Source of the DNA: Litorivivens lipolytica | GTDB taxonomy: Bacteria > Pseudomonadota > Gammaproteobacteria > Pseudomonadales > Spongiibacteraceae | Length of the DNA stretch: 64,000 nucleotides | Reading direction: 5' to 3' | Assembly: GCF_014191715.1 (NCBI RefSeq) | Contig: NZ_JACHWY010000001.1 | Location: forward strand, 186,001 to 250,000 | Shown here: positions 1-64,000 of the stretch, one piece after another | Numbering within the stretch: position 1 is the stretch's first letter | Layout of the letters: each line of letters starts with the position of its first letter | Notes under the pieces: generated by a model | Told to the model about the DNA's origin: nothing | What the model saw: the letters and a program-made list of their open reading frames with translations, nothing else | The model's database searches: none | Program-made: the position numbers and the translations under genes

Positions 1-613
1 GGCTGATGGTCAGGTTATGGATGACTGGATGACCTGGGTGGACTACGTCAAGGCGCGCGCCGATACGCCGATTGCGCTGGAATACGAGCGCAACGGCGTG
101 GTTGAAACCACCGAAATTACTCCTGCCGGGCGCGATATGGATGGCAAGCGCGTCGGTTTTGTCGGTATGGCGGTCGTGCCGCCGCCACCGCTGCCGGAAA
201 AGTGGTTTCGCGAGTACCATTACGGCCCGATCGAGGCCTTTATCGCGGCCAGCCACAAGACGGTGCATATGAGCGTTTTCACCGTTGAGTCCATCTATAA
301 AATGATTACCGGGCTGCTCTCGCCAAAAAACTTGAGTGGGCCCATAACCATTGCTAAAGTGGCCGGCGCCTCGGCCGAGTACGGCCTGTCAGCCTGGCTG
401 AATCTGCTGGCGCTGCTTAGCATCAGTCTGGCTGTCCTCAATCTGCTGCCCGTGCCTGTGCTTGATGGCGGACATATCGTCTATGGCCTGATTGAGCTTG
501 TATCCGGGCGCCCGGTTACCGAAAAAGTACAGATGGTGGCCAATCAGGTCGGACTGGCGATGGTGGTCTGTCTGATGGTTTTTGCCCTGTATAACGACGT
601 ATTGCGTCTGTAA
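1..613 (+). CDS. rseP: RseP site-2 protease, C-terminal part (cut by window start)
   Basis: Partial gene, open in frame from the first bases of the window. RseP is the inner-membrane zinc metalloprotease that cuts anti-sigma factor RseA and leftover signal peptides. Visible are the end of a PDZ domain (VDYVKARADTPIALEYER) and the C-terminal S2P motif LLPVPVLDGG, whose Asp is a zinc ligand in this family, followed by hydrophobic segments to the C terminus. The N-terminal HExxH lies outside the window. It sits 20 bases before bamA, as in many gammaproteobacteria (dxr-rseP-bamA-skp-lpxD). The identification is firm; completeness of the missing part cannot be judged. Confidence 0.95.
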   Translation, partial: ADGQVMDDWMTWVDYVKARADTPIALEYERNGVVETTEITPAGRDMDGKRVGFVGMAVVPPPPLPEKWFREYHYGPIEAFIAASHKTVHMSVFTVESIYKMITGLLSPKNLSGPITIAKVAGASAEYGLSAWLNLLALLSISLAVLNLLPVPVLDGGHIVYGLIELVSGRPVTEKVQMVANQVGLAMVVCLMVFALYNDVLRL

Positions 614-633
614 GCCGCAGGGCTTTCAGAATA

Positions 634-3264
634 ATGAGTAAGTTGCTGCCGCGTTTTGTCGGTAGCCAAGGACTGTTGGTGTTCTCAAAGATTGTGAAGC
701 GTTTTTTACTCTGTATGCTGCTCGTGGCGGCAGGTTCTGCGTGGTCGGTTGAACGCTTTGTGATAAGCGATATCCGTGTCGAGGGTCTGCAGCGTATTTC
801 CCCGGACACCGTGTTTGCCGCATTGCCCATGAATGTGGGGGACCGTGTGAGCGAGGAAGCTCTGGCGAATGCGGCCCGTTCCCTGTTCCGCACCGGTAAC
901 TTCGACGATATCAAGATTGGTCGCGACGGCGATGTGCTGGTCATTCTGGCGGCAGAACGCCCCTCGATCAGTGAAATCAATATCGATGGTAACAAGGCCA
1001 TAAAAACCGAAGCCCTGCTGGACGGCCTGAAAAATGCTGGTTTGGCAGAGGGGCAGGTCTTCAAACGCTCCACCCTTGAAGGCATGCGGATGGAGCTGAC
1101 CCGTCAGTATGTGTCGCAGGGTCGCTACGATGCCTCGATTGAAACTGACGTTATTGCGCAACCGCGCAACCGGGTAGCGGTCAGCATTCATGTGAATGAG
1201 GGTAGCACCGCGGCGATCAAGCACATCAATATCGTCGGGAACCATGCCTACGACGACGAAACTCTGCTCGACGAATTTGAGCTGAAGCCCACCAACTGGC
1301 TTAGCTGGATTACCAGTAGCGACAAGTACGCCCGCGAAAAGCTTAAAGGTGATCTTGAGAAACTTAGCTCCTGGTATCTGGATCGCGGTTATATCAAGTT
1401 CAATATCGATTCGACCCAGGTAGCGATCAGCCCTGATAAAGAGTCGGTTTACATTACCGCGAATATCACCGAGGGTGACGTCTATAAAGTCGGAAAAGTC
1501 GAGTTGTCTGGTGATGTGGTTCTGCCGGAAGAGCAGCTAACGCCTTTCCTGCTGCCAAAGACCGACGAGACCTTTTCTCAGGCCAAGCTGACAACTACGG
1601 AAGAGCTGTTGACCAAGCGCCTGGGTAACGATGGTTACAACTTCGCGCGAGTGTCTGGTATTCCGGAAATCAATGACGAAGAAAAAATTGTTGATCTGAA
1701 ATTCTTTATCGATCCGGGCAAGCGCACCTACGTGCGTCGCGTGGACTTCTCCGGTAACCACCGTACGTCTGACGAGGTACTGCGTCGCGAAATGCGTCAG
1801 ATGGAATCGGCACCGGCGTCCCAGTCCAACATCGAATTGTCGCGTGTACGCCTTGAGCGGTTGGGCTTCTTTAAGGAAGCGAAGGTCGAAACCCGCGAAG
1901 TGCCGGGTACGGACGACATGATCGATCTGGAATACGTGGTCGAAGAACAGAGTTCCGGCTCACTGGCTGCCAGCGTTGGTTTCTCTCAGGATAGCGGTCT
2001 GATTCTGGGTGCCAATATCCAGCAGAACAACTTCTTCGGTACCGGTAAACAGGTGGGTATTGGCCTGTCGCGTTCGGACTTCCTGACCAATATCAGCTTT
2101 AACTACATGGAGCCGTACTACACCGAAGATGGTGTGAGCCGCGGTTTCAGCGTGTACTACCGCAAGGCGGATCTCGATGAGGTCAACATCGCCAGCTACA
2201 CCACCAATACCGCCGGTGCGTCGTTGAACTTCAGCTATCCGCTGTCTGAAATTCAGCGTCTGGGCTTTAGTCTCGGCTTTGCCAATACCGAAATTGATGC
2301 GGGTATTGGTGCAGTACAGGAAATTAAGGCCAGCCCGCGTTTCTTTGATACGGTCAATCAGTTCTATCAGTCGAACTTTGATAGCACTACGGGCACCTAC
2401 ACCGGACCGGAAACCCTGCAACCGCTCAGCGCGCTGCCCGCCGGTTCTACACCGCAAGGTGATCCGGGCTTCCTTGATCTTTATGGGGACGAGTTTAACA
2501 ACTACACCGTATCGACCAACTGGCGTCGTTCGACCCTGAACCGCGGCCTGTTGGCCACCCGTGGTACCTCACAGACTCTGTCGCTGGAAGTGGCACTGCC
2601 GGGGTCAGACACCGAGTACTACAAGCTTATGTTCAATGGTCAGGCTTATGTGCCCCTGATCAATGACTTTGTGCTGCGCTTCAAGACCGAGTTGGGCTAC
2701 GGCGACGGCTATGGCGATCTGGATGAGCTGCCCTTCTTCGAGAACTTCTATGGCGGTGGCTTTGGCTCTATTCGCGGCTATAAGAGCAATACCTTGGGCC
2801 CGCATAGTACGCCCGCGCAGATTTACCGGGTATCTCAGGCGGCAACCGCCGTTGACGGCAGCGGGAACGCAACTACGCTGTCTCCGGAACTCGCCTATGT
2901 ACTCGATCCGGCGACCGGCCAGTTGATCACGACGCCCTTTGAGCGCGATACCGATCCTTTCGGCGGGAATATCCTGATTGAAGCCAGTATTGAACTGCTG
3001 GTGCCGCTGCCCTTTGTGAAGGATCAGCGCTCCGTGCGCTCCGGCTTCTTCTTTGATGCGGGTAATGTATTCAGTTCGAGCTGCCGCTCCACCCAGCTCA
3101 ACTGTTCAAGTGTGGATTTGTCGAAACTGCGTTATTCTGCGGGTTTTGGTCTGACCTGGATTACGGGTATGGGCCCGCTGACCTTCAGCTTGGCGCGGGC
3201 GTTGAACGACGAGGCCATCGACGAGACCGAAGTGTTCCAGTTCTCGCTGGGGCGCACCTTCTAA
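634..3264 (+). CDS. bamA: Outer-membrane assembly factor BamA
   Basis: Central subunit of the BAM complex, which folds and inserts beta-barrel proteins into the outer membrane. The 876-residue frame has a signal peptide, five POTRA repeats (roughly residues 45-445) and a C-terminal 16-strand barrel ending in aromatic Phe (SLGRTF). The conserved loop-6 VRGF motif is present as IRGY near residues 713-716, within GGGFGSIRGYKSNTLGP. It is longer than E. coli BamA (about 810), with extra sequence in extracellular loops. The ATG at 634 has only a weak ribosome site. An in-frame GTG at 694 would give a more typical signal peptide (KRFLLCMLLVAAGSAWS), so the start is uncertain by 20 codons. Confidence 0.96.
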   Translation: MSKLLPRFVGSQGLLVFSKIVKRFLLCMLLVAAGSAWSVERFVISDIRVEGLQRISPDTVFAALPMNVGDRVSEEALANAARSLFRTGNFDDIKIGRDGDVLVILAAERPSISEINIDGNKAIKTEALLDGLKNAGLAEGQVFKRSTLEGMRMELTRQYVSQGRYDASIETDVIAQPRNRVAVSIHVNEGSTAAIKHINIVGNHAYDDETLLDEFELKPTNWLSWITSSDKYAREKLKGDLEKLSSWYLDRGYIKFNIDSTQVAISPDKESVYITANITEGDVYKVGKVELSGDVVLPEEQLTPFLLPKTDETFSQAKLTTTEELLTKRLGNDGYNFARVSGIPEINDEEKIVDLKFFIDPGKRTYVRRVDFSGNHRTSDEVLRREMRQMESAPASQSNIELSRVRLERLGFFKEAKVETREVPGTDDMIDLEYVVEEQSSGSLAASVGFSQDSGLILGANIQQNNFFGTGKQVGIGLSRSDFLTNISFNYMEPYYTEDGVSRGFSVYYRKADLDEVNIASYTTNTAGASLNFSYPLSEIQRLGFSLGFANTEIDAGIGAVQEIKASPRFFDTVNQFYQSNFDSTTGTYTGPETLQPLSALPAGSTPQGDPGFLDLYGDEFNNYTVSTNWRRSTLNRGLLATRGTSQTLSLEVALPGSDTEYYKLMFNGQAYVPLINDFVLRFKTELGYGDGYGDLDELPFFENFYGGGFGSIRGYKSNTLGPHSTPAQIYRVSQAATAVDGSGNATTLSPELAYVLDPATGQLITTPFERDTDPFGGNILIEASIELLVPLPFVKDQRSVRSGFFFDAGNVFSSSCRSTQLNCSSVDLSKLRYSAGFGLTWITGMGPLTFSLARALNDEAIDETEVFQFSLGRTF

Positions 3265-3301
3265 ATAATGATGTAACACGGATAAAACCGGGAGAAGTAT
3301 T

Positions 3302-3814
3302 GTGTTGAAACTGAAAACTGTCGCCTTATCGCTGCTGCTGGCTGTTGCTGCCAGCGCTTCACTGGCTGCGGAAAGCATTGTGGTACTTGACGTGCAGGCT
3401 GCCATCCTGAACAGCGACAAGGCTCAGGATCGTCTGAAGGCCATGCGTGAGGAAAAGGAATTCAAGGCCAACCTGAAAGAAGTTGAAAAGCTGCAGGAAG
3501 AGCACAACGAGCTGGTTGCCAAGCTGAAAAAAGACAGCGCAGTGATGAATCAGGAGCAACTGCAGGCCCAGACCCAGAAAATCAGCGAAAAGCGTTCTGA
3601 TATCGAGCACGTTTATCGCAAGCTGAAAGCTGCCGAACAAAAGCTGGTGCAAGAAGTGGTTCAGGAACTGGGGCCGAAACTGCAGGAAGTGGTTAACAAG
3701 ATGATCAAGGATGACAACATCGGCATGATCCTTGATGCCAAGGCGACGCTGCACGTGACCAACGCCTACAATATTACCGCCAAGGTTACCGACAAAATTA
3801 ACCAGGCCAAGTAA
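3302..3814 (+). CDS. skp: Periplasmic chaperone Skp (OmpH)
   Basis: Trimeric periplasmic chaperone that holds unfolded outer-membrane proteins on their way to BamA. The 170 residues start with a clear signal peptide (cleavage near ASASLAA), followed by a short beta region and a long, charged coiled-coil arm rich in Lys, Glu and Gln (about residues 45-120), which is the hallmark of the family. The length matches other Skp proteins. A GGGAGAA-like Shine-Dalgarno lies about 7 bases before the ATG. It is placed between bamA and lpxD, the usual order, with 37 bases after bamA and 8 before lpxD, so it is very probably co-transcribed. Confidence 0.94.
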   Translation: MLKLKTVALSLLLAVAASASLAAESIVVLDVQAAILNSDKAQDRLKAMREEKEFKANLKEVEKLQEEHNELVAKLKKDSAVMNQEQLQAQTQKISEKRSDIEHVYRKLKAAEQKLVQEVVQELGPKLQEVVNKMIKDDNIGMILDAKATLHVTNAYNITAKVTDKINQAK

Positions 3815-3822
3815 AGCGCGTT

Positions 3823-4863
3823 ATGACTCCGTCCTCGACTTTTACGCTGGGTGAGCTGGCAGAACAGCTACAACTGGAGTGTGTCGGGGACGCGAATCTC
3901 GAAATTCGCGGGCTGGCGACGCTAGCGTCCGCGGGCGAGGGGGAGCTTACCTTTCTCGCCAACCCCAAATACCGCCGCCAGCTCGCAGATACTCGGGCCA
4001 GTGCGGTGATTCTACATCGCGATCTGGCATCGGAAACCGATCTGCCGGCGCTGATCTCTGATAATCCCTACCTTGCCTTTGCCCGCGCCAGTGCCTTGTT
4101 TGACGATACGCCGTATCTCGAGGGCGTTCACCCCAGCGCGGTGGTGGCCTCGACGGCGCAGCTCGGTGAGGGCGTTAGCATCGGTGCAAATGCTGTTGTT
4201 GGTGAGCACTGTGTGATCGGGGAGGGGACGACCCTGCATCCGGGAGCAGTGTTATCCGATCATGTGACGCTGGGGCCACGCTGTGTGATCTTTCCCAACG
4301 TCAGCATCTACCACCGGGTTACAATAGGCAGTGACGCTCGTATTCACTCCGGGGCCGTAATTGGTGCCGATGGATTCGGGTTTGCACCGAATCAAGGGGC
4401 CTGGACCAAGATATTCCAGCTCGGCGGCGTGCGTATTGGCGACCGGGTCGAAGTGGGCGCAGGCACCACGATAGATCGCGGTGCGCTCGATGACACCGTT
4501 ATCGGGAACGATGTGATATTCGACAGTCAGGTGTTGATCGCCCATAACGTGGTGATTGGCGATGGCTGTGCCTTTGCCGGGCGCGCGGCAGTAGCCGGTA
4601 GTACAACGATTGGCAAACACTGCACAGTGGGTGGTGGAGCCGGTATCATAGGTCATCTGACCGTTGCGGACCGGGTACATGTAACCGCCTGTACGCTGGT
4701 GACCAAATCGATTAACGAGCCGGGTGTGTCCTATTCATCGGGTACCCCGATGATGCCAACGAGTGACTGGCGGCGCAGTGCGGTTCGTTTTGCTCAGCTC
4801 GATACGATGAATAAACGTATCGCTGAGCTAGAAAAGCAATTTAAAGAAACTTCTGGGAAATAA
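3823..4863 (+). CDS. lpxD: UDP-3-O-(3-hydroxyacyl)glucosamine N-acyltransferase LpxD
   Basis: Third step of lipid A synthesis: transfers a hydroxyacyl chain from acyl-ACP to the 2-amino group of UDP-3-O-acyl-glucosamine. The 346-residue protein has the N-terminal uridine-binding domain (about 1-100), then a left-handed beta-helix of hexapeptide repeats (about 100-310), and a C-terminal helix (LDTMNKRIAELEKQFK) that helps bind ACP. The catalytic His of the family corresponds to H241 in LIAHNVVIG. Length agrees with E. coli LpxD (341). It lies between skp and fabZ with spacings of 8 and 6 bases, within the lipid A operon. Confidence 0.96.
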   Translation: MTPSSTFTLGELAEQLQLECVGDANLEIRGLATLASAGEGELTFLANPKYRRQLADTRASAVILHRDLASETDLPALISDNPYLAFARASALFDDTPYLEGVHPSAVVASTAQLGEGVSIGANAVVGEHCVIGEGTTLHPGAVLSDHVTLGPRCVIFPNVSIYHRVTIGSDARIHSGAVIGADGFGFAPNQGAWTKIFQLGGVRIGDRVEVGAGTTIDRGALDDTVIGNDVIFDSQVLIAHNVVIGDGCAFAGRAAVAGSTTIGKHCTVGGGAGIIGHLTVADRVHVTACTLVTKSINEPGVSYSSGTPMMPTSDWRRSAVRFAQLDTMNKRIAELEKQFKETSGK

Positions 4864-4869
4864 CGCTTC

Positions 4870-5310
4870 ATGTTGATGGATGTAAATGAAATTCGGGAAT
4901 ACCTCCCGCACCGCTATCCCTTTCTGTTAGTGGATCGGGTTGTAGAGATCGAGCTGGGCAAAAGCATTACGGCCATCAAGAACATTACGATCAATGAGCC
5001 GATCTTCAATGGTCACTTTCCCGAGATTCCTATATTCCCAGGCGTTTTGATTATTGAAGCCATGGCGCAGGCAGCCGGTATTCTCGGTTTCAAAACCATG
5101 AACAAGAAACCTTCCGACGGTTCAATTTACATGTTTGCCGGCGTCGACAATGTGCGCTTCAAGCGTCAGGTGGTGCCGGGCGATCAACTGGAAATGAAAG
5201 TCCAGTACGTGTCAGACAAGCGAGGCATCTGGAAATTCGAGTGCCAATCTTACGTGGAAGGTACGCTCGCCTGCTCCGCGACTATTCTGTGTGCAGATCG
5301 GGCCCGCTGA
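4870..5310 (+). CDS. fabZ: 3-hydroxyacyl-ACP dehydratase FabZ
   Basis: Dehydrates beta-hydroxyacyl-ACP in type II fatty-acid synthesis, competing with LpxA for the hydroxyacyl-ACP pool. This is a hot-dog fold enzyme of 146 residues, with [12 protein letters not shown] near the N terminus. The catalytic pair is visible as H49 in FNGHFP and E63 in IIEAMAQ. Two possible starts lie two codons apart (ATG 4870 and ATG 4876); the first is used. The stop codon is directly followed by the lpxA ATG, suggesting translational coupling. Confidence 0.96.
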
Positions 5311-5311
5311 A

Positions 5312-6082
5312 ATGATTGATCCTCGCGCCATCATTGATCCTTCCGCAAAGATTGGTGAGAACGTCGAGATCGGCCCCTGGACCATTGTTGGTCCGGATGT
5401 CGAGATTGGTGATGACTGTGTGATTGCCTCCCACGTGGTGCTGAAAGGCCCGACAGTGATGGGCAAGGGCAACAAGATCTACCAGTTTTCTTCTGTCGGT
5501 GAAGATACACCGGATCTGAAATACAAGGGTGAGTCCACACGCCTCATCATCGGCGAGAACAATGTGATTCGCGAAGGTGTGACCATTCACCGTGGCACCG
5601 TGCAGGATCGCGGCGAAACGGTTATCGGCAATAACAATCTGCTGATGGCCTACGCGCATGTGGGGCATGACTCGGTGGTGGGCAATCACTGCATTATGGT
5701 GAACAATTCCGCGCTGGCGGGGCATGTGATCCTCGGTGACTGGACCATCCTCAGCGGTTATGCACTGGTGCATCAGTTCTGCAAACTCGGCGCCCACAGT
5801 TTTCTCGGCATGGGCGCGGCCGTCGGTAAAGACGTACCGGCCTATGTCACGGTGACCGGCAACCCGGGTGAGCCGAAGGGCGTTAACTCGGAAGGCCTGA
5901 AACGTCGAGGCTTCAGCAGTGAGGCCGTTAGTGATATTCGACGCGCCTACAAGCTGATTTACCGTCAGGGTCTGACGACCGACGAAGCGCTGGAACGTCT
6001 TGAAGAAATGGCCCAGAAAACACCGGAAGTGCAATTGCTGGTGGATTCTATCCGTCAGTCCGCGCGAGGAATTGTTCGCTAG
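5312..6082 (+). CDS. lpxA: UDP-N-acetylglucosamine acyltransferase LpxA
   Basis: First step of lipid A synthesis: O-acylation of UDP-GlcNAc from hydroxyacyl-ACP. Hexapeptide repeats run from residue 2 to about 185, with a C-terminal helical domain after it. The catalytic His is H119 in AHVGHDSVVGNH, with H116 nearby as in E. coli. I chose ATG 5312 (256 residues, the usual family length, beginning MIDPRAIIDP), one base after the fabZ stop, over an upstream in-frame GTG at 5291 that would overlap fabZ and add seven residues. Belongs to the lpxD-fabZ-lpxA-lpxB unit. Confidence 0.96.
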   Translation: MIDPRAIIDPSAKIGENVEIGPWTIVGPDVEIGDDCVIASHVVLKGPTVMGKGNKIYQFSSVGEDTPDLKYKGESTRLIIGENNVIREGVTIHRGTVQDRGETVIGNNNLLMAYAHVGHDSVVGNHCIMVNNSALAGHVILGDWTILSGYALVHQFCKLGAHSFLGMGAAVGKDVPAYVTVTGNPGEPKGVNSEGLKRRGFSSEAVSDIRRAYKLIYRQGLTTDEALERLEEMAQKTPEVQLLVDSIRQSARGIVR

Positions 6083-6104
6083 GCCTTTGTAAGAGGCGTT
6101 CGTT

Positions 6105-6128
6105 AAAGTCGCTCGCAAAGCGATTTTT
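6105..6128 (+). terminator. Hairpin with T-run between lpxA and lpxB
   Basis: A 9-pair stem (left arm 6105-6113, right arm 6119-6127, one G-T pair) with loop CGCAA, whose right arm runs into TTTTT. It fits a weak intrinsic terminator or attenuator in the 90-base gap, the widest gap in this operon. The AT end of the stem overlaps the T-run, so read-through is likely. Confidence 0.45.
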
Positions 6129-6172
6129 CTATCTCAAGCTGAAACAGCACACATAATAAGTTGCCGGAGCCC

Positions 6173-7336
6173 ATGGCAAAACGAAGACTGCATATTGGTA
6201 TTGTCGTCGGGGAGGCCTCCGGCGATATTCTTGGGGCCGGTTTAATGAAGGCCCTGCAAAGCCGCGCCGACGCTGCGGACATTGAACTTCACTTTGACGG
6301 AATAGGCGGGCCCCGCATGATCGCGGCTGGCTTTCATAGCTTCTATCCGATGGATCGCCTGTCTGTGATGGGCTTTATTGATCCACTCAAGCGTCTGCCG
6401 GAACTGCTGCGCATGCGCAAACACCTGAAACAGCATTTTCGGCGCACCCTCCCGGATGTTTTTATCGGTGTTGATTCGCCGGATTTCACCCTGAATATCG
6501 AAGCCGACCTGAAACAGGCCGGTATCAAAACCGCGCACTATGTCAGCCCCTCAGTGTGGGCCTGGCGTCAGGGGCGGATCAAAACCATCGCTCGCGCCGT
6601 TGATATGATGCTGACGCTGCTGCCTTTTGAAGCGGCTTTCTATGAGGCGAATCAGGTGCCGGTGCGCTTTGTTGGCCATCCTCTGGCCGATGAATTTCCC
6701 CTCGAAGACCAGCGCCAATCTGCGCGTCATACGCTCGCTATCGATGAGAGTGAATTGGTACTGGCGGTCTTGCCGGGCAGTCGCGGTGGCGAAGTGGGGC
6801 ACCTTGCGCCGGCTTTTCTGGATACCATCGATTGGTTGCACCAGCAGCTGCCTCAACTCAAGGTCTTGATTCCCGCGGCCAGTGCCGAGCGGCGCAGTCA
6901 GATAGAAACCTTGTTGGCAGGCCGTGATACGCGTGTGACGCTGTTGGATGGTCAGTCCCGTGAGGTGATGGCGGCGGCCGATGCGGTTTTGATGGCTTCG
7001 GGGACTACCACACTCGAAGCCATGTTGTTGAAACGGCCGATGGTGGTGGCTTACCGACTGGGATCACTGAGTTACAAGCTCCTGTCTCGTCTGGTGAAAA
7101 CGCCCCATATTTCACTGCCTAATCTGCTCGCAGGCGAAGCGCTGGTTCCGGAAATTATTCAGGACGAGGTGAGGCCAGATGTAATTGGGCCCTTGCTGCT
7201 GGAACGACTTTCGGGGGGTGAATCGGTCGACGTCTTGAAGGCTCGCTTCCGCCAAATGCACGAGGATATTGCACTGAACGCCAGTGACAGTGCTGCCGAC
7301 GCCATCTTGAAACTGGCCGAGGTGAATCATGGCTGA
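6173..7336 (+). CDS. lpxB: Lipid-A-disaccharide synthase LpxB
   Basis: Glycosyltransferase family 19 enzyme that joins UDP-2,3-diacylglucosamine and lipid X to give the lipid A disaccharide at the inner face of the cytoplasmic membrane. N-terminal [10 protein letters not shown] is the family signature. Further conserved stretches are [22 protein letters not shown] and [12 protein letters not shown] (donor site). Length is 387 residues from ATG 6173. An in-frame TTG at 6161 would add four residues and cannot be excluded, but CCGGAG just before the ATG favours the shorter form. The end overlaps rnhB by 8 bases (ATGGCTGA), so translation is probably coupled. Confidence 0.95.
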
Positions 7337-7931
7337 TCTGTTTGATACGTTTGAGTTTCCGCTGCTGACTGCGGGCGTCGACGAAGTTGGGCGCGGTCCG
7401 CTGGCCGGGGATGTGGTAACTGCGGCGGTGATTCTCGATCCGGACAAGCCCATTGTGGGTTTGAACGACTCCAAGAAACTGACCGAGAAAAAACGACTGG
7501 CCCTGTTTGATGAAATTCGAGAAAAGGCTCTGAGTTACAGCATTGCCCGTGCCTCTATCGACGAGATCGACAGTCTGAATATTCTGCAGGCCAGCTTGCT
7601 CGCCATGAAGCGGGCGGTGGAAGCGCTGCCGGTTCAACCGAAATATGTTCTGGTAGACGGTAATCGCCTGCCGAAATGGCAGTACCCGGCGCAGGCGGTG
7701 GTGAAGGGCGACAGCCTGCATCCCTGCATCGGGGCTGCGTCCATTCTGGCCAAGGTCACCCGCGATGCGGAAATGGACGCGCTGGCCGAGCAGTACCCCG
7801 AGTATGGTTTCGCCAGCCACAAAGGCTATCCTACCAAGGTTCATCTGAACGCCTTGCGCGAACATGGCATTACGCCTTTTCACCGACGCTCCTACGCGCC
7901 GGTACGGAAAATTGTCGAGGAGCTTTCATGA
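7329..7931 (+). CDS. rnhB: Ribonuclease HII
   Basis: Removes RNA from RNA-DNA hybrids and single ribonucleotides from DNA. The 200-residue protein has the type-2 RNase H signature at residues 16-24 (GVDEVGRGP, with metal ligands D18 and E19) and a later acidic ligand in VLVDGNRLP. The C-terminal [18 protein letters not shown] with FHRRSYAPV is typical. It overlaps lpxB at its start (8 bases) and dnaE at its end (ATGA), the common lpxB-rnhB-dnaE arrangement. Confidence 0.96.
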
Positions 7932-10900
7932 CCGGTTTCGTTCACCTCCGCGTACATTCCGAATATTCCCTGTCAGACGGCATCGTTCGTATCAAGCCGC
8001 TGATCAAAAGTGTCAGTGAGCTGGGCATGCCGGCGGTGGCACTGACTGACCGTTGCAATTTTTATGCGCTGATTAAATTTCACAAGGCCTGCTATGGCGC
8101 TGGCGTAAAACCCATTTACGGTAGCGACTTTTACCTGCGCGACGAACACGACCCGGAACATATCAGTCAGATTGTGGTGCTGGCCCGCAATAACGACGGC
8201 TATGCCAATATGCGGGTGCTGATTTCTCGCGCTTATCAGGAAGGCCAGCAGCAGGGTAAGGCCTATATTCAGCGGCAGTGGCTGCGTGAGCACGGAGAGG
8301 GTTTGATCGTACTTTCCGGCGGCCGCGAAGGTGATGTTGGGCAGTATCTGTTATCGGGCAAGCGCGATCTTGCAGTTGAGTGTTTGCGCGGCTGGATGCA
8401 GGATTTTCCCGATTGCTTCTATCTGGAATTGCAGCGAACCCACCGCGAGTATGAAGAGGACTATCTGCACGCGGCGGTAGAGTTGGCAGCAGAGATGAAC
8501 TGCCCGGTCGTTGCTACCAACGACGTGCAGTTTCTCAAAGCCGAAGAATTCGAAGCCCACGAAACCCGTGTGTGTATTGCCGATGGTCGAACGTTGGATG
8601 ATCCTCGCCGTCCGCGTCGCTACAGCGCCGATCAGTATCTGCGCTCGCCGGAAGAAATGGCGGAGCTGTTTTCCGATATTCCGGAAGCGTTAGAAAACAC
8701 GGTCGAAATTGCCAAGCGCTGCAATGTCGAGATTGAACTGGGTACTTACTACCTGCCGGAATATCCCATCCCGGAGGGCATGACCCAGGACGAATTTTTC
8801 CGCCAGCTTTCCCATAAAGGTCTGGATGAGCGCTTGGCCTTTCTGTTCGATACCAGCGCGCCGGACTTTCCGGAAAAGCAAAAAGAATATCGGGACCGAC
8901 TCGACTTTGAGCTCGATATCATTTTGCAGATGGGCTTTCCCGGCTACTTCCTGATCGTAATGGACTTTATCCAGTGGGCCAAAGACCACGGTATTCCGGT
9001 AGGTCCGGGCCGGGGGTCCGGTGCCGGCTCACTGGTCGCTTACGCGCTGAAGATTACCGACCTAGACCCGATTGAATACGACCTGCTGTTCGAGCGCTTT
9101 TTGAATCCCGAGCGGGTCTCGATGCCCGACTTTGATGTCGACTTCTGTATGGAAGGCCGCGACCGGGTGATTTCCTATGTGGCGGATCACTACGGTCGCG
9201 ATGCAGTCAGTCAGATCATCACCTTCGGCACCATGGCGGCGAAGGCTGTTGTGCGCGATGTGGCGAGGGTGCAGGGCAAGCCCTACATGGTGGGCGACAA
9301 GCTTTCCAAACTCATCCCCTTCGAAGTGGGTATGACTCTGGAAAAAGCCTACGAGCAGGAAGAGGCTCTGCGTCAGTATCTCGAGGAAGACGAAGCGGGT
9401 CAGGAAATCTGGGATATGGCCCTCAAACTTGAGGGTATTACCCGGGGCGTTGGCAAGCACGCCGGGGGCGTGGTCATTGCGCCTTCCAAGCTGACCGATT
9501 TCTCGCCGCTGTTTTGCGACGAAACCGGCAGCGGTCTGGTTACCCAATACGACAAAAACGATGTGGAAGAGGCGGGCCTGGTCAAGTTCGACTTCCTTGG
9601 TCTGCGTACCCTCACCATCATCGATTGGGCGCTGGAAATCATCAATGGCAAGCGCGCCAAAGTGGGTGAAGAAGTGCTCGACATTATGGCGATTCCGCTG
9701 GACGACGCCGATAGCTTTACGCTGCTGAAGCGCGCTGAAACCACCGCGGTATTCCAGCTTGAATCCCGCGGTATGAAGGATCTGATCAAGCGCCTGCTGC
9801 CGGACCGTTTTGAAGACATCGTCGCACTGGTGGCCCTGTTCCGTCCGGGGCCGCTGCAGTCGGGGATGGTTGATGACTTTATCAACCGGAAGCACGGCCG
9901 TGAAGAGCCGTCTTATCCTCACCCCCAATACCAGCACGAATGCCTGAAACCGATTCTTGAGCCCACTTACGGCATCATCCTGTATCAGGAGCAGGTCATG
10001 CAGATCGCCCAGGAAATGGGCGGCTACTCGCTTGGCGGCGCTGACTTGCTGCGGCGGGCTATGGGTAAGAAAAAACCGGAGGAAATGGCTAAGCAGCGAC
10101 AATTGTTTCTGGATGGCGCCACCGGCAAAGGGTTTGATAAGGATCTCGCCTCCAATATCTTCGACCTGATGGAAAAATTTGCGGGCTACGGTTTTAACAA
10201 ATCGCACTCTGCCGCCTACGCGCTGGTTTCCTATCAGACGGCGTGGTTGAAAGCTCATTACCCGGCGGAATTTATGGCCGCGGTCATGAGTTCGGAATTG
10301 GATAACACGGACAAAATCGTAACCTTCATCGAAGAATGTCGGGCGATGAGGTTGCCGCTCAAATTGCCGGATGTGAATCAGGGCGAGTACAAGTTCACGG
10401 TTAACGATGACGGCGAAATTATCTACGGCCTCGGCGCGATTAAAGGTCTGGGGGAAGGCCCGGTTGAAAACCTGATCGCCGCGCGCAAGGAAGGCGGTCC
10501 GTTTAAAAACCTGTTCGACTTCTGTACCCGCACTGATCCGCGCAAGGTAAACAAGCGTGCACTGGAAGCCCTGATACGTGCCGGTGCCTTTGATTCACTC
10601 GGCGAAGACCGCGCGGTATTGATGGCCAGTTTGCCGGAAGCCGTGAAGGGGGCCGAGCAAACTGCCAAGAATGAAGAGGCGGGCATGCTCGATATGTTCG
10701 GCGAAACACTGGCCGCTGATGATCGCGATGTGTACGAAGATTTTCGCAATGTGCGCCGTTGGAATACGCGAGAACGGTTGCAGGGAGAGAAGGATACACT
10801 CGGGCTGTATGTCACCGGTCATCCAATTGATGACTACGAAGCCGAGATTCGCCAGTTTGTACCCAAGCGGATCGTCGACCTGAAGCCCGATAACCAGAAC

Positions 10901-11401
10901 AGTAAGGTGGCGGGCCTAGTGGTTGGCATGCGGGTGATCAAAACCCGGCGTGGGGACATGGCGGTAGTCACGCTGGACGATCGCAGTGCGCGGATAGATG
11001 CGGCGCTGTATTCAGAAACGTTTCAGCAATGCCGCGAAAAGCTGGGCAAGGATCAGATCCTGGTCGTCGAGGGCAAGGTGTCCCACGACGATTTTACCGG
11101 CGGTCTGAAAATGTCAGCCGACTCGCTGGTGACCCTGGACGAGGCTCGGGAAGCGCGCGCGAAACGTTTGCGCCTGAAACTGTCTTCGGAGCAGATGGCG
11201 GAGCAATTTATTCAGCGGGTGAAATCTCACCTGCACCATGCCAAGGGCGGTTCCTGCCCGGTGATCATTGCCTATCAGCGGGAGGAATGCAGCGCCGATA
11301 TCCGCCTTGGCGAGGAATGGCTGGTTCGGCCAAATGACGAGCTGATTCATCGTTTACGTGACGACTGCGGCATTAATAACGTGGTCATCGATTACGATTA
11401 A
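7928..11401 (+). CDS. dnaE: DNA polymerase III alpha subunit
   Basis: Catalytic subunit of the replicative polymerase. 1157 residues, close to E. coli DnaE (1160). The N-terminal PHP domain begins [12 protein letters not shown]. The catalytic aspartates fall at the same numbers as in E. coli: D401 and D403 in MPDFDVDF, and D555 in [11 protein letters not shown]. Finger and palm motifs such as [10 protein letters not shown] are intact, followed by a C-terminal OB fold and tau-binding tail. ATG 7928 overlaps the rnhB stop as ATGA and gives the standard [14 protein letters not shown] start; the frame is open further upstream, but only inside rnhB. Confidence 0.97.
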
Positions 11402-11409
11402 CGTATAAT
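11381..11409 (+). promoter_or_regulatory. Candidate promoter before accA
   Basis: A perfect TATAAT (11404-11409) lies just after the dnaE stop, 73 bases before accA. The -35 region overlaps the end of dnaE and is poor (around GTGGTC). The AT-rich leader that follows has no other gene. It may give accA transcription independent of dnaE. This is a sequence match only. Confidence 0.4.
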
Positions 11410-11481
11410 AGAATGCTCTTACATATTGTTTTTTAAGCAAAAATAAGTGTTCAGTGTTAACTCTGAAGAGATTGCTCAGTA

Positions 11482-12432
11482 ATGAATCCGAACTACCTAG
11501 ACTTTGAACAACCCATCGCCGAACTGGAAACCAAGATCCAGGAATTACAGTTGGTGGGCAACGACAACGATCTCAACATTACTGAAGAAATCACCAAGCT
11601 GCGGGAAAAAAGCACCAAGCTTACCGAGAAGATTTTCAGCTCCCTGACTTCCTGGGACATCGTAAAAGTGGCGCGCCACCCGATGCGCCCTTACTCGCTG
11701 GATTACATCAACCGCATTTTTGAGGATTTCGACGAATTGCACGGCGATCGCCGTTTTGGCGACGACAAGGCCATTATCGGGGGGATCGCCCGTCTCGGCG
11801 GCAAGCCGGTCATGGTGATTGGCCAGGAAAAAGGCCGCGGCGTGCAGGAGAAGGTCAAACGCAACTTCGGTATGCCGAAGCCGGAAGGTTACCGCAAGGC
11901 TCTGCGCCTGATGGAACTGGCCGAGCGCTTCAAGCTGCCGGTTATCACCCTGATCGACACCCCCGGGGCCTATCCTGGCATCGATAGTGAAGAGCGGGGC
12001 ATCAGTGAGGCCATCGCCCAGAATCTGGCGGTGATGTCGCGCCTGAAGACACAGGTTATTTGTGTGGTCGTGGGTGAGGGCAGCTCCGGTGGTGCGATTG
12101 GCATCGGTGTCGGTGACCACCTTGCCATGCTGCAGTACTCCACCTACTTCGTTATCTCGCCGGAAGGCTGTGCCAATATCATCTGGAAAACCAGTGAAAA
12201 GGCGCCGGATGCGGCTGAGGCTATGGGGGTTACCTCCAAGGTGCTGGAAGAGCTGGGTATTGTGGATGCGACCATTCCCGAGCCCTTGGGCGGCGCCCAC
12301 CGGGATATCGATCTGATGGCCGAGCGCCTGAAGAAACACCTGCTGGAACAGCTGCAGGATCTGCAATCCCAGCCCATGGACGAGTTGCTGGCGCGTCGCT
12401 ATGAGCGCCTGATGTCCTACGGCAACGGTTGA
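11482..12432 (+). CDS. accA: Acetyl-CoA carboxylase carboxyltransferase subunit alpha
   Basis: Together with AccD transfers the carboxyl group from biotin to acetyl-CoA, the first step of fatty-acid synthesis. 316 residues, typical length (E. coli 319). It starts [16 protein letters not shown], with a coiled-coil N-terminal helix (about residues 7-50), and then the crotonase-like carboxyltransferase core: [40 protein letters not shown] and [15 protein letters not shown]. The zinc ribbon belongs to AccD and is not expected here. It follows dnaE and precedes tilS, the usual order. Confidence 0.97.
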
Positions 12433-12450
12433 TAATTGACCGGATTCAGT

Positions 12451-13713
12451 ATGGAATCCGTTCTGCTCGATTCTCTCAAGTCCTACCTCGACCGCCCGCG
12501 CTGGGTGGTCGCCTTCAGTGGTGGGCTCGATTCTACCGTACTGCTCCACGCCCTGAATGCTTTGCCCGAGCGGCCAGAACTCCATGCCCTGCATATTCAT
12601 CACGGCCTGCAATCCGAAGCTGATAGCTGGCAGCGCCATTGCGAGGACTTTGCTCGCCACCACGGGATTGGGTGTTCCGCCCTTAAAGTCTCGGTGGAAG
12701 ACAGCGCCAGTATCGAGGAGGCGGCCCGCAGGGCGCGCTATGAAGCCTTTGAGCAATTTCTGAACCCCGGCGATGTGCTGTTACAGGCTCACCATCTGGA
12801 TGATCAGGCAGAAACACTGCTGCTCAGATTTTTTCGCGGTACGGGCCTGGAAGGCTTGCGCGGCATGCCCGCAGCCCGCGATCTGGGCGAGGCGGTTCTG
12901 GTCAGACCCTTGCTGGACGTTTCCCGACGGGAATTGGAAGACTACGCGGCGCAGCATCAGCTGGCGTGGATAGAGGACCCGAGTAATCGCGACACCGGTT
13001 TTGATCGGAACTATCTGCGCCACAAAATTTTGCCGCAGGTTGAAGCTCGCTGGCCGGGTTATCGCACCACGCTGGCTCGCCTTGCCGGGCTGGCAGCAAC
13101 AGCCCTGCCGGATGACGCGGTCAGCAATCTGACTTTCCACAGTCGCAAAAGCACTTGGTCGGCACTGGATCTTGATGCATTGCGCAGCCTAGATGAGGGC
13201 TCTCGCAATGCGGCACTGCGTCAGTGGTTGGGGCAGGCCGGTATTACGCCGTCGCTGGCGCAGCTGCAGGCCTTGCAGAAATCCATGCTCTGGTCGTCGC
13301 CTGATGCGGAGCCGGTCTTTGAATTGGGGCCATTCCAGGTACGTCGGTTTCAGGAAGTGCTCTACATTACCCGCCTGACGTCGTTTGACCCGGAGCTGGA
13401 AGTAAGCTGGGACGGCGGGGCGGCACTGGAGCTACCCGGTGCGGGCACGCTGAGTGCTCTGGGCGGTGATCAACCCGAGCGTTTCACGGTGCGTTTTCGT
13501 CGCGGGGGTGAGCGCTGTCAGCCCGCAGGTCGTGCTCATTCTCAGCGCCTTAAAAAGCTCCTTCAGGAAAGCCATATTCCACCCTGGCGGCGCGACCGGC
13601 TGCCGCTGATCTATCTCGACGGGGAGCTAGCTGCCGTCGCCGATCTCTGGATTTGCGCTGACTTCGCGGAAAGGCTGGCGGGCTGGCGATTCGCGTGGGA
13701 GCCCGAGGGCTAA
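12451..13713 (+). CDS. tilS: tRNA(Ile)-lysidine synthase TilS
   Basis: Attaches lysine to C34 of the CAU-anticodon tRNA-Ile so that it reads AUA. The N-type ATP pyrophosphatase loop SGGLDST is at residues 23-29, followed by HIHHGLQ, AHHLDDQAETLLLRFFRGTGL and the WIEDPSNRDTGFDRNYLR segment typical of TilS. The C-terminal substrate-binding domain includes CQPAGRAHSQRLKKLLQE. The length of 420 residues is normal. I chose ATG 12451 over the in-frame TTG 12436, which would overlap the spacer right after accA and has no better ribosome site. Confidence 0.95.
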   Translation: MESVLLDSLKSYLDRPRWVVAFSGGLDSTVLLHALNALPERPELHALHIHHGLQSEADSWQRHCEDFARHHGIGCSALKVSVEDSASIEEAARRARYEAFEQFLNPGDVLLQAHHLDDQAETLLLRFFRGTGLEGLRGMPAARDLGEAVLVRPLLDVSRRELEDYAAQHQLAWIEDPSNRDTGFDRNYLRHKILPQVEARWPGYRTTLARLAGLAATALPDDAVSNLTFHSRKSTWSALDLDALRSLDEGSRNAALRQWLGQAGITPSLAQLQALQKSMLWSSPDAEPVFELGPFQVRRFQEVLYITRLTSFDPELEVSWDGGAALELPGAGTLSALGGDQPERFTVRFRRGGERCQPAGRAHSQRLKKLLQESHIPPWRRDRLPLIYLDGELAAVADLWICADFAERLAGWRFAWEPEG

Positions 13714-13752
13714 TCTTCAGCTCAAGTTCACTCTAGCGGTCTTGTGAAGCAA

Positions 13753-13787
13753 CTCTCGTTGATGGCGAGAGCTGGTTTTTATTTTTT
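13753..13787 (+). terminator. Intrinsic terminator after tilS
   Basis: Six-pair stem CTCTCG (13753-13758) with CGAGAG (13766-13771), 7-base loop, then CTGG and a long T-rich run (13776-13787). It ends the dnaE-accA-tilS unit 40 bases after tilS. The four-base gap before the T-run makes it less than ideal. Confidence 0.55.
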
Positions 13788-13905
13788 CGAGTTCCGCTGA
13801 ATTTCTGTTTGTTTTTCGCACATCTTGCTGTCGCTCAGCGTTAATCGGCGTCAGTTTCATCGCTATTATCCGTCGGCGTGAAACAACAGCACGGAGAGCC
13901 TCACC

Positions 13906-15444
13906 TTGGCTGCGAAAACATGTGTGAAACACTATTTGTTGCTGGTGCCCGCAGTACTGATGCTACTAGGCTGTCGCGCCGATGACAGCAATAGCCCCAG
14001 TGCTTTATCTACAGCGCCAGTTGGAAACAGCGCGCTTGATGAGCAATTGCGCCCCTTGATCAATCACCTGAGCGGGAATCCCGCAGCCGGCCGCGGGTTG
14101 CCGGGCATTGAAGATCCTTTGGCGCAACTGGGTATGCGCCTTTTCTTCAGTAAAAGCCTCGGTGGTGATTTCGACTCGGCGTGTGTGACCTGCCATCATC
14201 CCGCACTGGGTGGTGGCGATAATCTTTCGCTTTCTGTGGGTGTGGGAGCGGAGAATCCAGATGTATTGGGCGTGGGTAGAAAACCTCGAGAGGGTGCCCC
14301 ACTGGTGCCAAGGAATGCACCGACGACCTTTAACATTGCGCTGTGGGATCGGAGCTTGTTTCACGATTCCCGAGTAGAAAATTTAACACCGCAAAGCAGC
14401 GGTCCCAATGGTGAGGGGGCGGCAATCAGAACACCGGACAGTCCGTTTGGTGTGGTTGATCCCTATGCCGGACAAAATCTGACGGTCGCTCAGGCCCGTT
14501 TTCCTATCACCTCGAAAGAGGAGATGCGAGGCGAGTTTGACCCGCACGGTAACAACGACAGCTGCCGTGATTTGCTGGCTGCGCGAATTGGCGACTACGG
14601 TGCGGGTGCTGGAGAGCTGGCGCGCAATGAATGGCTTGGCGAGTTTCAAACGGCATTTCAGAGTTCTGCCCCGGCAGAAGAGCTTATCACCTACGACAAT
14701 ATTGCCCTCGCCCTGGCGGAATATGAACGCTCCCAGACCTTTGTCGACATACCATGGAATGACTATGTTCGCGGGGATGTGTCCGCCATTAGCGACTCTG
14801 CCAAACGCGGGGCGATACTCTTTTTTACATCGAGCGACCAAGGCGGAGCCAATTGCTCGGCCTGTCATAGCGGCGATTTCTTTACCGACGAAGGTCATCA
14901 TATTGTTGCCTTCCCCCAAATCGGTGTCGGTAAAGGGGACGGGGCACACGGAGATGATGATTTTGGTCGCATGAGAGAATCCGGACAGTCTGAAGATCGC
15001 TACCGGTTTCGCACGCCGACTTTGTTGAATATTGCGCTCACGGCCCCTTATGGGCATGCGGGGGCTTACGCCACACTGGAAGCAGTGGTGCGTCACTACA
15101 ATGATCCTGTGGCGGAGGTTAATCGATACTTTGATGGGGGAGGCTGGTGCTCGCTCCCCCAGTTTGAGGGCGATGCGCAGTGCAGCAGTCACTTCCCGAA
15201 TGCCCGCGCCAACTCCGAGCTGGCGCTCGATGAGCTTGCTCGCGAACGCTCTGGGGCTATGAGCAAGTTTCCTGCGGTGGATTTAAGCGAGCAGGATATC
15301 GCCGATCTGGTGGCCTTTCTGAATACCTTGACGGATCGCTGTGCTGCCGATGCTGACTGTATCCAGCAGTGGATTCCTCCCCGTGATGGTGGGCCCGATG
15401 ACCAGCAATTGGCAGCGGTGGATGCGCAGGGCGCGCCGCTTTAG
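13906..15444 (+). CDS. Di-haem cytochrome c peroxidase/MauG-family lipoprotein
   Basis: Predicted periplasmic, lipid-anchored c-type cytochrome. The signal peptide ends in the lipobox LMLLGC (Cys 23). Two haem-binding CxxCH sites are seen: C93-V-T-C-H97 and C317-S-A-C-H321, the pattern of bacterial cytochrome c peroxidases and MauG-like oxidases. RTPTLLNIALTAPYGHAG (about 367-384) is the conserved C-terminal haem-domain stretch. At 512 residues it is clearly longer than the classical peroxidase (about 330). The TTG start is chosen because GGAGAG lies 7 bases upstream; a GTG at 13924 is possible. It stands alone between a terminator and the suf promoter. Whether it reduces peroxide or oxidises another substrate is not decided by sequence. 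Confidence 0.85.
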   Translation: MAAKTCVKHYLLLVPAVLMLLGCRADDSNSPSALSTAPVGNSALDEQLRPLINHLSGNPAAGRGLPGIEDPLAQLGMRLFFSKSLGGDFDSACVTCHHPALGGGDNLSLSVGVGAENPDVLGVGRKPREGAPLVPRNAPTTFNIALWDRSLFHDSRVENLTPQSSGPNGEGAAIRTPDSPFGVVDPYAGQNLTVAQARFPITSKEEMRGEFDPHGNNDSCRDLLAARIGDYGAGAGELARNEWLGEFQTAFQSSAPAEELITYDNIALALAEYERSQTFVDIPWNDYVRGDVSAISDSAKRGAILFFTSSDQGGANCSACHSGDFFTDEGHHIVAFPQIGVGKGDGAHGDDDFGRMRESGQSEDRYRFRTPTLLNIALTAPYGHAGAYATLEAVVRHYNDPVAEVNRYFDGGGWCSLPQFEGDAQCSSHFPNARANSELALDELARERSGAMSKFPAVDLSEQDIADLVAFLNTLTDRCAADADCIQQWIPPRDGGPDDQQLAAVDAQGAPL

Positions 15445-15467
15445 ACAGCGGTGATCTATCTCTCGAA

Positions 15468-15491
15468 ATAGTTGAGTAATTTACTGGGTTT
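15468..15491 (+). promoter_or_regulatory. IscR type-1-like binding site upstream of sufB
   Basis: ATAGTTGAGTAATTTACTGG resembles the known type-1 IscR consensus (ATASYYGACTRWWWYAGTCRRSTA), with roughly 19-20 of 24 positions fitting by eye. The differences are mainly the two central C/G pairs of the dyad. It overlaps a candidate sufB promoter, so an IscR-type regulator could repress the operon by covering the -35. An iscR gene lies 7 kb downstream. Confidence 0.5.
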
Positions 15492-15502
15492 TGACACAAT
15501 AT
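15472..15502 (+). promoter_or_regulatory. Candidate suf operon promoter
   Basis: TTGAGT (15472-15477) and CAATAT (15497-15502) with a 19-base spacer form a plausible but imperfect sigma-70 promoter inside the IscR-like site. A second TTGACA at 15491-15496 has no convincing -10 at the right distance. The resulting leader of about 95 bases carries a 7-pair hairpin (ATGCCCC 15501-15507 with GGGGCAT 15516-15522). Confidence 0.35.
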
Positions 15503-15605
15503 GCCCCCCTCCAGTGGGGCATTCCGCGCTTGTTTTGCGTAGCGGTGCCCAGTGTTCTGGATGGTGTAGTTATTTGATTTCTCAAAGTATTTCGAGTCCA
15601 GGACT

Positions 15606-17054
15606 ATGTCACAAGGCGAACAGGCCCAAATTGATAACCTGCTGAAGAACGACTATGAAGCAGGTTTTTACACCTCGGTAGAGTCCGATACCCTCCCGCC
15701 GGGGCTGGATGAAGACGTCATCCGCTTTATTTCCGGCAAGAAAGGTGAGCCCGAGTGGATGCTGGACTGGCGTCTGGAGGCTTACCGCGGCTGGCAGGAA
15801 ATGACCGAGCCCGAGTGGGCCCACGTGCGTTATCCCAAGGTCGATTTTCAGGCGCTGTCCTATTTTTCCGCGCCGAAGAGCATGGCTGACAAGCCGAAAA
15901 GCCTCGACGAGGTTGACCCCGAGCTGCTGCGCACTTATGAAAAGCTGGGTATTCCCCTGCACGAGCAGGAGATGCTGGCGGGTGTGGCGGTCGATGCGGT
16001 GTTTGACTCGGTTTCCGTTGCCACCACTTTCCGCAGCAAGCTGAAAGAAGCGGGCGTGATTTTCTGCTCGATCTCCGAGGCGGTTCACGAATACCCGGAG
16101 TTGGTGAAGAAGTATCTGGGCTCGGTGGTACCGCGCAAGGACAACTTCTACGCGGCTCTGAACAGCGCGGTCTTCAGCGATGGCTCCTTTGTGTATATCC
16201 CCAAGGGCGTGCGTTGCCCGATGGAGCTTTCCACCTACTTCCGCATTAACGAAGCCAAAACCGGCCAGTTTGAGCGCACCCTGATCATTGCCGACGAGGG
16301 CAGCTATGTGAGCTACCTCGAAGGCTGTACCGCGCCCATGCGTGATGAGAACCAGCTGCACGCCGCCGTGGTTGAGCTGGTGGCGCTGGGCGATGCGCAG
16401 ATCAAATACTCCACCGTGCAGAACTGGTACCCGGGTGACAAGGAAGGCAAGGGCGGTATCTACAACTTCGTGACCAAGCGCGGTGTTTGCCACGACAACG
16501 CCAAGATTTCCTGGACCCAAGTGGAAACCGGCTCAGCAGTGACCTGGAAGTATCCCAGCGTGGTGCTGCGTGGGGATAACAGCGTGGGTGAGTTTTACTC
16601 CGTCGCGCTGACCAATAATTTCCAGCAGGCCGATACCGGCACCAAGATGATTCACATGGGCAAGAACACCCGCTCAACCATCATCTCCAAGGGTATTTCT
16701 GCTGGTCAAAGTCAAAACGCCTACCGCGGTCTGGTACGTATGAGTCAGCGCGCCGAAGGTGCCCGGAACTACACCCAGTGTGATTCGCTGTTGATCGGTG
16801 ATCGCTGCGGTGCCCATACCTTCCCCTACATCGAAAGCCGTAACCCCAGCGCGGTGGTAGAGCACGAAGCAACCACGTCCAAGGTCAGCGACGATCAGCT
16901 CTACCTCTGTCAGCAGCGTGGGTTGGATGCGGAAAAAGCCGTATCACTGATTGTGAATGGCTTCTGTAAGGAAGTATTCAAGGAATTGCCCATGGAGTTT
17001 GCGGTTGAGGCCGGCAAGCTGCTGGAAGTGAGCCTGGAAGGCTCGGTAGGTTAA
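15606..17054 (+). CDS. sufB: Fe-S cluster scaffold subunit SufB
   Basis: Scaffold of the SUF system; forms SufBC2D, where a new Fe-S cluster is built. 482 residues, normal size. It has the N-terminal [19 protein letters not shown], the central beta-helix, and the C-terminal SufBD core with [27 protein letters not shown] split around residues 420-445. This stretch contains the Cys that corresponds to E. coli C405, which receives sulfur. First gene of a seven-gene suf unit. AGGA lies only two bases before the ATG, an unusually close ribosome site. Confidence 0.97.
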
Positions 17055-17114
17055 CGGTTTATAAAGGTCCGGCAGACAAATCCGGGCCAGAGAAATTCTG
17101 GAGAGTATCAGTCA

Positions 17115-17864
17115 ATGTTGTCTATCAAAGATCTGCGCGCCAACGTCGGCGACAAGGAAATCCTCAAGGGCCTCAGCCTGGAAGTGAAGGCGGGCGAAGT
17201 GCACGCCATTATGGGCCCCAACGGTTCCGGTAAAAGTACGCTGGGCCATGTGCTGGCGGGTCGTGAAAACTATGAGGCTACCGCCGGTTCGGTCGATTTT
17301 GATGGCAAGAACCTGCTTGACATGGATATCGAGGAGCGTTCGCGTGAAGGTTTGTTTCTCGCGTTCCAATACCCAGTCGAAATCCCCGGTGTCAGCAATA
17401 TGGAATTTCTGAAAACGGCCGTCGATGCCGTGCGTGAGCACCGTGGCATGGAGCCGATCGATTCCGTTCAGTTTATGAAGCTGGCCCGCGAGAAGTGCAA
17501 GGCCGTGAATCTGGACGATCAGTTTCTCAAGCGAGGTGTGAACGAAGGTTTCTCTGGCGGTGAGAAAAAGCGTAACGAACTGATGCAGATGATGCTGCTC
17601 GAACCCAAGCTGTGCATCATGGATGAAACCGACTCCGGTCTGGATATCGATGCTCTGCAGGTCGTTGCCGAAGGCGTTAATGCGATGCGCAGTGAAGATC
17701 GCGCCATCGTGCTGGTCACGCACTATCAGCGCCTACTTGACTATATCAAGCCTGACTTTGTCCACGTTCTTTCCGGTGGCAAGATCATCAAATCCGGCGA
17801 TCGTTCTCTGGCCCTTGAGCTGGAAGAAAAAGGCTACGGCTGGATCACCAAAGAGGTCGCGTAA
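17115..17864 (+). CDS. sufC: SUF ATPase subunit SufC
   Basis: ABC-type ATPase that drives conformational change in the SufBC2D scaffold. 249 residues with Walker A GPNGSGKST (about 35-43), ABC signature FSGGEKKRNE, Walker B LCIMDETDSGLDID and switch His in LVTHYQRLLDYI. The ETDSGLDIDAL form is characteristic of SufC rather than transporters. A GGAGAG ribosome site lies upstream. Its stop overlaps the sufD start by one base (TAATG). Confidence 0.97.
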   Translation: MLSIKDLRANVGDKEILKGLSLEVKAGEVHAIMGPNGSGKSTLGHVLAGRENYEATAGSVDFDGKNLLDMDIEERSREGLFLAFQYPVEIPGVSNMEFLKTAVDAVREHRGMEPIDSVQFMKLAREKCKAVNLDDQFLKRGVNEGFSGGEKKRNELMQMMLLEPKLCIMDETDSGLDIDALQVVAEGVNAMRSEDRAIVLVTHYQRLLDYIKPDFVHVLSGGKIIKSGDRSLALELEEKGYGWITKEVA

Positions 17865-19171
17865 TGGCAGCGTTTACCCAACAGGCGGCGGAACTGACGC
17901 CAGCCGGGCTGAACTGGCTGGCCGACTTTAATCAGCGCGGTCGCGAGCGCTGGAAGGTCACTCCATTTCCGACCCGGAAAACTGAAAACTGGAAGTACAC
18001 CAGCCTGCAGGCGCTAGCCGACGGCAGCTATTTGCGCTGGCCCCAAGCCAAAGGCGCCGAGCTGTCCGAACAGGTGGATGCTATCGAAGGTCTGGATGCC
18101 TGCGCCCTGATTTTCGTGAATGGTGTGTTCGCGGAAAGCCTGTCCTGCAATAATTTGCCGGAAAGCGTGGAAGTGGTGCGTTTTTCACAGGCGAATGAGA
18201 GCCAGCAGCAGGCCATTCTGGCGAAGCTGGGCAGCATTGCTGACAGCGAGAAACACCTGTTTGCGGCTTTGAATGATAGCTGGTTGCAGGAAGGGGTTTA
18301 TCTGCACGTGGCAAAAAACGCTCACGTAAAGCAGCCCATTTATATTCACCACATCACCACGCCGGAAGCGGAAAATTTTGCGGTTAACCAGCGCCTGCTG
18401 GTGCATGTGGAATCTTCTGCTGAAGCGACGGTGGTCGAACATTTCAGCAGTACAGAAGAAGCCCAGAACTGCTTTACTAACGCCATAACCGAGCTGCAAC
18501 TGGATGCCAATGCCCGTCTGACCCATTACCACCTGCATCTGGAAGAAGAGAATACCCTGCACATCGGCGGCGTTCACGTGAATCTGGAGCGGGACGCCAC
18601 GCTGAACAGTTTCATGATGAGCCTGGGTGCCAACCTGCAGCGTACCGATGTGGTAGTAAATCATCGCGGCGAGGGTGCGCATTGTGGTCTGAACGGCATC
18701 TATCTACCGAATCACAAGCACACGGTAGATTTTCACACCTGCATCGAACACGCGGTGCCCAACTGCACCACCCACGAAGTGTTTCGCGGCATTATTGGCG
18801 ACCACGGCAAGGCCGTGTTCAACGGTCGCATCCATATTCATCAGGATGCCCAGAAAACCGTGGCGGATCTCAGCAACAAGAACCTGCTGACCAGCCATAA
18901 TGCCGAAGTGGATACCAAACCCGAGCTGGAAATCTACGCCGACGATGTGAAATGCAGCCACGGTGCAACCATTGCCCAGCTGGAAGAGAAAGCCCTGTAT
19001 TACCTGCAAAGCCGCGGTGTGGATCGCGAGCGCGCAGAAATCATGCTCAGTTTTGGTTTTATCAATGAATTGCTGGAGCAGTTGGCTCACGTTCCCGTGC
19101 GCGATTACCTGACGCCGCTGGTTTCCGAATTGTTCGAGAAAAAATTTGATCGGGCGAGGGCGTCGGCATGA
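17864..19171 (+). CDS. sufD: SUF scaffold subunit SufD
   Basis: Partner of SufB in SufBC2D, needed for iron entry. 435 residues. The N-terminal helical part contains FPTRKTENWKYTSLQALA, followed by the beta-helix and the C-terminal core EIYADDVKCSHGATIAQLE, with the conserved Cys-Ser-His of SufD (the His corresponds to the metal-binding His of E. coli SufD). The C terminus RGVDRERAEIMLSFGFINEL is typical. It starts within the sufC stop codon and overlaps sufS by four bases (ATGA), so the three scaffold genes and the desulfurase are translationally coupled. Confidence 0.96.
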   Translation: MAAFTQQAAELTPAGLNWLADFNQRGRERWKVTPFPTRKTENWKYTSLQALADGSYLRWPQAKGAELSEQVDAIEGLDACALIFVNGVFAESLSCNNLPESVEVVRFSQANESQQQAILAKLGSIADSEKHLFAALNDSWLQEGVYLHVAKNAHVKQPIYIHHITTPEAENFAVNQRLLVHVESSAEATVVEHFSSTEEAQNCFTNAITELQLDANARLTHYHLHLEEENTLHIGGVHVNLERDATLNSFMMSLGANLQRTDVVVNHRGEGAHCGLNGIYLPNHKHTVDFHTCIEHAVPNCTTHEVFRGIIGDHGKAVFNGRIHIHQDAQKTVADLSNKNLLTSHNAEVDTKPELEIYADDVKCSHGATIAQLEEKALYYLQSRGVDRERAEIMLSFGFINELLEQLAHVPVRDYLTPLVSELFEKKFDRARASA

Positions 19172-20412
19172 GCGTGGCGGCAGCTACCATGACCGGTTTT
19201 GATGCGAAGACCTTGCGCGCAGACTTTCCTGCTCTGCAGCAGGAGGTTAATGGCCAGCCGTTGATTTACCTCGACAATGCGGCGACCACGCAGAAGCCGC
19301 AGGCGGTCATTGATGCGCTGTCGAATTACTACAGCCGTGACAATTCCAATGTGCATCGCGGAGCGCACGCGCTGAGTGATCGTGCCACGGTCGCCTTTGA
19401 AGATGCCCGTAAGAAAGTTGTTCAGTTTCTGAATGCCGGCAGCAGCAAGGAAGTGCTGTGGACGCGCGGCACCACCGAGAGTATCAATCTGGTGGCCAGT
19501 AGCTATGCGCGCAGTGTGCTCAAGGAGGGCGACAGGATTCTGGTGTCGGCCATGGAGCACCATTCCAATATTGTGCCCTGGCAACTGGCCGCACAGACCT
19601 GCGGTGCGGAAGTGGTCGCGATTCCGGTCTCGGAAAACGGTGAAGTCGAACTCGATGCGTATAAAGCCTTGCTGGATGAGCGCGTAAAGCTGGTAGCGGT
19701 CGGGCATGTATCCAATGCGCTGGGCACCGTGAATCCTATCCGCGAAATGATTCAGCTTGCCCATGATGCAGGCGCCAAAATTCTGATTGATGGCGCTCAG
19801 GGCGTGCCGCACTTTGACGTGGATGTGCAGGCACTGGATTGCGATTTTTACGCTTTCTCAGGTCACAAGATGTATGGCCCCACCGGCACCGGTGTGCTGT
19901 ATGGCAAGGAAGCATTGCTCGAGCAAATGCCGCCTTACCACGGTGGTGGTGAAATGATTAAAACCGTCAGCTTTGACGGCACTACCTTTAATGAGCTGCC
20001 TTTTAAATTTGAAGCCGGCACCCCAAACATTGGCGGTGCGGTCGGCTTGGCAGCGGCGGTGGATTATCTGCAGGGCATTGATCGGGCGGCCTTGGCGGCC
20101 CACGAGACCGCGCTGATGCAATACGCCCATGAACGGGCGGCAGGTTTTGAGGGTCTAAAGCGTATCGGCTGCGCCAAAACCATTGCCGGTGCCTTTTCCT
20201 TTTTGCTGGAAGGCGTACACCCGGCAGATGTGGGCATGTTGCTGGATCAGCAGGGTATTGCGGTTCGCACCGGTGATCACTGCGCCCAGCCCATCATGAA
20301 ACAGTTTGGTATTCCCGGCACCGTGCGAGCGTCGTTTGCGCTCTACAACACCCGTGAGGATGTAGATGCGCTGTTTGCCGGTCTCGAAAAAGCCAAAACT
20401 TTTTTGCTCTGA
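19168..20412 (+). CDS. sufS: Cysteine desulfurase SufS
   Basis: PLP enzyme that takes sulfur from L-cysteine and passes it as persulfide to SufE. 414 residues, type II desulfurase. The PLP lysine is in FSGHKMYGPTG and the active-site Cys in RTGDHCAQPIM, with the short loop typical of SufS rather than IscS. It encodes DNAATTQKP near the N terminus. The start could also be at 19189 (eighth residue Met), but the ATGA overlap with sufD favours 19168. The window has a second, type I desulfurase (23074-24231). Confidence 0.97.
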   Translation: MSVAAATMTGFDAKTLRADFPALQQEVNGQPLIYLDNAATTQKPQAVIDALSNYYSRDNSNVHRGAHALSDRATVAFEDARKKVVQFLNAGSSKEVLWTRGTTESINLVASSYARSVLKEGDRILVSAMEHHSNIVPWQLAAQTCGAEVVAIPVSENGEVELDAYKALLDERVKLVAVGHVSNALGTVNPIREMIQLAHDAGAKILIDGAQGVPHFDVDVQALDCDFYAFSGHKMYGPTGTGVLYGKEALLEQMPPYHGGGEMIKTVSFDGTTFNELPFKFEAGTPNIGGAVGLAAAVDYLQGIDRAALAAHETALMQYAHERAAGFEGLKRIGCAKTIAGAFSFLLEGVHPADVGMLLDQQGIAVRTGDHCAQPIMKQFGIPGTVRASFALYNTREDVDALFAGLEKAKTFLL

Positions 20413-20435
20413 GTCTGAATTGGTTGGAGTGAGTT

Positions 20436-20789
20436 ATGAGTGTTGAATCCTTTTCTCCCGAGCAGGCGCTCAGCGTCACGGAAGCGGCGCAGGAGCACTT
20501 TCGCAAGCAGCTGTCGGAAAAGTCTGACGGTGCTATTCGTTTGTCAGTCAAGGAAAGCGGCTGCACCGGCTACAAATACGTGATCGATATTGTCGAGCAG
20601 AAAGAAGCAGATGATATCGCCATTGCGCTGGATAACGGCGTCAAGCTGTTCGTCGCCTCCGATGCCATGGGCATGATGCGCGGCACCCAGATTGATTACA
20701 CCCGCGAAGGGCTGAATCGCACCCTGAAATTCATCAACCCGAATGTGTCTGATGAATGCGGTTGCGGCGAAAGCTTTAACGTCGGCTAG
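20436..20789 (+). CDS. sufA: A-type Fe-S carrier (SufA/IscA family)
   Basis: A small carrier that receives Fe-S clusters from the scaffold and delivers them to target proteins. 117 residues with the three conserved cysteines of the family: one in SGCTGYKYV (about residue 46) and two in DECGCGESFNV near the C terminus. The sequence alone does not separate SufA from IscA or ErpA; the name follows its place in the suf unit. Unlike in enteric suf operons, where sufA comes first, it lies after sufS. Confidence 0.88.
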   Translation: MSVESFSPEQALSVTEAAQEHFRKQLSEKSDGAIRLSVKESGCTGYKYVIDIVEQKEADDIAIALDNGVKLFVASDAMGMMRGTQIDYTREGLNRTLKFINPNVSDECGCGESFNVG

Positions 20790-20803
20790 GGTAGAGAAAA
20801 CAC

Positions 20804-21337
20804 ATGGAACGCAGAATGGTGACAACGGTCACCGATTGTCCGGGGCGGATTGTGCCGGTGGGCACGCCGATTACGATTCCCAAGGATAACTTTGTCACCA
20901 TCACCCAAGCCTTGGGTGGCAACTACACGGTGACCTACAACGGCAATATGGTGCGGGTAGATGGCACTGATGCGGCGGCGTTGGGTCTGGAACCGGAAGT
21001 GCTGGAATTCGAACAGCCCGACGGCGATGACATTCTCGAAGAGCAGGTGTGGGACGCATTGCGTACCGTATTTGACCCGGAAATTCCGGTGGATCTGGTG
21101 AATCTCGGTTTGATTTACAAGGTTGAGATCGAGCAAGCCGATAAAAGCGTGTACATCGAAATGACCCTGACCGCACCCGGTTGCGGCATGGGCCCGGTGC
21201 TGGTGGGTGACGTGGAGTACCGCGTGGCGCAAGTGCCGAATGTGAAAACGGTGCAAGTGGAATTGGTATTCGACCCACCCTGGAGCCGGGAGATGATGTC
21301 GGAAGAAGCCCAGCTCGAAACGGGGATGTTTTACTGA
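20804..21337 (+). CDS. sufT: Fe-S maturation protein SufT (MIP18/DUF59 family)
   Basis: Auxiliary factor in Fe-S protein maturation. 177 residues: an N-terminal extension (about 1-75) that is characteristic of the SufT form, then the MIP18/DUF59 domain with DPEIPVDLVNLGLIY and TAPGCGMGPVLVGDVE, containing the conserved Cys. It overlaps sufE by one base. SufT is known to matter under high Fe-S demand in other bacteria; its biochemical role is still not settled. Its place between sufA and sufE is common in SUF-dependent bacteria. Confidence 0.92.
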   Translation: MERRMVTTVTDCPGRIVPVGTPITIPKDNFVTITQALGGNYTVTYNGNMVRVDGTDAAALGLEPEVLEFEQPDGDDILEEQVWDALRTVFDPEIPVDLVNLGLIYKVEIEQADKSVYIEMTLTAPGCGMGPVLVGDVEYRVAQVPNVKTVQVELVFDPPWSREMMSEEAQLETGMFY

Positions 21338-21765
21338 TGAGTGCCAACCCTTTTGGTCGCAGTATTTCGGCAGAAGATATTGTCGATACCCTCGGTTTTT
21401 TTGACAGCTGGGAAGACCGCTACAAGTACATTATCGATCTAGGCAAGGAACTGCCGGCAATGCCGGACGAGTTGAAAACCGAAGATCGGCTGATTCGCGG
21501 TTGCCAGAGTCAGGTCTGGCTGGAAACTGAACAGCAGGGCGAGACCTTTGAATTTCAGGCCGACAGCGACGCCTTTATTGTTAAGGGGTTGCTGGGGGTG
21601 ATTCTCGCGGCCTACAACAACAAGGCCGCCGATGACATTCTGGCCTTTGATATTGAACAGTATTTTGAACAACTCGACTTACTGCGCCACTTGAGCCCGA
21701 CCCGCGGCAACGGTTTGCGCGCAATGGTCCAGCGTATTCGCGAGATTGCGGGAGAGCCGGCGTGA
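21337..21765 (+). CDS. sufE: Sulfur-transfer protein SufE
   Basis: Accepts the persulfide from SufS and passes it to SufB. 142 residues, normal length; the acceptor Cys is C56 in LIRGCQSQVWL (E. coli SufE C51). It starts inside the sufT stop codon and its own stop overlaps the GTG start of trmJ, so the suf unit and trmJ are physically joined. This means trmJ, and possibly iscR and iscS further on, may be read from the suf promoter. Confidence 0.96.
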   Translation: MSANPFGRSISAEDIVDTLGFFDSWEDRYKYIIDLGKELPAMPDELKTEDRLIRGCQSQVWLETEQQGETFEFQADSDAFIVKGLLGVILAAYNNKAADDILAFDIEQYFEQLDLLRHLSPTRGNGLRAMVQRIREIAGEPA

Positions 21766-22520
21766 GCCTCGACAATATTCGCATCGTTCTGGTGAACACC
21801 TCTCACCCCGGCAATATCGGGGCGGTGGCGCGCGCCATGAAAAATATGTGTGTCAGTGATCTGGCGCTGGTGTCGCCGAAGAAGTTTCCCCACGACGAAG
21901 CGACCTGGCGGGCATCCAATGCCACCGACGTGCTCGACAGTGCGAAAGTGTTTGAAACTCTGGAAGAGGCGATTGCCGACTGCGGGTTGGTGATTGGTAC
22001 CAGTGCCCGTGGCCGTCGCATTCCCTGGCCGCTACTCGATCCGCGCAATTGCGCCAAGCAGGCCTACGGTGAAGCCTCAAAACACAAAGTGGCTTTGGTG
22101 TTTGGCCGCGAAGATCGCGGGCTCACCAATGAAGAACTGCAGCTGTGCAACTTGCACGTCAACATTCCCGCTAACGAAGAGTACAGCTCGTTGAATCTGG
22201 CGATGGCGGTGCAGGTGCTGTGTTACGAGTTGCGCATGACGGCACTGGATGGCCAGCTCAGCAGCAACCCGCTGGAAGAGTGGGACCAGCCGCCAGCAAC
22301 GGCGGACGCTTTGGCACGTTATATCGTGCATCTTGAGGAAACCCTGACGGAGTTGGGCTTTCTGCGAGCTGATGCGCCCAAGCAGTTGATGACCCGTCTG
22401 CAGCGTCTGTATACCCGGGCGCGACCGGACGAGATGGAAGTGAATATTCTGCGCGGCATTTTGACTGCCACGCAGTATCAAATCCGTCAGCAGAAGCTTG
22501 CGACGGACGAGCGGAACTAA
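21762..22520 (+). CDS. trmJ: tRNA (cytidine/uridine-2'-O-)-methyltransferase TrmJ
   Basis: SPOUT-class enzyme that 2'-O-methylates position 32 in several tRNAs. 252 residues, with [20 protein letters not shown] at the N terminus, [15 protein letters not shown] (SAM knot) and the [18 protein letters not shown] loop. It starts with GTG overlapping the sufE stop. In enteric bacteria trmJ sits just upstream of iscR; the same neighbour is kept here (52-base gap), which marks this spot as the ancestral isc locus. Confidence 0.95.
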
Positions 22521-22572
22521 TGGATTCGGACAGCTTGCGCGCAGAACCCGCGTAAGGGGAGGTCATAGAGAA

Positions 22573-23043
22573 ATGCGATTGACCACAAAAGGCCGCTATG
22601 CGGTGACCGCCATGCTCGATCTGGCTCTGCACAGTGGTCAGGGGCCGGTCAGCCTGTCTGAAATTTCTTCGCGACAGCATATTTCCCTGTCTTATCTGGA
22701 GCAGTTGTTCGCCAAATTGCGCCGCCGCGGTCTGGTAAAAAGCATTCGCGGCCCCGGTGGTGGTTACTGTCTGGATCAGCCCACCGAAAATACCTTTGTG
22801 GCTGACATTATCGACGCAGTAGATGAAAGCGTGGACGCCACCAACTGTTCCGGTGAGGCCAACTGTCAGGAAGGAGAGGTCTGTTTGACCCACCATCTGT
22901 GGAGTGACTTGAGCGATCAGATTCATACCTTTTTAAGTGGCATCAGTCTGGCCAGTCTGGTCGAGCGCCGCGAAATTCAGCAGATCGCGACGCGCCAGAA
23001 TCATCGCGAAGCCGATCAGATCGCCATGACCATGGTTGATTGA
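22573..23043 (+). CDS. iscR: Fe-S-sensing Rrf2-family regulator IscR
   Basis: Transcription factor that binds a [2Fe-2S] cluster and reports cellular Fe-S status. 156 residues, Rrf2 winged helix ([38 protein letters not shown]). The cluster ligands occur at exactly the E. coli numbers: C92, C98, C104 and H107 ([18 protein letters not shown]). I chose ATG 22573, with GGGGAGG 10 bases upstream, over a longer reading frame that begins inside trmJ. It lies between trmJ and iscS, as in the isc operon, but now downstream of a complete suf set. A likely target is the site before sufB. Confidence 0.95.
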
Positions 23044-23073
23044 TGGCTGAAACAAGAAGGGTTTGATTGAGTT

Positions 23074-24231
23074 ATGCAGTCTCCAATTTACCTCGACTAC
23101 GCTGCCACCACGCCGGTAGACCCCCGCGTCGCCGAGAAGATGGCCGCCTGCCTTACTCTGGAAGGCAATTTTGGCAATCCGGCATCACGCTCCCATCTGC
23201 TTGGCTGGAAGGCCGAAGAGGCGGTAGAAAATGCCCGTCGACAGGTCGCTGACCTCATTGGCGCGGATAGCCGCGAAATCGTCTGGACCTCGGGCGCGAC
23301 CGAAGCCGATAACCTCGCCATCAAAGGCGTGGCTGAAGCCTATGCCGAGCGCGGTCGCCATATCATCACCTCGCGAATTGAACACAAGGCCGTGCTGGAT
23401 ACCTGCGAATATCTGGCGGGCAAAGGCTTTGAGATTACCTATCTGGATGCCGACGCCAGCGGCGTGATTGCACCGGAAGCCGTTGCCGCTGCGCTGCGCG
23501 ACAATACGATTCTGGTCAGTCTGATGCACGTGAATAACGAGCTGGGTTCCATCAATGATCTAGCGGCCATCGGTGAGGTACTGAAAGATCACCAGGCGTT
23601 TTTTCATGTGGACGCGGCTCAAAGTGTCGGCAAGCTTCCGCTGAATCTGGCGGAGCTTTCGGTGGATCTGATGTCCATCTCTGCCCACAAATGCTACGGC
23701 CCGAAAGGCATCGGTGCGCTCTATGTGCGCCGTCGCAGCCAGTGCCAATTAGCGATTCAGATGCACGGCGGTGGTCACGAGCGGGGTATGCGCTCGGGAA
23801 CCCTCCCGACGCACCAGGTTGTAGGTTTGGGCGAAGCCTGTGCGCTGGCGGCCGATACCTTGGAGGCTGAGCAGCAGCGCCTGACAGCACTTCGTCAGCA
23901 GTTTCTCGCGCCCTTGCAGGCATTGGAAGGTGTGACGGTGAATGGCGACGGCTGGCCCGGTATCGCCAATGTCAGTTTTGCCGAGGTAGATGGTGAATCC
24001 CTGTTGATGTCACTGCGTAATCTGGCGGTCTCAACGGGATCAGCCTGTGCTTCGGCGACGCTGGAGCCCAGTTACGTACTGCGCGCCATCGGCGTGGAAG
24101 AGAAGCTGGCCTTGAGCTCGGTGCGCTTCAGTTTCGGTCGTTACACCACGGCTGAGGAGCTGGAACAGGCTGCTACTCAGGTGGTCGAAGCCGTTAATCG
24201 ACTGCGCGGCGCCCAGCGGCAGGCTGGGTAG
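23074..24231 (+). CDS. iscS: Cysteine desulfurase IscS, short C terminus
   Basis: Type I (NifS/IscS) PLP cysteine desulfurase supplying sulfur for Fe-S clusters, tRNA thiolation and cofactors. PLP lysine K206 ([12 protein letters not shown]) is at the E. coli number, and the mobile-loop Cys is C325 in [16 protein letters not shown]. It has 385 residues, against 404 in E. coli IscS: the sequence stops after [12 protein letters not shown], where the E. coli protein continues with about 20 more residues ending in WAHH, a tail needed for IscU binding. Neither iscU nor the other isc genes follow. The gene probably now serves tRNA thiolation and similar tasks. A strong terminator comes next. Confidence 0.93.
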
Positions 24232-24298
24232 CCCCATTCATCGTCTGACTTCCCGCCATTCGCGGGGTCGCGGCATATTCATTTCACTCAGATAAGCT

Positions 24299-24304
24299 TA
24301 TAAT
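24299..24304 (+). promoter_or_regulatory. Consensus -10 hexamer upstream of ndk
   Basis: TATAAT stands 77 bases before ndk. No good -35 is present (TTCATT at 24278-24283 gives a spacer of only 15). Transcripts starting here (about 24311) would meet the terminator at 24323-24348 almost at once, so this may drive a very short RNA or be an incidental match. Confidence 0.3.
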
Positions 24305-24322
24305 TAGCGGATTTTGTGAACG

Positions 24323-24348
24323 AACCAGCGGCTTCCGCTGGTTTTTTT
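24323..24348 (+). terminator. Strong intrinsic terminator between iscS and ndk
   Basis: Perfect stem AACCAGCGG (24323-24331) with CCGCTGGTT (24335-24343), loop CTT, followed directly by T5 (seven T in all from the arm end). It separates the suf-trmJ-iscR-iscS transcript from ndk. Confidence 0.85.
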
Positions 24349-24380
24349 AAATACTTTGTTTTTATTGGAGAAATTGACTG

Positions 24381-24809
24381 ATGGCTGTGGAACGTACTCT
24401 TTCCATTGTGAAACCCGATGCGGTAGCAAAAAATGTAGTTGGCGAGATTTACAGCCGCTTTGAAAAAGCCGGTCTGCGCATTGTTGCTGCCAAGATGCTG
24501 CGCCTGAGCCGCACTCAGGCCGAAGGTTTCTACGCCGAGCACAAAGGCCGTCCGTTCTTCCCCGCCCTGGTTGACTTCATGACCTCTGGCCCGGTGACCG
24601 TTCAAGTGCTGGAAGGCGAGAACGCCATTGCCAAAAACCGCGAGCTGATGGGCGCGACCAACCCGAAAGAAGCTGAGCCCGGCACCATCCGCGCTGACTT
24701 TGCTGAGTCTATCGACGCTAACGCAGCCCACGGTTCTGACTCTCCGGCTTCTGCCGAGCGCGAAATTGCATACTTTTTCGCCACAAGCGAGATCTGCGAG
24801 CGCGATTGA
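24381..24809 (+). CDS. ndk: Nucleoside diphosphate kinase
   Basis: Exchanges phosphate between nucleoside di- and triphosphates. 142 residues (E. coli 143), [15 protein letters not shown] at the N terminus and the phospho-histidine H117 in [25 protein letters not shown] lies 8 bases before the ATG. In most gammaproteobacteria ndk follows the isc operon directly; here it follows iscS alone, which supports loss of the genes in between. Confidence 0.97.
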
Positions 24810-24822
24810 GCTGCATTAACCC

Positions 24823-25989
24823 ATGAGTGAATCTGTGAGCCCGACAAGCACCGCCGCGGCGCAACCGGTCAACCTACTGGGGATGACCCGTGCCCAGCTC
24901 GCAGGTTTCATGGTGTCGCTGGGCGAGAAACCCTTTCGCGCTCAGCAACTGCTCAAGTGGATGCATCACCGCGGTGTGGATGACTTTGAGCAGATGACAG
25001 ATATGGGCAAGGCGCTGCGCGCCAAACTCAAAGAGGTCGCAGAAATCCGCCCGCCGGAGATTCTGCGCCAACTGGATTCCAAAGACGGTACCCGCAAATG
25101 GGCTATCGGCGTCGGTGGCGGAAACGTGGTGGAAACCGTGTTGATCCCCGACGGCGATCGCGCCACCTTGTGTGTGTCGTCGCAGGTCGGCTGCAGCCTC
25201 GACTGCAGTTTCTGTTCCACCGGCAAACAGGGCTTTCAGCGCGATCTGACCGCCGCTGAGATCATTGGTCAGGTATGGCAGGCCATCAAATCCTATGATG
25301 GTTTTGGCGCTAAAAAACGCATCGTTACCAATGTGGTGATGATGGGCATGGGCGAGCCGCTGCTGAACTTCGACAACGTGGTGGCAGCCACCGACCTGAT
25401 GATGGACGACTTCGGTTACGGTCTGTCCAAGCGTCGCGTGACCTTGAGTACCTCCGGCGTGGTGCCCAAGCTCTACGAACTCGCGAAAGTGTCACAGGTC
25501 TCGCTGGCCGTTTCCCTGCATGCGCCTAACGATGCATTGCGCAATGAGCTGGTGCCGATCAACAAGCGCTACCCCATTGCAGAGTTGCTGGAAGCCTGTC
25601 GCCATTACATTGATTGCCAGCCCGATATTCACCGGGTAGTGACGGTGGAATACACGCTGATTTCCGGCGTCAATGATCAGCCCGAGCACGCCCACGAGCT
25701 GGCGGCATTGCTGAAAGACTTTCCCTGCAAGATCAACCTGATTCCCTTTAATCCGTTTTCACTCTCGGATTACTCGCGGCCGAGCAAAAATGCCACCCGC
25801 CGTTTCTGGGAAATTTTGACCAAGGCAGATTTTGTAACTACTGTGCGAACCACGCGCGGTGATGATATCGACGCGGCCTGCGGGCAGCTGGCGGGCGAAG
25901 TGGTCGACAGGACCCGTCGCAATGCGCGCCACCTGCAGCGTCGTGAAACTTCCGAAGCACAAATAATAAATGTGGTGAATGAGAAATGA
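24823..25989 (+). CDS. rlmN: Dual-specificity RNA methyltransferase RlmN
   Basis: Radical SAM enzyme that adds a methyl group to C2 of A2503 in 23S rRNA and A37 in some tRNAs. 388 residues. The cluster-binding cysteines are C124, C128 and C131 (CSLDCSFC), and the methyl-carrying and resolving cysteines are expected near the C terminus (one is seen in [12 protein letters not shown]). [13 protein letters not shown] and SVSLHAPND are family motifs. It overlaps pilF by four bases (ATGA). Confidence 0.96.
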
Positions 25990-26765
25990 AGACGTGCTTT
26001 CGCTTACTGACGGGGCTGATGGCCCTTGTATTGCTGGCTGCTTGTGTGACAACGACGGAATCGCCCTACAAGGAAAAGAAAGACGAGGCGCGGGCGTTGG
26101 AACTTTCATCGCAGCTTGCTCGCAGTTATATCAGCCGGGGAGAGTGGGAGTCGGCAAAGCGTCATTTGCGCTACGCCATTGATACCGATCCCAAAAACGT
26201 TGAGGCACACGAAGGTCTGGCGCTGGTTTTTCAGAACACCGGTGAACTTGAGCTCGCCGAAGAACACTACCGCAAAGCGTTGCGCTACGGTGCGGACAAC
26301 ACCCGTGTGCGTAACAACTATGCCGCCTTTCTGTTTGGGATGGAGCGCTACAGTGAAGCAGCCAACGAATTTGAGCTGGTGACGGAAGACGTGTTGTACG
26401 AAGGCCGTATGAATGCCTTTGTGAATCTGGCGCGCTGCTACGAACAACTGGATAGAACGGAAGAAGCGGCCAAGACTTTCCGTCGAGCCTTCTTGATGGA
26501 CAAGCAGTCGACAGCGGCCCTGTTTGGACTTGCGCGCACGCATTATCAGCTGGGCAATCTGCCCAAGGCGCAGGCTTTCTACGACGAATACCTGAAACAC
26601 GCCAAGACTCAGAGTGCGGCCAGCTTGCTACTGGGTATTAAACTGGCCGACAGTTTTGGCGACAAGAATACCCACGCAAGTTATGCCTTGGCATTGAAGA
26701 ACCTGTACCCGAAATCGAGAGAGTATCTGGAGTACCGCGCCTACATAGAACAGCGGCAGCCCTGA
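25986..26765 (+). CDS. pilF: Type IV pilus biogenesis TPR lipoprotein PilF
   Basis: Outer-membrane pilotin that lets the secretin PilQ assemble. 259 residues with a lipoprotein signal ([10 protein letters not shown], Cys 19 or so), then tetratricopeptide repeats through the rest of the protein (for example [26 protein letters not shown] split across residues 75-102, and [26 protein letters not shown]). This gene regularly sits between rlmN and rodZ in pseudomonads and relatives. No other pilus genes are in the window. Confidence 0.88.
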
Positions 26766-26772
26766 CACTGGT

Positions 26773-27198
26773 ATGGAGCACACAGTGAGCGAGCAAGAAC
26801 CCGGTTGCAGTCTGCGTGAAGCCCGCGAAGCGGCAGGCTTGAGTCAACAGGATGTGGCGGACAGCCTGAATCTGCTGGTCAGCAACGTTCAGGCCATCGA
26901 AAGTAATACCTTCAAACAGCTGAATGCGGATATTTTTGTGCGCGGCTATATCCGCAGCTACGCCCGGTTTTTGAATCTTGATGCAGAGCCCTTACTGGAA
27001 GCGGCTGAACGGGTACTGCGGGCGGAGAGTCGTTCGGCAGAAGCGGTTTGTGTCAGTGCGGCTTCGCCGATCAAGCCAATGCATAAAGTCATTGCGGCTT
27101 TGGTCCTGGCCGGCTTGGTGTGGGCGGGCTCAGTTGTTTGGATGTCTTCTGAAGTTGAAGCGGCACAGGTCGCTCACAGTGAGGCGCAAGAGGCCTGA
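26773..27198 (+). CDS. rodZ: RodZ-like helix-turn-helix membrane protein, short form
   Basis: RodZ links the MreB cytoskeleton to the envelope in rod-shaped cells. The 141 residues hold the N-terminal HTH_25-type domain ([37 protein letters not shown]) at about 13-80 and a single membrane helix at about 96-117 ([18 protein letters not shown]), and then stop after some 25 periplasmic residues. Usual RodZ proteins are 250-350 residues with a Pro/Thr-rich linker and a DUF4115 domain; both are missing. The reading frame ends cleanly 2 bases before ispG, with no sign of a frameshifted remainder. Position between pilF and ispG matches rodZ. Confidence 0.82.
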
Positions 27199-27200
27199 AT

Positions 27201-28316
27201 ATGTTGCACGAATCTCCCATAGTACGGCGCAAATCGCGACAGATCATGGTGGGCAATGTCCCGGTCGGTGGTGATGCGCCGATTTCTGTTCAGAGCATGA
27301 CTAACACTGACACTTGTGATGTGGCTGCGACCGTTGCCCAGATCAAGCAACTGGAAGCGGTCTGCGCCGATATCGTTCGGGTGTCCGTTCCGTCAATGGA
27401 AGCGGCAGAAGCCTTTCGCGAGATCAAAAAGCAGGTGGATGTGCCTCTGGTGGCGGATATTCACTTCGATTACAAAATAGCCTTGAAAGTTGCCGAGTAC
27501 GGGGTGGACTGTCTGCGCATCAACCCCGGTAATATTGGTCGCGAAGATCGTGTGCGCGCAGTGATCGATGCCGCTCGCGATAAAAATATTCCGATTCGTA
27601 TCGGTGTGAACGCGGGGTCGCTGGAGAAAGACCTGCAGCGTAAATACGGCGAGCCCACCTCGGATGCGCTGGTGGAATCGGCCATGCGTCATGTTGATAT
27701 TCTCGATAAGCATGACTTTCAGGATTTTAAAGTCAGCGTCAAAGCCTCCGACGTGTTTCTCGCGGTTGGCGCCTACCGCAAGCTGGCGACTTTGATCGAG
27801 CAGCCGTTACATCTCGGGATTACCGAGGCCGGTGCGTTGCGAGGCGGTACCGTTAAGAGCTCGGTGGGCCTTGGCATGTTGCTGATGGACGGCATTGGCG
27901 ACACGATTCGTGTGTCACTGGCGGCGGACCCAGTTGAAGAGATCAAGGTCGGTTACGAAATTCTGAAAAGCCTCAAGCTGCGTTCCAAAGGCATCAACTT
28001 TATTGCTTGCCCGAGCTGTTCGCGCCAGAACTTTGATGTTATTGGCACCATGAATGAGCTTGAAGCGCGCCTCGAAGATGTCACCACTCCGGTTAACGTG
28101 GCGGTGATTGGCTGTTTTGTTAATGGTCCCGGTGAGTCCAAGGAAGTGGAAATCGGTGTCACGGGTGCCAGCCCCAGCAACATGATTTATATCGACGGTA
28201 AAACCGATCACAAGGTACAGAGCGGCGAGTTAATCGATCATCTTGAGGGCTTGATCCGCGAGCGCGTGGCCAAGAAACAAGCGGAAGAAAACGACATTAT
28301 TGCGCGCCAGGCCTGA
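27201..28316 (+). CDS. ispG: 4-hydroxy-3-methylbut-2-enyl diphosphate synthase IspG
   Basis: Penultimate enzyme of the MEP isoprenoid pathway; a [4Fe-4S] enzyme. 371 residues (E. coli 372). [12 protein letters not shown] and [13 protein letters not shown] are in the TIM barrel; the cluster ligands are in [11 protein letters not shown] and [12 protein letters not shown]. It follows rodZ by 2 bases and precedes hisS, the conserved order. As an Fe-S enzyme it depends on the SUF machinery encoded upstream. Confidence 0.97.
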
Positions 28317-28343
28317 GCGCGATCGCAACAGGGATTCAGTACG

Positions 28344-29627
28344 TTGGCAAAGATTCAATCCATCCGTGGCATGAACGACCTCCTGCCGGAGGAATCGCCT
28401 CTGTGGCAATACCTCGAAGGGAAGCTCCATAATCTCTTGTCGCGCTACGGTTACAGTGAAATTCGCTTTCCGATTCTAGAACAGACTGAACTGTTCAAGC
28501 GATCCATCGGTGAAGTTACGGATATCGTTGAAAAGGAAATGTACACATTTGAGGATCGCAATGGCGACAGCCTGACTTTGCGACCGGAGGGAACAGCCCC
28601 TTGCGTGCGCGCTGCCGAGCAGCACGGACTGCTCTACAACCAGATGCAGCGCCTTTGGTACACCGGCCCGATGTTCCGTCACGAGCGTCCGCAAAAAGGC
28701 CGCCTGCGTCAGTTTCATCAAGTGGGCGTGGAAGCTTTTGGCATGGTCGGCCCCGACATTGATGCAGAATTGATCGCCTTGAGCGCCCGTTTCTGGAAAG
28801 AGCTGGGCATTACCGAAGGTTTGACTCTGGAGCTCAATACGCTGGGCAGCAGTGACAGTCGCAAGGCCTTTCGCGAGGCCTTGGTGAGCTACCTGACACC
28901 GTTGAAAGCGCAGTTGGACGAAGACAGTCAGCGTCGTCTGGACACCAACCCCCTGCGAATTCTCGACAGTAAGAATGCCGAGACTCAGGCATTGCTGGCC
29001 GACGCTCCGGTGTTTGATGACTATCTGGATGAAGATTCGCGCGCACATTTCGCCGGGTTGTGCGAACGCCTCGATGCGCTTGGTATCAGCTATGTACGCA
29101 ACTCCAAGCTGGTGCGTGGCCTCGATTACTATGGGCTTACCGTTTTCGAATGGACCACCGACTTGCTCGGCGCCCAGGGTACGGTGTGCGCCGGTGGCCG
29201 CTACGATGGGCTGGTTGAACAACTGGGCGGCAAGCCCACGCCGGCGGTGGGTTTTGCGATGGGCTTGGAGCGTTTGTGCCTGTTGCTTGAGGCAACTGAA
29301 AATTTGCCGGAGAAAAAGGCCCAGGCCGATGTCTATCTGGTAAGCTCTGGCAGCCGTGCCGAGGTCGAGGCCTTGAAACTGGCAGAAACACTGCGGGAGA
29401 GCCTCGCTTTGCGGGTGGTAACCCACTGCGGCGGTGGCAGCTTCAAAAGTCAGTTTAAAAAAGCGGACCGCTCGGGTGCACGGGTTGCCCTGATAATTGG
29501 CGAGAGTGAGGCCGAGCAGGGCGTAGTCCAGGTGAAATGGCTGCGTGAAGAGCGCGAACAGCAAGAGCTGGCGAGCGCAGAGGTAGTGGCCACACTGGCT
29601 GCTGCGCTGGAAACGCCTGCTCAGTAA
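28344..29627 (+). CDS. hisS: Histidyl-tRNA synthetase
   Basis: Class II synthetase charging tRNA-His. 427 residues (E. coli 424). Motif 1 is near [18 protein letters not shown], motif 2 is [12 protein letters not shown] with [17 protein letters not shown], the histidine-specific motif is [15 protein letters not shown], and motif 3 is [16 protein letters not shown]. The anticodon domain is at the C terminus. The start is TTG, giving the standard [17 protein letters not shown]; no ATG closer than the ninth residue of that sequence exists, so TTG is well supported. Confidence 0.97.
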
Positions 29628-29684
29628 GCAGCGGATAACGATAATTCATTTAATGACAACAAGAGAATTTGTAGAGGTATAAGC

Positions 29685-30359
29685 GTGGAAACCTATCGCA
29701 CCGACGAAGAGCAGGTCGAAGCCCTGAAAAAATGGTGGGCGGACAATGGCAAGTCCACCGTTTTGGGTATCGTGGTTGCGGTTGCGGCCGTATTTGGCTG
29801 GCAAGGATGGCAGAAACAGCAGGAAGGCAAGCTGGCAGAAGCCTCGGCCAGTTACCAGAGCCTGCTGGAAGCAGATTCTGCGGCTGAAACCGACAGCAGC
29901 AAGGTCACCACCGCACAACATCTAGCGGAAACCCTGAAAGCGGACTATCCGGGCACGACCTATGCGATTTTCGGCGCGATGTATAAAGCCAAATACGCGG
30001 CCCAGATCAATAAATGGGAAGAAGCTGAAGCGGAATTACGATGGGTGCTGGATCAAAAACCAAATGATCCTCTGCTGCTGCAAGCCAAGGTTCGTCTGGC
30101 GCATGTTCTTCTAGCCCAGAAGCGCTACGAAGACGCACAAAATATTCTCGCTGGCTCAGAGCTTGGCAGCTACGCGGCGCTGATTGCCGAAACCCGTGGC
30201 GATATTCTCATGGCGCAGGGTGACAAGGCGGGTGCCCTGGCGGCCTACGAGCAGGCGAAAACCGAATTAGCGGCGCTGGAAAATGCGTCCCAGAACCCCT
30301 TGCTGGAAATGAAGATCAACGACCTGCAGTCTGCGCAGGACGGAGCCGCTGAGGAATGA
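29685..30359 (+). CDS. yfgM: YfgM-family ancillary translocon/BAM-associated TPR protein
   Basis: Inner-membrane protein with a large periplasmic TPR domain; E. coli YfgM binds PpiD and the Sec translocon and works with periplasmic chaperones. 224 residues: EEQVEALKKWWADNGKS, a membrane helix at about residues 23-38 (TVLGIVVAVAAVFGW), then helical repeats. The start is GTG with GTAGAGG upstream. The last codon overlaps bamB by four bases (ATGA). Placement hisS-yfgM-bamB-der is the standard one. Confidence 0.92.
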   Translation: METYRTDEEQVEALKKWWADNGKSTVLGIVVAVAAVFGWQGWQKQQEGKLAEASASYQSLLEADSAAETDSSKVTTAQHLAETLKADYPGTTYAIFGAMYKAKYAAQINKWEEAEAELRWVLDQKPNDPLLLQAKVRLAHVLLAQKRYEDAQNILAGSELGSYAALIAETRGDILMAQGDKAGALAAYEQAKTELAALENASQNPLLEMKINDLQSAQDGAAEE

Positions 30360-31543
30360 TCAAACTGAACAGGTTACTGCTGATTTTCGCCGTTGCGCTG
30401 CTGGCCGCCTGTGCCGGCACTCCGGAAGAAAACGATCCCGCTGAACTGACCGATTTTGTGATTGAGCGTGAGCTTATCAAACTGTGGTCGGCCAGGGTTG
30501 GCGATGGTCAGGGCAAGGGCTTGTATCAGCTGCGTCCGGCTATTGAAGGTGACACGCTGTATGTTGCTTCGGCTGACGGACAGCTTCAGGCGCGCGCGAC
30601 CAGCGATGGCGATATCCGCTGGGAAAAAGAGTTGGAGCTAACCGTCAGCGGTGGCGTGGGCATCGATTATGAACGCCTGTATCTCGGTACTACTGAGGGT
30701 GTCGTAATTGCCTTTAATTTGAAAGGCGAGGAATTATGGCGCACCCAACTCAGCGGTGAAGTTCTGGCGCCGCCAGTTAGCGACGAGGAAATCGTTGTCG
30801 CTCAGACCTACGATGGTCAGCTGGTGGGGCTGGATGCACTGAGCGGTGAAAAACTATGGGCATTTTCTGCGTCAGTGCCGCGTCTGACCTTGCGCGGTAC
30901 CTCTACGCCTTTGCTCGACGGTCCGCTGGTATTTGCCGGCTTGGCAAACGGTCGCGTCGTGGCGCTGGACAAAAGCACCGGCGCCTTGCGCTGGGAGCAG
31001 CGGATATCAGTGCCAAAAGGGAGCACTGAAATAGAGCGCCTGTCTGATGTTGATGGCGAGCTGTTGCTCGATGGCGGTGTGCTGTATGCGGCTGGTTATC
31101 AGGGCACCCTGACTGCAATTGATGTGCGCAGCGGTCGAGCCCTGTGGCAGCGCGATCTGTCCAGCTACAGTGGTCCCGTTGAAGGCTATGGCAATATCTA
31201 TGTGGCGGATGCCGATGGCAGCATCCATGCCTTCGAGCAAAACGGGCAGGGCGTTATCTGGACGCAAACCATACTGGCGCGTCGTAAGCTGTCAGCACCG
31301 GCGATTTTGTCGGGCAGTCTCGTTGTGGGTGACTTTGAAGGCTACCTCCATTTTGTGTCGCAGGTTGACGGCCATCTGGTTTCGCGAGTCCAGCTCGATG
31401 ACAGTGGTGTTCGCGCCCCCATGGTGTCGGCGGATGACAAACTGTTTGTCTTCAGCAATGAAGGTCAGTTGGCGGCCTACAGCTTTGATCGTGATACCAC
31501 GGTCACTCGCCACCGCAACTTTGGCCCCAAGCAGCGCCGGTAA
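30356..31543 (+). CDS. bamB: Outer-membrane assembly lipoprotein BamB
   Basis: Beta-propeller lipoprotein of the BAM complex that binds the POTRA domains of BamA. 395 residues with a lipobox (ALLAACAG, Cys about 20) and PQQ-type propeller repeats such as GRVVALDKSTGALRWEQR, GTLTAIDVRSGRALWQRD and GSIHAFEQNGQGVIWTQ. Normal length. It is separated from der by 9 bases. Its partner BamA is at the start of this window. Confidence 0.95.
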   Translation: MIKLNRLLLIFAVALLAACAGTPEENDPAELTDFVIERELIKLWSARVGDGQGKGLYQLRPAIEGDTLYVASADGQLQARATSDGDIRWEKELELTVSGGVGIDYERLYLGTTEGVVIAFNLKGEELWRTQLSGEVLAPPVSDEEIVVAQTYDGQLVGLDALSGEKLWAFSASVPRLTLRGTSTPLLDGPLVFAGLANGRVVALDKSTGALRWEQRISVPKGSTEIERLSDVDGELLLDGGVLYAAGYQGTLTAIDVRSGRALWQRDLSSYSGPVEGYGNIYVADADGSIHAFEQNGQGVIWTQTILARRKLSAPAILSGSLVVGDFEGYLHFVSQVDGHLVSRVQLDDSGVRAPMVSADDKLFVFSNEGQLAAYSFDRDTTVTRHRNFGPKQRR

Positions 31544-31552
31544 CGGAACAGC

Positions 31553-32983
31553 ATGAGTATGATTCCCGTGGTTGCGTTGGTTGGCCGCCCAAATGTGGGC
31601 AAATCCACCCTGTTTAATCGATTGACTCGCAGCCGCGACGCTCTGGTCGCCGACTTTCCGGGCCTGACCCGTGATCGCAAGTACGGTGAGGTCAAACATG
31701 GCAAACACCGCTTTATTGCCATTGATACCGGCGGTATTACCGGCGATGAAGAGGGCATCGACAGCGCCATGGCCGGCCAATCACTGGCGGCTATTGATGA
31801 GGCCGATGCGGTGCTCTTTCTGCTGGATGCGAGGGCGGGCCTGACTCCGTCGGATCACGCCCTCGCGACCAAATTTCGCTCCAGTAACAAACCCTTCTAT
31901 TACGTCGTTAATAAGGTCGACGGGGTTGACCCGAATACGGCGATGGCCGAGTTCTATGAGCTAGGCGTCGAGCAGTTTTACCCGATTACGGCAACCCACG
32001 GTCGCGGCGTGCGTCATCTGCTGGACGAGCTGGTAGCAACCTTCCCACCCGTTGAAGAAGCGGAAGAGGATAAGGAAGAAGACCGCTACAAGAGCACCAA
32101 GATCGCCATAATCGGCCGCCCGAATGTGGGTAAATCCACCTTGGTAAACCGCCTCCTGGGCGAAGACCGCGTTGTGGTTTATGACCAGCCCGGTACCACC
32201 CGTGACAGTATCTATATCGATTACGAGCGCGATGGTGAGCCCTACACCCTGATTGATACGGCTGGCGTTCGTCGCCGTAAAAACGTCAAGGAAGTGGTGG
32301 AAAAATTCTCCATCGTCAAAACCCTGAAAGCGATCGACGATGCCAACGTCACCATTCTGGTGATGGACGCGCGTGAAGGCATCGTGGATCAGGATTTGCA
32401 CCTGCTCGGGCAGGTGGTCGAGTCCGGTCGTGCGCTAGTGCTGGCGGTCAACAAATGGGATGGGCTGGAACCAGACCACAAAGACCGGGTGAAATTTGAG
32501 CTGGAACGCCGCCTGCAGTTTATCGACTATGCAGAAGTACATTTCATTTCTGCCCTGCACGGTACGGGGGTAGGGCATCTCTATGAGTCTGTCAACAAGG
32601 CCTATCATTCGGCGACCGACAAGATGTCGACGCGCCAGTTGACCACCATTCTGGAAGGCGCGGTCTTCGATCACCCGCCGCCCATGGTTAACGGTCGTCG
32701 CATCAAGCTGCGCTATGCCCACGCCGGTGGACAGAATCCGCCCATCGTGGTGATTCACGGCAACCAGACCGATAAGGTTCCGGCCAGCTATCAACGCTAC
32801 CTGGAAAAAACCTTCCGCCGCCATCTGGATATGGTGGGTACGCCTATTCGGATCGAGTTCCGCACCAGCGAGAACCCCTACGAGGGCAAGAAAAACAAAC
32901 TCACCTCCCGTCAGGTTAATCGCAAGAAGCGCCTGATGAAGTTTGTGAAAAAGAAAGACGCCAAGAAGAAACGCGGCAAGTAG
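31553..32983 (+). CDS. der: Ribosome-biogenesis GTPase Der (EngA)
   Basis: Double-domain GTPase needed for 50S subunit assembly. 476 residues. The first G domain has GRPNVGKST at about 11-19 with DTGG and NKVDG; the second has GRPNVGKST at about 190, [13 protein letters not shown] and NKWDGLE. The C-terminal KH-like domain ([20 protein letters not shown]) ends in a very basic tail ([11 protein letters not shown]). The start could be the ATG at 31553 or that at 31559; the first is used. Confidence 0.97.
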
Positions 32984-33015
32984 TATTTGCAGGCCTCGCT
33001 TGCGAAGATACCTCT

Positions 33016-33408
33016 ATGGCTAAACCCGATCTCGACAACCCCGATCGCATTCGCCAATTTGTCGAAGCTTTCTACGACAAACTGCTGGTGGATGAGCGCC
33101 TTGCGCCGATCTTTTTGGATGTGGCGAATGTGGACATCCGTGAGCACTTTCCGCGTATTCAGGCCTATTGGGAAAAGCTGTTGCTGGGCGAAAATAACTA
33201 CAAGCGTCATACCATGAACATCCACCGCCAGCTTCACGACAAGCGCGAACTGCGCAGTGCTGATTTTGATCAATGGCTCGCCTATTTCCTAGAAACAGTA
33301 GATGAGCACTTTGCCGGTGAAAAGGCTGAGCGGGCCAAGCGGGTAGCCAGCCAGATCGCCACCAATATGCATAAGGCGCTGGAGCGCGACAGCGGTAAGC
33401 CGCTTTAG
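33016..33408 (+). CDS. Group III truncated haemoglobin
   Basis: Small haem protein expected to bind oxygen or NO, in the cytoplasm. 130 residues in the compact 2-on-2 globin fold: FVEAFYDKLLVDERLAPIF (B helix with Tyr at 20), YWEKLLLGENNY (E-helix region with Trp 52), HRQLHDKREL with H70 the probable proximal haem ligand, and FDQWLAYFLETVDEHF (G/H helices), a pattern typical of the group III class. It follows der by 32 bases and may be co-transcribed. NO detoxification is common for the family but not proven here. Confidence 0.82.
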   Translation: MAKPDLDNPDRIRQFVEAFYDKLLVDERLAPIFLDVANVDIREHFPRIQAYWEKLLLGENNYKRHTMNIHRQLHDKRELRSADFDQWLAYFLETVDEHFAGEKAERAKRVASQIATNMHKALERDSGKPL

Positions 33409-33549
33409 AGCTTATTCAATCGATTCCTGATCGGATTTGTCACACCAATAGGCCATATTCGGTCATTGAGTTATCTCCCTCCCTGCGGAATACTGATCTC
33501 ATAGTCGGCGAAGTCCGGTTTTGTTAAAAAAGTTTAATTTTTTCAGTGG

Positions 33550-33565
33550 ATTAGAGTCGTCTAAT
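33550..33565. promoter_or_regulatory. 16-bp inverted repeat before the acyl-CoA operon
   Basis: ATTAGA-GTCG-TCTAAT is a perfect 6-4-6 dyad about 105 bases before the first gene of the lipid operon. Its right half, TCTAAT, also reads as a good -10 hexamer, so a TetR- or FadR-like repressor could block the promoter here. No regulator gene is adjacent. This is a candidate operator only. Confidence 0.4.
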
Positions 33566-33587
33566 GCGATTCTGATTGTTGTTGATT

Positions 33588-33647
33588 CAAGCCACTAATA
33601 CGTAACCAAGTACTACTTAAGCTAGTACTGCTTAACCAAATACGTAA
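33588..33647. repeat. Tandem 15-bp repeat in the lipid operon leader
   Basis: Three imperfect head-to-tail copies of a 15-base unit, TAACCAAGTACTACT (33603), TAAGCTAGTACTGCT (33618) and TAACCAAATACGTAA (33633), preceded by a weaker copy at 33588 (CAAGCCACTAATACG). The array ends 8 bases before the AAAAGGAG ribosome site. The 15-base period is about one and a half helical turns. Together with the upstream dyad it fills most of the 261-base gap between the globin and the DUF35 gene. Confidence 0.7.
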
Positions 33648-33669
33648 GCCAGCAAAAGGAGACAGGCCT

Positions 33670-34113
33670 ATGTCCGCACAAGCGGAAGTACTGCAGCAGG
33701 CGTTTACCCTCGGCTATACCTACACCCGCACCACTGGACCGGTGGTGGGTCGTTTTCTCACAGCCCTGCGCGATCGCAAGATCGTCGGGATCAAGGGAAG
33801 CGACGGCAAGGTGATTGTGCCGCCGATGGAATATGACCCCGTCACTGCCGAGGAACTCAGTGAATTCGTGGACCTGCCGGACACTGGTGTGGTGAAAACC
33901 TGGGCCTGGGTCAAGCACCCCCGTGGCAAACACCTGCTGGACAAGCCCTTTGCCTGGGCACAGATCCAGATCGATGGATCCGACATCCCCATGATTCACA
34001 TGGTTGACGCCGGTGACGAATCGAAAATGAGCACCGGTATGAAAGTAAAGGTGCGCTGGGCTGACGAAACCAAGGGTTTCATCACCGATATCGCCTGCTT
34101 TGAGCCAGCTTGA
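33670..34113 (+). CDS. OB-fold DUF35 protein without zinc ribbon
   Basis: 147 residues of the DUF35 (ChsH2-like, thiolase-associated) family. The OB-fold core is visible as VVKTWAWVKHPRGKHLL, PFAWAQIQIDGSDIPMIHMV and MKVKVRWADETKGFITDIACFEP. The N-terminal part keeps the VGRFLTALRDRKIVGIKG and IVPPMEYDP stretch, but the four zinc-ribbon cysteines normally present there are missing. Proteins of this kind form complexes with thiolase-fold or hydratase subunits and bind acyl-CoA. It is the first gene of an operon with a second, zinc-binding DUF35 gene and two thiolase-fold genes. Confidence 0.8.
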   Translation: MSAQAEVLQQAFTLGYTYTRTTGPVVGRFLTALRDRKIVGIKGSDGKVIVPPMEYDPVTAEELSEFVDLPDTGVVKTWAWVKHPRGKHLLDKPFAWAQIQIDGSDIPMIHMVDAGDESKMSTGMKVKVRWADETKGFITDIACFEPA

Positions 34114-34123
34114 GGAGACTGCC

Positions 34124-34639
34124 ATGAGTGACGCAAACAAAGAGGCGCTGGAGCCGATTACCGGTATCGAATCGCCCGTTTATCTCGATTACAACTTTAC
34201 CGCCGGTCAGGCGACTGCTCGCTACCTGACCAAAGTGAAGGAAGGCAAGCTGGTCGGTCAGCGCTGTCCTTCGTGCCGCAATGTGTACATTCCGCCGCGC
34301 GGTGCCTGTGCGGCCTGTGGTGTGGCCACTACCGAGGAAGTGGAACTGTCCAACAAGGCCACGGTGCAGTCTTTCACGATCGTTCATATCCCCATTCCGG
34401 GTAACCCGATCAAACCGCCTTACGTTATCGCCAACTTGGTGCCGGATGGCGCGAACATTTCCTTCCTGCACCTGCTCAGTGAGTGCAAGAACGAAGACGT
34501 TCGCATCGGTATGCGTGTTGAGGCCCAGTGGAAGGACGCCAGCGAGTGGACTTACGCCATGGAAAACATCAAATATTTTACGCCGATCGACGAGCCCGAC
34601 GTGCCGGCGGAAGAAATTGGGAGACTGAAAGATGCGTGA
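34124..34639 (+). CDS. DUF35 protein with zinc ribbon and OB fold
   Basis: 171 residues. The N-terminal zinc ribbon is intact (CPSC ... CAAC, within QRCPSCRNVYIPPRG and ACAACG), followed by an OB fold (VQSFTIVHIPIPGNPIKPPYV to MRVEAQWKDASEW). Family members channel acyl-CoA intermediates between thiolase-fold partners. ATG 34124 is chosen, with GAGGAG 8 bases upstream; an in-frame TTG at 34100 would overlap the previous gene. Its end overlaps the next thiolase-fold gene by 8 bases, in keeping with a stoichiometric complex. Confidence 0.85.
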   Translation: MSDANKEALEPITGIESPVYLDYNFTAGQATARYLTKVKEGKLVGQRCPSCRNVYIPPRGACAACGVATTEEVELSNKATVQSFTIVHIPIPGNPIKPPYVIANLVPDGANISFLHLLSECKNEDVRIGMRVEAQWKDASEWTYAMENIKYFTPIDEPDVPAEEIGRLKDA

Positions 34640-35690
34640 TATAGCTATTGTCTCTTTTGTTCAGTCGGACTGCGTGCGTGACGCCGGGGCTCTGAACGAA
34701 GTGGAACTGATCATGCCGGTTATCCGCAAAGTACTGGATAACGTGGGCATTCAAAGCGCACAGGACGTGGACTTTACCTGTTCCGGTTCCTGTGACTACC
34801 TGCAGGGTGCAGCCTTTGCGTTCGTACTGGGTGTGGATGCACTGGGTGCGGTACCGCCGATCAAGGAATCTCACGTTGAGATGGATGCGGCCTGGGCACT
34901 GTACGAGGCGGTGCTGAAAATTCGTATGGGACAGGCGGACTCTGCGCTGCTGTACGGTTTCGGTAAATCCTCGCCCGGTGAGCTGCCGATTGTACTGTCG
35001 CAGCAACTCGACCCCTATTACCTGTCACCCCTGTGGTTGGATACCGTCAGCAGTGCGGCACTGCAGGCGCGCGCTCTGCTGGATAGCGGTAAAGCGACTG
35101 AAGCGGACATGGCTGAAGTGGTAGCGCGCTCGCGCAAGAATGCCAAGTCCAATCCTCACGCCCAATTGAAAGGCGATGTGAGTGTGGATGAATTGCTGGC
35201 CGAGCCGACCTACCTGTCGCCGCTGCGTAAGCACGACTGCTGCCCGATTTCAGACGGTGCCAGTGCCATGATTATTGCCACCGTTGAAAAAGCCAAGGAG
35301 TGGGGCAAGCCTTACGCCGTGCTGAAGGGCATCGATCACCGCATTGAATCCCATCACTTTGGTGCTCGCGATCTGACCCGTTCCGTATCCACCGAGATAG
35401 CTGCCAAGGCTGCCGGCGTGGCTGACGGTCCGGTGGAAGTGGCCGAAATTTATGCGCCGTTCAGTCATCAGGAAATCATCCTGAAGAAAGCGCTGGGCTT
35501 GGGTGATGACACGGTAATTAACCCATCCGGTGGTGTGCTAGCGGGCAACCAGATGATGGCCTCCGGCCTGTCGCGAGTGGGTGAAGTCGCCAATCGTATC
35601 ATCAAGGGTGAAATCAAACGCGGCGTAGCGCATGCGACCTCAGGTCACGCGCTGCAACAGAATCTGGTCGCGGTATTGGAGGGAGCATAA
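34632..35690 (+). CDS. Thiolase-fold protein (SCP2/lipid-transfer class), likely non-thiolase
   Basis: 352 residues of the thiolase superfamily, SCP-x/lipid-transfer type. Conserved: LSPLRKHDCCPISDGASAMI (central), VAEIYAPFSHQEIILKKALG, NPSGGVLAGNQMMASGLSR and HATSGHALQQN. At the position of the nucleophilic Cys (about residue 83, SHVEMDAAWALYEA) there is no Cys, and the His of the GHP motif is Asn (LAGNQMMASG). It is thus unlikely to be an ordinary 3-ketoacyl-CoA thiolase. Steroid side-chain aldolases of the Ltp2 type, which also lack the Cys and work with a DUF35 partner, are the best comparison. Adjacent to two DUF35 genes and a second thiolase-fold gene. Confidence 0.8.
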   Translation: MRDIAIVSFVQSDCVRDAGALNEVELIMPVIRKVLDNVGIQSAQDVDFTCSGSCDYLQGAAFAFVLGVDALGAVPPIKESHVEMDAAWALYEAVLKIRMGQADSALLYGFGKSSPGELPIVLSQQLDPYYLSPLWLDTVSSAALQARALLDSGKATEADMAEVVARSRKNAKSNPHAQLKGDVSVDELLAEPTYLSPLRKHDCCPISDGASAMIIATVEKAKEWGKPYAVLKGIDHRIESHHFGARDLTRSVSTEIAAKAAGVADGPVEVAEIYAPFSHQEIILKKALGLGDDTVINPSGGVLAGNQMMASGLSRVGEVANRIIKGEIKRGVAHATSGHALQQNLVAVLEGA

Positions 35691-36853
35691 TGGCTGAATT
35701 AGCTGCAGTTGTCGGTATTGGCCAGACCAAATACCAGACCAAACATAAAACCGTATCCATTGCCGGGCTGGTGCGCGATGCCGCGCTTAAGGCCCTGCAG
35801 GATGCAGAACTGACCTGGGACGATATCGATGCGGTGATCGTCGGTAAAGCACCGGACATGTTCGAAGGCATGATCATGCCCGAGCTCTACCTGACCGATG
35901 CGCTGGGTTGTAACGGCAAGCCGATGCTGCGGGTTCATACCGCGGGTTCGGTAGGTGGTTCCACCGCTATCGTCGCGGCCTCCTATGTCCAAAGCGGCAT
36001 GTTCAAACGCATTCTCACGGTAACCTACGAGAAGCAGTCCGAGTCCAACGCCATGTGGGCCCTGTCCAATGCCCAGCCGTTCTCGGTTCACCTGAACGCC
36101 GGTGCCGGTGGTTTCTTTGCGCCGATCATTCGTGAATACATGCGTCGTACCAAGGCGCCGAGCGATGCCGGTATCAAAGTGGCGGTGAAGGATCGTCTGC
36201 ACGGTGCCCGCAACCCGCTGGCTCACCTGCAACTGCCCAACATCACCATGAAGGAAGTCGAAGAGAGCCCCATGCTGTGGGAGCCGCTGCGCTTCCTCGA
36301 GTCATGCCCGTCTTCTGACGGCGCCTGTGCCATGGTTATTGCCAACGAAGAGCTGGCCGCTCAGTCACCGAAGAAACCCGCCTGGATTCGTGGTGCCGCA
36401 ATGCGCTCCGAGCCGACCATGTACGCCGGTCGGGAAGAAGTGAGTCCTCAGGCCGGTATCGATTGCGCCAAGGATGTCTATGCGCAGGCTGGCATTTCCA
36501 ACCCGCGCAAGGATCTGGACTGCGCAGAAGTTTACGTGCCGTTCTCCTGGTATGAACCTATGTGGCTGGAGAATCTGGGTTTTGCCGAAAAAGGCGAAGG
36601 CTGGAAGCTGACGCTGGAAGGCGCCACCTCCCTAGATGACAAAGGTGACATCCCGTGGAACTGTTCCGGTGGTGTACTATGCAGTAACCCCATTGGTGCC
36701 TCGGGCATGATCCGCTTTGCGGAAGCCGCCCGCCAGGTACGCGGCGATGCCGGTAACCATCAGGTTGATGGCGCCAAGCTTGCCCTGGGGCATGCCTACG
36801 GTGGTGGTGCACAGTTCTACGCCATGTGGGTTGTCGGCTCAGAAAAAGCGTAA
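35690..36853 (+). CDS. Second thiolase-fold protein (SCP2/lipid-transfer class)
   Basis: 387 residues, same superfamily as its upstream neighbour, which it overlaps by one base (TAATG). It begins AAVVGIGQTKYQTKHKTVSI. Conserved stretches are FLESCPSSDGACAMVIANEE, VYVPFSWYEPMWLENLG, NCSGGVLCSNPIGASGM and LGHAYGGGAQF. The nucleophile position appears as Ser 87 (AGSVGGSTAIVAA, where thiolases have CATGSTA), and the GHP His is Asn (CSNPIGASG). It may pair with the previous gene as a heteromer. Acyl-CoA lyase (retro-aldol) activity is one possibility; sequence alone does not prove it. Confidence 0.82.
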   Translation: MAELAAVVGIGQTKYQTKHKTVSIAGLVRDAALKALQDAELTWDDIDAVIVGKAPDMFEGMIMPELYLTDALGCNGKPMLRVHTAGSVGGSTAIVAASYVQSGMFKRILTVTYEKQSESNAMWALSNAQPFSVHLNAGAGGFFAPIIREYMRRTKAPSDAGIKVAVKDRLHGARNPLAHLQLPNITMKEVEESPMLWEPLRFLESCPSSDGACAMVIANEELAAQSPKKPAWIRGAAMRSEPTMYAGREEVSPQAGIDCAKDVYAQAGISNPRKDLDCAEVYVPFSWYEPMWLENLGFAEKGEGWKLTLEGATSLDDKGDIPWNCSGGVLCSNPIGASGMIRFAEAARQVRGDAGNHQVDGAKLALGHAYGGGAQFYAMWVVGSEKA

Positions 36854-36873
36854 AGCACAAAGCGCTTAACCTG

Positions 36874-36901
36874 CCGGCCACTTCTGTGGCCGGTCTCTTT
36901 T
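36874..36901 (+). terminator. Hairpin with T-rich tail before the acyl-CoA synthetase gene
   Basis: Perfect stem CCGGCCAC (36874-36881) with GTGGCCGG (36886-36893), loop TTCT, tail TCTCTTTT. It has the form of an intrinsic terminator and lies in the 62-base gap between two same-strand genes of the lipid region, so it may trim expression of the downstream genes rather than end the operon. Confidence 0.65.
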
Positions 36902-36915
36902 AAGGGAAGGGAAAG

Positions 36916-38538
36916 ATGGAATTCAATCTGGCAGATATGTTTGAGGTTGTGGCGGATAAAGTGCCCGAGCGCGAGGCGCTGGTCTGCGGGGCTCACCGAA
37001 CCACGTTTGGCGATCTGGAAAAACGGGCCAATCGCATGGCCCACTACCTGCGTTCGCAGGGCGTGAAAAGCGGCGACCACGTTGGTCTTTACATGTACAA
37101 CTGCAATGAATACATGGAGGCCATGCTGGCCTGCTTCAAAATTCGCGCGGTGCCCATCAACGTTAACTACCGCTACGTTAAAGACGAGCTGCTTTACATC
37201 TTTGACAACGCCGACATGGTGGCTTGTGTTCACCACCGTGAATTTGCGCCCCATATCGCGGAAATTCGCAGTGCGGCCCCTGACCTGAAAACCTTTATCG
37301 CGGTTGATGACGACAGCGGTGCCGACCTGAATGCGATTGGCGCGGTGGAATACGAATCGGCCATGAATGATCAGAGCGATCAACGCGACTTTGAAGCGCG
37401 CTCGGGCGATGACTACTTCATCCTCTACACCGGTGGCACGACCGGTATGCCCAAGGGCGTGATGTGGCCTCACAAGAATGTTTTCTTTGCAGCGATGGGC
37501 GGCGGTGGACACTTCTCGCCCAATGGCCCCTGTGAAAAGCCGGAAGATATCGAAACTCGCGTTGCGGAAAATCCGCTGTGTGGCATTGCACTGGCGCCAC
37601 TGATGCACGGCGCGTCCTGGTGGTATGCCTGTATTCAGCTGCTGGCCGGTAACAAGCTGGTACTGAATGACCAGCATTCCCTGAACGCCGAACATGTATG
37701 GGATGTCTGTGAGCGCGAGAAAGTAAACGCGGTGCAGATCGTTGGTGATGCGATGGCGATTCCGCTGCTGGATGCGCTTGAGGCCAATCCCGGTCGCTGG
37801 GATCTGGGCACCATTTTCAACGTCGGTTCTGGCGGGGCAGTCTTCTCCGAAGCCAAGCAGAACGGCTTCCGCGCACACTTCCCGAACGTGTTTATCACTA
37901 ACAGCTTTGGTTCATCGGAAGGTGGCCAGATGGGGATGGACAACGGCCAGAAGAAATCCGAATCCGGTCTGGGTAACGTGACCCGCACCGAATATATGGA
38001 TGTCATCATCGACGATGAAACCCCGCGCCGTCACGCCAAGCCCGGCGAAACCGGTATCTTCGCCCGTTCCGGGTATATTCCGGTGGGTTACTACAATGAT
38101 CCGGAAAAAACCGCGAAAACCTTCGTCGATGTAGACGGCAAAAAATGGTTGCTCACTGGCGATGCGGCCAAGCTGGAAGAAGATACCTCGATTACCGTTT
38201 TCGGTCGCGGCTCCAACTGTATCAACAGTGGCGGCGAGAAAATTTTCCCGGAAGAGGTAGAAAACGCACTCAAGGCCCACGATGGTATTTTTGATGCGCT
38301 GGTTGTGGCCACACCGGATGATCGGTGGGGCAGCAAAGTAACGGCCGTACTGCAGTTGCGCGAAGGCGTGACTCTGACGATGAAAGATGTGCAGGACCAC
38401 TGTCGCAACCATATTGCCGGTTACAAAGTACCTCGTGCGGTGCATGTGATTGCTGAAGTTCCGCGTGCCCCCAGTGGTAAGCCTGACTACAAAACAGCAA
38501 AAGCCTACGCCCTGAGCGGCGAAGGCGAAGTGGCCTGA
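36916..38538 (+). CDS. AMP-forming acyl-CoA synthetase (FadD-like)
   Basis: Activates a carboxylic acid to its CoA thioester through an acyl-adenylate. 540 residues of the ANL superfamily: P-loop YTGGTTGMPKGVMW (about 172-185), NSFGSSEGGQMG (A5), TGDAAKLEEDTSITVFGRG (A7/A8), INSGGEKIFPEEVENAL (A8) and the catalytic lysine region PRAPSGKPDYKTAK near the C terminus. It resembles the long-chain or steroid-acid ligases of side-chain degradation clusters. An AAGGGAAGGG ribosome site is upstream. Substrate unknown; neighbours suggest a branched or sterol-derived acid. Confidence 0.9.
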   Translation: MEFNLADMFEVVADKVPEREALVCGAHRTTFGDLEKRANRMAHYLRSQGVKSGDHVGLYMYNCNEYMEAMLACFKIRAVPINVNYRYVKDELLYIFDNADMVACVHHREFAPHIAEIRSAAPDLKTFIAVDDDSGADLNAIGAVEYESAMNDQSDQRDFEARSGDDYFILYTGGTTGMPKGVMWPHKNVFFAAMGGGGHFSPNGPCEKPEDIETRVAENPLCGIALAPLMHGASWWYACIQLLAGNKLVLNDQHSLNAEHVWDVCEREKVNAVQIVGDAMAIPLLDALEANPGRWDLGTIFNVGSGGAVFSEAKQNGFRAHFPNVFITNSFGSSEGGQMGMDNGQKKSESGLGNVTRTEYMDVIIDDETPRRHAKPGETGIFARSGYIPVGYYNDPEKTAKTFVDVDGKKWLLTGDAAKLEEDTSITVFGRGSNCINSGGEKIFPEEVENALKAHDGIFDALVVATPDDRWGSKVTAVLQLREGVTLTMKDVQDHCRNHIAGYKVPRAVHVIAEVPRAPSGKPDYKTAKAYALSGEGEVA

Positions 38539-38568
38539 GGCCGCAGCTACATATAACGGAGAAATTCG

Positions 38569-39387
38569 ATGGCTGAACTCGATATCAGCACCAAGAACTG
38601 CATTATCGAACAGGAAGGCAAAACCCTGATCGTAACGCTGAACCGCCCGGAGGCGAAGAACGCCTTCAACCCGGAAATGCTACTGGGCATGTACAAGGCC
38701 TGGCGTCGACTGGATGAAGACGACTCGCTGATGTGCGCCATACTCACAGCGGTAGGTGATACCTTCTGTGCGGGCATGGATTTGAAAGCGGGCCCTGATG
38801 GCGACAATGGTGCCTCGGAAGAATTCATGAATCTGATGGGTACTGTCCCCAACGTTCACTGGCAGGCGCTGCTGCGTGATAACCGCCCCAGCAAGCCGCT
38901 GATTCTGGCGGTGGAAGGCTATGCGTTGGCGGGTGGTACTGAAATTCTGGCGGGTACTGATCTGCGCGTTGGAGCTGAGGATTCTATCTACGGTGTTACT
39001 GAAGTAGCGCGCGGCCTGTATCCTATGGCCGGTTCCAGTATTCGTCTGCCGCGTCAGATTCCTTACTGTCGCGCCGCCGAAATGGTTCTGTTGGGTCGTC
39101 ACTGCACCGCTCAGGAAGCGCTGGAGTGGGGTCTGATTAATCGCATCGTGCCGAAAGGTCAGGCCTTGGCGGAAGCCAAGAAAATGGCTGAAGAACTCTG
39201 CAAAACTGGCCCACTGGCCTTGAAGGCGATTACTCGTTCGCTGCGCGAGCTGCAAACCGATATCGCCGAAGAAGAAGCCATGTTGAAATCCGACGAGCTG
39301 GCCGGTCCGGTGTTTGCTTCCAAGGATGCCAAAGAGGGTATGCGCGCGTTCAAGGAGAAGCGTCCAGCAAACTTCACGGGCGAATAA
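38569..39387 (+). CDS. Enoyl-CoA hydratase (crotonase family)
   Basis: Adds water to 2-enoyl-CoA. 272 residues of the crotonase fold. Visible: LIVTLNRPEAKNAFNPEML, the oxyanion-hole segments FCAGMDLKAG and AVEGYALAGGTEIL, and both catalytic glutamates of hydratases in GVTEVARGLYP and RAAEMVLLG. C-terminal helices close the fold (KEGMRAFKEKRPANF). The gene follows the acyl-CoA synthetase by 30 bases with an AACGGAG ribosome site. A true hydratase is more likely than an isomerase because both Glu are kept. Confidence 0.9.
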   Translation: MAELDISTKNCIIEQEGKTLIVTLNRPEAKNAFNPEMLLGMYKAWRRLDEDDSLMCAILTAVGDTFCAGMDLKAGPDGDNGASEEFMNLMGTVPNVHWQALLRDNRPSKPLILAVEGYALAGGTEILAGTDLRVGAEDSIYGVTEVARGLYPMAGSSIRLPRQIPYCRAAEMVLLGRHCTAQEALEWGLINRIVPKGQALAEAKKMAEELCKTGPLALKAITRSLRELQTDIAEEEAMLKSDELAGPVFASKDAKEGMRAFKEKRPANFTGE

Positions 39388-39393
39388 ACCCTC

Positions 39394-39481
39394 CCGTCAT
39401 TGCGAGGAGTATCGCGACGAAGCAATCTCCATGGTTTGGCAGAGGCTTCACGAGGTTGCTTCTCTACGTTCGCAATGACGG
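39394..39481. repeat. Palindromic REP/MITE-like element
   Basis: An 88-bp non-coding palindrome bounded by perfect 12-base inverted repeats, CCGTCATTGCGA (39394-39405) and TCGCAATGACGG (39470-39481). A second internal inverted pair, GAAGCAATCTC and GAGGTTGCTTC, has one G-T mismatch. This CGTCATTGCGAGGA...GAAGCAATCTC form is a known type of dispersed palindromic repeat seen in many unrelated bacteria. It lies in the gap between the hydratase and the racemase genes. No transposase is nearby. Confidence 0.8.
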
Positions 39482-39504
39482 AGTATTGAATTTAACCATG
39501 CCGT

Positions 39505-39540
39505 AACGCCTGATTTGAAAGAACCAGGCGTTTTTTATTT
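39505..39540 (+). terminator. Intrinsic terminator before the racemase gene
   Basis: Stem AACGCCTG (39505-39512) with CAGGCGTT (39525-39532), 12-base loop, then TTTTATTT. It lies 18 bases before the racemase start, so the racemase and following genes need their own promoter or read-through. The long loop is a weakness. Confidence 0.7.
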
Positions 39541-39557
39541 CTGCACAGGAAATTTCT

Positions 39558-40697
39558 ATGTCAGGACCACTCACAGGAATCCGAATCATTGAAATGGCTG
39601 GCATCGGCCCCGGCCCTTTTGCCGGCATGTTGCTGGCGGATATGGGCGCCGATGTGATCCGCATTGATCGTGCCAGTGGTGCCGCGACGCCGAGTGACAT
39701 TACCGCCCGCGGTAAACGCAGTCTCGCCCTCGATCTGAAAAAGCCGGAGGCAGTAGAGCTGGTTTTGACTCTGCTTGAAAGCGCCGACGCCGTTTTTGAA
39801 GGTTTTCGACCCGGTGTTATGGAAAAACTGGGACTTGGCCCTGAGGTCTGTCTGGCACGTAATCCCAAGCTGGTTTACGGTCGTATGACCGGCTGGGGGC
39901 AAGACGGGCCACTGGCGCAAGCTGCTGGGCACGATATCAATTACATTGCGGTGACCGGCGCACTGGCCGCTATCGGGCGCAAGCAGGGCGGCCCGGTCCC
40001 ACCGCTCAATCTGGTGGGTGACTACGGCGGCGGTTCTCTCTATTTGGTGATGGGTATGCTAGCTGCCTTGTTGGAAGCGAAATCCTCTGGAAAGGGGCAG
40101 GTGGTAGATGCTGCAATTACTGACGGCGTAATCAACATGATGACGCCAACCAATGCCTATATCGCTGGCGGTACCTGGAGCCTGGAACGCGAAGACAACT
40201 GGCTAGACGGCGGCTCACACTTCTATGACACCTATGAATGTGCTGACGGAAAGTATATTTCCATCGGCTCCATCGAGCCCCAGTTCTATGCCTTATTGGC
40301 AGAGAAACTGGAGCTGGATTTGGGCGAGGGCGGCTACACCCACCTGTTTGAGAAAGACCAATGGCCAGTACTTAAGCAGCGTATTGCCGAGCGGGTGCGA
40401 ACCAAAACACGGCAAGAGTGGTGTGGCATAATGGAGGGCAGCGATGTGTGCTTTGCTCCGGTTCTCGATATGAACGAAGCGGTGGTCTACCCTCACAATC
40501 AAGCCCGTGGCAACTACACGGAAATTGAGGGGGTGACGCAGTCGGTGCCGGCTCCCAGGTTTTCCCGTACGCCTTCGCAGATCAAGAGCGGACCTTGTGC
40601 ACCCGGCGCCGATGCCGATGAGATATTGGCGGAAGCTGGCCTAAGCCGTGAGAGTATTGAATCCTACAGACAGTCAGGAGCGTTACGACATGACTAA
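39558..40697 (+). CDS. Alpha-methylacyl-CoA racemase (CaiB/BaiF family)
   Basis: Inverts the 2-methyl centre of branched acyl-CoA (for example cholesterol or bile-acid side chains, pristanoyl-CoA) so that S-specific dehydrogenases can act. 379 residues of the family III CoA-transferase fold. All three catalytic positions of the racemase subgroup are found: H125 (AAGHDINY), D155 (LVGDYGGGS) and E240 (GSIEPQFY), one number off from the mycobacterial MCR (H126/D156/E241). The N terminus EMAGIGPGPFAGMLLADMGADVIR is split at residues 12-35 and typical. ACAGGAAA lies upstream of the ATG. The end overlaps the nitroreductase start by 8 bases. Confidence 0.92.
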   Translation: MSGPLTGIRIIEMAGIGPGPFAGMLLADMGADVIRIDRASGAATPSDITARGKRSLALDLKKPEAVELVLTLLESADAVFEGFRPGVMEKLGLGPEVCLARNPKLVYGRMTGWGQDGPLAQAAGHDINYIAVTGALAAIGRKQGGPVPPLNLVGDYGGGSLYLVMGMLAALLEAKSSGKGQVVDAAITDGVINMMTPTNAYIAGGTWSLEREDNWLDGGSHFYDTYECADGKYISIGSIEPQFYALLAEKLELDLGEGGYTHLFEKDQWPVLKQRIAERVRTKTRQEWCGIMEGSDVCFAPVLDMNEAVVYPHNQARGNYTEIEGVTQSVPAPRFSRTPSQIKSGPCAPGADADEILAEAGLSRESIESYRQSGALRHD

Positions 40698-41394
40698 AGT
40701 GGCGACAGCCGACCATGCGTCATTTTCTGCAGAACAGTTTAAGGCGCTCGTGCATGAGCGTCGTTCGGTTCGCGCTTTTTTGGATCAGACGGTCAGCGAT
40801 TCGCTGTTGACCTCGGTCTTTGAAGCAGCGCAACAGGCCCCTTCAAATTGCAATACCCAGCCCTGGCAAGTCGCGGTTGTCAGCGGCCCGGCGAAAGATC
40901 GCTTGAAAGCCCGCATCAGCGGAGATTTTCTGCAAGGTAAGATGACCATGGACTTCCCCTACGACGGCAAGTACGAGGGCGTTTACAAAGAGCGGCAGTA
41001 CGACGCGGCAAAACGTCTCTACGATGCCCTCGGTATCACTCGTGAAGACAAGGCCGCTCGCGGTGAAGCGTTTTATCGCAACTTTGAATTTTTCGGCGCA
41101 CCACACGTAGCCTTTCTGTTTCTACCAGAGAGTTTCGGCATTCGCGAAGCCGCCGATCTGGGGATGTATGCCCAGAATCTGATGCTCAGCCTGTCGGCCC
41201 ATGGTCTGGCAAGCTGCCCGCAGACCGCACTCAGTTTTTTTGCTGACCAGATTCGCGAAGAGCTCGCCATCGACGGCAGCAACAAGCTGCTGTTTGGTAT
41301 TTCTTTCGGCTACGAAGATACCACCCACGCTGCGAATACCTGTCGAACGGACCGTGCCGCTTTGGACGTCACGGTTCAGTTCATTAATGAATAA
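40690..41394 (+). CDS. Nitroreductase-family FMN oxidoreductase
   Basis: NAD(P)H-dependent flavoprotein fold. 234 residues from ATG 40690, supported by CAGGAG 9 bases upstream; an earlier in-frame start would lie inside the racemase gene. Family features: VHERRSVRAFLDQTVSD (FMN-phosphate binding), AAQQAPSNCNTQPWQVAVV, GMYAQNLMLSLSAHGLASCPQTAL and the C-terminal LLFGISFGYED. The substrate is unknown. In lipid clusters such enzymes may reduce an enone or quinone intermediate; this is inference. Confidence 0.88.
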   Translation: MTKVATADHASFSAEQFKALVHERRSVRAFLDQTVSDSLLTSVFEAAQQAPSNCNTQPWQVAVVSGPAKDRLKARISGDFLQGKMTMDFPYDGKYEGVYKERQYDAAKRLYDALGITREDKAARGEAFYRNFEFFGAPHVAFLFLPESFGIREAADLGMYAQNLMLSLSAHGLASCPQTALSFFADQIREELAIDGSNKLLFGISFGYEDTTHAANTCRTDRAALDVTVQFINE

Positions 41395-41406
41395 AGGAAC
41401 ACGATA

Positions 41407-42180
41407 ATGTCAGAGACTGTTTTGCAGGAACTGGATGAAGACGGGGTATTGTTGATTACCCTGAACCGTCCGGAAAAAAAGAATGCTTTTAACAAAGAGC
41501 AATGGACCGCTTTCCGCGAAGCCATTGACGCCGCCAAAGACAATCCCAAAGTGGCCTGCGTAGTCATCACAGGCGGCGGCGCGGACTTTTCCTCCGGTGT
41601 TGATCTGAATGATATGGCGAACGCCGATGGCGAGACTGAGCACCCCTTTATGTCCAGTGCGCGCGCGCTGCTGGATTTTGACAAGCCTTTGATCTGCGCG
41701 GCAAAAGGCGTTGCCGTGGGTGGTGGGGCGACCTTGCTGCTTAATGCGGATGTGGTTTACGTGGGCGATAGTCTGCGCATGCGCTTTCCCTTTGTGCAGC
41801 TGGGGCTGGTGCCGGAGTGGGGCAGTAGCTATACCCTTCAGCAGGTCATCGGTGCACGACGTGCAGCTGAGTTGATGTATACCGCGGAGTGGATCAACGC
41901 CGATCGCGCGCTTGAGGTCGGTATCGCCACCGCTAAGGTGAGTGACGATGGTCTGCTGGATCAGGCGCTGTGCAAAGCCCGTGAAATTGCCCAGTGGCCG
42001 ATTTCTTCACTGGTCGCGACCAAGCGTTTGATGCGCCAAGTACATTTGCAGAATGTGCACTCGGCTAACGATCGCGAGCAAGATGAGATGATGCGCTTGG
42101 CCGGTTCTCCGGAAAATATTGAATCGGTGATGGCGTTTCTGGAGAAGCGCCAACCGGACTTCAAACAATTCCGGAAATAA
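41407..42180 (+). CDS. Crotonase-family protein, possibly enoyl-CoA isomerase
   Basis: 257 residues of the crotonase fold (LITLNRPEKKNAFNKEQW, FSSGVDLNDMAN, AAKGVAVGGGATLLL). The first hydratase Glu is replaced by Gln (FPFVQLGLVPEWGSSYTL), while a Glu is present three to five residues on in VPEWGSSYT, as in the delta3,delta2-enoyl-CoA isomerase subgroup (SPEGCSSYT). The second hydratase Glu position is kept in RAAELMYT. Isomerase activity on a double bond in the side chain is therefore plausible, though some hydratase-like proteins also show this pattern. Spaced 12 bases after the nitroreductase and 1 base before the next gene. Confidence 0.85.
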   Translation: MSETVLQELDEDGVLLITLNRPEKKNAFNKEQWTAFREAIDAAKDNPKVACVVITGGGADFSSGVDLNDMANADGETEHPFMSSARALLDFDKPLICAAKGVAVGGGATLLLNADVVYVGDSLRMRFPFVQLGLVPEWGSSYTLQQVIGARRAAELMYTAEWINADRALEVGIATAKVSDDGLLDQALCKAREIAQWPISSLVATKRLMRQVHLQNVHSANDREQDEMMRLAGSPENIESVMAFLEKRQPDFKQFRK

Positions 42181-42181
42181 T

Positions 42182-42766
42182 ATGCACAAGCATTTTATCA
42201 GCGCGCAGGATCTGCTTGATGATGCCTATGAGCTGGCCGCGCGCGTTATCGAAAGCGGCTTTCACCCGGACTGTATTATCGCACTCTGGCGCGGTGGTAC
42301 GCCGGTGGGCGTGGCGGTGCAGGAGCTGTTCGAGTATTGCGGCATAGCGGTGGATCACATCGCTATTCGCACATCACTTTACAGTGGCGTGGATCAGCGT
42401 CAGCGCCAGGTCAAAGTCCATAATCTGGATTACATCTTCAACAATTTCAGCACGGACAACAAACTGCTGATTGTGGACGATGTATTCGATACCGGTTTGA
42501 CCATCAAGGCGTTGCTCGCGGAAATCCGTAACAATCTTGGAACGGGGCAGCACGGTGATATTCGCGTCGCCATGCCCTGGTTTAAACCATCGCGTAACAA
42601 AACAGACCTTATCCCCGATTACTACCTGCACGAAACCGATGACTGGCTGGTATTTCCTCACGAGCTCTGCGATCTTTCCGATGATGAAATTGCGGAAAAA
42701 GGAGGCAGTGTCAAAGAGGTTGTACAGCGTCTGCGTCGTGAATTCACCAAATCACCGACGTTCTAA
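42182..42766 (+). CDS. Type I phosphoribosyltransferase (hypoxanthine/xanthine-like)
   Basis: 194 residues of the PRTase fold. The PRPP-binding motif is LLIVDDVFDTGLTIKALL (around residues 97-114), with CIIALWRGGTPVGVAVQE upstream and a hood-like PDYYLHETDDWLVFPHEL. The exact base (hypoxanthine, guanine, xanthine) cannot be told. It is a nucleotide-salvage type gene placed after a lipid gene and overlapping the SprT-like gene by one base, so it probably belongs with that one rather than with lipid metabolism. Confidence 0.82.
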   Translation: MHKHFISAQDLLDDAYELAARVIESGFHPDCIIALWRGGTPVGVAVQELFEYCGIAVDHIAIRTSLYSGVDQRQRQVKVHNLDYIFNNFSTDNKLLIVDDVFDTGLTIKALLAEIRNNLGTGQHGDIRVAMPWFKPSRNKTDLIPDYYLHETDDWLVFPHELCDLSDDEIAEKGGSVKEVVQRLRREFTKSPTF

Positions 42767-43362
42767 TGGCCCTTAGTGATTATCGCGAACCGCTGCCGCC
42801 TGCTGTGGAAGCCGATATTCACCGGGCTTTCGAAACAGCGTATCAACTGGCTGTGGAAGAACTCGATTACCAAGATCCTGCACCGACACTGTCATTTGCC
42901 TTGCGCAGTGCCCGTATGGCGGGGCGCGCAACACCGCACAAAAATCTGATCGAATTGAACAAGGTTATTTTTCGGAATAATCCGGATTGGGAGTTCGTCT
43001 ACGATACCGTCGCTCATGAAATGGCGCATATTGTAGCCACTCGGCACTACCGGTCCCGGGGGCATGACAAAACCTGGAAGCAGGTTGCAACAGTGCTGGG
43101 GGCGCAGCCGAGAGCGTCTGGAGCGTTTGATACCACCGGCGCCGAGGTGCGCCGGCCACGCCGACAAAAAACCTACCCCTTTGTCTGCGCTTGTCAGCAG
43201 TTTGATTTCGGCAGCCAGCGACTCGCAAACTTTCTCAAGGGCAGTCGCTATCAGTGTCGGGCGTGTGAAAAAGAGATCAGGCCGGATCTGGCAAAAGAAG
43301 AGGCCTTTGCCGAGCTCTCCTTTGCCAAACGCTTGAAATTAAAAGCGAGCCGCTTGCGCTAA
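42766..43362 (+). CDS. SprT-like zinc metallopeptidase family protein
   Basis: 198 residues. The HExxH site is H84-E85-MA-H88 (VAHEMAHIV), with a third His at H100 (SRGHDKTWKQVA), the layout of SprT/Spartan-type proteases. A C-terminal zinc ribbon has two CxC/CxxC pairs: C141 and C143, C164 and C167. Spartan relatives cut DNA-protein crosslinks; the bacterial members are little studied. It starts within the stop codon of the phosphoribosyltransferase gene. Confidence 0.85.
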   Translation: MALSDYREPLPPAVEADIHRAFETAYQLAVEELDYQDPAPTLSFALRSARMAGRATPHKNLIELNKVIFRNNPDWEFVYDTVAHEMAHIVATRHYRSRGHDKTWKQVATVLGAQPRASGAFDTTGAEVRRPRRQKTYPFVCACQQFDFGSQRLANFLKGSRYQCRACEKEIRPDLAKEEAFAELSFAKRLKLKASRLR

Positions 43363-43365
43363 GGC

Positions 43366-43383
43366 CCGCTCGAAAAGCGGTTT
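43366..43383. terminator. Small hairpin between convergent genes
   Basis: CCGCT-CGAAA-AGCGG followed by TTT, in the 19-base gap between the SprT-like gene and the convergent acyl-CoA dehydrogenase stop. Short stem and short T-run, so a weak candidate. Confidence 0.35.
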
Positions 43384-44512
43384 AGTAACCGCTGAGACTG
43401 GCGTAGCGATCGCGGTGGAAACCGCTGTCGCCCAGCAGCTGGATGGCCATCCGTGAACGCTTCAGGAAGAAGCCGATTTCCAGCTCGTCGGTCACCCCGA
43501 TACCACCGTGCATCTGAACCGCTTCATTGCTGACCAGATAGTACAGATCGTTGACGGTGGCTTTGGCAAAGCTGGCCATCTGGCCGAGGTCTGCGCGCCC
43601 TTCGTCAATGGCCGTGAAAGCATCCAGTACCACAGATTTCGCCAGCTCAATTTCCGTAAACATATGGGCCGCGCGATGTTTCAGTGCCTGAAACGAGCCG
43701 ATTTTAACGCCGAACTGCTCCCGCTCCTTGAGATAGTCTACGGTGCGCTTGAAAATTTCCTGAGTCCCACCCAGCATTTCCGCCGCCAAGCAGATACGAC
43801 CGCGATCCAGAACCGGGTCAAGAATGTCCCAACCCTTGTCCAATTCGCCCAGCAGTTGTCCGCTGACCTTATCAAAGTTGAGTTCGGCAACGGCGCGACT
43901 GTCTGCCATCCAGCGGCGCGTTCGGGTCAGGCCCTCGGCGTCGCCGTCGACGATAAACAGGCTGATGCCGTCGGTCGAGCCGGTCGTTCCGGAGGTCCGT
44001 GCCGCAACCACAATATGATCGGCGGTGTGGCCATCGACAACGCATACTTTCTTGCCGGTCAGCACAAAGTTTTCGCCTTGAGCCTTCGCTGACAGGGCAA
44101 TGGCGGCGGGATTGTGATGGGCGTATTCGTCCACCGCCAGTGTCAGTGTTTTCTCTCCGCTGGCGACACTTGGTAGCAGGCTTTGTTTCTGTTCATCGCT
44201 GCCACCCAGCAAAATAGCGGAGGCACCCAATACCACAGTGGAAAACAGTGGCGAGGCCGTCAGGGTGCGTCCGCTCTCTTCGATAATGGCACCGAGACCC
44301 ATAAAGCCAAAATCGAGACCATCATAGTCTTCCGGCAGGACAATGCCGGCCCAACCAAGCTCGGCCATCTGTTGCCACAGAGCTTTGTCGTAGCCGATCT
44401 CATTTTTTTCGTCGCGCAGTTTACGCAGCGCTTCAACGGGGGCGCTACTGCCGAGAAACTCTTTGGCGGTGTCTTTCAGAAGACGCTGTTCTTCATTCAA
44501 TACCAGAGGCAT
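43382..44512 (-). CDS. Acyl-CoA dehydrogenase, partner-subunit type
   Basis: 376 residues, acyl-CoA dehydrogenase fold with a degenerate FAD/substrate region in the N-terminal half and NEAVQMHGGIGVTDELEIG near residue 340 (FAD-binding). At the C terminus, where many dehydrogenases carry the catalytic YEGT-type Glu, it has LLGDSGFHRDRYA, the form seen in the second subunit of steroid side-chain dehydrogenases (alpha2beta2 type). It probably pairs with the product of the gene just upstream (44538-45725). AGGAG lies 8 bases before the ATG. The two genes are 25 bases apart on the minus strand. Confidence 0.88.
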   Translation of the reverse strand: MPLVLNEEQRLLKDTAKEFLGSSAPVEALRKLRDEKNEIGYDKALWQQMAELGWAGIVLPEDYDGLDFGFMGLGAIIEESGRTLTASPLFSTVVLGASAILLGGSDEQKQSLLPSVASGEKTLTLAVDEYAHHNPAAIALSAKAQGENFVLTGKKVCVVDGHTADHIVVAARTSGTTGSTDGISLFIVDGDAEGLTRTRRWMADSRAVAELNFDKVSGQLLGELDKGWDILDPVLDRGRICLAAEMLGGTQEIFKRTVDYLKEREQFGVKIGSFQALKHRAAHMFTEIELAKSVVLDAFTAIDEGRADLGQMASFAKATVNDLYYLVSNEAVQMHGGIGVTDELEIGFFLKRSRMAIQLLGDSGFHRDRYASLSGY

Positions 44513-44537
44513 GATTCTTTACTCCTGCAGTCTGCGA

Positions 44538-45725
44538 TCAGTCGGGCAGACCCAAAACGCGTTTGGCGATAATGTTCAGTTGGACTTCCGAGCTGCCACC
44601 GGCAATGGAGAGTGCTTTGGAAAACAGCCAGCCGCGGGTTGCCAGTGTTTCGTCCTGATTGAAGCCTTCGCCTTCCCAACCCAAGCCCTGAGTGCCAAGC
44701 ATGGCGATCAGCGTTTCTTCACGCTCCTTAGTGCACTCGGTTCCAACGTACTTCATGATCATGGGGATATTGCCTTCGCCCGCGCCGCTCATTTTCTCTT
44801 CAAAGGAGCGGAAGTGGGTCAGGCCCAGTGCCCGGTATTTCATTTCATGGCGCACCAGCTGGTCGCGCAGCGCGGCGTTTGCCACTTTGCCGTTGGCATC
44901 GGTGCCCACGTAGTCCAGCGCAGCCTGTACCGGCGTGATCTGTGTGCCGGCGGGAGTTTCCTGCTCTGACATCAACTTGCGTTCGTGCTTGAGCAGCGCT
45001 TTGGCGACAGACCAGCCCTTATTCAGTTCGCCGACCAGATTTTCTTTCGGCACTTTCACATTGTCGAAAAAGGTCTGGCAGAATTCGGATTCTCCGCTGA
45101 TCAGTTCGATCGGTGAGGCGCTTACCCCTTCACTTTCCATGTCGATCAGCAGAAAGCTGATGCCTTCCTGTTTTTTGACATTGGGGTCGGTGCGCACCAG
45201 ACAGAAAATCCAGTCGGACTTATCGGCATTGGTGGTCCAGATCTTGGTGCCATTCACCAGAAAGTGGTCACCCTTGTCTTCGGCTTTGCACTGCAGGCTG
45301 GCGAGGTCAGAGCCGGCACCAGGTTCGGAGTAGCCCTGGCACCAGCGGATTTCACCGCGGGCAATCTTGGGAATGTGTTCCTGCTTCTGCGCTTCGTTGC
45401 CGTATTCCAGCAGCGCCGGGCCGAGCATCCAGATACCGATATCGAGCAGCGGCGTGCGGCAGCCCAGACGCTTCATTTCATCTTTCAGGATTTTGGCTTC
45501 AGCGTCATTCAGTCCGCCGCCGCCGTATTCCTTTGGCCAGTCCGGCACGGTCCAGCCCTTGTCGCGCATGCGCTCAAACCACAGTTTGGCATCGGCACTG
45601 GGAAAGGTCTGATTGCGACCTGCCCAGACTTGCTCTTCGCGGCTTGCGGGTTTGCGTTGGGACTCGGGGCAGTTGGCTTCGAGCCACTCGCGGACTTCCT
45701 GGCGAAAGGTTTCCAGCGCGTCCAT
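44538..45725 (-). CDS. Acyl-CoA dehydrogenase, main-subunit type
   Basis: 395 residues, flavoprotein that introduces the 2,3-double bond in acyl-CoA. Full family features: WCQGYSEPGAGSDLASLQCK (flavin ring contact), FLVNGTKIWTTNA, ISGESEFCQTFFDNVKVP and a C-terminal SIAGGSSEVQLNIIAKRVLGLP. The usual C-terminal Glu is replaced by Gly (AGGSSE), as in many members that take their base from another helix. Together with the next gene it likely forms a two-gene heteromeric enzyme for bulky acyl-CoA. ACAGGAG precedes the ATG; a 212-base region upstream without a gene may carry its promoter. Confidence 0.9.
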   Translation of the reverse strand: MDALETFRQEVREWLEANCPESQRKPASREEQVWAGRNQTFPSADAKLWFERMRDKGWTVPDWPKEYGGGGLNDAEAKILKDEMKRLGCRTPLLDIGIWMLGPALLEYGNEAQKQEHIPKIARGEIRWCQGYSEPGAGSDLASLQCKAEDKGDHFLVNGTKIWTTNADKSDWIFCLVRTDPNVKKQEGISFLLIDMESEGVSASPIELISGESEFCQTFFDNVKVPKENLVGELNKGWSVAKALLKHERKLMSEQETPAGTQITPVQAALDYVGTDANGKVANAALRDQLVRHEMKYRALGLTHFRSFEEKMSGAGEGNIPMIMKYVGTECTKEREETLIAMLGTQGLGWEGEGFNQDETLATRGWLFSKALSIAGGSSEVQLNIIAKRVLGLPD

Positions 45726-45937
45726 AACATCTCCTGTGGTAGAGCGGCACGCCAGCTTGGAAAGGCTCAGGCAATCAAAGGCTTGAGGTCAGCAGCGAGG
45801 GCGAGCCGAACGGTTGCCATCATCACAATTTCAGTGCTGAAAAGCTTAGCGGAGGGGGGCTTAAACTCAAGGGTGAATCACGGCAGCTTTATTGACAATT
45901 TCGGTCAGTTGGCCGCCGTGTAAAGAGTGGAATGACT

Positions 45938-46501
45938 TTAGTAAACGGTCATGATATGGGTGCCAAGACCGGCTCCCCAATGGCTAACTTGCTGCTGTAC
46001 GGCGTTCCAGGCGAGCTGCGGGTGTTCGGCATGATCGGTCAACATTAGGGGCAGCTCTCGTCCGCATTGTGTCATTAATTCACGGCCGGTGAGACTGTCT
46101 CGCAAACGGGCGTGTACGCGCACTTCTTCAAGTTCACCGTCGGGTGCTTCGACGTCAACGCTGAGGCTTGCGACTGCCTGACCCGGCGTGGCGGCACTGC
46201 GCCAGCCGAGGCGTTCCTGCCACTGTTGTTCAATGGAGTGTTTGATCAGTTTGCGGAGATGGCGCTGGTCACTGGATTTGAGTGAGCGGGTTTTGTCATG
46301 GAAACGAATCTGATCGACCCACACGTAGTGATAATTGTCGAAGCTGGCACTGTCGGCAATATGCAATGACGCTGCGGAAACTTCTCTTGCGCCGTGAAAG
46401 CTGCATTCTTCGGTAGATCGGAGTTCTGTGGAGCTGAAAGCGGTACTCGACAGCAGGATGAAAGCAAAAGTGGCTGTCAGACGCTGGGCGATATTATTCA
46501 T
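45938..46501 (-). CDS. Secreted protein of unknown function
   Basis: I do not recognise this family. 187 residues with a clear signal peptide (TATFAFILLSSTAFS, cleavage near residue 24) and no further membrane segment, so periplasmic or outer-membrane associated. The mature part is mixed alpha/beta with two cysteines (about 33 and 147) that could form a disulfide. VRVHARLRDSLTGRELMTQC looks like a beta-strand pair with conserved-looking turns, somewhat like DUF3313-type lipoproteins but without a lipobox. It is divergent from the SDR gene and separated by 212 bases from the dehydrogenase genes on the same strand. Confidence 0.7.
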   Translation of the reverse strand: MNNIAQRLTATFAFILLSSTAFSSTELRSTEECSFHGAREVSAASLHIADSASFDNYHYVWVDQIRFHDKTRSLKSSDQRHLRKLIKHSIEQQWQERLGWRSAATPGQAVASLSVDVEAPDGELEEVRVHARLRDSLTGRELMTQCGRELPLMLTDHAEHPQLAWNAVQQQVSHWGAGLGTHIMTVY

Positions 46502-46691
46502 GTTGTGTCACCGTTGCTGCACTGTTATAGGTTTACTGGGTATCGGGGGCTTGCAAAAGCCTTGAGAGAAAGTACAAGAGATTGAACTCGCTCGGCTTGA
46601 CCGCGTTCACAGCCACGGGCATGGTTAGGGCGGTTTTTTTGGTACTTATTCACAATCGACTCCGCAGGGAGTCTGCTTCGGGGAACGTGCA

Positions 46692-47441
46692 ATGCAGCGA
46701 TTTGCTGACAAGGTAGTACTGATTACAGGTGCGGCATCAGGTATTGGTGAAGCCGCAGCCTATCGGCTGGCGGAAGAGGGCGGCAGCATCTTCTGTACGG
46801 ATATTAATGAAGAAGCGCTGCAACAGACCGTAGCCAATATTGAAAAGCGTGGGGGGAAAGCCAAGGCTCGCCGGCTGGATATCAGTTTCGAGAGTGACGT
46901 AAATGCCTGTGTTGCAGACTGCGTAAAACACTTCGGCAAGCTGGATGTCGTGGTGAATATGGCCGGGGTTTTGCGCTTTGACAACTGTCACGAGCTGGCG
47001 CTGGCCGACTGGCAGCGAGTGATCGATGTGAACCTTACCGGGACTTTTTTACTGTGCAAGGCAGTTTTGCCCGAGCTGTTGAAAACTAATGGCAATATTG
47101 TGAATGCGGCCTCAACAGCATCTCTTAGTGGTTTGCCCTGGGGTACTGCGTACGGTGCAAGCAAGGGCGCGGTATTGGCAATGACGCGAACCATCGCGGT
47201 GGAATATGCCAAGCGTGGTGTGCGCGCCAATTGCGTGTGTCCGGGCGATATTTCGACCAATATGGCAGCCAATGTCACCTTTCCCGCCGATGCGGATATG
47301 AGCCTGCTGGGAAGGATCAGCTCGCTGTCCGGGCCGAAGGAGCCGAAAACGGTTGCCGGTGTTATTGCCATGCTGGCGTCGGAAGATGGTATTCATATCA
47401 CAGGCGAACATATTCGGGTGGATGGCGGTACCCTTTCATAA
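46692..47441 (+). CDS. Short-chain dehydrogenase/reductase
   Basis: 249-residue classical SDR. NAD(P) motif TGAASGIG (13-20), Asp at the end of the second strand (FCTDIN), which favours NAD over NADP, catalytic Y154 and K158 (YGASKGAV), and the NMAG strand motif in place of the usual NNAG. C-terminal GEHIRVDGGTLS is typical. It oxidises or reduces an alcohol; the substrate is unknown. It stands between a divergent secreted protein and glpK, and lies near other dehydrogenases of lipid breakdown. Confidence 0.9.
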   Translation: MQRFADKVVLITGAASGIGEAAAYRLAEEGGSIFCTDINEEALQQTVANIEKRGGKAKARRLDISFESDVNACVADCVKHFGKLDVVVNMAGVLRFDNCHELALADWQRVIDVNLTGTFLLCKAVLPELLKTNGNIVNAASTASLSGLPWGTAYGASKGAVLAMTRTIAVEYAKRGVRANCVCPGDISTNMAANVTFPADADMSLLGRISSLSGPKEPKTVAGVIAMLASEDGIHITGEHIRVDGGTLS

Positions 47442-47638
47442 GCTGCCTTAAAAACTCCTAATAGTCGCTCTGATCGCCCTGATTGAGGGGCGTCTGGAAT
47501 AGCCTTGATCAGGCCGGAAATGGTAAGGTTCCGCTACAACAACAAACCATGCCCCGGCCTGCCTACAGCCTTGTTTTCCCAGTGTGAGGAACACCTGAGT
47601 GAACGGCCCATGCGGCTGAGCATTCACAAGGAGTCTCC

Positions 47639-49126
47639 ATGTCTGATTACCTGCTGGCCATCGATCAGGGAACAACCAGTTCCAGGGCTATTGTGTTCAC
47701 CGCTGAAGGCAGTATCTGCGGTATAGGTCAGCAGGAATTTAAGCAGCACTTCCCTGCGGACGGTTGGGTCGAACACGATCTGGATGATATCTGGTCATCG
47801 ACCTTAACCGTTTGTCGGCAGGCGATCGCCAATGCCGGCATTGAGGCCTCTGCTATTCGCTCTATTGGCATTACCAACCAGCGAGAGACCACGGCGTTGT
47901 GGGATCGGAGCACAGGCAAACCTATTGGGCGGGCCATTGTCTGGCAGGATCGTCGAACCGCCGGCCAGTGCGAAAAACTGCGTCGCGAAGGTGTCGAGCC
48001 AATGGTATCGCGTCGCACAGGCCTGCTGCTAGATCCGTATTTTTCCGGGACCAAACTGGCTTGGATGCTGGATTCCGACCCCGCTATTCGACAGCGCGCA
48101 GAAAACGGCGAGCTAGCCTTTGGCACGATCGATACTTTCTTGCTGTGGCATCTAACCGGGGGGCGAGTGCATGCGACGGATGCCAGCAATGCCTCTCGCA
48201 CCTTGTTGTTTAATATCCATCGCCAGTGCTGGGACGATGAGCTGTTAAATCTGTTCAATATCCCCACCAGTCTGTTGCCCGAAGTCAAAAACTCAGCGGA
48301 CGATTTTGGCTATACCCAAAAAGAACTGTTCGGCGTGGAGTTGCCGATTGGCGCGATGATTGGCGACCAACAGGCGGCAACGGTCGGGCAGGCCTGTTTC
48401 GAACCCGGCATGGTGAAAAGCACTTACGGCACGGGTTGCTTTGTCATGCTTAACACCGGCGATCAGGCGATTGAGTCCAGTAACCGACTGCTCACCACGG
48501 TCGCCTGGCGCTTGAATGGCAAAGTAACCTATGCCTTGGAAGGCAGTATTTTTGTCGCGGGCGCTGCGGTGCAGTGGCTGCGCGACGGGTTGCACCTGAT
48601 TGGCAGTGCCTCTGAAATGCAGGAGCTCGCCGAGAGTGTCCCAAGTTCTAATGGCGTGTATATGGTGCCAGCCTTTACCGGTTTGGGCGCGCCTTATTGG
48701 GATCCCGATGCGCGCGGTGCCATTCTAGGGTTAACCCGCGACACCCAGATTGCTCACATTGCGCGAGCGACGCTGGAAGCGGTCTGTTATCAATCTCGCG
48801 ATTTGCTCGATGCGATGCGCAGTGACGGCGCTGACCTTGCAGCCCTGCGTGTTGACGGGGGGATGGTCGTGAATGACTGGCTGGTTCAACGGCTGGCGGA
48901 TACCGTGGGCTGTGAATGTCAGCGACCGGCTGTGGTTGAAACTACCGCTCTGGGGGCAGCCAGCCTAGCGGGTTTACAGAGTGGCCTCTATGCATCGCTG
49001 GACGAGGTGGCTGCGCGTTGGAAGGCTGAGAGCACATTTAAGCCCTCGATGTCTGAGGCGGATAGGGAACGCCGCTATCACGGTTGGACCAAGGCCGTAG
49101 CGCGCGTTCGCAGCGGAGCCGGGTAA
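47639..49126 (+). CDS. glpK: Glycerol kinase
   Basis: Phosphorylates glycerol to glycerol-3-phosphate. 495 residues (E. coli 502), FGGY kinase family: [14 protein letters not shown] at the N terminus, [31 protein letters not shown] and [14 protein letters not shown] with the catalytic Asp, [14 protein letters not shown] and [13 protein letters not shown]. No glpF, glpD or glpR is adjacent. An AAGGAG ribosome site precedes the ATG. The stop codon is only 2 bases from the stop of the convergent c-di-GMP gene. It may salvage glycerol set free from lipids. Confidence 0.97.
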
Positions 49127-49128
49127 CT

Positions 49129-51927
49129 TCAAATTGTTGGCAGGGTGTAATTGAGGTCCAGTCGGCTGGCTTTGCAAGGCTTTGAGATGTAGTAGCCTTG
49201 CAGGTAGTGAACGCCCATCTCTCTCAGTAGCTCGGCGCTGCCTTGGTCTTCGACGCCTTCGGCGATCACTTTCTTACCCAGCGCCTGTGCCATATCCACC
49301 ATGGATTTAACGAGCAGCTGATCGCTTTTTCGCTTGTAGATGTAGCGGATAAATGACTGATCGATTTTGATAAAGTCGACCGGTAGGTCGCGAAGATATT
49401 CAAATGATGTGAAACCAATACCAAAGTCATCAAAGGCGATCTGAACGTCTAGGGCATCGAGCTTTTTGCAGAGGGCCTTCGCGTTTTCCAGATTGTTGAT
49501 CGCCTCCGTTTCCACGACTTCAAAAATCAACTGTCCGCTATTCGCACCGGTATCGGTAAGCAGCTGTTGTAGCTGTTTTATGAAACGATCGCTCTCGAAT
49601 GTGTCGGCTGTGATATTGACACTCAGTTTCAGGTGAATGTTGTTGTCTGCCCAGACGCGCAATTGCATCAGCGCCATTTTCAGCACCAAATAATCAATGC
49701 GCGGCATGAGGCCGCTGGCTTTGGCAATGTCCAAAAACGATACCGGGGCAAGTATCCGGCCGTCTTCGGTCTGCATGCGAACCAGACATTCGCAGTGGGT
49801 AATACGATTTCGGTCGAGATTGTAGATGGGCTGAAAGTACAGCACGAAGCGATCTTCCGCGAGTGCTTTAACGATGCTGTCGTGCATCTGCACCTTTTCT
49901 TGGCGTGCGGCACGATTGTCAACCTGCGAGGAAATATAGTTCACCTTGCCGCGATCGATGGGCTTTAGCGCACGCAGGGTAGCGGCACAATTGCTGAGCA
50001 TGTCATCAACCGTCTCGCCATCTTCCTGATGGCGGGCAACAACAGCAGTGATATTGACCTCAATAGCGTCATTTTCCAGTGCGGAGTAAAATCTAAGCGC
50101 GTGGCCGTCGACGCGGAATACCTTGTCCTTTTCGGCTGTGGTTGTATCGTCTTCATCAATAATCAGCAACGCCGAAAATTCGTTTGTTCCCGTGCGCCCA
50201 ATGATGGTGTGACAGGCAATCAGGCGCTCAATAAATCGCGCCGTTTCGCGCAGCATATTGTCGCCATGCTGAAAGCCATACATGTCGTTGTAGGACGAGA
50301 ATTTATCGATATCGAACATCATCAACTCGATCGTGTGAGTGTCGCGATATTGCTCGATAAGCTGGGTTGCTTCCGTATGGAAGGCTTCACGGTTTAGCAA
50401 ATCGGTGATGGCATCGTGCTTGCTCAACCATCGCAGTCTGTTTTCGGTGCGTCGTCTCTCGGTAACATCCAGGCCGACCGACAGAATCATGGGTTCGCTG
50501 CGGGTGGCGACCTTTGCGTGAATCCAGGTGAGATAGCTCACAGAACCTTTTTCGTTGCGGATAAGTTGCTCAGATTGAGCCCTTGTTTCTCGACCGGATA
50601 TGAGAGGTTTCAGGTTGTCGAGGATTGTGTGGCCAATGGGGTCGGGCAGAATCAGGTCGACAACGGATCGATTTTCAACATCCGATTTCTCCCAGCCAGC
50701 GAGTTTACGACCGTAATCGTTCAATTGAATCATTTGGCCATTCAATCTGAATGCTGCGATCACCAGAGGTGAATCATTTACCAACGCATTGTTGAATTCC
50801 TGTGTTTCCTTCAGTTCTGCGATGGTATGCAGCAACTCTTGCCGATGCGTGGCGACCGAGCCTTCCATTTCCTCCAGCGCATCTGCCACATCGAGCACGG
50901 TATAGTTGAGCTGGTCTATTTCGTCGTTGTAGCGGGTTTGCTTGGTGTATTTTGCCAGGGAATCGCGAAGCCGATCATAGCTGGAGTCTGACAGCATGGG
51001 GATGGCGTTGGATAAATTTACCAGCTTAAGCAGGGCTCTGCGCAGTGCGAGGTAGGTCATGAGAACGGTAAGCAAGAGCGCGACGCCAGCCGATACGAGG
51101 CTGTTCTTCAGAGAGCTCTGAATGCTGGCTTGGGCATCGCGGTCGTCAAACAGTAGCACCAATTGCAGGGCGCTGTGACTCAGGGTGTCGTTCAGGGGGC
51201 GGCTCGCCGCGACGGTGGTTCCCTGAGAGGTATTGGTATAGACCGGTGCATCGCTATGAAAGAAAGCCGTTTTTTTCTCCAACTCGTTAATCAGCGATTT
51301 GGTCCGCCCCGCATTCGTGGCAATAAATAGTCGCGAGGGCGAGTTCCCGAGTGCTGCATCGCTGTTTGTCAGCGTATTAAAAGCAAGCAGCACCGGTGAG
51401 AGATCGCGAATGCCATTGACGATATAAGGTCTGCCGCTATCTGCGATGACGGGAGTGAAGCTGGTTTGATAACACTGCGATTCACAAAAAATTCTACTTG
51501 CAGGCTTGGGCTCCAGCCGCACCTTATTGATTAGCTGTTGCTGTAATACTTTTGGGGCAGACGTTGAGTTGGCCGATTGCCACACCCGAAGTTCTTTGCC
51601 GTTAAAATCGAGAATACGCAATTCAGATATGTTGGGGTTGACCGATAGTGCTTTCGGTAGACCGCTGCTACGGGGTGTTTTGAGGTAAAGCTCCACGGGA
51701 ATCTGGTTGAGTTCCTGTTCAAACAACTCGGTTGATCGTTCGGTGAATTGCTCAAAAATAGCAAACTGTGTGTCCAGTTTCTTGAAACCTGCCTCTTCGG
51801 TGGTTTTCAATGAATTCAGGTAATCGATACTGATGTTGCTGGCCAGCGCCAAGGCCATGATCAGGGTCACGATAAAGGACAGTTTGGTCTGCAGACTCAG
51901 GTGAACCTGCGCGTTGGTTCGCGTCAC
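49129..51927 (-). CDS. Membrane sensor with PAS, degenerate GGDEF and EAL domains
   Basis: 932-residue inner-membrane c-di-GMP enzyme. Helix 1 (about 16-33), a periplasmic sensor part of about 240 residues (with a Cys pair in FCESQCYQ), helix 2 (about 272-293), a linker, a PAS domain (about 370-480), GGDEF (about 485-650) and EAL (about 680-925). The GGDEF active site reads GTNEF, so cyclase activity is doubtful. The EAL domain keeps ECLVR, the Asn in SVNITADTF, FEVVETEAI, FDDFGIG, the Lys in FIKIDQSFI and AEGVED, so it should be an active phosphodiesterase. GTG start with CAGGAG 7 bases upstream. Last gene of a four-gene unit with a binding protein and a porin. Confidence 0.9.
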   Translation of the reverse strand: MTRTNAQVHLSLQTKLSFIVTLIMALALASNISIDYLNSLKTTEEAGFKKLDTQFAIFEQFTERSTELFEQELNQIPVELYLKTPRSSGLPKALSVNPNISELRILDFNGKELRVWQSANSTSAPKVLQQQLINKVRLEPKPASRIFCESQCYQTSFTPVIADSGRPYIVNGIRDLSPVLLAFNTLTNSDAALGNSPSRLFIATNAGRTKSLINELEKKTAFFHSDAPVYTNTSQGTTVAASRPLNDTLSHSALQLVLLFDDRDAQASIQSSLKNSLVSAGVALLLTVLMTYLALRRALLKLVNLSNAIPMLSDSSYDRLRDSLAKYTKQTRYNDEIDQLNYTVLDVADALEEMEGSVATHRQELLHTIAELKETQEFNNALVNDSPLVIAAFRLNGQMIQLNDYGRKLAGWEKSDVENRSVVDLILPDPIGHTILDNLKPLISGRETRAQSEQLIRNEKGSVSYLTWIHAKVATRSEPMILSVGLDVTERRRTENRLRWLSKHDAITDLLNREAFHTEATQLIEQYRDTHTIELMMFDIDKFSSYNDMYGFQHGDNMLRETARFIERLIACHTIIGRTGTNEFSALLIIDEDDTTTAEKDKVFRVDGHALRFYSALENDAIEVNITAVVARHQEDGETVDDMLSNCAATLRALKPIDRGKVNYISSQVDNRAARQEKVQMHDSIVKALAEDRFVLYFQPIYNLDRNRITHCECLVRMQTEDGRILAPVSFLDIAKASGLMPRIDYLVLKMALMQLRVWADNNIHLKLSVNITADTFESDRFIKQLQQLLTDTGANSGQLIFEVVETEAINNLENAKALCKKLDALDVQIAFDDFGIGFTSFEYLRDLPVDFIKIDQSFIRYIYKRKSDQLLVKSMVDMAQALGKKVIAEGVEDQGSAELLREMGVHYLQGYYISKPCKASRLDLNYTLPTI

Positions 51928-51940
51928 GCGAAGCTCCTGT

Positions 51941-53089
51941 TCAGAATCGGTAGCCTGCCATCAGAACGATGAGTTCAGATCGTTCTGCAAGAGAGGTGTT
52001 GCGGTTATCAATCGCCGGAATGGGGGCGGTGCCACGAATCCCGTGAATTTCTGCGGCAAACCGCCATTGTTTCCTGGGCTCCCAGCGTGCGCCAAGGGTT
52101 AGTATGCTGGAATCGGTTTCATTGGGGCGTTCACGGTTTCCGAGGCGGTGATCAAATCGGGTGTAGGCGGTGACCTTATTGTCGAGCCGGTAGTCTGCTT
52201 GAATATACGCAGTTTCGGTTTTGCTGTTGCCGGTAGAAACAAGGTTGACAGCGGGTATAACAAAGACTGAGTTGCTAGAGAGCAGTGAATATTCCCCTGT
52301 CAGGCTGAGCTTTTCCGCATTGTATTGTAGTGAAGCGGCCATCAACGTTGCATCCAAGCTGGCGACGATACTCGTGTTGGAAAATGCGAGGGTCGTGTTG
52401 TAGTAGCTGAGCGCCGCCTTCCAGCGATCGCCGGCCAAGCCGCCGCTGAGTTGAGCAAAGACAGGGCTCTGCAGTTCGGCGTCACCGTTGAGGCTGGAGC
52501 CGGCACCGAACATATTGGTTACAGTGTCCGAAGAAATCTTGTCGTTTTTGCCAAAGGTGCTGGTGAATTCCAGATGATGGTTATCTCCCTCCCAGTAGCT
52601 GTGAAACTGGGCGCCGTCACTGGAAAACAGTAGTTCACGCACCCCAAAACTTTCCAGATATTGTTGGGGCAGGAGTATTGAGGGGCGCGTGAAAAACACA
52701 TCTCGGGTTGAGTTGTAAAAACCAAAGGGGTTTCTTACCCGGCCAACGCGAATGGAAGTGCCAGCGTTATTGCTTTGTGCCAGCCGCAAATCGGCATAGA
52801 GATAATCGGTGCGAACACTGCCATTATCGCCGCGGCCGGCGTCACGGGCGAAAAACTGCCCGGCCAGACTTAAGTAAGGCGCAACGCGATAGCGGCCGCC
52901 TGCGCCGGCCTCATAGTATTCCCAGGAACCGTCGGTGCTTTCACCGAAGAAATCGTTGCCTTTGCTATACAGGTAACCCTGACTGAAAAAGCCGTGCAGG
53001 GAAAGACTGTCCTGATTGGCCTGGGTGGTTGCTGTCATTCCCATAGTCAGGCAAACACACAGTGTTACGGCGCGATTTAGCGTGTTCAA
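51941..53089 (-). CDS. Outer-membrane porin-like beta-barrel protein
   Basis: 382 residues from the TTG at 53089, which begins MNTLNRAVTLCVCLTMGM and a signal peptide ending near TQAN. The TTG overlaps the stop of the upstream gene as TTGA, arguing strongly for this start. The mature part alternates short hydrophobic strands with polar loops (GFFSQGYLY, YYEAGAGGRYRVAPYLSLAGQFFARDAG) and ends in Phe (LIVLMAGYRF), the outer-membrane barrel signature. The exact porin family and ligand are not recognised. It lies between a PstS-like binding protein and a c-di-GMP sensor. Confidence 0.75.
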   Translation of the reverse strand: MNTLNRAVTLCVCLTMGMTATTQANQDSLSLHGFFSQGYLYSKGNDFFGESTDGSWEYYEAGAGGRYRVAPYLSLAGQFFARDAGRGDNGSVRTDYLYADLRLAQSNNAGTSIRVGRVRNPFGFYNSTRDVFFTRPSILLPQQYLESFGVRELLFSSDGAQFHSYWEGDNHHLEFTSTFGKNDKISSDTVTNMFGAGSSLNGDAELQSPVFAQLSGGLAGDRWKAALSYYNTTLAFSNTSIVASLDATLMAASLQYNAEKLSLTGEYSLLSSNSVFVIPAVNLVSTGNSKTETAYIQADYRLDNKVTAYTRFDHRLGNRERPNETDSSILTLGARWEPRKQWRFAAEIHGIRGTAPIPAIDNRNTSLAERSELIVLMAGYRF

Positions 53090-53604
53090 AAGCGGATCGT
53101 CCTTTCTGTGTCGAAGGTGCTGTCTTGGCCGACGAGTTTGATATCGTTCATATTGCCCGGCAGACGGTTGACGTAACCAATACTGCCGGGGGTTGAGCGC
53201 ACCATTTCGTAGAGTCGGTAGGTCGTAGCGACCTCGGTCGGAGCAACCCCCGAGCCGGTAAACGTCAGCTGGTCCCATTGGCGATTCAGTACGTAGGGAA
53301 AGGTCTTGAGGTACTGCATGCAGAATTTGCGGTGTAAGTGATGGGAAGATGGCAGCACAAAGACTTTGATAGGGGTGCCATCAGGCCATATTTGTGTTCT
53401 TCCAAAAAAGATAGAGCGTAATACGGCGTCCGAAATGTCGCGCGGCAGCTCCACCGATGAATTGACGATTATCTGAGGCAGCGCATCAGTGGTGTTTGAT
53501 GCAAACACGGGCCCTGTTAAAAGGGCGACAAGCAGGGCAAGCCGGCCTGTTTTTAACACAAGCCGGCAAACGTTGAGAAGTGATCCATCGCTTTGTTGTA
53601 TCAA
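53086..53604 (-). CDS. PstS-like periplasmic binding-domain protein
   Basis: 172 residues with an N-terminal hydrophobic signal (GRLALLVALLTGPVFAS) and one lobe of a phosphate-binding-protein-like domain: IIVNSSVELPRDISDAVLRSIFFGR, KVFVLPSSHHLHRKFCMQYL and TPGSIGYVNRLPGN, the last very like the PGAIGYV motif of PstS. It is about half the size of true PstS, so ligand binding may need a partner or be altered. The annotated start is TTG at 53604; a start slightly further in is possible. Its stop overlaps the porin start. Confidence 0.72.
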   Translation of the reverse strand: MIQQSDGSLLNVCRLVLKTGRLALLVALLTGPVFASNTTDALPQIIVNSSVELPRDISDAVLRSIFFGRTQIWPDGTPIKVFVLPSSHHLHRKFCMQYLKTFPYVLNRQWDQLTFTGSGVAPTEVATTYRLYEMVRSTPGSIGYVNRLPGNMNDIKLVGQDSTFDTERTIRF

Positions 53605-53635
53605 GGCGTATTCCTGCCCTTAGTGATTATCCTGC

Positions 53636-54349
53636 TCACTCGATCTCACGGAAGTATTCAATAAATGCCTGAATACGCCGAGCATTGGCCCCCATATCTC
53701 CCTGACCAACTCGTGAGACAGAGCGCAGGTCAATCTGTGTAGGCTCACTACCGGCGTTTATACGTATAACGATGTCGTCCTTGAAGCCAAACCAGCGGGT
53801 CGTAGCCACCGCTTCAATATGTCCTTGGGCTGGATCATCGTAGTAGATTTCCCAGCCCATCTGGCGACTCACCGCTAGTGCCAGCTGATGTGCCTCACGG
53901 GCACTGAGCTCGGTGGTCAAAGTCTGTAATTCAGGGTAGGCCTGCCGCTGGATTTTAGCCAGCTCGGGTGTGTATTTCAGGGGGTTGGCATCGGCACCAC
54001 GCTGGCTCGGGGCCTTGATAAATTCGGGTGGGTTGTCAGGCGCGGTGGTGACATTGTGGATCATGGGGGCGTCACCGGCGCTGAAAATACTAAAGGTGAA
54101 TATACCGATGGCCGGTAGCGATAGTAGCGAGGCCTGGCTAAGGGCCTTGCGACTGGCGTCACTTTGCTGGCGGCGGGTAAACAGGGCCGCCATCACGATG
54201 ACCAACAGGCCGAGCAGGGCAGCCAACAAATACATCAGCAGGCCATAGCGGAAATGCAGTACATTCCAGCGGGTAGCAATGACGCTTAAAGGAAGGAGGC
54301 TGAGACTGATCCAGGCTAGAACTGTGGCGCTGCGGGCAATCCGCGACAT
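53636..54349 (-). CDS. DUF1499 membrane protein
   Basis: 237 residues. Three hydrophobic segments in the first half (about 7-25, 36-58, 73-93), followed by a DUF1499 domain: IHNVTTAPDNPPEF, ATTRWFGFKDDIVIRI and DLRSVSRVGQGDMGANARRI are its characteristic strings. The function of this domain is unknown. It lies 31 bases upstream of the binding-protein gene on the same strand and could be part of that unit. Confidence 0.85.
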   Translation of the reverse strand: MSRIARSATVLAWISLSLLPLSVIATRWNVLHFRYGLLMYLLAALLGLLVIVMAALFTRRQQSDASRKALSQASLLSLPAIGIFTFSIFSAGDAPMIHNVTTAPDNPPEFIKAPSQRGADANPLKYTPELAKIQRQAYPELQTLTTELSAREAHQLALAVSRQMGWEIYYDDPAQGHIEAVATTRWFGFKDDIVIRINAGSEPTQIDLRSVSRVGQGDMGANARRIQAFIEYFREIE

Positions 54350-54491
54350 GCAACTACCTTCTTGAATTATTTAAAGATTATAGAATGGTAACTATAGCAC
54401 GGCTTTTCACCGCGCAGACAGCATGCTTTACTAGCGCGCCGCTGTGGGAGACCCGGCGAGAAGAACGCAAGTACAGTATTGGGAAGGGAAC

Positions 54492-55268
54492 ATGAATCGA
54501 GTTAAAGACAAGGTCTGTATCGTAACGGGTGCCGCCAGTGGCATGGGGCGTGCAGATGCCGTGATGCTGGCGTCTGAGGGTGCCAAGGTGGTACTGACAG
54601 ACCTGAATGAGAAAGATGGTCAGGCTGCAGCCGCTGAAATCGGTGATAACGCTGTTTTCGTTAAACACAACGTCACCAGCGAAGACGACTGGAAAACCGT
54701 CATCGAAACCGCGGTTTCCCGTTTTGGCGGGCTGGATGTGCTGGTCAACAATGCCGGCATGATGACCATGGGGTCCGTCGTGGATTGCACCCTTGAGGAT
54801 TATCGCAAGGTCAATGCGGTTAACAGCGAAGGGGTATTCCTGGGCTGTAAGTACGCCATTCCTGCTATGGAGAAGACCGGACGGGGCGGCTCCATTATTA
54901 ATATGTCCTCGGTAGCGGCGCTGCACGGGATGTCATTTATCGCGGCCTACAGTGCCAGCAAGGGTGCCGTGGCGGCGCTGACCAAATCTGTCGCACTGCA
55001 TTGTCGTGAGAAGCGCAACGGCATTCGCTGTAACTCTATCCACCCTGACGGTGTAAAAACGCCGATGGTGTTTAAAGTAGCGACTGGAGCAGAATCTGCT
55101 ACCCGCGAGGAGATCGAATCCCTGTCGACCGAAGCCAACCCCATGTGTGAGCCGGAAGATATCGCTGCACTGGTGGTTTATCTGGCTTCTGATGAATCCA
55201 AGTTCGTCAATGCGGCTGAAATGCTGATTGACAATGCGGCAACGGCAACCCCGCCGATTGGCGTGTAA
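54492..55268 (+). CDS. Short-chain dehydrogenase, hydroxysteroid-dehydrogenase-like
   Basis: 258-residue classical SDR: TGAASGMG (12-19), Asp in VLTDLN (NAD preference), NNAG at about 88, catalytic Y153 and K157 (YSASKGAV). It resembles the bacterial 3-alpha/20-beta hydroxysteroid and cyclic-alcohol dehydrogenases. C-terminal residues AEMLIDNAATATPPIGV depart from the usual DGG ending. ATG 54492 is preferred (GGGAAGGGAA upstream) to an earlier in-frame start at 54444. It is convergent with the MerR gene, with a shared terminator between them. Substrate class is an inference. Confidence 0.88.
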   Translation: MNRVKDKVCIVTGAASGMGRADAVMLASEGAKVVLTDLNEKDGQAAAAEIGDNAVFVKHNVTSEDDWKTVIETAVSRFGGLDVLVNNAGMMTMGSVVDCTLEDYRKVNAVNSEGVFLGCKYAIPAMEKTGRGGSIINMSSVAALHGMSFIAAYSASKGAVAALTKSVALHCREKRNGIRCNSIHPDGVKTPMVFKVATGAESATREEIESLSTEANPMCEPEDIAALVVYLASDESKFVNAAEMLIDNAATATPPIGV

Positions 55269-55286
55269 GCAGTTCTGTCAGTGATT

Positions 55287-55315
55287 AAAACAGGCCGGCA
55301 TTGCTGGCCTGTTTT
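55287..55315. terminator. Bidirectional terminator between SDR and MerR genes
   Basis: Perfect 10-pair stem AAAACAGGCC (55287-55296) with GGCCTGTTTT (55306-55315), 9-base loop. A-run on the left and T-run on the right let it stop transcription from both sides, fitting the two convergent genes. Confidence 0.85.
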
Positions 55316-55331
55316 GTTTGTAGGATGAAGA

Positions 55332-56171
55332 TTAGGTGTCTCGACTGGATTCCAGGGTCTTCATAATGCCTTCGAGCTGGTCGGCGAGAATATTGCTGGC
55401 GGCCATTTCCATGGCGCGGCCGAGCTCGGCCTTAACCACAATCTCGGCCATGGGGCGCATGCGCCAGATCAGGTCGATAATCTTGGGGAATTCTTCCTTC
55501 GGGGGCAGGGACTGCTGCTGATAAGGCTTGAGTACATTGTCGGAAATCAGCCGCACAAACTCCTTTGCGACTTTTTCCACATTGTCTCGGCTCATGCGCA
55601 GGATTTCCAATTGGTCCCCCATGGGAATGCCCATTGCGCACAGGTCTGCCGCGACCTTTAAGGTGCTCATACTGCTCACTCTAACCTGGGTTCCCTGCAC
55701 TTTGGCTATGCCCAGTTCACCGGCGAGCCGGATGTTGGCGGGGGTCAATTGAGTGCCGAACATCTTGACCATCTGGGTCATAGGAATGACTTCCGCCGCT
55801 TCTTTGGCCCAGGGGCTGTTAATTGCGGACTCCATTCCGAGAATCTCTGGCAAGCCGATACCCTGTTCGAGGCCGGAAATCAGATCGAGAATGCTAGCGA
55901 GTGTATAGCCACGATCTAACAGGTTGGCGATAACCCGCAGTCGCGACAGGTGCTGATTGTTATAGATACCTTTGCGGCCGCGCAGGGCAGGGGGAGGCAA
56001 CAGCCCTTTGTCCTGGTAAGCGCGGATATTGCGCACCGAGGTGTTGGCTGCCAGTGCCAGTTCTTCCACCGTGTATTCATGCTTTTCTTCCAGCGATACC
56101 GCCTCATCGACCGCGTCGTTCTGTTGGCGGTATTGGGCCATGTTCTGGATGGTTTCTTCTGGAAACTTCAT
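55332..56171 (-). CDS. MerR-family transcriptional regulator
   Basis: 279 residues. The MerR winged helix is at about 33-100: YTVEELALAANTSVRNIRAYQDKGLLPPP and RLRVIANLLDRGYTLASILDLI (each read in the usual order; helix-turn-helix then coiled-coil dimer helix). The C-terminal part of about 170 residues is not a metal-binding loop and has no visible Cys cluster, so an organic effector is likely. The gene is divergent from the TonB receptor gene, with 313 bases between, and is the obvious candidate regulator for the receptor-monooxygenase cluster. Confidence 0.88.
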   Translation of the reverse strand: MKFPEETIQNMAQYRQQNDAVDEAVSLEEKHEYTVEELALAANTSVRNIRAYQDKGLLPPPALRGRKGIYNNQHLSRLRVIANLLDRGYTLASILDLISGLEQGIGLPEILGMESAINSPWAKEAAEVIPMTQMVKMFGTQLTPANIRLAGELGIAKVQGTQVRVSSMSTLKVAADLCAMGIPMGDQLEILRMSRDNVEKVAKEFVRLISDNVLKPYQQQSLPPKEEFPKIIDLIWRMRPMAEIVVKAELGRAMEMAASNILADQLEGIMKTLESSRDT

Positions 56172-56357
56172 GAAAATGCGGTCCGGATTCTCTCTTTAAA
56201 TACTCAAAATTTATTTAGGAAATAGCTGTCTGGCCATTAGCACCGCGGGTGTTCATGCAGTGGTTTTGCCCTAAGCCCTTGAAAATTCAGGGCTGACTCA
56301 AAGTCGCTCGGTTCCGGTCAGTTGAGCCAATGACCATTCTACCTGCCTCTTCCTATC

Positions 56358-56420
56358 TTGACATCAATTAATGATAAGATGTATGTTACATCAAATGATG
56401 ATACATATAATGATGTGTCA
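56358..56420 (+). promoter_or_regulatory. AT-rich promoter and operator region before the TonB receptor
   Basis: The 313-base gap 56172-56484 holds no gene; its right half is strikingly AT-rich. TTGACA (56358-56363) with TATGTT (56382-56387, spacer 18) is one promoter; a perfect TATAAT (56406-56411) without a proper -35 is another. A perfect 6-3-6 dyad, GATGTA-TGT-TACATC (56378-56392), overlaps the first -10 and lies at the -35 of the second; further TGAT/ATCA-like pieces follow to 56420. This suits a regulated, possibly MerR-controlled promoter. Which promoter is used cannot be told. Confidence 0.5.
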
Positions 56421-56484
56421 TAAGGTCATGGTTCATTTTTGGGTGTGTCTCTGCACACGCCCCACGTTCAACAGGAAGATAATA

Positions 56485-58959
56485 ATGAAAGCGTTCCGAT
56501 TGCTTCCGCTAGCGGCCCTTGGTTTGGGCCTGGTTCCACTCTCCGTTCAGTCCAAGGCCGTTCTGGAGGAGGTTATTGTGACCGCTCAGCACCGCGCCCA
56601 AAGTTTGCAGGATGTGCCGGTTTCGGTCAGCGCGATTGGCGGCGACAAGATGATCGAGGCGGGCATCAACCGTATGGAAGATCTGCAGGCCTACGTGCCC
56701 AATCTCACCGTCACCGAGAGCGGTATCAGCACTGATATTTTTATTCGCGGTATCGGCACCGGTATGAATCAGGGCTTTGAACAGTCAGTTGGCATGTATG
56801 TCGACGGTATTTACTACGGCCGCGCCCAGCTGGCGCGGGCGCCCTTTCTGGATCTGTCACGGGCCGAGGTACTGCGCGGTCCGCAGAACATTCTGCACGG
56901 CAAAAACAGTATCGCCGGCGCCGTGAATCTGCATACCGCCAATCCGGGGCAGGAATTCGAGGGTTTTGTATCCGCCTTGTACGAACCGGAGTTCGACGAG
57001 CGGGTATTTGATCTGGTGCTGTCAGGCCCGATTACCGACAAGTTTGGTGCCCGCTTTGCCGCTCGGCTTCGGGATTACGGCGGCTATGTCGAAAACCTGA
57101 CGCTGGATCGCTTCGGCCCCCAGCACGATCAGGCGACCTTTCGTTTGAAACTGCACTGGGAGGTCGATGACGATACTACCGCCTCGCTTAAACTCGAGTC
57201 GGGCAAATTTGACAGCTTAGGGCGTCACGGCGAAGTTATCCGGGATGACCCCTCCACATCGTCTACTTTTTTGTTTGCCGGTCGCACCGAAGCGGAAATT
57301 CTTGATCGCACCTTCTTCCCGCCGTTTGTAGACGTGGATACCGATGAATCCGTGCGCAACAACTATCAGGACTATAAAGGCAGTTCCAACGGTAATTTCA
57401 GCAACAACGATACGGCCAATATCACACTCGATGTAACCTGGCTGTCGGATGCGGGTAACGAGTTCAAATCCATTACCGGCCTTATGGCTTACGAATACGA
57501 TGACCTCTGTGACTGTGACTCCACCGCCGCGCCTCTATTCAAGCTGGCGCTGGCGGAGGAGTACTGGCAGTTCAGTCAGGAGCTGCGCTGGATGTCGCCG
57601 GTAGGCGAGCCGATTGATTACATCGGCGGGGTGTACCTGCAGCGCACCGATCTGCGCTTCAATGACAAACTGATTCAGGATTCGCCGGTTGTTGTTGGGC
57701 TGATTAATGCCGCCGACTTTCAGGATGGGGGGACCCGCGGGGACTATGACCCGAACCCTCTGGGGATAGCGCCAGAGGAGGTGGCGGGCATTGGTGATGC
57801 CGGCAATGCGGTAGCCAATATTACAGCGCCGCGGGAGTTTACCAGCGTCTCGGATATTGCCTCGGCCTTTATGCAGGCGACCTTTAACCTCTCCGAAACC
57901 TTTCGGTTGACGCTGGGTGGCCGTTACACCTACGAACACAAAACCGGTAGCCGCAGTCTGGATCTGGCCGACCTTAACGGCAACAGCCTGCCCATCGGTG
58001 AAGTGGACACCGTAGCCGCGATCAGTTTCGCGGCAGAACGCCACGATCTGAAAGGCGAGCGCAGTGAAACGCATTTTTCGCCGCTGGTGAATGTGCAGTG
58101 GGATTATTCGCTGGAGGGTATGGCCTATTTTACGGCGACACGGGGTTTCAAAGCCGGCGGCTTTGATGCTCGCTCCAATCAATCGCCCAGCGCCGAGTTG
58201 ACTCCGGCCAACCCGAACGCCGCTGTGCCTAACCGGACGTCGCTGGTCGGTACCTTTGAATACGATGAAGAGATTGCCACCAGTTTTGAACTCGGTTTGA
58301 AAACCGGTTTGCTCGATGGTGCGGCCGAGCTGAATATCGCGGCTTTCTACACCATCTACGAAGATCTACAGATCAGCATCTTCGACGGCACCCTCGGATT
58401 TAATGTGGGCAATGCAAAAGAAGCGATTACCCAAGGGATTGAACTGGATGCCCGCTATCAGGTAACGGAATACCTCAGCCTGGGTGGTGCTCTGGCTCTG
58501 CTGGATTTTGAATTCACCGACTTTGAAAACGGCCAGTGCCGTCAGGGACAGACGCCGACGTCGGATAACGGCCTCTACTGTGATTACACCGGCCAAAGTA
58601 ACCAATACGTGGCCGACTGGTCCGGCACCTTCATCATCGGTTATCTGCGCCCCATTAGCGACACATTGGGTCTTGGTCTGACATTGGATGTGGTGTTTAC
58701 CGACGACTACAACCCCTCGTCCAACGTCGACCCTCGCGTTGGGCAGGAAGGATTCACCAAATTCAATGGCCGTATCGGATTCGGCGCGATTGACCAGACC
58801 TGGGAAGTGTCTCTGGTGGGTAAAAACCTGACCGATGAAGCGGTGATTGTTTATGCCGCAGATACCCCGCTCGCCAATACCATTTTCGGCGCCACTACAT
58901 TCACCGGGTTTGTTGAAGCGCCACGTTCCGTTGCGCTGCAGATGACCTATCGCTGGTAA
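56485..58959 (+). CDS. TonB-dependent outer-membrane receptor
   Basis: 824-residue receptor for TonB-driven uptake of a large or hydrophobic substrate. Signal peptide MKAFRLLPLAALGLGLVPLS, TonB-box-like EEVIVTAQ, plug domain (about 40-165: DVPVSVSAIGGDKM, IFIRGIGTG, LRGPQNILHGKNSIAGAVN), then a 22-strand barrel with the C-terminal aromatic (LQMTYRW). I chose ATG 56485, with ACAGGAAG upstream, over an in-frame extension from 56371 that would not encode a signal peptide. It opens the START/monooxygenase cluster and is divergent from the MerR gene. Such receptors are common in lipid and steroid users; the ligand is unknown. Confidence 0.93.
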   Translation: MKAFRLLPLAALGLGLVPLSVQSKAVLEEVIVTAQHRAQSLQDVPVSVSAIGGDKMIEAGINRMEDLQAYVPNLTVTESGISTDIFIRGIGTGMNQGFEQSVGMYVDGIYYGRAQLARAPFLDLSRAEVLRGPQNILHGKNSIAGAVNLHTANPGQEFEGFVSALYEPEFDERVFDLVLSGPITDKFGARFAARLRDYGGYVENLTLDRFGPQHDQATFRLKLHWEVDDDTTASLKLESGKFDSLGRHGEVIRDDPSTSSTFLFAGRTEAEILDRTFFPPFVDVDTDESVRNNYQDYKGSSNGNFSNNDTANITLDVTWLSDAGNEFKSITGLMAYEYDDLCDCDSTAAPLFKLALAEEYWQFSQELRWMSPVGEPIDYIGGVYLQRTDLRFNDKLIQDSPVVVGLINAADFQDGGTRGDYDPNPLGIAPEEVAGIGDAGNAVANITAPREFTSVSDIASAFMQATFNLSETFRLTLGGRYTYEHKTGSRSLDLADLNGNSLPIGEVDTVAAISFAAERHDLKGERSETHFSPLVNVQWDYSLEGMAYFTATRGFKAGGFDARSNQSPSAELTPANPNAAVPNRTSLVGTFEYDEEIATSFELGLKTGLLDGAAELNIAAFYTIYEDLQISIFDGTLGFNVGNAKEAITQGIELDARYQVTEYLSLGGALALLDFEFTDFENGQCRQGQTPTSDNGLYCDYTGQSNQYVADWSGTFIIGYLRPISDTLGLGLTLDVVFTDDYNPSSNVDPRVGQEGFTKFNGRIGFGAIDQTWEVSLVGKNLTDEAVIVYAADTPLANTIFGATTFTGFVEAPRSVALQMTYRW

Positions 58960-58972
58960 GGGAGTTTATTAA

Positions 58973-59635
58973 ATGACTTTGTTCAAAACTGCATTGATAG
59001 GCGTGCTAATGGCTTTGCCGCTACTCGCGAGTGCGGCTGATGGCTGGGAGCTCGAGAAAGATAGTGACGGGGTGAAAGTCTACACCCGTGAGGTAGAAAA
59101 CTCCCAGTTCAAGGCCTTTAAGGGCGAAAGCGTTCTGGAGGTCGAGCTGAACCGGGCGATGGCACTGATGGATGATACCGCCGCCTGTCCGCAATGGATG
59201 CATGCCTGCAAATCGCCGGTGCTGATCCGCAAGCTGACACCACTGAAACGCTATACCTACATGGTGAATGATTTTCCCTGGCCTGCAAAAGATCGCGCGC
59301 TGCTGTTGACCGCGACCATTACCCAGAAGCTGCCCGAACGCGTAGTCACGGTGTCACTGGAAGCGCTGGCGCCGGAAAGTCTTGAGCCCTCTGACCGTTC
59401 AAAACTGCCAGAAGAGAAGGGAGTGGTGTTGATTGAGCAGGCGAAGGGACTGTTTCGCTTCACACCGTTGGGAGACAACCGCACCCACGTCGAATATCAG
59501 ATGCACCTCGACCCGAACGGCACACTACCTGCCTCGCTGGTAAACGCCATGCTGGTAGATACGCCATTCAACACGCTTAAGGCCATGCAGGATATCGTTA
59601 AGGCCGAAAAATATACGGATTTTCGCCCCTTTTAA
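58973..59635 (+). CDS. Secreted START-domain lipid-binding protein
   Basis: 220 residues: signal peptide (ALIGVLMALPLLASA, cleavage after residue 22 or so) and a START/SRPBCC-type domain (WELEKDSDGVKVYTREVENS, PQWMHACKSPVLIRKL, NDFPWPAKDRALLLTATI, FRFTPLGDNRTHVEYQMHLDPNG, the last two in sequence to about residue 185). The helix-grip fold has a large hydrophobic pocket that holds sterols or other lipids in characterised members. Location is periplasmic. It lies 13 bases after the TonB receptor, which suggests that it takes over the imported lipid. Function is inferred from fold and context. Confidence 0.85.
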   Translation: MTLFKTALIGVLMALPLLASAADGWELEKDSDGVKVYTREVENSQFKAFKGESVLEVELNRAMALMDDTAACPQWMHACKSPVLIRKLTPLKRYTYMVNDFPWPAKDRALLLTATITQKLPERVVTVSLEALAPESLEPSDRSKLPEEKGVVLIEQAKGLFRFTPLGDNRTHVEYQMHLDPNGTLPASLVNAMLVDTPFNTLKAMQDIVKAEKYTDFRPF

Positions 59636-59673
59636 TGAACAGGCGGCCAAGTGGCCAACACAAGGAGATTGTT

Positions 59674-60543
59674 ATGACCAACAATGTAATGCCCGTTCGC
59701 AGAAACCTGAATTTTCATCTGCCCGCTGAGCGGATCAGTGACTGGAACCACAACAGCGTTCATATTTCCCACTTTATGAACGCGATGTCGATTTTCTTCC
59801 CGGTAGGTGAACGCTTTTTTATCGATAGCGTACGCCACTACCGTGATCGCGTAAGCGACCCGACACTGCAGGAAGCGGTTAAAGGGTTTATCGGTCAGGA
59901 AGCCATGCACGGTCGCGAACACGAGGAGTACAACGACGCCTTAACCGCGAAAGGTATGCCGGCGGATCGCTACGAGCGCATTGTGCTGAAGTTACTCAAC
60001 TTCTTTCGTCGCTTTACCCCGAAAAGCTCCCAGCTGGCCGGCACGATTGCGCTTGAGCATCTGACGGCGATTCTTGCACACCGCATTCTGGTGGATAAAA
60101 GTCGGCTAGAAGATTGCGAGCCCCGTTACGCCGCCATATGGCACTGGCACGCTCTGGAGGAAACAGAGCACAAGGCGGTCGCCTATGATGTTTATACCAC
60201 GGTAATGAAAAATCGCTTTCTGGGCTATGTGCGTCGCTGTTTCGCTCTAATTATGTCGACAGCCATTTTCTTTATCATGCTGACGCCGTTTTATCTCGGC
60301 ATGGTCGCCCGTGAAAAAGGCCAGCTGTTTAATCTGAAAGGCTGGTGGCAGGTGACTATGTACCTGTGGGGGCCGCGCGGTGTTTTACTGCGGGCTTTAC
60401 CTGACTGGCTGGATTTCTTCCGGCCGGGCTTTCACCCTTGGGATCACGACAACCGAGAATATCTGGCGGAGATTGATAGTCTGGTAACGGAAGTTGAGTC
60501 TTATAAGGCTGAGGCCATCAACACCCAGGGAGCTGCCGCGTGA
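59674..60543 (+). CDS. PF10118-type predicted metal-dependent hydrolase
   Basis: 289 residues of the COG3687/PF10118 family. His/Glu-rich, ferritin-like helices: FIGQEAMHGREHEEYNDAL, TIALEHLTAILAH and WHWHALEETEHKAVAYDVY carry the conserved metal ligands. A hydrophobic stretch at about 190-215 (LIMSTAIFFIMLTPFYLGMV) suggests membrane contact. The name 'hydrolase' is a database tradition; the ligand pattern equally suits a diiron oxygenase. ATG 59674 has AAGGAG 8 bases upstream. Followed by the hydrolase gene with a 4-base overlap (GTGA). Confidence 0.82.
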   Translation: MTNNVMPVRRNLNFHLPAERISDWNHNSVHISHFMNAMSIFFPVGERFFIDSVRHYRDRVSDPTLQEAVKGFIGQEAMHGREHEEYNDALTAKGMPADRYERIVLKLLNFFRRFTPKSSQLAGTIALEHLTAILAHRILVDKSRLEDCEPRYAAIWHWHALEETEHKAVAYDVYTTVMKNRFLGYVRRCFALIMSTAIFFIMLTPFYLGMVAREKGQLFNLKGWWQVTMYLWGPRGVLLRALPDWLDFFRPGFHPWDHDNREYLAEIDSLVTEVESYKAEAINTQGAAA

Positions 60544-61550
60544 GCAGTACAGACGTGAGTGACGTAACAAAGCCCGAACCGGCCTTTGCGGAACTGGAAG
60601 CGCTGTACGCGGCTACGCCGCTGGCAGCGATTGATCGCGATCGGCTGCGCCAGTGGCGACCAGAGTCTTCGCTGTGGGGAAGACTGAAGCCGCTTATCGC
60701 ACGTCGCGCCGGTGCCCGCTTGTGCTGGACTGAGGTTGCTGGTCATCGGATTAACTACTGGGACAGTGGTGCCAGTGACAAACCGGTGCTGGTGCTTATT
60801 CACGGCTTTGGATCGAGCAAGGAAAACTGGTCCTTTCTCAGTGAGCTGATGCATCGAGAATTCCGGATTCTGGCGCCGGATCTTCCCGGTTTTGGTAACA
60901 GCACTTTTCGTGTCGACAGTGATTATCGGGTAGAGACTCAAGCCGAACGCATGGCTGAGTGGCTTAAGCAGCTCGGTGTGGCGTCAGCCTTTATCGCCGG
61001 CAGCTCCATGGGCGGGGCTATTGCCGCCTCGCTCGCGGCGCATCATCCCGCAATGGTAAACGGACTTTGCCTAATGAATGCTGCGGGGGTTCCCGGGACC
61101 CGAATCAGCATGTTGGAAGCAGGGGTGCTCGCGGGCAACAACTACCTAGTGGCTAATCGTCCTGCTGAAGCGCAGCGGGTATTTCAGATCTGTTTTCATT
61201 CCCGAAAACGTCTGCTTGGCGCAGTCTTTGGGTTGTTGATGGGAACTGAAATGGCGCACCGGGCACCCCTCAATCACGCCATTTTTTCAGATCTGGTGTA
61301 TTCGCTGTCGGCGGTGAACGCAAGCCTTCCCCAGGTGAAATCGCCCACCTTTGTGTTATGGGGTGACAGTGATCAGGTGCTGGATGTGAGTTGTGTGGAT
61401 GCCTTTCTTGCGGCGATTCCCCACGCAAAAGCCATGGTGCTGCCGGAAACCGGACACCTGCCGATGGTCGAAAAACCGAAAGATACTGCAACGGTGCTGC
61501 GAGCGTTTTTTAATGCGCAGCACAGCATCGTGCACACGGAGAATCTGTGA
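60540..61550 (+). CDS. Alpha/beta-fold hydrolase
   Basis: 336 residues. Catalytic triad by motif: nucleophile S156 (AGSSMGGA), acid Asp in LWGDSDQVLDV, His in ETGHLPMVEKP. Oxyanion segment LIHGFGSSKENW. An N-terminal extension of about 60 residues precedes the fold. GTG start overlaps the previous stop. Directly before a Baeyer-Villiger-type monooxygenase, so a natural role is opening of the ester or lactone that enzyme makes; this is inference from order. No signal peptide, so cytoplasmic. Confidence 0.9.
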   Translation: MSSTDVSDVTKPEPAFAELEALYAATPLAAIDRDRLRQWRPESSLWGRLKPLIARRAGARLCWTEVAGHRINYWDSGASDKPVLVLIHGFGSSKENWSFLSELMHREFRILAPDLPGFGNSTFRVDSDYRVETQAERMAEWLKQLGVASAFIAGSSMGGAIAASLAAHHPAMVNGLCLMNAAGVPGTRISMLEAGVLAGNNYLVANRPAEAQRVFQICFHSRKRLLGAVFGLLMGTEMAHRAPLNHAIFSDLVYSLSAVNASLPQVKSPTFVLWGDSDQVLDVSCVDAFLAAIPHAKAMVLPETGHLPMVEKPKDTATVLRAFFNAQHSIVHTENL

Positions 61551-63088
61551 TGACAATACGCAGTGATAGCGCAAATGGGCTGCTCGATACCGCCATTGTC
61601 GGTGCCGGGTTTGGTGGCATTGGGCTGGCGATTAAACTCTTACAGGAAGGTGAATCGAGTTTTCGTATTTTTGAAAAGTCCGAGGATGTCGGCGGCGTCT
61701 GGCGCGACAATATTTATCCGGGTGCAGCCTGTGATGTGCCGTCTCACCTATACTCGTTTTCCTTTGAGCCCAACCCGGACTGGAGTCGTACCTTTGGTGG
61801 GCAGGCGGAGATACATCAGTACCTCCAACACTGCGCCGACAAGTATCATCTGTGGGATAAAATCCGCTTCAAGGCAACCGTCGAACGAGCCAGCTTCGAT
61901 GAGAAAGCCAGTATCTGGACGCTGTACTTCGCCGATGGTGAATCTGTACGCGCACGCACCGTGGTGTTTGCGGTGGGTGCATTAAATATTCCCGCCTATC
62001 CCTCGATCCCCGGCCTCGACGCCTTCAAGGGCAAGGTGATGCATACCGCCGAGTGGGATCCTGACTATGATCTCAGCGGCAAAAAAGTTGGTGTTATTGG
62101 TACCGGCGCCAGTGCGATTCAGGTTGTCCCCGAGATTCAGCCAGCGGTTGAGTCGCTTACCCTCTACCAGCGCACAGCGCCCTGGGTTATGCCGAAACGC
62201 GATGGCTGGATTCCACCGGCTTGGCGCAAGCTCTACGCCCGTTTTCCGATTTTGCAAAAGCTGCATCGCATCGCCCAGTACTGGATGTTTGAATCCACGG
62301 CGCCAGTGATGATCAAGAATAATTGGATGACTCGTATGGGGGAGCGCTTGGGACGACGTTACTTGCGCCGTATGATCAAGGATCCGGTCCTGCGGGAAAA
62401 AGTAACGCCGCGCTATGCGCTCGGCTGCAAGCGTGTGCTGCTCTCTGACGATTATTATCCCGCGCTAACGAAACCCAATGTTGAGGTGCTGACCGATGGC
62501 ATTGAGCGGATAGATGAAACCGGCATCGTCAGCCGTGACGGGCGGCATCAAAAGTTGGATGCCATTGTCTTGGCGACGGGCTTTCAGGTGCCGGCCGCAG
62601 GTGCGCCGTTTCCCATCGAGGGAGCGGGAGGACGCTCGTTAAATGAGGACTGGCGCAAAGGGTCTGAGGCCTACCTCGGTATGACCGTCACCGGTTACCC
62701 GAACATGCTCTACATCATGGGGCCAAATACCGGGCCGGGAAATATTTCGGTGATTTTCTATATTGAGTCCCAGCTGCGCTATATCATGGCTTATCTGAAG
62801 CATTTGCGGCAGCGGAATCTCGCCGCGCTGGATCTTAAACCTTCAGTTCAGCAGCAGTTTAACGAGAACATTCAGGCAAAAATGCAGAAGACAACCTGGG
62901 TGTCCGGCTGCGATAGCTGGTACCTGACGGAAGATGGCAAGAACACCACGCTGTGGCCGGGGTACTCTTGGCAATACCGTCTGCAATCAAAGCATTTTGA
63001 TCCTAGCCTCTATGATTGTGTTCGATTGCGTCCCAGTGTTGTCGAACTCAGTGCCGATATCGATGACCGTGTAGCGACCTCAGCCTGA
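61550..63088 (+). CDS. Baeyer-Villiger-type flavin monooxygenase
   Basis: 512 residues, class B flavoprotein monooxygenase. First Rossmann motif GAGFGGIG (about 18-25), FEKSEDVGGVWRDNIYPGAACD, BVMO fingerprint F159-K-G-K-V-M-H165-T-A-E-W169-D, second NADPH Rossmann motif GVIGTGASAIQ. It inserts oxygen next to a ketone to give an ester or lactone. ATG 61550 (1-base overlap with the hydrolase stop) is preferred to GTG 61547; GGAG sits about 8 bases ahead. Neighbours (hydrolase before, SDR after) match alcohol to ketone to ester to acid chemistry, as in mycobacterial mymA-like operons. Substrate unknown. Confidence 0.92.
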   Translation: MTIRSDSANGLLDTAIVGAGFGGIGLAIKLLQEGESSFRIFEKSEDVGGVWRDNIYPGAACDVPSHLYSFSFEPNPDWSRTFGGQAEIHQYLQHCADKYHLWDKIRFKATVERASFDEKASIWTLYFADGESVRARTVVFAVGALNIPAYPSIPGLDAFKGKVMHTAEWDPDYDLSGKKVGVIGTGASAIQVVPEIQPAVESLTLYQRTAPWVMPKRDGWIPPAWRKLYARFPILQKLHRIAQYWMFESTAPVMIKNNWMTRMGERLGRRYLRRMIKDPVLREKVTPRYALGCKRVLLSDDYYPALTKPNVEVLTDGIERIDETGIVSRDGRHQKLDAIVLATGFQVPAAGAPFPIEGAGGRSLNEDWRKGSEAYLGMTVTGYPNMLYIMGPNTGPGNISVIFYIESQLRYIMAYLKHLRQRNLAALDLKPSVQQQFNENIQAKMQKTTWVSGCDSWYLTEDGKNTTLWPGYSWQYRLQSKHFDPSLYDCVRLRPSVVELSADIDDRVATSA

Positions 63089-63107
63089 CAAAAAAAAGGA
63101 TAAACCG

Positions 63108-63941
63108 ATGTTTTCTCTTAAGGATAAAGTGATCGCCATCACCGGTGCCGGTTCAGGTATCGGTTATGCGCTGACCGAGCTGGCCCTCGACGCCGGTGCA
63201 AAAGTCGCCGCGTCTGATATCAAGCCGGATGCGTTGGCCGCGTTGGCAGCTCGTTATCGCCAGCAGCTTCATCAAGCTGTGCTGGATGTGTCCGACCGCG
63301 AAGCTTTTGCTGAATGGTCGCGCGAGGTCGTTGCCCACTTCGGTTGTTGCGATGTCATTATCAATAACGCGGGTGTGTCACTGTCGAGTCGCGTTCAATC
63401 CATGAAACGGGACGATCTGGAATGGATAATGAACATCAACTTTTGGGGCGTGGTGAACGGTGTGGAAGCCTTTCTGCCTCATCTGCTGACGCGACCCGAG
63501 GCGGTGGTGGTTAATATCTCCAGCTTGTTTGGGCTTATGGCGGTGCCGTCTCAATCGGCCTATAACGCAGCCAAATTTGCGGTTCGCGGCTATTCGGAAT
63601 CCATGCGTCAGGACCTGCGAGACACTTCGGTAAAAGTAGTTACCGTTCACCCCGGTGGTGTGAAAACGAATATTGTCGCCAACGGTAAACACTATGAAAG
63701 CCTCGACGGCAGCCACACCAATACAGAAGAATCTGCAGCTATGTTTGAGCGTATCGCCTCGACCACCCCGCAGCGAGCGGCAGAGATCATTCTGCGCGGT
63801 GTCGAGAAGGGCAAGCCGCGCGTACTGATTGGTCGTGATGCAATCTTGCTGGATCTGCTGCAGCGATTTTTGCCCGGTCTTTATGATCGTTTGACTGTGC
63901 CCGTATCACTGCGTGGGCGCCATCGCATGAGCAGTCAGTAG
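63108..63941 (+). CDS. Short-chain dehydrogenase/reductase next to the BVMO
   Basis: 277-residue SDR: TGAGSGIG (12-19), Asp in AASDIK, NNAG (about 84), Y152 and K156 (YNAAKFAVRG), with C-terminal extension of about 30 residues beyond the catalytic fold (LLQRFLPGLYDRLTVPVSLRGR). The FAVRG after the active-site Lys is the form seen in SDRs that accompany monooxygenases and lipid clusters. Likely makes the ketone for the monooxygenase or handles its product. Spaced 19 bases after the monooxygenase gene, with an AAAGGA ribosome site. Confidence 0.9.
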   Translation: MFSLKDKVIAITGAGSGIGYALTELALDAGAKVAASDIKPDALAALAARYRQQLHQAVLDVSDREAFAEWSREVVAHFGCCDVIINNAGVSLSSRVQSMKRDDLEWIMNINFWGVVNGVEAFLPHLLTRPEAVVVNISSLFGLMAVPSQSAYNAAKFAVRGYSESMRQDLRDTSVKVVTVHPGGVKTNIVANGKHYESLDGSHTNTEESAAMFERIASTTPQRAAEIILRGVEKGKPRVLIGRDAILLDLLQRFLPGLYDRLTVPVSLRGRHRMSSQ

Positions 63942-63979
63942 CTGCCGTGGTGCCAAGACATTTTCGATTACCCTCCCTT

Positions 63980-64000
63980 GGCCGAGCTTCGTGCTTGGCC
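63980..64000 (+). terminator. Hairpin at the window end, possible terminator
   Basis: GGCCGAGC (63980-63987) and GCTTGGCC (63993-64000) form an 8-pair stem with one G-T pair and loop TTCGT. It lies 39 bases after the last gene. The T-run that would confirm a terminator would be beyond the window. Confidence 0.4.

Follow-up and report, generated by a model that had tools for sequence, protein, structure and literature searches.

An Operon of Litorivivens lipolytica Predicted to Import and Oxidatively Cleave a Hydrophobic Substrate

Results

Organization of the Locus

The window, i.e., the whole stretch of DNA analyzed, comprises 64,000 nucleotides of Litorivivens lipolytica (Spongiibacteraceae; assembly GCF_014191715.1, contig NZ_JACHWY010000001.1, positions 186,001–250,000 of the forward strand). 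At C1:242–251 kb of this genome, six genes on the plus strand code, in this order, for a TonB-dependent receptor, a secreted START protein, a PF10118 protein, an α/β hydrolase, a type I Baeyer-Villiger monooxygenase (BVMO), and a short-chain dehydrogenase/reductase (SDR) (Table 1), with intergenic spacings of 13, -1, -4, -4, and 19 bp. An earlier note on this DNA had described six closely packed genes of one strand facing a merR gene and had named their protein types, and both descriptions hold: the open reading frames are where it had placed them, the spacings range from -4 to 19 bp, MerR is encoded divergently, and all Pfam domains score above their cut-offs. Comparison with relatives suggests that the PF10118 protein perhaps starts 39 bp later than its open reading frame. 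A seventh co-directional gene (TraF_2; L004:13947–15101) follows 5 bp after the SDR gene and extends beyond the window; among 19 relative loci, it has a match only in L038, which is from the same genus.

Table 1. Features of the operon locus (positions refer to the window).
Feature	Position	Strand	Evidence
SDR0, short-chain dehydrogenase convergent with MerR, operon neighbor	54444..55268	+	conserved SDR
MerR-family regulator, divergent from operon	55332..56171	-	PF13411 60.4 bits
Sigma-70-like promoter, TTGACA - 18 - TATGTT	56358..56387	+	sequence scan
Candidate operator, palindrome TATGTTACAT-N6-ATGATACATA, 26 bp, overlapping -10 region	56382..56407	.	conservation
TonB-dependent receptor	56485..58959	+	PF00593 95.7 bits, PF07715 60.1 bits
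START lipid-carrier protein, secreted or periplasmic	58973..59635	+	PF01852 53.6 bits; signal peptide by eye
PF10118 protein, predicted di-iron, oxygenase-like	59635..60543 (likely start 59674)	+	PF10118 286.4 bits
α/β hydrolase, GSSMG nucleophile elbow	60540..61550	+	PF00561 102.5 bits; motif
Type I BVMO	61547..63088	+	fingerprint FKGKVMHTAEWD at residue 160
SDR, classical TGxxxGxG and YxxxK	63108..63941	+	PF00106 163.5 bits; motifs
Start of seventh gene, TraF_2 outer-membrane type, 384 aa	63947..64000, ends 65101 outside window	+	PF13729 46.3 bits

Conservation of the Operon

The order MerR-TonB receptor-START-PF10118 is kept in 20 of the 21 Spongiibacteraceae genomes sampled, 19 of which also possess the BVMO. 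The search for the gene order in other genomes, which the earlier note had proposed, recovered these four genes in identical order in 19/19 loci from other members of the family; a 20th relative locus that was fetched, L054, is a cluster of a second type and stands outside this count. Among these 19 loci, the α/β hydrolase is missing from L042 and L053, BVMO and SDR were not found at L056, and the contig of L037 ends inside the BVMO gene. SDR0 is encoded nearby in 16 of the 19, and in 13 relatives it is 80–92% identical to the first sequence. Of the intervals between MerR and SDR0 that were read (L037, L039, and L041), only that of L037, a locus of the same genus, contains a luciferase-like gene. 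For the alignments, L049, L051, and L052 were left out of A1 and A2, the same three loci together with L037 (contig edge, frame error) and L056 out of the BVMO alignment A3, and L046, L049, and L051–L053 out of A5.

A second set in the same genome (L006) contains the same modules rearranged, together with a gene for an AraC regulator and an MFS gene. As the same order occurs in 19/19 relative loci and a set of the same modules exists at a second place in the genome, conservation of the operon goes beyond chance. No BVMO match was found near the third PF10118 gene of the genome (L005). A core of PF10118, BVMO, and SDR is also present in Pseudomonas and Burkholderiales loci, so that its linkage extends to further families and classes. 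At L157 of Acinetobacter calcoaceticus, a PF10118-SDR-BVMO set adjoins an AraC-BVMO(47%)-SDR-Abhydrolase_3 group. The sad cluster of Acinetobacter reportedly includes two esterases, compared with the single hydrolase of the operon described here; at L157, the SDR is followed by a single Abhydrolase_3 together with a GMC oxidoreductase in place of two esterases, and the locus is at most a candidate sad cluster.

At class scale, relatives of the START protein occur in 22/369 genomes. In the 25 START loci from other genomes (of 28 given), no other cluster protein was matched in flanks of up to 1.5 kb, so that the link of START with receptor and PF10118 is seen only in the family. The START query gave no match among viral contigs.

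Promoter and Candidate Operator

The σ70-like promoter upstream of the receptor gene is the sole 10-of-12 match in the region scanned; in the 20 aligned loci, i.e., the window and all 19 relative loci of the first type, TTGAC is present in every case and the full TTGACA in 17. A 26-bp palindrome, TATGTTACAT-N6-ATGATACATA, precedes the receptor gene in 20/20 of these loci. When the L. lipolytica genome was searched with a looser form of the pattern, one exact place was found, which is the operon site, as well as two places with 1 mismatch, one 30 bp downstream of the exact site and one at C1:1618667; the backward-pattern control gave one place. In a second genus, a separate palindrome site lies before PF10118 in 16/17 loci. 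The palindrome also precedes PF10118 operons elsewhere, and its occurrence tracks the merR gene; the underlying scan covered 2.37 Mb of loci chosen for these genes, with training sites included, overlapping hits counted separately, and duplicate records present (L135/L042, L136/L045, L137/L050, and L206/L106). The second set (L006) and the set of G007 (L054) lack the palindrome, their best scores being 5.2 and 9.8 bits, respectively. MerR is encoded in 28/194 genomes of the order, every one of which also possesses PF10118 relatives. The p-values calculated in this analysis count related genomes as independent observations and hence come out too small.

The palindrome is probably the target of MerR. 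A classic MerR site would lie between -35 and -10. The palindrome instead extends over the -10 and start region, a placement like that of a repressor site, and activation by promoter twisting is therefore not claimed. The occurrence of this palindrome before this and other PF10118 operons, tracking the merR gene, is apparently new.

The PF10118 Protein

PF10118 relatives are encoded in 54/194 genomes of the order (E ≤ 1e-40), with up to 11 copies per genome. In 19 sequences, E59, E89xxH92, E141, and E176xxH179 are invariant and located on predicted helices, matching the E/D ... ExxH ... E ... ExxH ligand pattern on four helices of di-iron carboxylate oxygenases; further invariant E and H residues exist besides these candidate metal ligands. 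We take the ligand spacing to be like that of R2. Comparison of the predicted fold by VIA gives Z scores of 11–12 to CmlI, AurF, R2, and MMOH, below the value of about 13 under which matches of helical bundles call for caution, and Foldseek yields no match at E ≤ 0.001, its best being an R2-like oxidase at 0.035. We predict that PF10118, a family named hydrolase, is a di-iron oxygenase-like protein, and the evidence for this nature is apparently new.

Putative Import Proteins

Both plug and β-barrel domains are present in the TonB receptor, which falls outside the alkane-linked TOL_0244 family (58 bits, compared with a cut-off of 645 for NCBIfam NF053590). The START domain of the second protein clearly exceeds its cut-off of 22 bits, and its model (pLDDT 90.6) displays a helix-grip fold with Z scores of 24.2 to 3qsz and about 20 to human START proteins. 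The top matches are STARD5/4/13 by VIA, and STARD10/13/5 and CERT by Foldseek, so that comparison of the modeled structure fails to separate ligand classes. Linkage of TonB receptor, START, and PF10118 was not found in the literature searched, outside of which most subscription papers fell, and the TonB-START module is apparently new.

Predicted Cleavage Enzymes and SDR0

Dehydrogenase, BVMO, and esterase-type hydrolase are encoded together in the operon. The BVMO carries the fingerprint FxGxxxHxxxW(P/D), of which F160, G162, H166, and W170 are invariant in 17 sequences, and its nearest structures, with tied scores, are phenylacetone monooxygenase and steroid monooxygenase; it is predicted to be a type I enzyme oxidizing ketones with FAD and NADPH. 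Among the 80 retained out of at least 589 BVMO relatives (55 of the 80 on stretches of 20 kb or longer), the closest from Acinetobacter are 46–47% identical. The nearest structure to the α/β hydrolase is 6i8w (172.9 bits), which we take to be a membrane phospholipase A, followed by 4ns4 and ABHD6. For SDR0, the nearest solved structure is the 3β/17β-hydroxysteroid dehydrogenase 1hxh (207.5 bits, runner-up 186.5), and SDR0 is perhaps a hydroxysteroid dehydrogenase.

Discussion

Proposed Function and Substrate

We consider it about an even chance (roughly 50%) that this is a MerR-controlled operon for importing bulky hydrophobic alcohols or ketones of a single class and cleaving them oxidatively. 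Gene content, conserved order, the second set, the operator, predicted folds, and the metal-ligand pattern are what the analysis shows; the substrate, every reaction, and the pairing of regulator and operator are inferred. The substrate would cross the outer membrane through the TonB receptor and be carried through the periplasm by the secreted START protein. Inside the cell, the PF10118 di-iron protein might hydroxylate it, the SDR would form a ketone, the BVMO would insert oxygen, with an ester or lactone as the product, and the α/β hydrolase would open this product to an alcohol and an acid, while the palindrome that overlaps the promoter, to which MerR probably binds, would act as the switch for the set. 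The earlier note had proposed a dedicated system for the uptake and cleavage of a hydrophobic substrate, and the conserved order, the shared promoter and operator, and the existence of a second set built of the same parts argue for such an operon; its enzyme trio, on the other hand, follows a described route.

Our first guess for the substrate, held tentatively and at somewhat below even odds, is a steroid or sterol-like compound, with, e.g., removal of the C17 side chain as in progesterone degradation. It is based on the neighboring 3β/17β-hydroxysteroid dehydrogenase-like SDR0, on ring-degradation genes, on the START carrier, on cholesterol degraders among the Spongiibacteraceae (reported in the accessible part of PMC5790920), and on the action of a BVMO on progesterone (PMC12239570). 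KshA_C matches occur in 19/21 genomes of the family, and KshA-, HsaC-, and HsaA-like genes are adjacent to each other near C1:1130 kb in the same genome, the HsaA and HsaC matches being below NCBIfam cut-offs; the operon, at C1:242–251 kb, is not linked to them. One genome with the operon (G003) gives no KshA_C match and another (G015) one of only 98.6 bits.

Since the operon is retained in these two genomes although neither has a strong KshA, and its core extends well outside the family, long-chain ketones are a serious rival. The operon would then resemble the sad cluster, serve long-chain secondary alcohols and 2-ketones in subterminal oxidation of alkanes, and possess an outer-membrane uptake line of its own, which we regard as possible but rather unlikely. 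The enzyme trio is as in subterminal oxidation (as far as described in the accessible parts of PMC12753306, PMC13055320, and PMC6304351), the core is spread over bacteria of many kinds including the A. calcoaceticus locus L157, and BVMO, esterase, and TonB receptor of Thalassolituus oleivorans are jointly raised on n-C28 (PMC6304351, in the part accessible). However, the receptor here does not belong to the alkane-linked family, a START carrier is absent from alkane systems as described in the accessible text of these sources, and KshA homologs abound in the family.

In the mymA operon of Mycobacterium tuberculosis, BVMO, hydrolase, and SDR are likewise encoded under a divergent regulator, VirS of the AraC type, and we know of no outer-membrane receptor or START protein in that operon. 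A similar system modifying envelope lipids, or an endogenous or toxic ketone, with no role in feeding would accord with the hydrolase being nearest to 6i8w, 4ns4, and ABHD6, but TonB receptor and secreted START protein indicate uptake and the regulator is MerR and not AraC, even if the second set does carry an AraC gene; we judge it improbable. That the genes are neighbors without joint function is very hard to believe: apparent housekeeping genes (ung, ygfZ, nadB, and rpoE by eye) adjoin the operon in the loci with flanks read, so that gene order may be generally conserved in this chromosomal region, but the genes overlap, the same modules occur in different order at the second locus, relatives have the same operator at two promoters, and the core is linked in other families and classes.

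For the operon as a path of import and cleavage, a wider proposal can be made, which we consider doubtful at present: PF10118 would be a family not of hydrolases but of di-iron monooxygenases supplying the missing first hydroxylation for cleavage by BVMO, SDR, and hydrolase, with a dedicated MerR and 26-bp palindrome in γ-proteobacteria and more weakly in β-proteobacteria, and joined in Spongiibacteraceae to TonB-START import, a bacterial counterpart of sterol-carrier delivery to steroid-cleaving enzymes. PF10118 is common, named by accession in only one paper of the literature searched, and apparently misnamed. It offers a testable candidate for a step forming secondary alcohols such as in the use of long-chain alkanes, for which the Thalassolituus study left the enzyme unnamed in its accessible part (PMC6304351). 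The operator provides a handle on what switches PF10118 operons, and the TonB-START pair would be an unusual proposed path by which a hydrophobic substrate enters at the outer membrane and reaches an oxygenase in the cytoplasm.

Comparison With Known Systems

The earlier note had also held that the system may be undescribed. This does not extend to the enzyme core, which is of a known kind that, as in sad-type clusters, leads from an alcohol through ketone and ester to an alcohol plus an acid, and it stands, within the literature searched, for the linkage of TonB receptor, START, and PF10118. In the sad cluster of Acinetobacter sp. NyZ410 (Yin et al., 2022; via the accessible parts of PMC12753306 and PMC13055320), a secondary alcohol is converted via an ester to a primary alcohol and acetate, and alcohol dehydrogenase, BVMO (SadD), and esterase-type hydrolase occur together as they do here. 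Unlike the present operon, sad is described in these parts without TonB receptor, START, or PF10118, and its substrates are aliphatic. A BVMO in a secondary-alcohol route is likewise found in Pseudomonas fluorescens DSM 50106, where it is active toward open-chain ketones (C8 and C10) in a pathway described without an import module (Kirschner et al., 2007; via the accessible parts of PMC12753306 and PMC5407406). In T. oleivorans, where an alcohol dehydrogenase is raised on n-C28 as well, the locus tags are scattered (TOL_0709, 0906, 2772, and 0244), whereas the genes form one operon here, and the receptor families differ (PMC6304351, accessible part). The pdc cluster of the steroid degrader Caenibius tardaugens, as presented in the accessible text of PMC12239570, contains a BVMO converting progesterone to testosterone acetate, a luciferase-like enzyme, and two regulators, and that text does not mention TonB, metal-dependent, esterase, or MerR proteins. 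The BVMO of the operon is similarly encoded in the company of a regulator, but, in contrast to pdc, no luciferase-like monooxygenase is encoded beside it among the open reading frames of the Litorivivens operon locus.

Organization and Conservation of the Operon

The six genes lie on one strand nearly without gaps, as an earlier note had read them (see table), and a TraF_2-type gene, the seventh in the row, follows 5 bp past the SDR gene and runs beyond the window end. With its start at 56485, the TonB receptor has an N-terminus that, judged by eye, resembles a signal peptide. The sigma-70-like match is the only 10-of-12 match of the region, where promoter-like matches overall occur at about chance level (6 observed versus 6.8 expected).

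START relatives (E ≤ 2e-47) are encoded in 20 of 21 Spongiibacteraceae genomes, including that of L. lipolytica, the sole exception being G010 (best 2.7e-17). The search for this gene order in other genomes, proposed in the same note, recovered 19 first-type loci (those with MerR), all from genomes other than L. lipolytica. MerR, receptor, START, and PF10118 are present in all 19, BVMO in 18 (none found in L056), the hydrolase in 17 (missing from L042 and L053), the SDR of the operon (SDR1) in 17 (L037 ends at a contig edge, L056 has no match), the neighboring SDR0 in 16 (absent from stretches L045, L047, and L055), and the TraF_2 gene in one (L038). An additional alpha/beta hydrolase is encoded between START and PF10118 in L039, L041, and L049, the three loci whose interval was read. 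In L039, from another genus, an EthD-domain gene follows SDR0.

Features and their coordinates (G, genome; G000, L. lipolytica; C, contig; L, locus)
Feature	Location	Strand
SDR0	window 54444-55268	+
MerR	window 55332-56171	-
Sigma-70-like match, MerR-receptor interval	window 56358-56387	
TonB receptor	window 56485-58959	+
START	window 58973-59635	+
PF10118	window 59635-60543	+
Alpha/beta hydrolase	window 60540-61550	+
BVMO	window 61547-63088	+
SDR1	window 63108-63941	+
Second set	G000:C1, about 1592.4-1602.6 kb	
Second set with SnoaL_4 gene	L006 (G000:C1:1591000-1610999) 1359-11636	
Third PF10118 gene	L005 (G000:C2:220000-239999) 8299-11448	
HsaA-, HsaC-, KshA-like genes, adjacent	L222 (G000:C1:1121000-1140900) 7211-10721	
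PF10118 triplet	G121:C21:10470-13555	
PF10118 triplet	G148:C31:125564-128696	
PF10118 triplet	G192:C7:269869-273017	
Luciferase-like gene	L037 7715-8929	
EthD-domain gene	L039 4878-5570	

A Candidate Operator

A single block is common to the 20 MerR-receptor intergenic regions, consisting of TTGAC (all 20; TTGACA in 17) and a palindrome of consensus TATGTTACAT-N6-ATGTAACATA, which in the window lies 18 bp past the TTGACA element. We infer that the MerR protein binds this palindrome. A matrix built from the 20 sites yields 123 matches of ≥14 bits in 2.37 Mb of fetched loci, a count that includes the training sites, takes overlapping hits separately, covers some DNA twice, and comes from loci chosen for these genes; one first-order Markov control gave 0 such matches. 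Outside the training set, a separate site directly before PF10118 in 16 of 17 second-genus loci (the exception, L047, reaches 12.8 bits) suggests two co-regulated transcripts in that genus.

Among the 30 PF10118 loci listed by the order search, a site of ≥14 bits precedes PF10118 in 17 of 25 where the genome has MerR versus 0 of 5 where it lacks MerR; the window's PF10118 belongs to the eight of 25 without a site of their own, the window site preceding the receptor instead. A stringent exact pattern has four occurrences, spread over 3 of 194 genomes; three of them precede PF10118 and the fourth precedes the receptor. All 28 genomes (of 194) with the MerR profile fall within the 54 with PF10118 relatives. 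Burkholderiales sites are weaker (≤20.1 bits) and positioned before BVMO, and the Ralstonia and Cupriavidus loci show no operator match reaching 14 bits.

A Widespread Core and a Second Set

Among the best 80 of at least 589 BVMO relatives, with stretches reaching at most 10 kb to either side, 27 have a PF10118 match, 25 of these with an SDR match as well. Relatives of the window's MerR occur at 13 of the 80 loci (Ralstonia 2, Cupriavidus 1, Paraburkholderia 5, Trinickia 1, Spongiibacteraceae 4), every time with PF10118. Six Pseudomonas loci of this set combine PF10118 with BVMO and SDR but lack any match to MerR; no PF10118 match was found in the stretches of its remaining Pseudomonas loci. 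The PF10118-BVMO-SDR core is thus widespread, and since receptor and START matches are confined to 3 of the 80 loci, all from Spongiibacteraceae, the receptor-START import module looks like an addition made in this family.

L. lipolytica carries a second set, ordered PF10118-SDR-BVMO-hydrolase-MFS-receptor-START and then a SnoaL_4 gene, on the strand opposite a divergent AraC gene; a set with two receptors in another genome, G007, resembles it. That the modules recur in another order under a different regulator is strong evidence for a joint function. The third PF10118 gene of L. lipolytica also adjoins an AraC regulator, has as neighbor a gene for a 363-aa protein without Pfam match, and shows no BVMO match nearby. 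Three genomes of the order, all from a single genus, carry PF10118 genes in tandem rows of three.

Predicted Functions and Substrate

With the PF10118 protein, a PDB sequence search found no relative (one match, E 0.34), and Foldseek with its predicted model (mean pLDDT 86.2) gave no match at E ≤ 0.001. The closest chains to the model come from CmlI, AurF, R2, and the hydroxylase of methane monooxygenase (Z 11-12, a range where helical bundles can mislead). E59, E89xxH92, E141, and E176xxH179 are invariant across 19 PF10118 sequences, at a spacing resembling that of class I R2. We predict that PF10118 binds two irons and probably acts as an oxygenase.

The BVMO carries a type I fingerprint and scores similarly against steroid and phenylacetone monooxygenase, by sequence (248.6 versus 249.7 bits) and by profile (314.4 versus 310.8 bits). 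The hydrolase is closest to 6i8w, followed by 4ns4 and ABHD6. For the START model the top match is 3qsz (Z 24.2), then STARD5, STARD4, STARD13, and StAR, while phosphatidylcholine transfer protein ranks further down (Z 16.6); because Foldseek instead ranks STARD10, STARD13, STARD5, and CERT at the top, the fold does not settle the ligand class.

A steroid-like substrate is our tentative reading, at a probability of about 0.4. The nearest match of SDR0 is a 3beta/17beta-HSD, cholesterol supports growth of three Spongiibacteraceae isolates (PMC5790920) and a BVMO converts progesterone (PMC12239570). KshA_C is found in 19 of the 21 family genomes (>200 bits in 18), with nine matches in L. lipolytica. 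There, adjoining HsaA-, HsaC-, and KshA-like genes indicate that L. lipolytica probably has the genes to degrade steroid rings; the HsaC- and HsaA-like matches stay under NCBIfam cut-offs, at 284.6 of 450 and 413.9 of 450, respectively. However, G003 and G015 retain the operon without strong KshA, and the core is found in many other bacteria. Among genomes that bear the operon, SDR0 is present at the locus in 17 of the 18 whose KshA is strong and in 0 of the 2 others, a pattern that links steroid metabolism to SDR0 more than to the operon. The same chemistry handles long-chain alkanes (PMC6304351) and 2-ketones (PMC12753306); we regard a long-chain ketone as a serious, somewhat less probable alternative substrate.

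Comparison With Known Systems

The proposal that the system may be undescribed stands in part: the assembly of TonB receptor, START, di-iron-type protein, and common operator was not found in openly licensed PMC text, whereas the cleavage chemistry is already known. In L037, from one same-genus genome, MerR and SDR0 flank a gene for a luciferase-like monooxygenase, which recalls the pair of BVMO and luciferase-like enzyme in the progesterone pdc cluster.
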